From: Pseudomonadota bacterium | GTDB lineage: Bacteria > Pseudomonadota > Gammaproteobacteria > Steroidobacterales > Steroidobacteraceae | Reading direction: 5' to 3' | DNA length: 32,983 nucleotides | Assembly: GCA_021798335.1 (NCBI GenBank) | Contig: JAJZMI010000149.1 | Location: 1 to 32,983 of the forward strand | Shown: positions 1 through 32,983 of the stretch, in pieces | Numbering within the stretch: the stretch's first letter is position 1 | Layout of the letters: each line of letters begins with the position of its first letter | The notes under the pieces: model-generated | The model's input: the letters and a program-made list of their open reading frames with translations, nothing else | Told to the model about the DNA's origin: nothing | The model's database searches: none | Translations under genes and position numbers: made by a program

Positions 1-878
1 AGCAGGCGCAATTGCAGGATCAGCTTGGGGCGGCCAAAGCTCCCGACGAACTTGGTGTACCGTCCAGGGTATTTCTGCACGTTGAAGAAGCCGTTGCCCA
101 GCATCATCCCGAGCACGTTCTCCCCTTTGGTCAAGAGCGCGGTCACATCGAAGGTGTCGTACAGAATCGTCTTGCGGTAATCCGTCCAGCCCGGATCGAG
201 CACACTGTGCGTCGCAGGCCGGCCGTTGACCGAGAGCGCGTACTGGCCCAGGCCGCAGACCGACACGATCGCGCGCGCCAAAGGCCTGTCGATCGTGAAC
301 GCGCGCCGAAACAGCGGCATCGCGTGCGGCACCTCGGGGGGGCCGCGATAGATCGTCGGCGGGGGTAGGGGATTCGGCGGCCAATCCGGGCCGTTCGAGA
401 TCCAATCGGCGCGCCATGCGTCCTGGCCCAGGATGCCCGTGCCGAAGCGGGCCGGCGCACTGAAGGGTCCGGCGCGGCCGCGCTGATCCCAGACCCGTAC
501 CGCCCACCAGTAGACGGACTGCGAGTTCAGCGGCAGGTCCTGCGTGGGCGCGATACGCAGCTCGCTCCCGGCCTGCACACCGCTGTCCCAGAGGGCGCCG
601 CGCCCGGCCCGGACCGTTGGGCGGGTGCGACCCACGATCACCTGGCAGGCGCTTTGGCCCAGTACTCGCCGGTCCGGATCACGCGCGCTCAATGTCCAGG
701 AAAACCGCGGTCGCGGCACATCAATTCCCGAAGCGGCGGCGCGCCACTCGACACAAAGATCCGCCGGCGCGAGGTCGCACGGCCCGGCCGGCGCCCCGGA
801 CCCCACCCGCCCCGGCTCGATTGCGGCGGCCGGGACCCCCAGCGCCAGCATGCGCAGCAGCTCGCGGCGCGAGCTCAT
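1..878 (-). CDS. alpha-L-rhamnosidase, GH78 family, N-terminal part (C-terminus beyond window start)
   Basis: Open frame on the minus strand from ATG at 878 to the window edge; absent from the ORF track because it has no stop. Translation MSSRRELLRMLALGVPAAAIEPG...DLCVEWRAAASGIDVPRPRFSWTLSARDPDRRVLGQSACQVIVGRT...LDPGWTDYRKTILYDTFDVTALLTKGENVLGMMLGNGFFNVQKYPGRYTKF matches the typical GH78 N-terminal domains; N-terminal export signal. Confidence 0.88.
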   Translation of the reverse strand, partial: MSSRRELLRMLALGVPAAAIEPGRVGSGAPAGPCDLAPADLCVEWRAAASGIDVPRPRFSWTLSARDPDRRVLGQSACQVIVGRTRPTVRAGRGALWDSGVQAGSELRIAPTQDLPLNSQSVYWWAVRVWDQRGRAGPFSAPARFGTGILGQDAWRADWISNGPDWPPNPLPPPTIYRGPPEVPHAMPLFRRAFTIDRPLARAIVSVCGLGQYALSVNGRPATHSVLDPGWTDYRKTILYDTFDVTALLTKGENVLGMMLGNGFFNVQKYPGRYTKFVGSFGRPKLILQLRL

Positions 879-925
879 GTCGCGTCCGCGCAACAGATCC
901 GAAGGTTCGGAAATGTGGTCGCCTG

Positions 926-940
926 TTTCATATTATGAGA
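926..940. promoter_or_regulatory. candidate operator palindrome TTTCATATTATGAGA in the divergent GH78 / TonB receptor promoter region
   Basis: 6 of 7 symmetric pairs in a 15-nt palindrome inside an AT-rich island (about 910-1010) between divergent genes; similar spacing to TTTCACTTCATGAAA at 10049-10063. Confidence 0.35.
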
Positions 941-1096
941 TTTCCCTTGCGCTGGGCCGCCTGGCAATGGTATTTATATTTATATACGAAGATTACGTCC
1001 GCCTGTAAACCAAAAAGCAGGGGGCGGCGCCACGGCATTCTTGGCGTTCGACATTTGCGCAACTGATTCGCACCAACCGACTGAGGGGGATTGACC

Positions 1097-3802
1097 ATGA
1101 AGCTTACGTCAAGGCTCGTGTCCGGAGCCGTCGCTCTGGCTATGGCGGGCGCTATTCCCGCTTGGGCCAAAACGGCCGTACCCGATGCCCAAGCCGCATC
1201 GTCCACCAACACGGCCGCGGCGGCCCAGAAGGATCCCAAGACCGCTCATTCGCCCGCGGTCCTGCAGGAAGTGGTCGTGAGCGGCATTCGTGCCAGTATG
1301 GAGAGCGCGCTGAACATCCAGCGCTTCTCAAACACCATCGTCGATGCGATCGTCGCATCCGAGATCGGCAAGCTCCCTGACGTCACGGCCATCGACGCCC
1401 TGCAGCGCATTCCGGGCATTCAGATCAGCCGGCAACTCGGCGAGGGCGGCGGTACGGTCAACATCGGCGGCTCGGTCATCATGAGCGGCTACGAGATCCG
1501 TGGCCTGCCCTACGCGGAGACGACTCTGAACGGCCGCGCAGTCTTCAGCGCGCAGGGAGATCGCGTCCTGAACCTGCAGGATATTCCATCGTCGCTGTTG
1601 GCGGGCATCGAGGTCTACAAGGATCCCACCGCGAGCTTGCTCGCCGGCGGTCTTGCCGGCACGGTCAATCTGATCACCCACAAGCCGTTCGACTTCCACG
1701 GCCCGCAGCTCGACGTGAATGCCGGGGAGACCTACGGCAGCATGATCGGCACGGCGAGGCCGAACTTCAACGTGCTGGGCAGCAATATCTGGCACACGGG
1801 AATCGGCAAGGTCGGCGCGATGCTCGACTTTTCCTACCACGACCGCGCTTACCGCGAAGACGGAATCACCAACAGTTCCATCGCCACCAACAGCACGGCC
1901 GTGCCGGGCAAGATCATCGACTACACCAACGGCGTGTACAACACCATGTTCATCGGCAATCGCCGCCGCATCGGCGTCGATGCCGTCCTGCAATGGCAGC
2001 CCACGCGGGACTTCCAGATGTACGCCGAGGCCACGAGCGAGGACTTCGTCTGGGCGCAAAATCAATACAGCTTCTACACACAGCAGGGCGCCGGCACCAT
2101 TGCGCCCGGCTCCGTCTCCCTGTTCCCGGGCACCAACGACGTCCGCTCCCTCACTATCCAGAATGCGCTGGTCAGCAGCGTCGGCGCGTGGCGCACCGTC
2201 GAGGACGTCAATCGCCAGTTCAACCTGCATGCCGTGTGGACACCGGGCGCTTGGACCGTGGCGGGCGACCTGAGCTACACCAAGGCGACCGAGCGGTTGA
2301 ACAACCCGGCTGTGGACATCGGTACCACCGTGCCCGCGCTGACCCAGATCAACTCCGAGTCCGGAGTCACACAGTCTCTGGTCCCGGGGTTCAATCTGAC
2401 CAATATCGCCAATTTCAACGACAGCACGGCGAGCAACTACCACAGCTACCTGTACGATACCGAGCAGCATTTCCGCGGTAGCGAGATCGCGGTCAGCCTC
2501 AATGCAACCTATGCGTTCGCGCACGGCTTCCTGACCTCCGTCGAAACCGGCATCCGCCTCGCCGACCGCAAGGATGCCTTCCACCAATGGACCACATTCA
2601 CCGGCATAGATTCGGCGCAGATCCAGACCAATGCGCCGTGGTTCAACCACGTCCCGCTGAGTCCGTTCTTCTCGGCCTACACCTCGACGCCCATCGAGCC
2701 GCCGTACGCCGTATATAACCCGAATCTCCTGCACCATGAGCCCAACTCGGTATACCAGGCCTTCGGTGCGCCGTTGCCGCTCGACACGGGAGCCCAGGAT
2801 TACCACGTCGATGAGCGCGACTACGCCGGGTTCGTGCAGTTGAACTTCGCGCACCGGATCGCTGGCATCCCGATGTCCGGCAACGTTGGTGTCCGCTTCG
2901 TGCGGCACGAGGATTTCCTCAATGGCGAGCTGAGCAGCGGCGGGGTATTGATCCCGCATACCTTCGCCACCGGCGAATCCAATCCCCTGCCGAGTCTGAA
3001 CCTGCTGTTCAAGCTGACGCACGACCTCGAGCTGCGCCTGGCCGCGTCACAGGCGATCGCCTATCCGGACTTCAGTCAGATGCGCCCGTCGATCGCACTG
3101 CTGCCGGCGCAGGGCGCCGCGAGCGGCGGCAACCCGTATCTGAAGCCCATGAAGGCCAATCAGTTCGACGCGTCGCTGGCCTACTACTTCGCGCCGGGTG
3201 CGGTCGTCAGCGGCGACATCTTCTACAAGAAGCTGAGCAACTTCTGGCTCTCCGAGACCAAGCAGGACGCCTTCGCGATCGATGGGATCAAGTACAACCT
3301 CACCGGTCCGATCGATGGCGGCGCCGCAACCATCAAGGGTGCGGAATTCAACTACCAGCAGTTTTTTCGTCAGCTGCCGGGCTGGTTGAGCGGCCTCGGT
3401 TTCGACGCCAATTACACCTACATCGCGGCGGCCGCGCCCACGGCGGTGCTGGGTCAGACCACGACGCTCCCGGGACTTTCCAAGGACAGCTACAACCTGA
3501 TCGGCATCTACGAGAAGGGCCCGATCTCATTCCGCGTGGCCTACAACTGGCGCAGCTCGTTCTACACCTCGCTGTACACGGGCTCGAACGCGCAGCTGGC
3601 CGCGAACCCGATCTACACCGCGAGCTACGGCTGGCTGGACGCTTCGCTGCAATACACCGTCAACCACCACGTCCAGGTGTACATCGACGGCTCGAACATC
3701 CTCGGCACGAAGCAGACCTTCTATTACGGTGTGCCGACGCTGCCCCAGGGCGCTACCATCGACGATCGGATCGTGATGGTCGGGGCGAACGTGAAGTTCT
3801 GA
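1097..3802 (+). CDS. TonB-dependent receptor, Xanthomonas/Caulobacter-type carbohydrate receptor
   Basis: Signal peptide MKLTSRLVSGAVALAMAGAIPAWA, plug-domain text VVVSGIRASMESALNIQRFSNTIVDAIVASEIGKLPDVTAIDALQRIPGIQISR, C-terminal aromatic VMVGANVKF. ATG at 1097 with GAGGGGG upstream is preferred over TTG at 1091. Confidence 0.95.
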   Translation: MKLTSRLVSGAVALAMAGAIPAWAKTAVPDAQAASSTNTAAAAQKDPKTAHSPAVLQEVVVSGIRASMESALNIQRFSNTIVDAIVASEIGKLPDVTAIDALQRIPGIQISRQLGEGGGTVNIGGSVIMSGYEIRGLPYAETTLNGRAVFSAQGDRVLNLQDIPSSLLAGIEVYKDPTASLLAGGLAGTVNLITHKPFDFHGPQLDVNAGETYGSMIGTARPNFNVLGSNIWHTGIGKVGAMLDFSYHDRAYREDGITNSSIATNSTAVPGKIIDYTNGVYNTMFIGNRRRIGVDAVLQWQPTRDFQMYAEATSEDFVWAQNQYSFYTQQGAGTIAPGSVSLFPGTNDVRSLTIQNALVSSVGAWRTVEDVNRQFNLHAVWTPGAWTVAGDLSYTKATERLNNPAVDIGTTVPALTQINSESGVTQSLVPGFNLTNIANFNDSTASNYHSYLYDTEQHFRGSEIAVSLNATYAFAHGFLTSVETGIRLADRKDAFHQWTTFTGIDSAQIQTNAPWFNHVPLSPFFSAYTSTPIEPPYAVYNPNLLHHEPNSVYQAFGAPLPLDTGAQDYHVDERDYAGFVQLNFAHRIAGIPMSGNVGVRFVRHEDFLNGELSSGGVLIPHTFATGESNPLPSLNLLFKLTHDLELRLAASQAIAYPDFSQMRPSIALLPAQGAASGGNPYLKPMKANQFDASLAYYFAPGAVVSGDIFYKKLSNFWLSETKQDAFAIDGIKYNLTGPIDGGAATIKGAEFNYQQFFRQLPGWLSGLGFDANYTYIAAAAPTAVLGQTTTLPGLSKDSYNLIGIYEKGPISFRVAYNWRSSFYTSLYTGSNAQLAANPIYTASYGWLDASLQYTVNHHVQVYIDGSNILGTKQTFYYGVPTLPQGATIDDRIVMVGANVKF

Positions 3803-3823
3803 GGAGCGTACACGGGGAAAGTC

Positions 3824-4987
3824 ATGGTGGATCTGGACAGACGGACGATTCTGACCGGGCTGGCGGCCGTGGCCGGCGCCGGGCTCACGTCCGGACGCGC
3901 GGCCGTCGGGCCGCGCGTCCGGTCCGGCGGCGCCTCGCGCAACGGGCTGGCGCTGCCGGGCATTGCGCCCTTTCGCACGCCCTACAAGTTGCAGCGCCGC
4001 ATCCTCACCCGCTCCGGCGTGCCCGGCAGCTTCGACCGGCTGAAGGTGGATTGTCCGTTCGTCTTCGAGTCCTGTGGCCGCTATTATCTGACCTACATCG
4101 GCTTCGACGGCATCGGCTATCAGACCGGACTCGCCGAATCCGACGATCTGGAGCATTGGCGGCGCGCCGGACTCATCCTCCGGCGCCATCCCAACAATCC
4201 GGTCATCCGTTACAATATTGCCATGATGTCGATCCTGCGTGAGGACGGGCTGCATTCCAGCGGCTCGCTCATCAAGGTCGAGGGCCGCTACGTGGCCACC
4301 TGGTTCGCCTGCCCGCATCCGGGATACGAGCAGGGGCCGGGCGTGATCGGCCTCGCATTCAGCGAGGACCTGTATCATTGGGAGGTCACCGAGCCGATTC
4401 TCCGGCCGGATCCGGCACTTCCCTGGGAGGCCGGCGGCCTGTACAAGGCCTACCTGATCAGGAACGACGACCTCTACTATATCTTCTACAATGCCAAGAC
4501 CGATCACCCCACGGACTGGCACGAACAGATCGGCATTGCGACCTCGCCCGACCTGAAGACCTGGACCCGCTACCCGGGCAACCCGGTGATTCGCAACGGC
4601 GGCCCGAAGTCATGGGACACGCGCTTCGCCAGCGATCCGTGCGTGGTGCGCTGGGGACCGTGGTGGGGCGTGTATTATTACGGCTTCGCCAATGACGGTC
4701 ACGCGCGCGATCTGCTCGCGCTCGGGCTCGATCCGTATCATTTGACCAAAGTCCCGCAGATCATGCTGAACGTGGGGCCGCCGGGATCCATCGACGCGGA
4801 CTTCGCACACAAGCCGTCGATCATCTATGCCAACGACACGCTCTATCAGTTCTACTGCTGCGTGAGCGGCAAGTGGCCCCATGATGATCGCGCGATCAGC
4901 CTGGCGCGCTCCAGGCCCTGGCCCAAAGCCGCACAAGAGGACGAGGCGCCAACCCCCTCCCCCGGCGCGAGCCCTTCCGGCCTCTGA
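3824..4987 (+). CDS. secreted five-bladed beta-propeller glycoside hydrolase-like protein (GH43/GH32-like fold)
   Basis: Twin-arginine-like leader DRRTILTGLAAVAGAGL; repeated blade motifs YYLTYIGFDG...LAESDDLEHW, GLAFSEDLYHW, YYIFYNAKTD...IGIATSPDLKTWTRYPGNPVI. Confidence 0.72.
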   Translation: MVDLDRRTILTGLAAVAGAGLTSGRAAVGPRVRSGGASRNGLALPGIAPFRTPYKLQRRILTRSGVPGSFDRLKVDCPFVFESCGRYYLTYIGFDGIGYQTGLAESDDLEHWRRAGLILRRHPNNPVIRYNIAMMSILREDGLHSSGSLIKVEGRYVATWFACPHPGYEQGPGVIGLAFSEDLYHWEVTEPILRPDPALPWEAGGLYKAYLIRNDDLYYIFYNAKTDHPTDWHEQIGIATSPDLKTWTRYPGNPVIRNGGPKSWDTRFASDPCVVRWGPWWGVYYYGFANDGHARDLLALGLDPYHLTKVPQIMLNVGPPGSIDADFAHKPSIIYANDTLYQFYCCVSGKWPHDDRAISLARSRPWPKAAQEDEAPTPSPGASPSGL

Positions 4988-5002
4988 CGAAGATCCCCCT
5001 CA

Positions 5003-5036
5003 GCGCGGCGCCGTGCCAGGACGGCCGGTGCCGCGC
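5003..5036. terminator. probable bidirectional terminator hairpin between convergent genes
   Basis: Arms GCGCGGCGCCG (5003-5013) and CGGTGCCGCGC (5026-5036), one G.T pair, further GCC/GGC pairing in the loop, followed by CTTCTTCTCC; lies between convergent stops at 4987 and 5055. Confidence 0.5.
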
Positions 5037-5054
5037 CTTCTTCTCCGCAATGCG

Positions 5055-5816
5055 CTACTGCAGGTTGACAAATAGTCCGCCGTCGACGAGCACCGCGGCG
5101 CCTGTCACATACCGCGCCAGATCGGAGGCCAGAAAGACGACGCAGCCTGCCACATCCTCGGGCTCACCCAGCCGGCCGAGCGGAATGCGCTTTTCCATGT
5201 GGGCCCGCTTGGCCGGGTCGGCCAGGTCCTCTCGGTTGATGTCGGTCGCGATGGTGCCGGGCATGAGGGAATTGCAGCGGATGCCGTACGGTCCGAGCGC
5301 GATCGCGCACGACTGCATCAGGGAATGTACGCCGGCCTTCGTCGGCGTGTAATGCGCCTGCATCCCGCCGCCGACCAGGGCACTGATCGAACTGATCGCG
5401 ATCAGCGCGCCGCCGGTGCCCTGATGCTTCATCCGGCGTGCCGCGGCTTGCGTCATGTAATAGGCCCCGTGCAGATTGATGGCCATGGTGCGCTCGAACA
5501 CCTCGAGGGGCGTGTCGAGGAAGGCGTGGAACGGACAGATTCCGGCGTTGCTCACGAACACGTCGACCCCGCCCAGGGCCGCGCTCGCCGCCGTGATGAA
5601 GCGCTCGGCCGATTCCGGGCGCGCCACATCGCCTTCCACCTCGACGGCCCGCCGTCCCAGCCGGGCGATCTCGGCCAGGGTCGCATCGATCCCCTCCCGG
5701 TCCCTGAACCAGTTCAGGCCGACATCGGCGCCCTGACGGGCGCACTCGATGGCGGTCGCGCGGCCGATGCCGCGCGACGCGCCGGTGATCAGGACCGTCT
5801 TGCCTTCGAGCAGCAT
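5055..5816 (-). CDS. SDR family dehydrogenase, probable L-rhamnose 1-dehydrogenase (NAD(P)+)
   Basis: MLLEGKTVLITGASRGIGRATAIECARQGADVGLNW...NAGICPFHAFLDTP...SSISALVGGGMQAHYTPTKAGVHSLMQSCAIALGPYGIRCNSLMPGTIATDINREDL...GRYVTGAAVLVDGGLFVNLQ-type text; closely resembles characterised L-rhamnose 1-dehydrogenases as I recall them. Confidence 0.85.
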   Translation of the reverse strand: MLLEGKTVLITGASRGIGRATAIECARQGADVGLNWFRDREGIDATLAEIARLGRRAVEVEGDVARPESAERFITAASAALGGVDVFVSNAGICPFHAFLDTPLEVFERTMAINLHGAYYMTQAAARRMKHQGTGGALIAISSISALVGGGMQAHYTPTKAGVHSLMQSCAIALGPYGIRCNSLMPGTIATDINREDLADPAKRAHMEKRIPLGRLGEPEDVAGCVVFLASDLARYVTGAAVLVDGGLFVNLQ

Positions 5817-5826
5817 GACTTGACCT

Positions 5827-7521
5827 CTAGTGTCGTTGCCGAGGCGCGCCGCGGCTGAGGATCTTCAGCGCATACGGCATCTTGCTCTTGGAGGGCGGCA
5901 GCCGCACGAGCAGTCCATCGGCGGTCTGCCGCCAGCGGACCGGCGCCGCGTCCCCGAGCAGGCTCACGTGCGTGATCGGTCCGTGAAGATAGGGCGTCGC
6001 CGCATACAGAACCCGGATCAACACGTTCCCGTTGTCCGGCCGGACCAGCCCGAGCGCATAGAGCACGCCGAGCTTGCGGGTGAAGCGAATGTCCCTCGGG
6101 GTATAGCGCTGTCCGTAGTCGGTCAGCGAGCCCGACGGCCCGACGGTGGGACCTTCCCCGTACAGCACCCACGGGCGCGTGCCGTAGATGGCCTGCCCAT
6201 TCACCTGCAGCCATGCGCCCATCCGTAGCAGAATTCGGCGGACCTTGGCCGGTATCGTGCCGTTGCCGCGCGGTCCGATGTTCAGCAGCATGTTGCCGTT
6301 CTTGCTCACGATGTCGATCAGGTCGGTGAGCAGCGAGCGGGCGGTGCGATAGTGGTCGTGACGCACGTAGCCCCAGGAATCCAGGCTCACCGAGGTGTCG
6401 GTCTGCCAGGGCCGCAGGCTGAGGTAATTGCGCTTGCCGCGCTCGATATCCTGCACTGCCGCGCCCCGCGGGAAGGCATGCAGCTTATACGTCAACACCA
6501 CACCCTGATGGCGCGCAGCCGCCGAGTTGTAATAGTACGCCGCCATTTTCTTCAAATACGGCGCGAACGCAGGCTGATTGATCCACCAGTCGAAATAGAT
6601 CAGGTCCGGGTGATACTCATCAACGAGCTCCGTGCTGCGCGCCAGCCAGTCGCGCAGGAATGCCTTGGAGGGGGGGAGCCAGTCCTGAAGCTGGCTCGGG
6701 TTGGGTTCCCCGCGGCCATGCACGCCGGGCAAGTTCATCGGCTCGGCCGGACCGTACAGGCCGGCGTAGCGCGGGTTGTCGACATCGGAGTCGTACTTCG
6801 TCCCCGGGTGATACCACCACCAGTGCTCGGCTCTGTGCGAGGAGACGCCAAAGCGCATGCCGTCGGCATGCACGGCTTTCTCGAGTTCCCCGATCAGGTC
6901 CTGCTTCGGGCCCATACGCGCGGCGTCCCACAGCGTGAATTTGGAGTTGTATTCCGCGAACCCGTCGCAATGTTCCGCGACCGGCACGACATAGCGCGCC
7001 CCGGCGCGCCTGAACAGTGCGGCCCAGGCTTTGGGGTTGAACTTCGCCATGGTGAACTTCGCAATGAAGTTCTTGTAGCCGAACTTCGCTTGCGGTCCAT
7101 ACACCGCGCGCTCGTAGTCGTAGGCGAGCGAGTCCTTGACGTACATGTTCCGCGAGTACCACTCGTTCTGAAACGCCGGCACCGAGAACACGCCCCAATG
7201 GATGAAGATGCCGAACTTGGCGTTGCGAAACCAGCGCGGCGCGTGATAGGCCTCGAGCGAGCGCCAGGACGCCTTGAACGGTCCGCGGCGCGCGCCGGCG
7301 GCCACTTTGTGCATCTGCTCGTGCAGCAGCTGCTCGTAATTCTTCGGCTCGTTCCACAGGGGCGGGAATGTGTGGACGCTGTAGACCTGATGCGCGGCGG
7401 CGGGGAGCGCCGCGGCGCAGGCGAACGGCCAGCCGCAGCCGAGCCACAGCGCCGCCAGGCAGGAGCGACTCAGGGCACGGCGGCGCGCACGGCGCTCGGG
7501 GGAGGTGGGGCAATCGGGCAT
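5827..7521 (-). CDS. alpha-L-fucosidase, GH29 family, exported
   Basis: PRWFRNAKFGIFIHWGVFSVPAFQNEWYSRNMY, YVVPVAEHCDGFAEYNSKFTLWDA, DLIYFDWWIN, LLTDLIDIVSKNGNMLLNIGPRGNGTIP are classic GH29 motifs. Start placed at ATG 7521 (MPDCPTSPERR plus hydrophobic leader). Confidence 0.92.
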   Translation of the reverse strand: MPDCPTSPERRARRRALSRSCLAALWLGCGWPFACAAALPAAAHQVYSVHTFPPLWNEPKNYEQLLHEQMHKVAAGARRGPFKASWRSLEAYHAPRWFRNAKFGIFIHWGVFSVPAFQNEWYSRNMYVKDSLAYDYERAVYGPQAKFGYKNFIAKFTMAKFNPKAWAALFRRAGARYVVPVAEHCDGFAEYNSKFTLWDAARMGPKQDLIGELEKAVHADGMRFGVSSHRAEHWWWYHPGTKYDSDVDNPRYAGLYGPAEPMNLPGVHGRGEPNPSQLQDWLPPSKAFLRDWLARSTELVDEYHPDLIYFDWWINQPAFAPYLKKMAAYYYNSAAARHQGVVLTYKLHAFPRGAAVQDIERGKRNYLSLRPWQTDTSVSLDSWGYVRHDHYRTARSLLTDLIDIVSKNGNMLLNIGPRGNGTIPAKVRRILLRMGAWLQVNGQAIYGTRPWVLYGEGPTVGPSGSLTDYGQRYTPRDIRFTRKLGVLYALGLVRPDNGNVLIRVLYAATPYLHGPITHVSLLGDAAPVRWRQTADGLLVRLPPSKSKMPYALKILSRGAPRQRH

Positions 7522-7555
7522 GTCAGCCTCTCGAGTGATGTGGCGGATGTGGTAC

Positions 7556-9664
7556 TCACGGCTGGAGCGGGCGCTCCAGCACGGCGACGCCCTGCGGACG
7601 CAACCGGACCGTGCGCAGGATCCGGCCCGGATGCAGAACATCGTGCATCGCATAGGGCAGGCGAACCGCACGGCGCCGCTTGCCGTGATTGATGATGATG
7701 ACGACCTCGCGACCGTCTCCCACGCGGCGCATCAGCTCGACGCCGGGCGGCAGGAGACCGAAGGGCGAGTGCACGCCGGCGGCGGCGAGCCGGTGCGCGA
7801 CGAACGCATGCATCAAGCGCCGATCGAGGATCGTGCCGAGATAGACGATTGCGCCGCGCCCGTAGCGGTGCTCGAGGGCGGCGGGCCTGCCGGTGAGCCA
7901 GGCGTTGCCCGCTCCGTAGCGCAGCAGCACGCGCGTCGCGCTCGAGTGCGGCGTCAGCGCTTCGGCCCAGATACGCCCGGTACCATGCCCCGCGGCCCCG
8001 GAGACGGCGACTGGCGCAGCGAGCGCGTAGTATTGTTGGACCCGGCCGCCGAGCAACGGCGCCAGCGGACCCGGCTGGCTCTGCACGTTCAGACGGTTGT
8101 ACCGATCCTTCATGCCGCTGCGCGGCCCGAGCACGAGTACCCCGCCGCCGAGCACGTAGTGGCGCAGGTGCCGGGCGAGCCTCTTGGAGATGACATTCAG
8201 GCTGGGCGCGAACACGATCTTGTAGCGCGTCAGCGGCGCGCGCGCCGAGACGATGTCGACCGAGTGGGTCAGGTTCTCCAGCGGCCGGTAATAATCGAGC
8301 AGCACGCGCAGCTGGCGGTAACGAACCGTCTGGCGCTGAAAATCGATCGCCCACCGGCTGGCGTAGGACAGCAGCAGCGCCACCCGCGAGCGTGGCGTGG
8401 TACCGGCGATGATCGGTGAGGCGCGCTTGAATTCCCGGCCGATCCGCGCGACCTCGGCGTACAGCGGCTCGGGTTTCCCGTCCGGTCCCACCAGCGTGCC
8501 GTGATACTGCTCCTGGCCGCCGAGGGCGCTGCGCCACTGCCAGAACAGCACCGCGTCGGCCCCATGGCCGATCGACTCCCAGGTCATGGCGCGTACCCCG
8601 CCTTTGACGAGGGAGTTGCTGATCGGCGCCCAATCGACGAAACCCGGCTGCGTTTCCATGACCCAGTAGTCCTGCCGCTTCAGGCCGCGTATGAAATCGC
8701 TCATGGCACCATTGCGGTAGAAGTCGAGCTGACCTTCGCCGACATAATCGTCCCACGCGGCGATATCGAGCGGCCGGGTGATCGTGTAGTGATTCCAGTG
8801 GGCACTCCAGCCGAGGCCGCCGATGTTGGTGGTGACGAACTGCCACGGCGCGATGTGCGCGCGCAAGGCCTCGAGCTGGTTGCGCTGATACCCGAGCCAG
8901 GTGGCGGTGACGAACTGGCGGTGCGCCAGCATCAGGCCCGGGTTGCCCGGCCGGTCATTGAGCGGGATCTGATTCCAGGCGGTGTACGTCTGGCTCCAGT
9001 ACGCCGTGGTCCAATCCCGATTGAGCGCCGCCAGGGATCCGAAGCGCCGCTCGAGCCACTGATGGAACTGCCGGCGCGCCGCGGCCCCGAACGACTCGTT
9101 GGTGTACTCGTTGTCGATCTGCCAGCCGATGACGTCGGGGTCGTGCCCGAAGCGCTCTGCCAGGCGCGTCACGATATCGCGGCAGAACCTGCGATACAGG
9201 GGGCTCGCGTACGAGAACTGGCGGCGATTGCCGTGCTGGGCCGGCCGCCCGTCGGCATGGATTCGCAGTACTTGCGGGTAGCGGCTCGTCAGCCAAACCG
9301 GTGGGGCGTCCGTCGGCGTCCCGATCACGACACGGATATGGTGACGGGCCGCTTCCGCGATGGCGCGCTCGAGCCATCCGAAGTGATAGTCACCCGGATG
9401 CGGCTCGAGCGTGCTCCAGGCGAACTCGCCGACTCGCACGACGTTGATGCCGGCGGCCTGCATCAAGGCCAAGTCCTTCGGCCAGCGTGTTTCGGGCCAT
9501 TGCTCCGGATACCAGGCCGCGCCGAGCCACAGGCGTCCGAGCGCGGTATGCAGCGCCGGTGCCGGGTCCGGCGCTGGTGCGGCTGCGGGCCGCACCCCCG
9601 CGACACACGTCAGCGCAAGCGCTGCGAGGGCGGCGCACGCGAGCCGGGATTGCCTGCGGCGCAT
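7556..9664 (-). CDS. beta-galactosidase, GH42 family, exported
   Basis: LWLGAAWYPEQWPETRWPKDLALMQAAGINVVRVGEFAWSTLEP...DVIGWQIDNEYTNESFG...WVMETQPGFVDW (GH42 acid/base NE and nucleophile E motifs). ATG at 9664 with signal peptide MRRRQSRLACAALAALALTCVAGV; the listed upstream extension to 10714 is spurious. Confidence 0.93.
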   Translation of the reverse strand: MRRRQSRLACAALAALALTCVAGVRPAAAPAPDPAPALHTALGRLWLGAAWYPEQWPETRWPKDLALMQAAGINVVRVGEFAWSTLEPHPGDYHFGWLERAIAEAARHHIRVVIGTPTDAPPVWLTSRYPQVLRIHADGRPAQHGNRRQFSYASPLYRRFCRDIVTRLAERFGHDPDVIGWQIDNEYTNESFGAAARRQFHQWLERRFGSLAALNRDWTTAYWSQTYTAWNQIPLNDRPGNPGLMLAHRQFVTATWLGYQRNQLEALRAHIAPWQFVTTNIGGLGWSAHWNHYTITRPLDIAAWDDYVGEGQLDFYRNGAMSDFIRGLKRQDYWVMETQPGFVDWAPISNSLVKGGVRAMTWESIGHGADAVLFWQWRSALGGQEQYHGTLVGPDGKPEPLYAEVARIGREFKRASPIIAGTTPRSRVALLLSYASRWAIDFQRQTVRYRQLRVLLDYYRPLENLTHSVDIVSARAPLTRYKIVFAPSLNVISKRLARHLRHYVLGGGVLVLGPRSGMKDRYNRLNVQSQPGPLAPLLGGRVQQYYALAAPVAVSGAAGHGTGRIWAEALTPHSSATRVLLRYGAGNAWLTGRPAALEHRYGRGAIVYLGTILDRRLMHAFVAHRLAAAGVHSPFGLLPPGVELMRRVGDGREVVIIINHGKRRRAVRLPYAMHDVLHPGRILRTVRLRPQGVAVLERPLQP

Positions 9665-10041
9665 CACGCGCGCGATGCCCACAGCACGCTGACCTGGTGG
9701 GGCGGCAGTGCTACGGTACGGCGCGCAGGTCCGGCGGTGAGCATCGGGCTCGTCGGCGACGGCAGATGCAGATGCACGGTCTGCATCAGCGCCGGAACCA
9801 GCGGCCTGCGCGACTCGAGCCACTGCTCCGGATACCAGGCCGTGCCGAGCAGCAGCGGGGGGCGAGGCGCCGCGACCGCCGGCACCCCACCGAACGCGCC
9901 GGCCAGGTACAGCCCCAGCAGCACATGGCGCATGCGCCACCACGCCGCGCGTGCTGCCGGGCTCGAGCGAGGGGACTGTGGATTCGCTTGCATGAGCTGC
10001 TCCGGATGCGCCGCCGCTACCGTCGCCGGCGGCGTAAGCAA
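9664..10041 (-). pseudogene. remnant of a second GH42-like beta-galactosidase (internal deletion; N- and C-terminal ends fused in frame)
   Basis: 125-aa ORF with leader ...RHVLLGLYLAGAFGGVPAVAAPRPPLLLGTAWYPEQWLESRRPLVPALMQ joined directly to a C-terminal-like stretch TVHLHLPSPTSPMLTAGPARRTVALPPHQVSVLWASRA; compare LWLGAAWYPEQWPETRWPKDLALMQ of the adjacent intact GH42. Stop overlaps the intact gene start (TGATG). Confidence 0.7.
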
Positions 10042-10048
10042 GAGAGAG

Positions 10049-10084
10049 TTTCACTTCATGAAATAATAGCCCACAATATGAGAC
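10049..10084. promoter_or_regulatory. candidate operator region (TTTCACTTCATGAAA, then CACAATATGAGAC)
   Basis: 15-nt site with TTTCA-N5-TGAAA symmetry at 10049-10063; CACAATATGAGAC at 10072-10084 resembles CATAATATGAAAC (reverse complement of the 926-940 site region). Upstream of the GH42 operon. Confidence 0.33.
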
Positions 10085-10345
10085 TCGTGGGGGCTTTGGG
10101 AAGCCATCGACGATTGCTGAGCACAGCCAGCGGCCCGCAGCGTCGCCACCCCATTGCTCGGCCTGCCGCGCGCAGCGGTTGGCGCGCCGACGCCGCACTA
10201 CAGTGTCGATCGATTCACCATCGGGGCGCTGCCGGCCAACCCCCAGGACTCGGGCCATCCTGGACGAATACTTGCACGGATTCAGCGCCGCGCGCATCGC
10301 CGTCAAGGGACGGGACGAGACGCTGAGGGAAGTACAGCCCTTTGA

Positions 10346-12298
10346 TTCGTCGCGTCTGACGAACACGGTGCTGGCCAGGATAAATGCGGCGCTGGCGAAG
10401 ATCTCGGCGACTGGACACAGCCGCACTCGGTGCGCAACGACGGTCTGCGCCCGCACTATTTCCGCGGCTCGTTTGAGATCACGGCGGTTCCGGCGCGCGC
10501 CACACTCTATCTGGCCGGTCCACGGCAAGCGACGATCTATCTCAACGGCAAAGAGGTAGGGCACTACCAGCTGAACCTGAGCTTTCCCATGGGCATTCGG
10601 GTGTATCCGAATGATGTGGGCCACTGGCTGCGCCGCGGCAAGAACGTGCTTGCCGTCGAGGCGATACGCGGCCCTATGGCCGGCAACGAGGCGCTGTCCG
10701 CCATCAGCCGGCATCTGCGCGCCGGGAAAGTGCTGGCGACGATGATCGTCCCCGCGACGCGCGGGATCCAGGCGCCGCCCCTGATGATGAGCGACGCCGA
10801 CTGGCGTGCCACGGCACCGCCGCCGCCGGCGGGCTGGCTACAGACCGGATTCAATGATTCCGCCTGCCGGAAAGTCGATGACCTCGGCGGCATCGAAAGC
10901 GCAATCGGCCTGTTCCAGGCGAATGCCGACGCAGGCATGTATGCCTGGCCGGGTTGCGATGGCATTTCGCCGTTTCTCGCCCGGTACCCGCTGAAGGCCA
11001 TGGAGGTTCGTCGCGTCTACGCCGGCCTCGGCACGCTCAAAAACGTCCAGGTGCTGACCGGGGATACGCACCGTGGGCCCTTCACCGTCACCTTGCCCGT
11101 CGAGCATGTCGCACGAGCCAATGTGCCGCAGGTGATCCTGGATTTCTGGCGTGAAGTCATCAACGACGTATTCGGCACTCACTTCCTGATGCGGACCACG
11201 CTCGATCGCCTCATCGGTCCGGCACCGATCCACACCGCCGTCAACGGGATCCCGGGCTACTCGGCGCTCTGGGTGAATGCGGTTTTCAATTATTACCTGC
11301 ACACGGGGTCGAAGCGGGAACTGAAGACCGTTCATACACGCTTGGTCGAGTTCCTCGACTACATCTCAACCGCCACGCGGTATTCTCCGACCTGACTCAC
11401 GCCTGGACGTTCGTGGATTGGGTGCCGGAGATGAGCGGCGACACGCCGCAAACCCGCATGGCGACCCAATTCGAGTATTATCAGGCGTTCAAGGACGGGG
11501 CCTGTCTGCTGCGCGTTGTGCACGACGACAAGAATGCCGGCCGGATGACCGCGGAGGCGGCGGCGCAGAAGTACCTGTTGAATGCACAGGGAACGTTCGG
11601 CGACCGGTGGCAGCCGAACGCCTATGCGGTGCTGTCGGGGGTCGCAACCAAGGCGCAATATGCCGCGATCTGGCGCCGCGTGCTCTCGCACGTTGGCAAG
11701 CGGAAGTATCGCTCGTACGTCATCACGCTTTATTACAACTTCTATGTGGTGAGCGCGATGGCCAAGATGGGTCACCGGCGCGCGGCGCTGAAGTGGATTC
11801 GCCAGTACTGGGGCGGCATGGTGCAGGAGAGCGCGACCAGCTTCTGGGAGGCCTATGACCCCACATGGTTCAAGGGATTCATGTATCAGGCATCGCTTCA
11901 GGTCGACGGGGTGTCGGGTTTTTTTCCTCAGCCTGGCGCACGGCTGGTCGAGCGGAGTCACGCCCTGGCTCATGACGCAGATACTCGGCATCCGACCCAC
12001 CGCGGGCGGCTTCGCGAAAGTCGACATCCGCCCGGACCTGATCGGCCTGAGGTGGGCCAGGGGTGCCGAGCCCACCCCGCACGGCTTGCTGCGTGTCGCG
12101 ATCCGCGCCGACAAGGGCTACATCACCACGATTCATCTGCCGCCGTAGATCGAGGCGAGAGTCTCGGTGCCCGTGCCGGCGCCGGGCGCGCAGGTGTTCG
12201 TGAACGGCAGGCCGATGACCCGTGAACTCACCGATGGTGGTAAACGCGCCGCGGTGAGGATGAGCGGGCCGGGCACGTTCGTCGTGACCAGTCGTTAG
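10346..12298 (+). pseudogene. degraded alpha-L-rhamnosidase (GH78-like)
   Basis: Homologous text is spread over three frames: DLGDWTQPHSVRNDGLRPHYFRGSFEI...WVNAVFNYYLHTGSKREL...YISTATR; then FSDLTHAWTFVDWVPEM...WEAYDPTWFKGFMYQAS (frameshift near 11379-11383); then LSLAHGWSSGVTPWLMTQILGIRPTAGGFAKVDIRPDLIGLRWARGAEPTPHGLLRV (frameshift near the T-run about 11919-11928); in-frame TAG at 12146-12148 before IEARVSVPVPAPGAQVFVNGRPM...VVTSR*. Confidence 0.85.
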
Positions 12299-12360
12299 CG
12301 GTTCATCGCCCGGAACGTCCGATCACGGTCCCCGCGCCGGCTTTCGCCCCCCCGGCGTGC

Positions 12361-13548
12361 TCAGGAAACAGCAGAATCCACGACTCTTCTGCTCGCGGCA
12401 CGGCGCGATAGCGCCAGAACAATGACCGAGAGAATCACCACGAGCCGCACCGTGCCGTTGAGATAAGTTGGCAGAGCCACCTTCCGTGCGGCCTCGAGGT
12501 ACAGCAGTACCGTGACCAGTCCGCGCGGCGCAATCCAGACGAGCGATGCGGTTGACCGCGGCTCGATGGTGCGCAGCAGAACGTATCGCACACCATACGC
12601 GATGAGCAAGATCACTGCGCACGCGGCCCACGAGTGCAGCACGGTGAAATCCAATAAATTGGTGGAATAGCCGAGCAAGAAGAAAAAGAAGACGCGAACG
12701 GCAAAAGTCAGCTCCTGCACGAGCACTTTGAATTCTCCGACCGTGGTCGGCGAAATCCTGTCCGCGACATGACGCAGACCAGGTAGATGCTCGAGCGCCA
12801 CTTTGTTATTGAGCATCAACCCGAACAGCAGGACCATGAGCAGCGGCGACAGATGCAGCAGCTCGCCGGAGGCATAGAGGGCGAACAGCCCGGCGAGCAA
12901 CGGGATGTAGCGCACGTGGGCGTCAGCGCGGGTCGACACGAGCACCAGCGCCACCGAGCACACGAATGCCAGGATCAGCGAGAGTATGCCGCCGCCGGCG
13001 AGCTCGGTCAGGAATCCGCCGAGGGTGCCGCCGGAATTGACGAGCGCGATGAAAATCAGCACCCCGAAGATATCGGACACGGAACTCTCGTAGACGACGA
13101 ACTCCCGGGCGTGCCGCTCGAGGGAATGGCTCCCCGGAATCGCGACTGCGCTGCTGATCACCGCGAAGGGAGTCGCGAGGATGGCCGCCTGCACGTATCC
13201 CAAATGCAGCGCGCGCACCCCGATCAGGACCAATGCGGCAGCACACAGGATGAACGCCACGACTGCCACTGTGGTTGCTTTTGCCGCCAGCTTGATGCGT
13301 TCGCGGCGCAGCTCGATGTCGAGTGCCCCCTCGAGCACGATCAGCACCAGGCCGATGGCGCCGGCGACCGGCACCATGCTCTTCAGTTCCGTGGTCACGC
13401 CGCTCATCGAGCGCAGCAGCGGCTGGGCCAGCAGGCCGATGGCCATCATCACGATCACCGAGGGCACTCCGGAGCGCCGTTCGAGGCGCTCCACCGCGAA
13501 TGCCGCAAGCAGGAAAGCCGAGGCGATCAGGATCCCGACGGAAATCAT
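12361..13548 (-). CDS. cation:proton antiporter (CPA family)
   Basis: Multi-TM protein; VMMAIGLLAQPLL, LVLIVLEGALDIELRRERI, ILATPFAVISSAVAIPGSHSL, FVVYESSVSDIFGVLIFIAL, LVWIAPRGLVTVLLYLEA. Start ATG 13548 (MISVGILIASAFLL). Confidence 0.88.
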   Translation of the reverse strand: MISVGILIASAFLLAAFAVERLERRSGVPSVIVMMAIGLLAQPLLRSMSGVTTELKSMVPVAGAIGLVLIVLEGALDIELRRERIKLAAKATTVAVVAFILCAAALVLIGVRALHLGYVQAAILATPFAVISSAVAIPGSHSLERHAREFVVYESSVSDIFGVLIFIALVNSGGTLGGFLTELAGGGILSLILAFVCSVALVLVSTRADAHVRYIPLLAGLFALYASGELLHLSPLLMVLLFGLMLNNKVALEHLPGLRHVADRISPTTVGEFKVLVQELTFAVRVFFFFLLGYSTNLLDFTVLHSWAACAVILLIAYGVRYVLLRTIEPRSTASLVWIAPRGLVTVLLYLEAARKVALPTYLNGTVRLVVILSVIVLALSRRAASRRVVDSAVS

Positions 13549-13769
13549 CCGCAACCTCCGGCATGCCGGCATTCGCGCGTCCCATGCGCGCTACGAGCAG
13601 CATCCCAGTCTAGCAACGCGCGCAGGAAGGGACAACGTGGGCGGCAATACGTTCGCCGCAATAGTAGACTGTGCGCGCTCCGTCGGTCGCCCTCGTCACG
13701 ATGGGATTTGTGGTAAGCCGGTTTTCCCTCGCTCAAAGCGCAGAAGTCCGCACAGACCTCAGCACCAGG

Positions 13770-15044
13770 ATGCCGAACGTCACCATCAACGACAATACGC
13801 CCCGCTTCGGGTCCGACGATGGTCTGATCCGCAAGACCGAGCTCGTCATCAGCGGCGTATTGCGCGGCGGTGTGCTGCTGAGCGTCGCGGTGATACTCGC
13901 TGGAGTCTGCTATTACTACGCGCTGCGGCTGCTCGGCCAAGTGCCTCCCGCAACGTTTCCGGACAGCTTGGCGGAGGTCTGTTCGGGGCTGAAGGCCGCC
14001 GAGCCGATGGCGGTCATAACCGCGGGCCTGCTCGTCCTGCTCGCGACGCCGGTGCTGCGGGTCGTGGTGTCGATCGTCGCGTTCGCGATCGAGAAAGACC
14101 GCACCTACGTCATCATCACCTCGATCGTTCTGGCGATACTGCTCTTCAGCATTTTCGGAATCGGCGCGTATCTTGGCCGGCCGGGACTGACGAGCATGCC
14201 GGGCAACTCATTTGGCGTCCTACTCTTCATCGCGCTGAGCAGTGTGTTTGCGGGCTTCGTCGGCGCGCTCGCGGGTCTCGGCGGCGGCGTGTTCATCGTG
14301 CCGATCCTGACGCTCGTGTTTCACGTGCCGTTCGCCACGGCGATCGGCGCCTCCATCGTCTCGGTGATCGCCACGTCATCCGGCGCGGCGGCCGTCTATG
14401 TGCGCGACCGAATGACCAATCTCAGGGTCGGGATGTTTCTCGAGATCGCCACGACGGCGGGAGCGGTCTGCGGCGCCCTGGTGTCATCCATGCTCGACGA
14501 TACGGTGCTGTTCATCGTGTTCGGTGTGGTCCTGCTGATCTCGGCCATACCGCTGATCATGCGTATCGGCGAGGAATTTCCCCGGGGCGTGAAGAACGAC
14601 CAATGGGCCGGGTGGCTGAAGCTGCCCGGGACGTACCCCGATCGCCGCATGCATCAGGACGTGCCCTATCATGTGGCGCACGTACGCATCGGCTTCGGCA
14701 TGATGTATGTGGCGGGATTGATTTCCGGCCTTCTTGGCATCGGCAGCGGTACCTTCAAAGTGCTCGCGATGGACACCGCGATGCGGTTGCCAATGAAGGT
14801 CTCCACCACCACCAGCAATTTCATGATCGGCGTGACGGCGGCGGCTTCCGCCGGGATCTTCTTTCAACGTGGAGATATGAACCCGATGATTGCCGCTCCG
14901 GTGGCGATCGGGGTGCTCGGCGGCTCCATGCTCGGCGCGAAGACACTCAGCCGCATGTCCAACGTGCGCCTGAAGAAAGTATTCGTGCCGATGATCTTCC
15001 TGGTGGCGCTCAGCATGCTGGCCCGCGGCCTCGGCTGGATGTAG
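13770..15044 (+). CDS. DUF1634 domain fused to TauE/SafE family membrane permease
   Basis: N-terminal TM region LRGGVLLSVAVILAGVCYYY...AEPMAVITAGLLVLLATPVLRVVVSIVAFAIEKDRTYVIITSIVLAILL (DUF1634-like), then FVGALAGLGGGVFIVPILTLVFHVPFATAIGASIVSVIATSSGAAAVYV and ISGLLGIGSGTFKVLAMD (two TauE/SafE repeats). ATG 13770 preferred. Confidence 0.85.
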   Translation: MPNVTINDNTPRFGSDDGLIRKTELVISGVLRGGVLLSVAVILAGVCYYYALRLLGQVPPATFPDSLAEVCSGLKAAEPMAVITAGLLVLLATPVLRVVVSIVAFAIEKDRTYVIITSIVLAILLFSIFGIGAYLGRPGLTSMPGNSFGVLLFIALSSVFAGFVGALAGLGGGVFIVPILTLVFHVPFATAIGASIVSVIATSSGAAAVYVRDRMTNLRVGMFLEIATTAGAVCGALVSSMLDDTVLFIVFGVVLLISAIPLIMRIGEEFPRGVKNDQWAGWLKLPGTYPDRRMHQDVPYHVAHVRIGFGMMYVAGLISGLLGIGSGTFKVLAMDTAMRLPMKVSTTTSNFMIGVTAAASAGIFFQRGDMNPMIAAPVAIGVLGGSMLGAKTLSRMSNVRLKKVFVPMIFLVALSMLARGLGWM

Positions 15045-15087
15045 CGCACGGGCTTGGCCGCGAGGCGCGACCTCTTGTACCGGCGCC

Positions 15088-15894
15088 TCAGGGATGCATC
15101 AGCAACGGCAAGGCGCTCGACTGTACCAACTGGGTCGACGTGCCTCGCGCCAGCCAGTTCAAGATCTCGCCGCGGCGGAAAGCACCCATGACCAGCCCGT
15201 CGGCCCGGTGAGCGGCCGCCGCATCGAGCAGCACGTCCGCCGTCCGCCGTCCGTTGGAGGCAATCATGCGGTAGCTGGCCTCGGCGGCGATCGGTGCAAT
15301 CGCGGCCCGTGCGGCATCGAGAGCGCTCTGATCTTGGCCGACCGTCACGACCTCCACCTGCTCGGCCGCTGCGAGAAACGGCTGGAAGGCGACCAGGGCG
15401 CGGCGCAGCGGCGGTACATCCCACCACCCCACCAGCAACCGCCGGCCGAAACTGCCCTCCCAGTCGGGCGGCACCATCACCACGGGATGGCGGGTCTGCT
15501 GCAGCGCCGCGCGCAGCGCCTCGCGATGTCCAGACGGCTGAGTATATGGCGCCGCGACCACGACCATGCTCGCCGATTTGCGATAGTGCCGCATCACCCG
15601 CCATTCGTCGCCTTTGTACAGATCGAATTCGACGGACATGCCACTCGAGTGCGTCCAGTCGGCAACGATGGCGCGCAGCCTCTCGGTTTCCGTCTGTTCG
15701 CGCTCGGCCAGCTGCTTGACCTCGTGTTCCGAAAGATGATCTTGGGAAGTTAAAACAATCGAGCGCGGGCCGGCCTCGACATGCGCGAACCGCAGCTTCT
15801 GGCCGAGACGCTCGCTCATCGCCGAAGCGATGCGCACGCACTGCGTCGCGCCGATCGTGGACGCAAGAATCACGAGTATGAATTTCGATTCCAT
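15088..15894 (-). CDS. universal stress protein (tandem UspA-like domains)
   Basis: MESKFILVILASTIGATQCVRIASAMSERLGQKLRFAHVEAG...VVAAPYTQ; second domain RLLVGWWDVPPLRRALVAFQPFLAAAEQVEVVTVG...ADGLVMGAFRRGEILNWLARGTSTQLVQSSALPLLMHP. Confidence 0.75.
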   Translation of the reverse strand: MESKFILVILASTIGATQCVRIASAMSERLGQKLRFAHVEAGPRSIVLTSQDHLSEHEVKQLAEREQTETERLRAIVADWTHSSGMSVEFDLYKGDEWRVMRHYRKSASMVVVAAPYTQPSGHREALRAALQQTRHPVVMVPPDWEGSFGRRLLVGWWDVPPLRRALVAFQPFLAAAEQVEVVTVGQDQSALDAARAAIAPIAAEASYRMIASNGRRTADVLLDAAAAHRADGLVMGAFRRGEILNWLARGTSTQLVQSSALPLLMHP

Positions 15895-16269
15895 GGTCGG
15901 CACCTAGGGGCTGCGCACAATCTCTCGAGGCACGGTACACATCCGGCAATTTAGAATCCTGCCCCGACACGTCTTCGCGCCGTTCCCGGCGGCGCTCGGC
16001 GTGTCTCGGCTCTGCGGGCTGCAGAGCCGGTTTGCGGCTCGACGCGGGATGACGCCGAAGCAGCACGACGGCGGGTCATTGTACCGCATCTGTCGCGCAG
16101 GCCACCCCTGCCCGCTCGGCGGCCTCTGGCGCGGCGCGCCCGGCGCCTTTCCAACCGCCGCATCGCATTCACCGGGCCGCAAGCGCGGTAAAACGCCCGA
16201 CCACGCGCGGCGCAAACGCGTAACCCGATCGCTCACCCGCCGCGAATTCCTGAAGGACCGGAACGAAAG

Positions 16270-17133
16270 CTAACGCGTACGGGGCTTGTCGCTCTTGGCG
16301 GGCCGAGCAGCCGCAGCCGGCTGGCGCCCCGTCCAACCGAGGTCCTCGCTGATGCGTTGCGCGGTGCCGACCACGTCCTTGCTCAAAGTCTGCATGCGAT
16401 GATCGTTCATGTACTGCGCGGCGCTCGAGACGCTGATTGCCGCGATGGTGCGCCCGGCCACATCGCGGATCGGTGCCGCGACGCAGCGGATCTGATCCTC
16501 GTTCTCCTCGAGGTCGAAGGCGAATCCGACACGCACGTAGTGGCGCATGCGCTCGAGCCAATCCTGCAGGCTCACCTCGCCGCGCCGCACGGCGCGCTCG
16601 GCGCGGAACAGCTCGATCCAGGCGTCCGCGTCGAGATCGAGAATCAGCGCCTTGCCGAGACCCGTGGAGGTCACCGGCTGCAGCTCCCCGATCCTGGAGC
16701 GGATATTGATGCGGCGCCTGCCCGGGACCTTGTCCAGATAGAGTACATGGCCGTGGTCGAGCACCCCGAGGTGCACGGTATCCTCGGTGAGCAGCGCGAG
16801 GCGCTCCAGATGCGGCGCGGCGACGCGCGGCAGATCGAGTTCGTCGCGCACCCGGAACCCGAGCTCGAGCAGTTTGGGCCCGAGGCTGTAGCCGCTGTGC
16901 GGCACGAACGACAGGTAGCGCCGCGCGGTAAGCGCCGAGGCCAGCCGGTGAGTGGTGCTGCGCGTGAGGCCGAGCCGCTCGGCCAGCTCCCCGAGCTTGA
17001 TCGGACCCTCGGCGACCACGTCGATCACGTCGAGCCCGCGCAGCAGCGTCTGGCTGCCGAGGCGCGCGCGAACCGCATCCTCATCCCCCTCGGCGGGACG
17101 CTCGAACCTTCCGGATGGACGAGTGCTTCTCAT
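16270..17133 (-). CDS. IclR family transcriptional regulator
   Basis: [64 protein letters not shown] (HTH) plus effector-domain text [22 protein letters not shown]...[10 protein letters not shown]...[20 protein letters not shown]. Divergent from the rhamnose operon. Confidence 0.94.
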
Positions 17134-17159
17134 TATGTGGTACCCGTATTAGTATGTGG
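17134..17159. promoter_or_regulatory. candidate IclR operator: TATGTGGTAC / TATGTGGGAC direct repeat in the iclR-rhmD divergent region
   Basis: TATGTGG at 17134-17140 and 17153-17159 (19-nt register), abutting the iclR start codon in the only non-coding gap between divergent regulator and operon. Confidence 0.4.
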
Positions 17160-17234
17160 GACAAAAGGCGCGGCTGCAACCGCTGCGCGCCGTCTCCATC
17201 ACATCGACCCAATCGCCGATCGCACCCGCCGTAC

Positions 17235-18413
17235 ATGAGTTTTCCGAAGATCAGACAAGTGCGCGCCTTCGTCATCCGTGGCGGCGGCGCCGACTACCAC
17301 GACCAGACGGGCGGGCACTGGATCGACGATCACATCGCCACGCCGATGAGCCGCTATCCGCAGTACCGTCAGAGCCGCCGCAGCTTCGGAATCAATGTGC
17401 TCGGCACACTGGTGGTCGAGATCGAAGCGGCCGACGGCACGATCGGGTTCGCCGTCACCACCGGCGGGGAGCCGGCCGCCTACATCGTCGAGCACCACCT
17501 GGCCCGGTTTCTCGAGGGCCGTGATCCGGCCTCGATCGAGACCATCTGGGATCAGATGTACTTCGCCACGCAATACTACGGACGCAAAGGCCTGGTCGTG
17601 AACGCGATATCGGGGGTCGATCTGGCGCTGTGGGACCTGCTCGGCCGGCTGCGCGGCGAGCCGGTCTATCAGATGCTCGGCGGCGCGGTGCGCGACGAGT
17701 TGATCTTCTACGCCACCGGCTCGCGTCCGGATCTGGCCAAGTCCATGGGTTTCATCGGCGGGAAACTGCCGCTGCATCATGGACCGGCGGAGGGCGAGGC
17801 GGGATTGAGACTCAATCTCGATGCCCTCGGCCAGATGCGCGGCCGCGTGGGCGAGGACTTCTGGCTCATGCTCGATTGCTGGATGAGCCTCGATCTGCCC
17901 TATGCGATCAGACTGGCGCACGGGGCGCGCGAGCACGGCCTGAAATGGCTCGAGGAAGCGCTCTCGCCGGATGATTACTGGGGCTACGCGCAGCTGAAGC
18001 GCAGCCTCCCGCCCGGCATGTTGGTTACTACGGGCGAACACGAGGCGACGCGATGGGGTTTCCGCATGCTGCTTGAGATGGAGTGCTGCGACATCATTCA
18101 GCCGGATGTCGGCTGGTGCGGCGGCCTGACGGAACTGCTGAAGATCTCCGCCCTGGCCGACAGCCGCGGCATCCTGGTCATTCCGCACGGCTCGAGTGTC
18201 TACAGCTACCATTTCGTCGTCACCCGCCACAACAGTCCGTTCGCCGAATTCCTCATGATGGCGCCCGAGGCAGACCGCGTCGTGCCGATGTTCCATCCCC
18301 AGCTCATCGGCGAGCCGGTTCCCCTCAACGGGCGGTTGAAATTGCCGGACACGCCAGGTTTCGGCGTCGAGCTCAATCGCACGCTGCCCCTGCACCGTCC
18401 TTACCCGCGCTGA
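17235..18413 (+). CDS. rhmD: L-rhamnonate dehydratase (enolase superfamily)
   Basis: [65 protein letters not shown]...[37 protein letters not shown]...[12 protein letters not shown]...[11 protein letters not shown]...[17 protein letters not shown]...[12 protein letters not shown] closely follows E. coli-type L-rhamnonate dehydratase as I recall it. Confidence 0.94.
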
Positions 18414-18468
18414 GGATACGAATCCTTCCGCTTTTGATTCAAGACTACAAGAGACCCCGATACACGCC

Positions 18469-19320
18469 ATGAAACTTCTGCGCTACGGCCCCGCCGGCCA
18501 CGAATCTCCCGGACTGCTCGATGCCCACGGCACGCTGCGCGCCCTGCGCGGAACCATCCCGGATATCGACGCCGCCCATCTCTCGGCGCAGAGCCTTGCC
18601 CGGCTGGCGGCCATCGACCCGGCGACGCTGCCGACCGTTTCCGGCAAGCCGCGGCTCGGCGTGCCGTTCGCCGGGACGCGCAAGTTCATCGCGATCGGCC
18701 TCAACTACGCCGATCATGCGGCCGAGTCCAACCTGCCGATTCCCACCGAGCCGGTCGTCTTCAGCAAGGCCGTCAGTTGCCTGCAAGGTCCGAACGACGA
18801 CGTCATGCTGCCGAAGGACTCCAGAAAGAGCGACTGGGAAGTGGAGCTCGGCGTGGTCATCGGTACCACCGCCCGTTATGTGGAAGAGCGCGATGCCCTC
18901 GAGTACGTCGCCGGATACGTCGTGGTCAACGATCTGTCCGAGCGCGAGTATCAGATCGAGCGCGGCGGGACCTGGGACAAGGGCAAGGGGTGCGACACAT
19001 TCGGTCCGGTAGGTCCGTGGCTCGTGACGCGGGACGAGGTGGGAGACGTGCAGAGTCTCGGCATGTGGCTCGAGGTCAACGGCAAGCGCATGCAGGACGG
19101 CAATACGCGCACGATGATCTTCGGCGTGGCCACCCTGATCAGCTACGTCAGCCGCTTCATGACGCTCGAGCCCGGCGACATCATCACCACCGGCACGCCC
19201 CCCGGTGTGGGCATGGGCCAGAAACCCGAGCCCGTCTATCTCAAGCCCGGGGACCGCATGCGGCTCGGCATCGACAAGCTCGGCGAGCAGGCCCAGACCG
19301 TGTATGCCTGGCGGCGCTGA
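18469..19320 (+). CDS. fumarylacetoacetate hydrolase family protein, probable 2,4-diketo-3-deoxy-L-rhamnonate hydrolase
   Basis: FIAIGLNYADHAAESNLPIPTEPVVFSKAVSCLQGPNDDVMLPKDSRKSDWEVELGVVIG...VNDLSEREYQIERGGTWDKGKGCDTFGPVGPWL...GDIITTGTPPGVGMGQKPEPVYLKPGD; function assigned from context between rhmD and SDR. Confidence 0.86.
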   Translation: MKLLRYGPAGHESPGLLDAHGTLRALRGTIPDIDAAHLSAQSLARLAAIDPATLPTVSGKPRLGVPFAGTRKFIAIGLNYADHAAESNLPIPTEPVVFSKAVSCLQGPNDDVMLPKDSRKSDWEVELGVVIGTTARYVEERDALEYVAGYVVVNDLSEREYQIERGGTWDKGKGCDTFGPVGPWLVTRDEVGDVQSLGMWLEVNGKRMQDGNTRTMIFGVATLISYVSRFMTLEPGDIITTGTPPGVGMGQKPEPVYLKPGDRMRLGIDKLGEQAQTVYAWRR

Positions 19321-19332
19321 GGAGGGCGGCAC

Positions 19333-20082
19333 ATGACGCTGTATTCGGGACGTTTCACGCGGCGCGTTGCGGTCGTGACCGGCGGCGCTTCGGGTGTCGG
19401 CCGTGAAGCCGCGGCACGCATCGCCCTCGAGGGCGGCCGGGTGTGCCTGTGGGACTGGGACGAGAAAGCCCTGAGCGCGGCCGCACAGGCGATCCCGGGC
19501 GCCCAGATCGCCAAGGTCGACGTGGCGGATGCGGACCGGGTGGCGCAAGCCGCGGAGCGCACCTTTGGCGCCCTCGGCCGTATCGATATTCTGATCGCCA
19601 GCGCCGGGATCACCGGCCCCACCGCGACGCTCTGGGAATACCCGCCGCAGGAGTGGCGCCGGGTCATCGACGTCGATTTGCACGGCATATTCAACACCTG
19701 CCGCTCGACCGTCCCCTACATGCTCAAGAACGACTACGGCCGGATCGTCAACATCTCGTCCGTCGCCGGCAAGGAAGGCAATCCAAATGCATCGGCCTAT
19801 TCGGCCGCCAAGGCGGCGGTGATCGGCCTGACGAAATCGCTCGGCAAGGAGCTGGCGCAAACCGGAATACGAGTCAACGCCGTGACACCGGCGACCTTCA
19901 GGAGCCCGATCCTCGCCCAACTGCCGCAAAGCCAGATCGAATACATGCGCTCGAAGATTCCCATGGGCCGGCTCGGCGAGGTCGAGGAAGTGGCGGCGCT
20001 GGTGTGCTGGCTGGCGAGCGAGGAATGCTCCTTCTCCACTGCCGCCACCTTCGACATCTCCGGCGGCCGCACGACCTACTGA
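19333..20082 (+). CDS. SDR family oxidoreductase, probable 2-keto-3-deoxy-L-rhamnonate 4-dehydrogenase
   Basis: Rossmann VAVVTGGASGVGREAA, NISSVAGKEGNPNASAYSAAKAAVIGLTKSLGKELAQTGIRVNAVTPA; operon position beside the FAH hydrolase and rhamnonate dehydratase. Confidence 0.85.
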   Translation: MTLYSGRFTRRVAVVTGGASGVGREAAARIALEGGRVCLWDWDEKALSAAAQAIPGAQIAKVDVADADRVAQAAERTFGALGRIDILIASAGITGPTATLWEYPPQEWRRVIDVDLHGIFNTCRSTVPYMLKNDYGRIVNISSVAGKEGNPNASAYSAAKAAVIGLTKSLGKELAQTGIRVNAVTPATFRSPILAQLPQSQIEYMRSKIPMGRLGEVEEVAALVCWLASEECSFSTAATFDISGGRTTY

Positions 20083-20101
20083 ACCGAGGCTGCCGTTCGC
20101 C

Positions 20102-21004
20102 ATGACACCCGACCTCACCATGGTCGATGCCCACATGCATCTGTGGGACCTGAAACGCATCCGGTATCCATGGCTCACCCCGCCGCTGCCCGTCGGCATC
20201 ACCGGGGACGTCAGCCCGATCGCCCGGGACTACCTGCTCGACGACTATCTGGGCGATGCGGCCGGCGGCGGCGTGCACGTGCGCAAGATCGTCCACATCG
20301 AAGCGGGCGCCGATCCGGCCGACGCTCTTGCCGAAACGCAGTGGCTGCAGAGTATGGCCGCTGCGCGCGGCTATCCGCAGGCTATCGTGGCCCATGCCGA
20401 GCTGCAGCGCTCCGGGGCCGCCGAGCTGCTCGAGCGGCATGCCGCGCACCGCAACGTACGCGGGATACGCCAGATCCTCAATTGGCACCCGGACCCGGCC
20501 AAGACGTATACGCCGCGCGATCTGCTGGCCGATGAGGCCTGGTGGGCGGGGTTCGCGCGCCTGAAACGCCACGGACTGTCGTTCGATCTGCAGATCTACC
20601 CGGGACAAATGCCCGCTGCGGCGCGGCTGGCGAGCCGCCACCCGGACACACCCCTGATCCTCAATCACACCGGCATGCCCGTGGAGAAAGACGCTGCGGG
20701 CATCGACGCCTGGCGCAGCGGCATGCGGGCGCTCGCGGCGCAGCCGAACGTCGCGGTCAAGATCTCGGGGCTCGCGATGCTCGATTGGCACTGGAGCGAT
20801 GCGAGCCTGCGCCCGTTCGTGCTCGAGACCCTGGAACTCTTCGGCGCGCAGCGGACCATGATCGCGAGCAACTTTCCCGTCGACCGCCTGTTCGGGACGT
20901 TCGGCCAGTTCTGCGCGGCCTACACGCGCATCCTCGCGGGCGCGAGCGCCGCGGAGCGCGCCAACCTCTACTCGGGCACCGCCGAGCGGATTTATCGGAT
21001 CTGA
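20102..21004 (+). CDS. amidohydrolase family (COG3618-like), probable L-rhamnono-lactonase
   Basis: MVDAHMHLWDLKRIRYPWLTPPLP (HxH motif), VRGIRQILNWHPD, LILNHTGMPVEKD, VAVKISGLAMLDWHWS, ERTMIASNFPVDRLFG-type text; operon context. Confidence 0.83.
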   Translation: MTPDLTMVDAHMHLWDLKRIRYPWLTPPLPVGITGDVSPIARDYLLDDYLGDAAGGGVHVRKIVHIEAGADPADALAETQWLQSMAAARGYPQAIVAHAELQRSGAAELLERHAAHRNVRGIRQILNWHPDPAKTYTPRDLLADEAWWAGFARLKRHGLSFDLQIYPGQMPAAARLASRHPDTPLILNHTGMPVEKDAAGIDAWRSGMRALAAQPNVAVKISGLAMLDWHWSDASLRPFVLETLELFGAQRTMIASNFPVDRLFGTFGQFCAAYTRILAGASAAERANLYSGTAERIYRI

Positions 21005-21005
21005 C

Positions 21006-22088
21006 ATGACGCCAAATCCCCTGCTCGGTGTCTTTTTCCATTGGCTCGGCGGATTCGCCGCGGCGAGCTTCTACGTGCCCTACCGGTCCGTGCGCGGCTG
21101 GTCGTGGGAGGTGTTCTGGCTGGTCGGGGGGATCTTCAGCTGGATCCTCGCGCCGTGGCTGTTCGCCGGACTCGCCACCCATCACCTGCTGGCGGTGCTG
21201 GAGTCGACTCCGCCGCGCACCCTCGCCCTGTGTTATTTCTTCGGCATTCTGTGGGGGTTCGGCGGGCTGACCTACGGGCTGACCATGCGCTACCTCGGCA
21301 TCGCACTCGGTACGGCGGTCGCGCTCGGGCTCACGGCCGCGTTCGGCACCCTCATTCCGCCGCTGGTCGGCGGCCAGCTCTTCGGCAGCCTCATCCACAC
21401 GACCGGAGGGCAGGTCGTGCTGCTCGGCATCGCCGTGGCGCTGGCGGGCATCGCGATCGTCGGCAAGGCTGGTCACAACAAAGAGCGCGAGCAGGCCGCG
21501 CGCCATCTGCTGGAGCACGACCGGACACTGCCGCGCGAGACCGACTTCCGCAAGGGCATCGCGGTGGCGATCTTCTCCGGCATCATGAGCGCCTGTTTTG
21601 CCTACGGACTCGATGCGGGCGCCCCGATCCGTCATCTGACGCTCGCGCAGGGCACGGGCACGCTCTGGGAGGGATTGCCGGTGCTGGTCATCGTGTTGCT
21701 CGGCGGCTTCACCACCAACGCCATCTGGTGTCTGTACCTGATCATCAAGAACGCCAGTGCGCGTGACCTGAAGGGCGGGTTGGACGAGACGGGCGTGAAG
21801 GTCTCCCTGCGACGCAACTATCTGCTGTGCGCGCTCGGCGGTACGGCTTGGTATCTGCAGTTCTTCTTCTACACCATGGGGGAAAGTCAAATGGGCCGAT
21901 ACGGCTTCTCCAGCTGGACGCTGCACATGTCCAGCATCATCATCTTCGCAACCCTGTGGGGTCTGGCGCTGAAGGAATGGCGGGGCGCGAGCCGGCGCAG
22001 TCTCGCCATCATGACCGCCGGCCTGGTGACCCTGGTGGGCGCAACGGTGGTGATCGGGCTCGGCAACTACCTCGTGGTGCGCGGATGA
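21006..22088 (+). CDS. rhaT: L-rhamnose:H+ symporter (RhaT family)
   Basis: NPLLGVFFHWLGGFAAASFYVPYRSVRGWSWEVFWLVGGIFSWILAPWL...FGGLTYGLTMRYLGIALGTAVALGLTAAFGTLIPP...FSGIMSACFAYGLDAGAPI; highly typical RhaT text. Confidence 0.94.
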   Translation: MTPNPLLGVFFHWLGGFAAASFYVPYRSVRGWSWEVFWLVGGIFSWILAPWLFAGLATHHLLAVLESTPPRTLALCYFFGILWGFGGLTYGLTMRYLGIALGTAVALGLTAAFGTLIPPLVGGQLFGSLIHTTGGQVVLLGIAVALAGIAIVGKAGHNKEREQAARHLLEHDRTLPRETDFRKGIAVAIFSGIMSACFAYGLDAGAPIRHLTLAQGTGTLWEGLPVLVIVLLGGFTTNAIWCLYLIIKNASARDLKGGLDETGVKVSLRRNYLLCALGGTAWYLQFFFYTMGESQMGRYGFSSWTLHMSSIIIFATLWGLALKEWRGASRRSLAIMTAGLVTLVGATVVIGLGNYLVVRG

Positions 22089-23338
22089 GCGCCCCCCGAG
22101 GGGTTGGATGGATCGCGGCCCTCGCCGCCTGCGCCGTCCCGGCCGCGTGGGCCGCAGGCGCCGCGCACTGGACCGAGGCCTGGTACGCGCCGCCGTTTCC
22201 GACCACGGCGGTATGGGGTTGCAATCAGCAGCGCACCTTCACTCACCAGTCGGTACGCCAGACCGTGCAGCTCGAGGCCGGTGGCAACCGTGTGCGCATA
22301 CGCCTGACCAACGAGCTCGGGGTCTCGCCGGTCCGGTTCGCCGAAGTGACGGTCGCGGCATCCTCGCCGACGGGCGTGCTGCTGGCGGGTACCGTTCATG
22401 TCGTGACCTTCCACGGCGAGCGCGGTGGCGTCATCCCGATCGGCAAGGCGTGGGTGAGCGACCCGATCGGCATGAAGGTGCGCCGGTTCGAGAATCTCGC
22501 GATCTCGGTGTATTACCCCTCGGGCGCCACGCCGGCGGGCCAGCTGAAGCACGTCTGGGTCTCGCCGCCCGGCAATCACGTGACTCAGCGGGTCTGGCCG
22601 CAGGGCAGCCGCCCGCAGGCGCCGGAACTGGCGAACGGTGTCGAAGTCGCCACCGCCGGGCCACGCCCGGTGTTGGTCGCGTTCGGCGATTCGATCACGA
22701 AGGGCTTCTGCTCCACCGCCGGCATGCACCTCGGTTATCCGGAGCAGCTGGCGCGGCTGCTGGCGGCGCATGCCGCCGATCGACGCTGGGTGATCATCAA
22801 TTCCGGGATCAGCGGCAACCGCCTGCTGCACGACGGGGCGGGACCCAAGGCGCTCGCGCGTTTCAGTCGTGATGCGTTGGATATCCCCGGTGTGCGGGCC
22901 ATCGTGCTTCTCGAGGGCATCAACGATATCGGCTGGGCGTACGATCCGGACGGCGATACCGGCCCCGTACCCGCCTCGGCCATCATCGGCGCGTATCGCG
23001 ACCTCATCCGCCGTGCGCACGCCCGCGGCATCGCGATCTACCTCGGTACGCTGACGCCCTATCTCGGCTCCACCTACGAGCGAGCGGCGGGCGAGCAGGT
23101 GCGTCAGCAGGTCAATGCCTGGATCCGCAAGGGCCGGGGCTTCAACGGTGTCATCCACTTCGACGGGGCGTTGCGCGATCCGCGCCATCCGCACCATTAC
23201 CTCGGCGCCGATCAGTGCGGTGACGATCTGCACCCCAACGACAGCGGGTATCGCATCATGGCGCAGACCGTCTACAACGAGCTGTTCGCGCCCGGCAAGC
23301 CGCTGGCGCGCGCGGCGGCGGCGAATTCACGCGGCTGA
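22085..23338 (+). CDS. exported SGNH/GDSL hydrolase (carbohydrate esterase-like)
   Basis: ATG overlaps the rhaT stop (ATGA); signal peptide MSAPRGVGWIAALAACAVPAAWAAGA; VLVAFGDSITKGF, SGISGNRLL, GINDIG, DDLHPNDSGYRIMA (SGNH blocks I, II, III, V). Confidence 0.9.
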   Translation: MSAPRGVGWIAALAACAVPAAWAAGAAHWTEAWYAPPFPTTAVWGCNQQRTFTHQSVRQTVQLEAGGNRVRIRLTNELGVSPVRFAEVTVAASSPTGVLLAGTVHVVTFHGERGGVIPIGKAWVSDPIGMKVRRFENLAISVYYPSGATPAGQLKHVWVSPPGNHVTQRVWPQGSRPQAPELANGVEVATAGPRPVLVAFGDSITKGFCSTAGMHLGYPEQLARLLAAHAADRRWVIINSGISGNRLLHDGAGPKALARFSRDALDIPGVRAIVLLEGINDIGWAYDPDGDTGPVPASAIIGAYRDLIRRAHARGIAIYLGTLTPYLGSTYERAAGEQVRQQVNAWIRKGRGFNGVIHFDGALRDPRHPHHYLGADQCGDDLHPNDSGYRIMAQTVYNELFAPGKPLARAAAANSRG

Positions 23339-23401
23339 GCCGCGCCGGAGGCAGGAGCGCCTGCCGCGCACGGACACCCTGGGGGTCGATGAGAGACTGA
23401 C

Positions 23402-24076
23402 ATGCCGAATCACACACTCGCTTTGTTGCACACCTCGCCGGTGCTGACGCCGCTGTTCGCGTCGCTCTGTGATCGGTGGCTGCCCGAGACACGGATCTTT
23501 CACCTCGTCGACGAAAGCCTTATCAAGAACACGATTCAGGCGGGACACCTGCAGAAGGTGACGGTCCGGCGGCTCGCCGCATTGATCGGGTCCGCCTTCG
23601 ATGCGGGCGCGGACGCGGTGCTGGTGACGTGCTCCTCGATCGGGCCGGGTGTCGAGGTGGCGCGCCAGCTGTACGATCGGCCCGTGCTGCGGGTCGATGA
23701 GCCGATGGCCCGCGATGCCGTCCGGCGGGGTCGCCGGATCGGCGTTCTGGCCACCCTGCGCACCACGCTCGAGCCGACCTCGGCGCTGGTGCGCGCTCAG
23801 GCGAGCGCAGCGCACCGTCCCATCGAGATCGTCGAGTGCCTGTGCGAAGGCGCATTCGAGGCGGTGCTCTGCGGCGACATGGCGAGGCATGATCGCCTGG
23901 TCGGCGAGGCGCTGATCGAGAGGATGCGGGACCTCGACACGATCGTGCTGGCGCAGGCGTCCATGGCGAGAGTGGTGGCGGCGCTCCCCGCGGACGCCCT
24001 CAAGGTGCCGGTGCTCTCCAGCCCCGAATCGGGTGTCCGCCAGGTGCGTGAAATATTCGGCCTCGGGACCGGCTGA
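23402..24076 (+). CDS. aspartate/glutamate racemase superfamily protein, function unknown
   Basis: LALLHTSPVLTPLFASL...GADAVLVTCSSIGPGVEVARQLYDRPVLRVDEPMARDAVRRGRRIGVLATLRTTLEPT...DTIVLAQASMARVV. Confidence 0.8.
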   Translation: MPNHTLALLHTSPVLTPLFASLCDRWLPETRIFHLVDESLIKNTIQAGHLQKVTVRRLAALIGSAFDAGADAVLVTCSSIGPGVEVARQLYDRPVLRVDEPMARDAVRRGRRIGVLATLRTTLEPTSALVRAQASAAHRPIEIVECLCEGAFEAVLCGDMARHDRLVGEALIERMRDLDTIVLAQASMARVVAALPADALKVPVLSSPESGVRQVREIFGLGTG

Positions 24077-25348
24077 ATGCCGAAGAAGCGCTATGCCGTC
24101 GTCGGCCTGTTGAGCGTCGTCTCGGTCATCACCTTCCTCGATCGAATGGCGATCGCCGTGTTGGGTCCGCGGATCCAGCATGACCTGGGTCTGACGCCGG
24201 AGGAATGGGGCTGGGTGCTCAGCGCCTATGTCATCGCCTATGGCTTGTTCGAGATACCTTCAGGGGCGCTCGGTGACCGGCACGGCCAGCGGCGAGAACT
24301 GTCACGCATCGCGGCATGGTGGTCCGCCTTCACGGCGCTGACCGGTGCCTGCACGAGCTTCGTGCCGCTCGCCATCGTGCGCTTCTGCTTCGGCATCGGA
24401 TCGGCAGGCGCCTACCCGAACGCCTCCGGCGTGCTGTGGCGCTGGCTGCCGGCGCGAGAGCGGGCGCGCGGTCAGGGGGCCGTATGGGCCGCGAGCCGCC
24501 TCGGCGGCGCGCTTGCGCCGCTGCTGCTGGTGCCGCTGGCGGCCTGGGTGGGCTGGCGCCCGGTGTTCTGGGTCCTCGCGGTCATCGGCGCGGCCTGGGC
24601 GCTCACCTGGTGGTTGTGGTATCACGACCGGCCGGCCGAGCAGCCCGGCATCCGCGCCGAAGAGCTGCGCGAGATCGGCTCCGGACACGAGGGGGCGCAC
24701 GGCGGGCGCGGCGCGTTGCGCCGGTTGTTCAAGCTGCGCCAGCTGTGGCTCATCGTGCTCGCCTACGGCTGTTATGGCTGCGGCAGCTGGTTCTATTTCA
24801 ACTGGTTCCCGACTTGGATGGTTCACGCCGGACACTTCACGATGGCGCAGATGGGTGTGTTTGCCGCCTTTCCGTTTCTGCTCGGCATCGGCAGCAACCT
24901 CGTCGGGGGCGCGGTGTGCGACCGGCTGGGGCTGGCCATCGGGATCCGCAGCGCCACGCGCATCATGACCACCGGCTGTCTGATCGGGGGGGCGGCGCTG
25001 CTGGGTGCCATGAGCCTCGTCACCAGCCAGACCGCGATCGTCGTTCTGGCGACCGCGGGGTTCGCGACCATGGACTTCATGTTGCCGGCCTCCTGGGCGA
25101 TGTGCATGAGCATCGGGGGCAGTCACGGCGGCGCGGCCACCGGGGTGATGAACACCGCCGGTCAGGCGGGCGGTGTGTTGTGCACGCTTGCGTTCGGCTA
25201 CATCGCCGAAGCCACCGGCAACTACGAGCTGCCGGTGCGGGCCATCGCATTCATGGTGCTGATCGCGGCGATCGTCTTTTCACGCATCGACTGCACCGCG
25301 GGATTGCCCGCCGAGCCGAACGCTCTCGAGGCGCCTGTGCCGGGCTAG
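24077..25348 (+). CDS. MFS transporter, anion:cation symporter (sugar-acid) type
   Basis: FLDRMAIAVLGPRIQHDLGLTPEEWGWVLSAYVIAYGLFEIPSGALGDRHGQRR...FGIGSAGAYPNASGVLWRWLPARERARGQGAVWAASRLGGALAPLL; immediately follows the preceding stop (TGAATG). Confidence 0.9.
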   Translation: MPKKRYAVVGLLSVVSVITFLDRMAIAVLGPRIQHDLGLTPEEWGWVLSAYVIAYGLFEIPSGALGDRHGQRRELSRIAAWWSAFTALTGACTSFVPLAIVRFCFGIGSAGAYPNASGVLWRWLPARERARGQGAVWAASRLGGALAPLLLVPLAAWVGWRPVFWVLAVIGAAWALTWWLWYHDRPAEQPGIRAEELREIGSGHEGAHGGRGALRRLFKLRQLWLIVLAYGCYGCGSWFYFNWFPTWMVHAGHFTMAQMGVFAAFPFLLGIGSNLVGGAVCDRLGLAIGIRSATRIMTTGCLIGGAALLGAMSLVTSQTAIVVLATAGFATMDFMLPASWAMCMSIGGSHGGAATGVMNTAGQAGGVLCTLAFGYIAEATGNYELPVRAIAFMVLIAAIVFSRIDCTAGLPAEPNALEAPVPG

Positions 25349-25406
25349 GGCGCGCAGGTGGCCCCGGCCGCGGGCCGGCCGTGCTCTTTGCCATGCCGCG
25401 GTAGAC

Positions 25407-26720
25407 CTACTTGCCCAGCCTGACGCGCTCGAAGAATTCCTCGCTCCCGATTTGTCCTCCCTTGAGAACCAACTCCAGCCCGTCGTGACGCGAGTGGCGG
25501 TCGGCATGGGCGCGGCACAAGGGCGCGCCGGGCTCGAGCCGTCCGGCCCAAGTGAGCGCCGACAGGCCAAGCTGCGCGACCGCGTGGCTCGAAGTGTCGC
25601 CCCCCGCGAGCAGTACACGCCGCTGCTGCGGCACGCCCGCCAGAATGCGCGTCAGCAGCTCGCCCATCCGCCGGCCGAGACCCTCGCCCGATGGGCGTGC
25701 GCCGGCGGGAAGCGGGCCCACTGCGCTGTAGAGGACGGTGCTGCGCCCGCGGCGCAGGCTGTTCACCGCCGCACGCACCGCGCGGTCCTCGATCTGTGCG
25801 CCGCCGCCGTCAGGATGCGCTGCCGGATCGAGCGCGATGCCGTGATACCCGTTGCGCAGCGCAAATTGGATCTGCCGTGCGGTGACCGGTGAGCAGCTGC
25901 CGCTCATGACCAACAGAGCATCGGCCGGCCGGATCGAGGCCGGCGATGGCGCCTCGGCGGGAATCACGGCGGTCTGTCGCCAGGCCGCCAGCAGCGCGTA
26001 GGTCAACCCGGAGCTGCCGGCGCAGAAGAGCCTGTGGGCCTGAGCCTGCCGCCACAGCAGCCGGCCTGTCTGCGCCAGATCCGCCTCGCTCACCCCGTCG
26101 AACAGCACCGCTTGGTCGCCGGCGGCAAGGCACGCGGCGAGCGCTTCGCCGGCCCTGTCCCGCGCCAGCGCCGGCAGCTCCACCGACCCGATGCGCAGGG
26201 CGGTCTGCGCCGCCAGATGCCGGCGCAGATCCGCCTCGTACATCGGGGTCACCGGATGGGACCGCATGGTCGGATGGCGGTCGATCCGGTGCACCACGCC
26301 GCCGGCGGCGGCGAACAGATTCCCGAACACGAGGTAGCGACCGAGATGGGGCGCGGCCACCACCAGTGGCACGAACGGCCCCGGCAAGACACTGCGGCCG
26401 ATCTCGAGCGCGCGGCCGATCGAGCCGATTGCAGGCGAACTGTCGAACGTCGAACAGGTCTTGTAGTGCACGACCGGCGCGCCGAGCGTCCCAAGGTCGC
26501 GGAACACCGCCGGCAGATGCGCGCTCATCCACTCGCGGGTGCGGCTGCGGCTGTCGCCGGCAATTCCGACCGCCTGACATCCGGCGAAGCGCTCGAGCTG
26601 CGAGCTGCTCGGCGGCCCGACGAACAGCACGCTGCGCACGCCGGCCGAGGCCAGCGCCTCGAGCACATCGGTCGAGCCCGTGAAGTCATCGCCGTAGTAA
26701 GCGTAGAGCGGACTAGCCAT
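25407..26720 (-). CDS. four-carbon acid sugar kinase family protein (DUF1537 / OtnK-like)
   Basis: YAYYGDDFTGSTDVLEALASAGVRSVLF (substrate-binding domain), LLVMSGSCSPVTARQI, VLLAGGDTSSHAVAQLGL, LVLKGGQIGSEEFFERV (nucleotide-binding domain). Confidence 0.92.
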   Translation of the reverse strand: MASPLYAYYGDDFTGSTDVLEALASAGVRSVLFVGPPSSSQLERFAGCQAVGIAGDSRSRTREWMSAHLPAVFRDLGTLGAPVVHYKTCSTFDSSPAIGSIGRALEIGRSVLPGPFVPLVVAAPHLGRYLVFGNLFAAAGGVVHRIDRHPTMRSHPVTPMYEADLRRHLAAQTALRIGSVELPALARDRAGEALAACLAAGDQAVLFDGVSEADLAQTGRLLWRQAQAHRLFCAGSSGLTYALLAAWRQTAVIPAEAPSPASIRPADALLVMSGSCSPVTARQIQFALRNGYHGIALDPAAHPDGGGAQIEDRAVRAAVNSLRRGRSTVLYSAVGPLPAGARPSGEGLGRRMGELLTRILAGVPQQRRVLLAGGDTSSHAVAQLGLSALTWAGRLEPGAPLCRAHADRHSRHDGLELVLKGGQIGSEEFFERVRLGK

Positions 26721-26793
26721 GATTCATGCCGTGCGCGGTACGGGTCCCGGCATTCGAGGTCACGCGGCATCTCATGAGCGACACGCGCGGCCG

Positions 26794-28080
26794 TCAGCGC
26801 CGGAACGCCGCCAGCGCCTCCGCCAGCTCACGATGCTCGCGAGCGTACTCTTCGAGCGAAATGCCGGCGACCGCCGCCGCCCACGCCTGGCGCAGGCTGC
26901 GCACGCCGGCGGCCGCGCCGCCTGGGTGTCCGATGATGCCCCCGCCGCAGGCGTGAATCAGCTCGACCGAGCCGAGCGCCTGCCACGTGCCCGGAACCTG
27001 CAGCGCCGTTTGCCCCGATGAAAATACGGGCATGATCTCGCAGCCGCGCGCCGGGGGCGCGAACATCGGCGTGAGACACTCGCGCGCCGAGGCGATGACC
27101 GACGCGTTGCTCTCGCAGAACTTGTTGTCGAGCCCGTTGACGTGCACGTGGTCGATGCCGGCGAGCCGCCACAGCTTCTGCCACGCGACGAAGCTGATGC
27201 CGATCGCGTTCGAGCGGCCGAGCAGACCCCAGCCGTTGCGGTGGCCGTGAATCGGCACCTGGCAGCGCGCGCGCAGCGCCGTCAGCGCCGGCAGTCCGAT
27301 ACTGTTCAAGCTCACCATCACGCAGTTGCCGCCCTCGGCCACCACATGCTCGTGCCGGCGCAGCATCTGGTCGATCTCGCCGGTGATGTTCGCGGCATAG
27401 AGTACCCGCTGCCCGGTGCGATCGCCGTGCCGGCGCAACACGCGCATGACCGCGCTGAATCGCTCCTCGAAGGGACACAGCGGCCCGTCGGCCTGCAGCT
27501 CGTCGTCCTTGATGAAATCGATGCCGGCCGCGGCGAGCTCGGCCACGCGCTGCGCGGTGTCCGCCGGAGATAGTCCGACACTTGGCTTGATGATCGTGCC
27601 GATGAGCGGGCGGCCGCGCACGCCGATCATGTCGCGCGTGCCCGCCGCACCGAATTGCGGACCGGGGTAGGCGGTCAGGAATTGCGGCGGTAGCGTCAGG
27701 TCGAGCAGTCGCATCCCCGAGAACGGCTGCAGCTCCCACAGATTGCCGGCGATGGTGGCGAGCAGGTTCGGCAGCGAGGGACCGAAGTTGTGCAGCGGCC
27801 AGGACAGCGTCACCTCCGCGGTTCGCCAGCGTGCCCGGCCTGCCGCCGGCGCCCAGGCGCCGGGCAGGGACGGCGCCGGCGACTCTCCGGTCTCGGTCAG
27901 TGACTCGACGCGCGCGCCGAAACGCGCGCGCAACTCGTCGGTCTCCCCGGCCACCCGCACGAACGTGCCGGTCGACTGCTCCCCGGCCATGACCGCCGCG
28001 GCCTCCGCCAGCGGTCGCGCGGTCTCGATCCAATAGCGCGCGAGAACGCGCGGTTGCTCAGGTCCGCTGGAAGTAGACAT
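26794..28080 (-). CDS. RuBisCO-like protein (form IV-type RLP)
   Basis: GEQSTGTF, IAGNLWEL, GTIIKPSVGLSP, GIDFIKDDELQADGPLCPFEERF (carbamylatable-Lys/metal-ligand motif KDDE), VPIHGHRNGW, IDHVHVNGLDNKF, FSSGQTALQ, ACGGGIIGHPGG. ATG 28080 overlaps the upstream GH127 end. Confidence 0.93.
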   Translation of the reverse strand: MSTSSGPEQPRVLARYWIETARPLAEAAAVMAGEQSTGTFVRVAGETDELRARFGARVESLTETGESPAPSLPGAWAPAAGRARWRTAEVTLSWPLHNFGPSLPNLLATIAGNLWELQPFSGMRLLDLTLPPQFLTAYPGPQFGAAGTRDMIGVRGRPLIGTIIKPSVGLSPADTAQRVAELAAAGIDFIKDDELQADGPLCPFEERFSAVMRVLRRHGDRTGQRVLYAANITGEIDQMLRRHEHVVAEGGNCVMVSLNSIGLPALTALRARCQVPIHGHRNGWGLLGRSNAIGISFVAWQKLWRLAGIDHVHVNGLDNKFCESNASVIASARECLTPMFAPPARGCEIMPVFSSGQTALQVPGTWQALGSVELIHACGGGIIGHPGGAAAGVRSLRQAWAAAVAGISLEEYAREHRELAEALAAFRR

Positions 28081-29881
28081 TGTAGGATTCGTTCTGTACG
28101 GCATAGAACGGTATGAACAGAATCTGCTGGCCGTCATCCATCTGCCGGTAGGTTTGGCGTGCGCCGCTCACCGCGTGCAGTGCCGAGGGCCGCAAGCGCG
28201 GTACGGGCGCGCCGGGTCCGGCGAAGTTCAGTGCGCTGTACACGAGCGGTCCGCGCAGCAGCGCCACCGTATCCGGATGCGACCGGTCGATCGCCTGGGT
28301 GCGAAATGACTGCGGCAGGCGCAGCTGCACCCGGTCGCCGTCGCGCCAGGTACGCCTGATCTCGGCGAACGTGCCCGGATCGGCCGCCAGGCTCAGGCGC
28401 CGGCCGTTGACCTGGATCTGCGGATCGGCCTCGAGCCAGCCCGGCATGCGGATTCGCAGCGCGAAGTCCGCCGGCGCGGCGGTCTCGATGCGCAGTTCCA
28501 CCGTCTCGCCGGCCGGATAGTCGGTGTGCTGTGTGAGGGTGATGGCCCGGCCGCCGCTGCGCCACCGCACCCGTGAGGGCGTGAACAGATTGACATAGAG
28601 AGCCCCGGGCGCATGGAAATAGGCGTTTCGCACGTAGTCCGCCACGCCTTGCGCCAGGGTGCCGGAGCAGCATGGCCATTTTTCCGGATAGAAGACCTTC
28701 TTCCCGTCCGGGTGATAGCTCGAGTAATACGGCGAGTTGCCGTTGGAGTCCGGCGGCTTCACCGTCATCAGCCCGTTCCACATGATCCGCTCGAGCCCGT
28801 CGCCGTAGCGCGCATCGCCCGTGAAGCGCATGAGGTAACGTGCGGCCTTCATCGTCGCGAAAGTGCCGCACGGCGTCTCGTAATGATTTGCCGTCGTGGT
28901 CAGGCTCGAGGCGAGCGCGCCGGTCCCCGGGGTGAGCAGCAGCTCGTTCGGTCCCCAGCCGCCGGTGGCGTAGCACTGTTCCTCGAGAAACCTCCAGCCA
29001 TTGACGACGGCGTCCCGGTAGCGCGGTTCGCCGAGCTGGATATAGGCCATCGCTGCGGAGCTGAAGGCCATGACGTGGCTGTATGCCTGCTGTCCTGCCA
29101 GCACGTTCTCGCCGCGCGCCAGCGGGTCGAAGTACGGTCCGTCGAGCAGATACTTCACGGCCAGGTCGCGGATGCGCCGCTCCCCGGTCAGATGCGCGGC
29201 AGTGAACAGGTTCTCCGAGACGATGTAGGTTTCGTCATAGGGCGGATTTTTCACGCCGATGCGATTGCGGCTGACCGGCGAAACGAACGGTAGCGCGCCG
29301 CGGATCACCCGCGGAATCAACTGGCGCGCGGAGCGCACGCCGCTCAGGTAATACGCGTCGATCAAGCCGATCATGTGCTTGTCGAGCACGTAGGCGGGCC
29401 ACACCTTCCATGCGCCTTCGCCGGCATACGGCACCGGATTGGCCTCGAGCGCTTCGGCAAAGCCGTGGATCAGCTCGTGTACTTTGTGCCGGCACGCAGC
29501 GTCGCCGGTGCAGCGCCCGAAGCGCGCGATGCCGGAAACGTACTGGCCGAACGCATGACCGGGTATGAAGCCTCCTTTGCCGTACCAACCGCCCATGTCG
29601 ACGCCCGGTGCGTGCAGTCCGGCGTGCTGCCGGTACACCTGCAGCAGCCGATCGTTGTCGAGCGCCAGGTAATGGGCGTGGATGAAGTCGTACTGGGCCT
29701 TGAGTGGACCGCCGGTCAGCGCCACGTCGGCATAGTCGAACTCGCGCAGAGGCTCGACGGCCGTCGTGTTGGGAGTCGCGGCCCTGGCGCGGCGCGGCCA
29801 CAGGGTGCGTCGCGCGGCGAGGCCGGCGCCGGCTGCCGTTGCTGATTTCAGGAAGGTCCGGCGAGTGGTGGTTGAAGTCAT
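28058..29881 (-). CDS. Tat-exported GH127/DUF1680 family glycoside hydrolase (beta-L-arabinofuranosidase-like fold)
   Basis: TTTRRTFLKSATAAGAGLAARRTL twin-arginine leader; YALDNDRLLQVYRQHAGL-like DUF1680 text, GGWYGKGGFIPGHAFGQYVSG, TTTANHYETPCGTFATMKAARYLMRFTGDARYGDGLERIMWNGL, WPCCSGTLAQGVADYVRNAYFH. ATG at 29881 overlaps the upstream stop (ATGA). Confidence 0.9.
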   Translation of the reverse strand: MTSTTTRRTFLKSATAAGAGLAARRTLWPRRARAATPNTTAVEPLREFDYADVALTGGPLKAQYDFIHAHYLALDNDRLLQVYRQHAGLHAPGVDMGGWYGKGGFIPGHAFGQYVSGIARFGRCTGDAACRHKVHELIHGFAEALEANPVPYAGEGAWKVWPAYVLDKHMIGLIDAYYLSGVRSARQLIPRVIRGALPFVSPVSRNRIGVKNPPYDETYIVSENLFTAAHLTGERRIRDLAVKYLLDGPYFDPLARGENVLAGQQAYSHVMAFSSAAMAYIQLGEPRYRDAVVNGWRFLEEQCYATGGWGPNELLLTPGTGALASSLTTTANHYETPCGTFATMKAARYLMRFTGDARYGDGLERIMWNGLMTVKPPDSNGNSPYYSSYHPDGKKVFYPEKWPCCSGTLAQGVADYVRNAYFHAPGALYVNLFTPSRVRWRSGGRAITLTQHTDYPAGETVELRIETAAPADFALRIRMPGWLEADPQIQVNGRRLSLAADPGTFAEIRRTWRDGDRVQLRLPQSFRTQAIDRSHPDTVALLRGPLVYSALNFAGPGAPVPRLRPSALHAVSGARQTYRQMDDGQQILFIPFYAVQNESYNVYFQRT

Positions 29882-31014
29882 GATGATATCTCGCGATGCA
29901 GGCGGTTGATCGCCGCGATGAGCGCGGCGGCCGGTGCGCGCGTCGCCAACGCCTCGTTGAGGCGCTGCGCGGCCGCAATCTGGAATGGCATGTATCCGGG
30001 ATGGCGCGGGCGGACCCACGCGCCCTCGAGTGTTGCCCGCGTGTTGCGGAAGAAGTCGAGCGAATCACGATTGGCGAGCGGGTCCTCCCACGCGGCGCGG
30101 TGCGCGGGTTGGCCGCCGGCGCCGAGGTACGGTCCGCGTTGCGCTTCTGCATCCGCCACCCAGCGTGCAAATGCCATCGCCGCTTCCCGTTCGGGCGAAT
30201 GCGCCGAGACGGCGATGCCCGTGCCGCCCAGAACCGATCCGCAGCGCGGGCCGCCGCGCGCCAGTGGGGCCAGATCGCCGAATGCGATCGGGATGCCGTG
30301 CGCGCCGGATCGGGAGTAGCTCACATACCCGTAGATCAGGGGTGCGCAAGTGGCGGGGGAGTCCGCTGCGGCCATGCGCTCCAGGACGGCGATGGGATCC
30401 ATTGTCAGACAGGCCGGATCGAGCCGGACAAAAAGCTCGCTCAAGTGCGCGTACGCCTCCTGCCCGGCGCGCGGCTCCAGCAGGTCGCCGTCCTGCACTC
30501 GACCTGGGCATCCGGCCAGGCCGCACAAGGTGAACAGAGCCATGAGGTTGTGCGGCGGCCGCAATGGACAGAGCACCGCGCCTTCGGCGGCGAGGGCCAG
30601 GACCGATGCCCAATCCGCCAAAGGAGCGGACAGCCGGTCGGGACGCCAAGCCTGAACCTGTGCCGCGGCGTCGATCGGGAGAGCCCAGAGCCGCTGCGCC
30701 CAGAAGTAGCTCTGCACAGAGGCGCCGACCGAGCCGCCGGCCAATCGCTCGCAGTCGGCGGCATCGCCGAGCGGCGCGAGGCATCCGGCGCGCGTGACCT
30801 GGCCGACGTGCGGATGATCGATCACGATGAGGTCATGGCGGGCCGCAAGCTCGCTGACCGGAAGGGACTCGAAGTCCTGCAATGAGCGCCGTGCCCACGT
30901 GATGCGCACCCCGGTGCGCGCAAACCACGCCGCCGAGCAGGCCGCGAGCGGCGCGTAGCCCCGGGGGTGATCCCAGGTCATCCCGCGCAAGACGATCGAT
31001 CGGTCATCCGGCAT
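29878..31014 (-). CDS. extracellular solute-binding protein (family 1)-like protein lacking a signal peptide
   Basis: MPDDRSIVLRGMTWDHPRGYAPLAACSAAWFARTGVRITWARRSLQDFESLP...LIVIDHPHVGQ...GSVLGGTGIAVSAHSPEREAAMAFARWVADAEAQRGPYLGAGGQPAHRAAWED (family 1 SBP C-terminal text); N-terminus hydrophilic. Confidence 0.85.
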   Translation of the reverse strand: MPDDRSIVLRGMTWDHPRGYAPLAACSAAWFARTGVRITWARRSLQDFESLPVSELAARHDLIVIDHPHVGQVTRAGCLAPLGDAADCERLAGGSVGASVQSYFWAQRLWALPIDAAAQVQAWRPDRLSAPLADWASVLALAAEGAVLCPLRPPHNLMALFTLCGLAGCPGRVQDGDLLEPRAGQEAYAHLSELFVRLDPACLTMDPIAVLERMAAADSPATCAPLIYGYVSYSRSGAHGIPIAFGDLAPLARGGPRCGSVLGGTGIAVSAHSPEREAAMAFARWVADAEAQRGPYLGAGGQPAHRAAWEDPLANRDSLDFFRNTRATLEGAWVRPRHPGYMPFQIAAAQRLNEALATRAPAAALIAAINRLHREISS

Positions 31015-31049
31015 TGCCCATCCCCCTCACCCGGACACCGCAGGTCCAG

Positions 31050-31078
31050 TTGACTTCATTCGGTAACGAACATAGCAT
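31050..31078 (+). promoter_or_regulatory. sigma70-like promoter for the CoA-transferase operon
   Basis: TTGACT at 31050-31055, 17-nt spacer, TAGCAT at 31073-31078; spacer contains inverted repeat TTCG-GTAA-CGAA (31059-31070). Lies inside the ORF-track extension of the CoA-transferase. Confidence 0.45.
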
Positions 31079-31106
31079 TTATCTACAAACGACGCGAGGA
31101 CACCGG

Positions 31107-32315
31107 TTGAAGACAGCGCACGCGGACCGCGGCACGCCCACGACCGCCGCTGAGCGGCCGCTGGAGGGGGTGCTGGTGCTGGATTTCAGCCAGTTTCTGG
31201 CCGGGCCTTCCTGTTGCCTGCGGCTGGCCGATCTCGGCGCCGAGGTCATCAAGGTGGAGCGCCCACAGGGGGGGGATCTGTCCCGCCGCCTGTATCTTGC
31301 CGATCAGGCGTTCGGCGGGGACAGCGCGCTCTTTCATACCATCAACCGTAACAAGCAGAGCTTCGCGGCGGACCTGAAAAATCCGCTCGACTTGCGGCGG
31401 GCCAAGGCGCTGATCGCGCGCGCGGATGTCATGGTGCACAACTTCCGCCCGGGAGTGATGGAGCGGCTCGGCCTGGACTACGCCACGGTTGCGGACCTCA
31501 ACCCGCGCATCATTTACGCCGCAATCTCCGGTTACGGCTCCGAGGGTCCCTGGCGTACCAAGCCCGGACAGGACCTGCTCGTTCAAGCCATGTCCGGACT
31601 CGCATGGCTTTCCGGGGACGCCGCCCAGGGCCCGGTGCCCATGGGCGTGTCGATCGCCGACCTGATGTCCGGCGCGCATCTGTGCCAAGGCGTGCTCGCC
31701 CTGCTCGTGCGGCGCGCGCGTACCGGTCTCGGTGGACGGGTCGAGGTCAGTCTGTTCGAGTCGGCAATGGACATGCAGTTCGAGCAGTTCACCGCGTTCC
31801 TCAACGGGGACGGGCAACAGCCCCCGCGTGATGCGGTCAACAACGCCAGTGTCTACATCGGCGCGCCGTACGGCATCTATCGAACCGCCGACGGCTACCT
31901 CGCCGTGGCGATGGCGCCGATCGATCGCCTCGGCGAGCTCATCGGCTGCGAGGCGCTGCGCGCCTACACCGATCCGTCCGGTTGGTTTACCGAGCGAGCC
32001 CGCATCAAGTCCCTCCTGGCCGCGCATCTGGCCACCCGGGAGAGCGAGCACTGGCTGGCGATCCTCGAGCCCGCCGACATCTGGTGCGCCGAGGTCTACA
32101 CCTGGCCGCAATTGCTCGAGCACGACGGATTTGCCGCGCTGCGGCTGACCCAGACTATCCGCGATGCCGAACACGGCTCACTGCGCACCACGCGCTGTCC
32201 CATCCGCATCGACGGGGCTGTGCTGACCTCGCCCCGCGGCGCCCCGACGCTCGGCCGCGACACGGATGAAATCGCGCACCGATTCCAGCTCGAATCCGAG
32301 GAGGACCGCGCGTGA
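31107..32315 (+). CDS. class III CoA-transferase (CaiB/BaiF family)
   Basis: [44 protein letters not shown]...[40 protein letters not shown]...[29 protein letters not shown] at 31107 (after GAGGAC) preferred over 31014 because the 31014 extension is non-homologous and carries a promoter-like sequence. Confidence 0.9.
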
Positions 32316-32764
32316 TTGCCGAGCAGTATTTCGAAGACTACGCCCTCGGCAGCGAACGGCGCACGTTCGGCCGCACGCTCACCGAAGCGGACATCGTGAC
32401 ACACGCCGGACAGACCGGGGATTTCTTTCCGCACCATATGGATGCCCAATGGTGCGCGCAGCAGCCGTTCAAACAGCGAATCGCCCACGGCACGCTCGTG
32501 CTGGCCATGGGCATCGGCATGACAGCCGATATCATCAATCCTAGAGCCATCTCCTACGGTTATGATCGCGTCCGATTCATCAGGCCGGTGTACATCGGCG
32601 ATACGCTGACCGTGACCGCGCGCATCAGCGCGCGGCGCGATCACCCCAAGCGCAAGACGCACGGACTGGTGGTGGAGGCCGTGCAGATCGCCAACCAGAA
32701 CGGGCAGACCGTTCTGGCATGTGAGCACCTGTATCTGGTCGAGCGGCGCGAGGCGCTCGCATGA
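32312..32764 (+). CDS. MaoC family dehydratase (hot-dog fold)
   Basis: [43 protein letters not shown]...[15 protein letters not shown]...[26 protein letters not shown] overlap with the preceding gene. Confidence 0.92.
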
Positions 32765-32983
32765 GCCTCGGGCGGCGAGTCGGGTCGCGCCTGCGGGCCA
32801 CGGCCGTTGCCGCCGCTCTCTCCGTGCTGTCGAGCGCGCCCGCCCGCGCGGCCCCGATGCGTTTGGCGCTCTCCAGCGCCGGCTTGAGCTATCCGTTCGC
32901 CGCGGCCATCGCGCGCGGCTTTCGCCGCGCGGCGGCGCGTGCCGGTGTCCAGGCAATCGTGCTCGATGCTCAGAACCGCGTGC
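32761..32983 (+). CDS. periplasmic sugar-binding protein of an ABC transporter (RbsB-like), N-terminal part, runs off window
   Basis: ATGA overlap with the maoC stop; leader [30 protein letters not shown] then [42 protein letters not shown]. Confidence 0.75.

Follow-up and report, generated by a model that had tools for sequence, protein, structure and literature searches.

The DNA analysed here (the window, an entire contig of 32,983 nucleotides, positions 1-32983) carries genes that fall into two conserved modules, not one (Table 1). Module 1 consists of a RuBisCO-like protein (RLP), a DUF1537 kinase, an Asp/Glu-racemase-fold protein (AGrac) and an acid (MFS) transporter. Module 2 consists of a CoA-transferase, a MaoC protein, a sugar ABC importer and an SBP-like protein. 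Rhamnogalacturonan II (RG-II), a polysaccharide frequently described as the most complex in plants, is well supported as the target, and there is about an even chance that the window holds most of a locus degrading its side chain B. With similarly balanced confidence, module 1 may suffice on its own to import and break down a branched sugar acid, for which aceric acid (3-C-carboxy-5-deoxy-L-xylose, C6H10O6), a component of that side chain, is the likeliest candidate. No catabolic pathway for aceric acid was described in the literature searched. The genes appear to let soil bacteria use the rarest part of plant pectin.

Table 1. Features of the window, with the evidence for each assignment.
Feature	Coordinates	Strand	Evidence
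TonB-dependent receptor of the locus	1091-3802	+	PF00593, PF07715
GH137 homologue (RG-II side chain B beta-L-arabinofuranosidase family)	3824-4987	+	PDB 5mt2/5mui, NF049877
GH29 alpha-L-fucosidase	5827-7671	-	PF01120 325 bits
GH42, beta-galactosidase/arabinopyranosidase type	7556-10714, 5' end uncertain	-	PF02449 371 bits
IclR regulator, divergent	16270-17133	-	PF01614, PF09339
L-rhamnonate dehydratase	17115-18413	+	NCBIfam PRK15440 739 bits, cut-off 393
2,4-didehydro-3-deoxy-L-rhamnonate hydrolase	18469-19320	+	NCBIfam NF053535 494.8 bits, cut-off 500
SDR dehydrogenase, rhamnose set	19333-20082	+	PF13561; position conserved in sphingomonads
Amidohydrolase-2 lactonase, rhamnose set	20102-21004	+	PF04909
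RhaT L-rhamnose/proton symporter	21006-22088	+	NCBIfam PRK13499.1-4 503 bits, cut-off 468
GDSL/SGNH esterase	22085-23338, start approximate	+	PF13472
AGrac, proposed isomerase, module 1	23402-24076	+	PF01177
MFS transporter, D-galactonate/acid-sugar type, module 1	24077-25348	+	PF07690; TIGR00893 205 bits, below cut-off
DUF1537 acid-sugar kinase, OiaK-like, module 1	25407-26720	-	PF07005 188 bits, PF17042 103 bits
RLP, OiaT-type, module 1	26794-28080	-	PF00016 252 bits
GH127/GH146-superfamily glycosidase, Tat-type signal	28058-29881	-	PF07944, PF20736
SBP-fold protein without signal peptide, module 2	29878-31014	-	PF13416
Class III CoA-transferase, module 2	~31014-32315, 5' end uncertain	+	PF02515 343 bits
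MaoC-type hydratase/dehydratase, module 2	32312-32764	+	PF01575
Sugar ABC transporter periplasmic binding protein, 5' part, module 2	32761-32983, cut by contig end	+	reading frame

A first-pass annotation of the window had proposed that a branched pectin sugar may be degraded by an RLP/DUF1537 route not described before. This proposal is supported, and aceric acid is a stronger candidate than apiose. Its open reading frames, overlaps and gaps were all confirmed: the SBP-like and GH127 genes overlap by 4 nt, the GH127 and RLP genes by 23 nt, the CoA-transferase and MaoC genes by 4 nt and the MaoC and ABC binding protein genes by 4 nt, with a 73-nt gap between RLP and kinase. Pfam scores are far above cut-off for the kinase, RLP, GH127 protein and CoA-transferase, and above it for the SBP-like and MaoC proteins. 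The decisive partners, the AGrac-MFS pair (23402-25348, immediately beyond the annotated interval) and the GH137 homologue, had been overlooked.

Judged by sequence comparison, the RLP and the kinase are OiaT/OiaK-like. OiaT is the 3-oxo-isoapionate-4-phosphate transcarboxylase/hydrolase of D-apiose catabolism in Xanthobacter autotrophicus, according to the summary of Carter et al. (2018) in PMC6302742. The kinase is the sole PF07005 match in the window genome and has OiaK (NF042436) as its best NCBIfam model, at 469 bits, below the 700-bit equivalog cut-off. Against the OiaX equivalog (NF042437, cut-off 700) the RLP scored 436 bits; the ApnO-linked RLPs tested also miss this cut-off (440-466 bits). 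RuBisCO catalytic residues are retained in the RLP (motifs TIIKP, KDDEL, HGHRNG, HVNGL and SSGQ), and the structure nearest to its AlphaFold model is 3nwr (TM 0.90). Assignment as a form III RuBisCO was rejected (TIGR03326, 260 bits against a cut-off of 497). In a tree of 90 RLPs, built without any assayed OiaT sequence, the window clade lies next to ApnO-linked RLPs, among them those of Xanthobacteraceae. Only three conserved positions of the RLP and two of the kinase differ from the ApnO-linked lineage, so their chemistry should match that of OiaK and OiaT on the same or a close substrate.

This near-identity also favors a variant D-apiose route, with apiose or apionate as substrate; the steps ahead of OiaK and OiaT would then be carried out not by ApsD-ApnL-ApnO but by some unrecognised enzyme (AGrac, or the Gfo/Idh/MocA and SDR proteins of module 2). 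Apiose is also an RG-II sugar, and apiosidase-family genes occur in several sphingomonad loci. The putative apiose front end (ApnO, PF16896, and an ApnL-like protein identified by its neighbourhood) was not found genome-wide in the window genome, seven related genomes or eight AGrac-type acidobacteria; two of the seven match genomes rated 96% and 98% complete. The absence of the usual upstream apiose enzymes, noted in the first-pass annotation for the window, is thus borne out, and the missing genes do not lie just outside it. Conversion of apionate to 3-oxo-isoapionate is an oxidation, yet no redox enzyme or dehydrogenase is present in the RLP operon of a Rufibacter plasmid (Bacteroidota), where RLP, kinase, AGrac and transporter form a contiguous four-gene operon. 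ApnO and ApnL were likewise not found on this plasmid. Furthermore, most sphingomonads carry both ApnO-ApnL and AGrac with a single RLP each, which implies a shared kinase and RLP and argues that AGrac is not a simple substitute for ApnO-ApnL. The cultured Sphingomonas kyeonggiensis (locus L011) is a sphingomonad without ApnO. A variant apiose route is considered unlikely.

Aceric acid fits the gene content of module 1 more closely. Because the module lacks a redox enzyme, the acid it takes in must have the same oxidation level as a branched 3-keto acid from the start; aceric acid is isomeric with the ketose needed, whereas apionate is not. Gene content, conservation, the absence of the putative apiose front end and the co-occurrence with a GH137 homologue are observations; the substrate, the role of the isomerase and the products are inferred. 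Exported glycosidases would release aceric acid and the MFS transporter would bring it in. AGrac would then isomerise the aldose to a 2-ketose, the CH(OH)CH3 homologue of 3-oxo-isoapionate, and the DUF1537 kinase would phosphorylate the terminal CH2OH. Finally, the OiaT-type RLP would shift the carboxylate and hydrolyse the C-C bond, giving L-lactate and 3-phosphoglycerate. The AlphaFold model of AGrac (pLDDT 94.7) matches glutamate and aspartate racemases in Foldseek (TM ~0.76). Cys77 is invariant, and all 21 aligned homologues have Gln185 at the second catalytic Cys position, a position assigned by comparing motifs with those typical of racemases; this argues against a two-base Asp/Glu racemase despite the fold. 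To our knowledge, no sugar isomerase of this fold has been described. The MFS gene abuts the AGrac gene and is kept with it in relatives. Counting against the proposal, AGrac homologues of 48-49% identity also occur in rhizobia without an RLP nearby. That AGrac acts as an isomerase, with aceric acid as its substrate, is a roughly even proposition.

Conservation of these genes is far beyond chance. Gene order and overlaps are repeated in seven related loci, bearing out the neighbourhood of GH127, RLP, kinase and CoA-transferase, and both modules recur in gammaproteobacteria, sphingomonads, Acidobacteriota and the Rufibacter plasmid. Among 396 Acidobacteriota genomes (as in the other genome counts here, not phylogenetically independent), AGrac and RLP are associated at a Fisher value of 1e-13: RLP is present in 11 (eight with AGrac without ApnO, three with ApnO without AGrac) and in 8/9 of those with a strong AGrac match. 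Against the aceric acid reading, AGrac and ApnO occur together in some acidobacteria (loci L035 and L052-L054), and the two such genomes tested (G020, G021) have no GH137 homologue. The cluster is patchy within the genus, with RLP in 4/25 genomes, as might be expected of chance neighbours without a functional link. This reading is extremely improbable and already contradicted by the conservation data, since the same modules stand together in four lineages and three phyla, on chromosomes and plasmids (Fisher 1e-13 and 2e-11).

A link to RG-II is provided by a homologue of the GH137 domain of BT0996. Its best PDB matches are 5mt2/5mui (92 bits over 302 residues), and it aligns with NF049877 at positions 44-354, the GH137 part only (E 2e-31). 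RG-II side chain B has GH137 as its first known enzyme (PMC9843283). The homologue tracks module 1 across the 396 genomes (Fisher 2e-9), being found in 6/8 acidobacteria with AGrac and RLP versus 5/388 others; these five lack both AGrac and RLP, which counts against the link. In the window's group, 8/8 genomes with RLP carry it, versus 0/7 same-genus genomes without RLP. It is also present in 7/7 sphingomonads and on both plasmids, and in 0/5 tested genomes outside sphingomonads where RLP accompanies ApnO. Rhamnosidases, GH42, GH29, a GDSL esterase and a rhamnose pathway share the locus and fit side chain B. The Rufibacter operon lies beside a pectinesterase, a GH28 and a polysaccharide lyase. 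For GH139, reported to characterise RG-II degraders (PMC12282258), no gene was identified here, and this counts against the side chain B reading. The argument that the coupled GH127 releases aceric acid proved weak: with 85 bits against a cut-off of 950, the protein falls outside the aceric acid hydrolase subfamily (BT1003 GH127, NF049879), and "GH127" is a superfamily call. The protein carries a Tat-like signal (MTSTTTRRTFLKS) and best matches GH146 5opj (140 bits), followed by GH127 4qjy (91) and BT1003 5mqo (61).

The specificity of this association also bears on whether module 1 acts on another branched acid, such as one related to hamamelonate or 2-carboxyarabinitol, a second RG-II acid or a plant glycoside acid. 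RLP-kinase pairs also stand beside other dehydrogenases in R. etli and Streptomyces, suggesting a general tool for branched acids, and some acidobacterial loci have only rhamnosidases nearby. The GH137 homologue, however, tracks the AGrac type specifically, and the minimal operon lacks the dehydrogenase that a 2-C-branched aldonate would need; such a substrate is quite unlikely.

The first-pass annotation had read CoA-transferase, MaoC and RLP as one pathway on one substrate. The 4-nt overlap of SBP-like and GH127 genes fits this view, as does the Rufibacter plasmid with both modules. The SBP-like marker gene of module 2 was found in 20/27 AGrac+RLP genomes versus 0/40 others tested, yet seven AGrac+RLP genomes lack module 2. 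Moreover, in Shinella and Roseateles, module 2 stands alone with L-fuconate dehydratase and L-rhamnose mutarotase, without RLP nearby, and either RhaT or a sugar ABC importer gives it an uptake route independent of module 1. A single pathway is therefore not supported and is decidedly improbable. Module 2 is probably a partner pathway for another side-chain sugar, a 6-deoxyhexose, since it recurs in rhizobia beside L-fucose genes. Against their counterparts in the modules of Rufibacter, Shinella and Croceibacterium, its CoA-transferase shows 54-61% and its MaoC protein 55-70% identity. The contig-cut ABC binding protein is full-length in relatives, as a Peripla_BP_4 protein. For the SBP-like protein, assignment as a periplasmic binding protein is not supported: no signal peptide is visible in the window or in homologues from Alphaproteobacteria and Bacteroidota.

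Under a bolder and rather unlikely proposal, the two modules would jointly be the first pathway for the pair of sugars that distinguish side chain B. Module 1 would convert aceric acid to L-lactate and 3-phosphoglycerate as above, begun by the racemase-fold aldose-ketose isomerase. Module 2 would consume 2-O-methyl-L-fucose by CoA-dependent O-demethylation: the sugar would be oxidised to its acid, CoA would be transferred to it, and MaoC elimination/hydration would release methanol. The SBP-fold protein would act in the cytoplasm as a component new to such pathways.

If the aceric acid reading is true, a new compound joins the physiological substrates of RLPs, and its reaction intermediate would be analogous to that of RuBisCO but deoxy and with a single phosphate; the Asp/Glu racemase fold gains a sugar-isomerase role. 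It would also explain how the RLP/kinase pair persists without apiose enzymes and provide a set of markers for recognising soil acidobacteria and sphingomonads that use RG-II.

Several known systems resemble parts of this locus. The non-phosphorylating L-rhamnose pathway is represented by window genes (17115-22088) that neighbor the RLP route and are not part of it. The RG-II degradome of Bacteroides thetaiotaomicron (BT0996 GH137, BT1003 GH127, BT1012 apiosidase) has the GH137 homologue and the side-chain B logic in common with the window, and its apiosidase-family and GH106 genes have counterparts in sphingomonad loci. In contrast to that degradome, the window has no identified GH139, its GH127/146 protein is not BT1003-like, and an intracellular acid route is added. 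In the tetronate pathway, OtnI, OtnK and OtnC provide keto-isomerase, DUF1537 kinase and decarboxylation; module 1 would share this logic, but its isomerase candidate has a racemase fold and its last enzyme is an RLP. The OiaX decarboxylase branch of Rhizobium has the RLP and DUF1537 kinase pair in common at 41-45% identity; an OiaX locus has triose-phosphate isomerase and RpiB homologues, and the equivalent of RuBisCO His327 is kept in the window RLP and is Q in OiaX. The D-apiose system of OiaK and OiaT yields glycolate and 3-phosphoglycerate. Compared with Xanthobacteraceae apiose-type loci, the RLP is ~60% and the kinase ~48% identical, almost all conserved positions are shared and the same chemistry is expected. 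In place of ApnO/ApnL, however, the window genome has AGrac and an acid MFS transporter, in a system linked to a GH137 homologue, rhamnosidases and GH42.

The genes and overlaps listed in the first-pass annotation were all found in the window as described, but they are only a slice of a larger cluster. The window is one entire contig (C80) of a genome of 2.49 Mb that is 80% complete. Upstream, the rest of the cluster comprises a TonB receptor, a GH137 homologue, GH29, GH42, an L-rhamnose set, a GDSL esterase, a protein of the Asp/Glu-racemase fold (AGrac) and an MFS acid-sugar transporter. The genes of the last two converge on the DUF1537 kinase gene. The L-rhamnose set is of the non-phosphorylating kind and looks complete.

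Features of the window (plain coordinates) and of other loci (L) and genomes (G)
Feature	Location	Strand	Remark
GH137 homologue	3824-4987		
L-rhamnonate dehydratase, rhamnose set			739 bits
RhaT, rhamnose set			503 bits
Hydrolase, rhamnose set			494.8 bits, slightly below its own cut-off
AGrac	23402-24076	+	
MFS transporter	24077-25348	+	
DUF1537 kinase	25407-26720	-	
RuBisCO-like protein (RLP)	26794-28080	-	
GH127-type protein	start 29881		Tat-like signal
SBP-like protein	29878-31014	-	Signal peptide absent
CoA-transferase	31014-32315	+	
MaoC	32312-32764	+	
Signal-less SBP-fold protein, elsewhere	L114:1282-2382; L156:17375-18535		
Second RLP, related genomes	G003:C5:32811-33944; G005:C5:48715-49845; G006:C2:19560-20690		35% identity
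GlcD and GlcF-like genes, sphingomonads	G018:C2:276737-280680; G009:C2:950470-954384		G009 without ApnO
Acidobacterial regulator	L012:8537-9859		

The locus, a conserved system with two modules, is linked to rhamnogalacturonan-II (RG-II). Module 1 consists of the RLP, the kinase, AGrac and an acid transporter; module 2 comprises the CoA-transferase, MaoC, a sugar ABC importer and the SBP-like protein. With the RLP as query against genomes of 84,980 species, 80 loci were obtained, which sort into type A, type B and a small acidobacterial set with both. Type A loci join RLP and kinase to a PGDH_C-type protein (c2, PF16896), taken as ApnO of the putative D-apiose front end. Some also encode an ApsD-like member of the Gfo/Idh/MocA family and an ApnL-like protein that spans about 600-710 aa and has no Pfam domain. 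The labels ApnO, ApsD, ApnL and OiaT are our assumptions from gene neighbourhood, PGAP labels and general knowledge. Type B loci, the window's type, hold RLP, kinase, AGrac and MFS without c2 nearby; as a rule, rhamnosidases and a GH127-type protein accompany them. The window's closest relatives (L002-L007 and L030) share the full layout, with CoA-transferase, MaoC and SBP included. In Hephaestia caeni, a region of about 73 kb holds the apiose front end, the glycolate oxidase GlcD, a GH127-RLP-kinase block, an MFS-AGrac block, rhamnose genes, the L-lactate dehydrogenase LldD, a CoA-transferase block, two GH137 homologues and an apiosidase-family gene. ApnO is lacking in Sphingomonas kyeonggiensis. 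GlcD and GlcF-like genes occur in sphingomonad loci; in apiose-type loci, glycolate from OiaT would go to such enzymes. An acidobacterial regulator, an IclR-type HTH fused to a periplasmic-binding-protein sugar domain, lies upstream of GH127 or RLP and has homologues in L008-L010, L014 and L015.

The idea that the apiose genes sit immediately beyond the window was ruled out: the front end is absent genome-wide from the window genome and seven related genomes. In these eight and in the acidobacteria G008, G010, G015 and G016, neither the c2 profile nor the entire family PF16896 gave a match, and the ApnL-like protein is absent. Two of the seven related genomes share contig coordinates with genomes of the same genus whose completeness is rated at 98% and 96%. 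Among 396 Acidobacteriota genomes, 11 carry the RLP, eight with AGrac and without ApnO and three the reverse (Fisher 1e-13 for AGrac with RLP and 0.006 for exclusion, relatedness not corrected for). On a Rufibacter plasmid (Bacteroidota), RLP, kinase, AGrac and an SBF-family transporter are four consecutive genes adjoining those for a pectinesterase, GH28 and a polysaccharide lyase. No redox enzyme is encoded in this minimal operon, and neither ApnO nor ApnL was found on the plasmid. Sphingomonads with both ApnO and AGrac have a single RLP apiece, and therefore both routes should feed one shared kinase and RLP there.

The window's GH137 homologue matches GH43/GH32 only marginally in Pfam; it is homologous to the GH137 domain in BT0996. 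Its best solved structures, 5mt2 and 5mui (92 bits), are of BT0996, and the match to its best curated family, NF049877, is confined to the GH137 part. The homologue is present in 8/8 RLP-bearing genomes of the window's group versus 0/7 same-genus genomes without RLP, and in six of eight AGrac- and RLP-bearing acidobacteria versus 5 of 388 others (Fisher 2e-9). All seven sphingomonads and each of the two plasmids carry it too. Five further RLP genomes that bear ApnO (G019-G023) lack it. BT0996 GH137 is the first enzyme to cleave side chain B of RG-II (PMC9843283). This chain also bears O-acetyl groups that one esterase removes (PMC7939467), with which the window's GDSL gene agrees. Among the references in PMC12282258, one mentions the aceric acid-containing side chain. 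The suggestion that the GH127-type protein is an aceric acid hydrolase was not supported by subfamily scores. A sphingomonad protein of 645-765 aa gave no match to RG-II glycosidases.

Aceric acid (3-C-carboxy-5-deoxy-L-xylose, C6H10O6) is a sugar of side chain B. The favoured explanation of module 1 is a route for aceric acid, a reading for which confidence and doubt are evenly balanced. Moving the carbonyl from C1 to C2 would give CH3-CHOH-C(OH)(COOH)-CO-CH2OH, which corresponds to 3-oxo-isoapionate with CH(OH)CH3 replacing CH2OH. The terminal CH2OH of this ketose would then be phosphorylated, and OiaT-type transcarboxylation/hydrolysis would yield L-lactate and 3-phosphoglycerate. We infer every chemical step; the scheme balances in atoms and requires no oxidant. 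An FMN-dependent L-lactate-dehydrogenase-like gene was found in the loci, though lactate is also a product of the rhamnose pathway. The AlphaFold model of AGrac is confident (pLDDT 94.7) and has the Asp/Glu racemase fold. Cys77, in VTCSS, is invariant, and motif comparison puts Gln185 (LAQASM) at the second catalytic position instead of the racemase Cys. Judged by these motifs, AGrac probably does not work as a two-base racemase; it may be an isomerase. Homologues with the same Cys/Gln pattern (48-49%) in Rhizobium and Sinorhizobium (L113 and L118) adjoin FAD oxidoreductases and ABC transporters, with no RLP nearby.

The first-pass annotation had put forward one possible system for all these genes. 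Its RLP/kinase route for a branched pectin sugar is retained, with aceric acid as the best candidate, but the union with CoA-transferase and MaoC is not: module 2 is a separate pathway travelling with module 1, and stands in Shinella and Roseateles without RLP nearby. In the Shinella cluster (L147), which also holds L-rhamnose mutarotase and L-fuconate dehydratase, the window-genus CoA-transferase, MaoC, SBP-like, Gfo/Idh and SDR proteins find counterparts at 55-66% identity. The Roseateles cluster (L146) is laid out alike, and the module is a candidate new deoxysugar pathway. The Rufibacter plasmid carries CoA-transferases, MaoC, Gfo/Idh and both SBP-like proteins (43-55%), plus RhaT and IclR. 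The SBP marker occurs in 20 of 27 AGrac- and RLP-bearing genomes versus none of 40 others. Module 2 probably acts on a 6-deoxyhexose, for which 2-O-methyl-L-fucose from side chain B can be named only as a guess. No report on CoA-transferase sugar modules or 2-O-methylfucose breakdown was found in the papers searched. Across phyla, the signal-less SBP-fold protein, probably cytoplasmic, shares an operon with class III CoA-transferases and is accompanied by a second SBP-fold protein (SBP1b).

A maximum-likelihood tree built from 90 RLPs unites those linked to AGrac in Acidobacteriota, sphingomonads and the window genus in one group (support 94/68) of 30 rows, 25 AGrac-linked and five unassigned, with ApnO nearby in none. 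The group adjoins other acidobacterial RLPs with ApnO or with both. AGrac-linked and ApnO-linked proteins differ at three conserved positions in the RLP and two in the kinase; with so few differences, the two enzymes most likely perform the chemistry of OiaK and OiaT, with a substrate that is identical or very similar. A search of both enzymes for specificity-changing residues found almost none, and therefore a substrate change is not proven by sequence. Three related genomes carry a second, distant RLP. RLP-kinase pairs occur with alcohol dehydrogenase and GH78/GH28 on a Streptomyces plasmid (L121) and with SDR and 2-keto-3-deoxygluconate permease on a Rhizobium etli plasmid (L116), both candidate further branched-acid routes. 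A haloarchaeal pair on a Haloarcula plasmid (L124) accompanies a TRAP transporter, SDR and aldolase.

Identity of the window RLP with OiaX was ruled out, PGAP-labelled OiaX proteins being distant (41-45% identity). Triose-phosphate isomerase and RpiB homologues are present in an OiaX locus and absent at the window locus. The window RLP retains the RuBisCO catalytic residues, including the His327 equivalent, whereas OiaX has Gln there. The system belongs to a known kind, the RLP/DUF1537 branched-acid pathways, and there is a real chance that it is the first for aceric acid.
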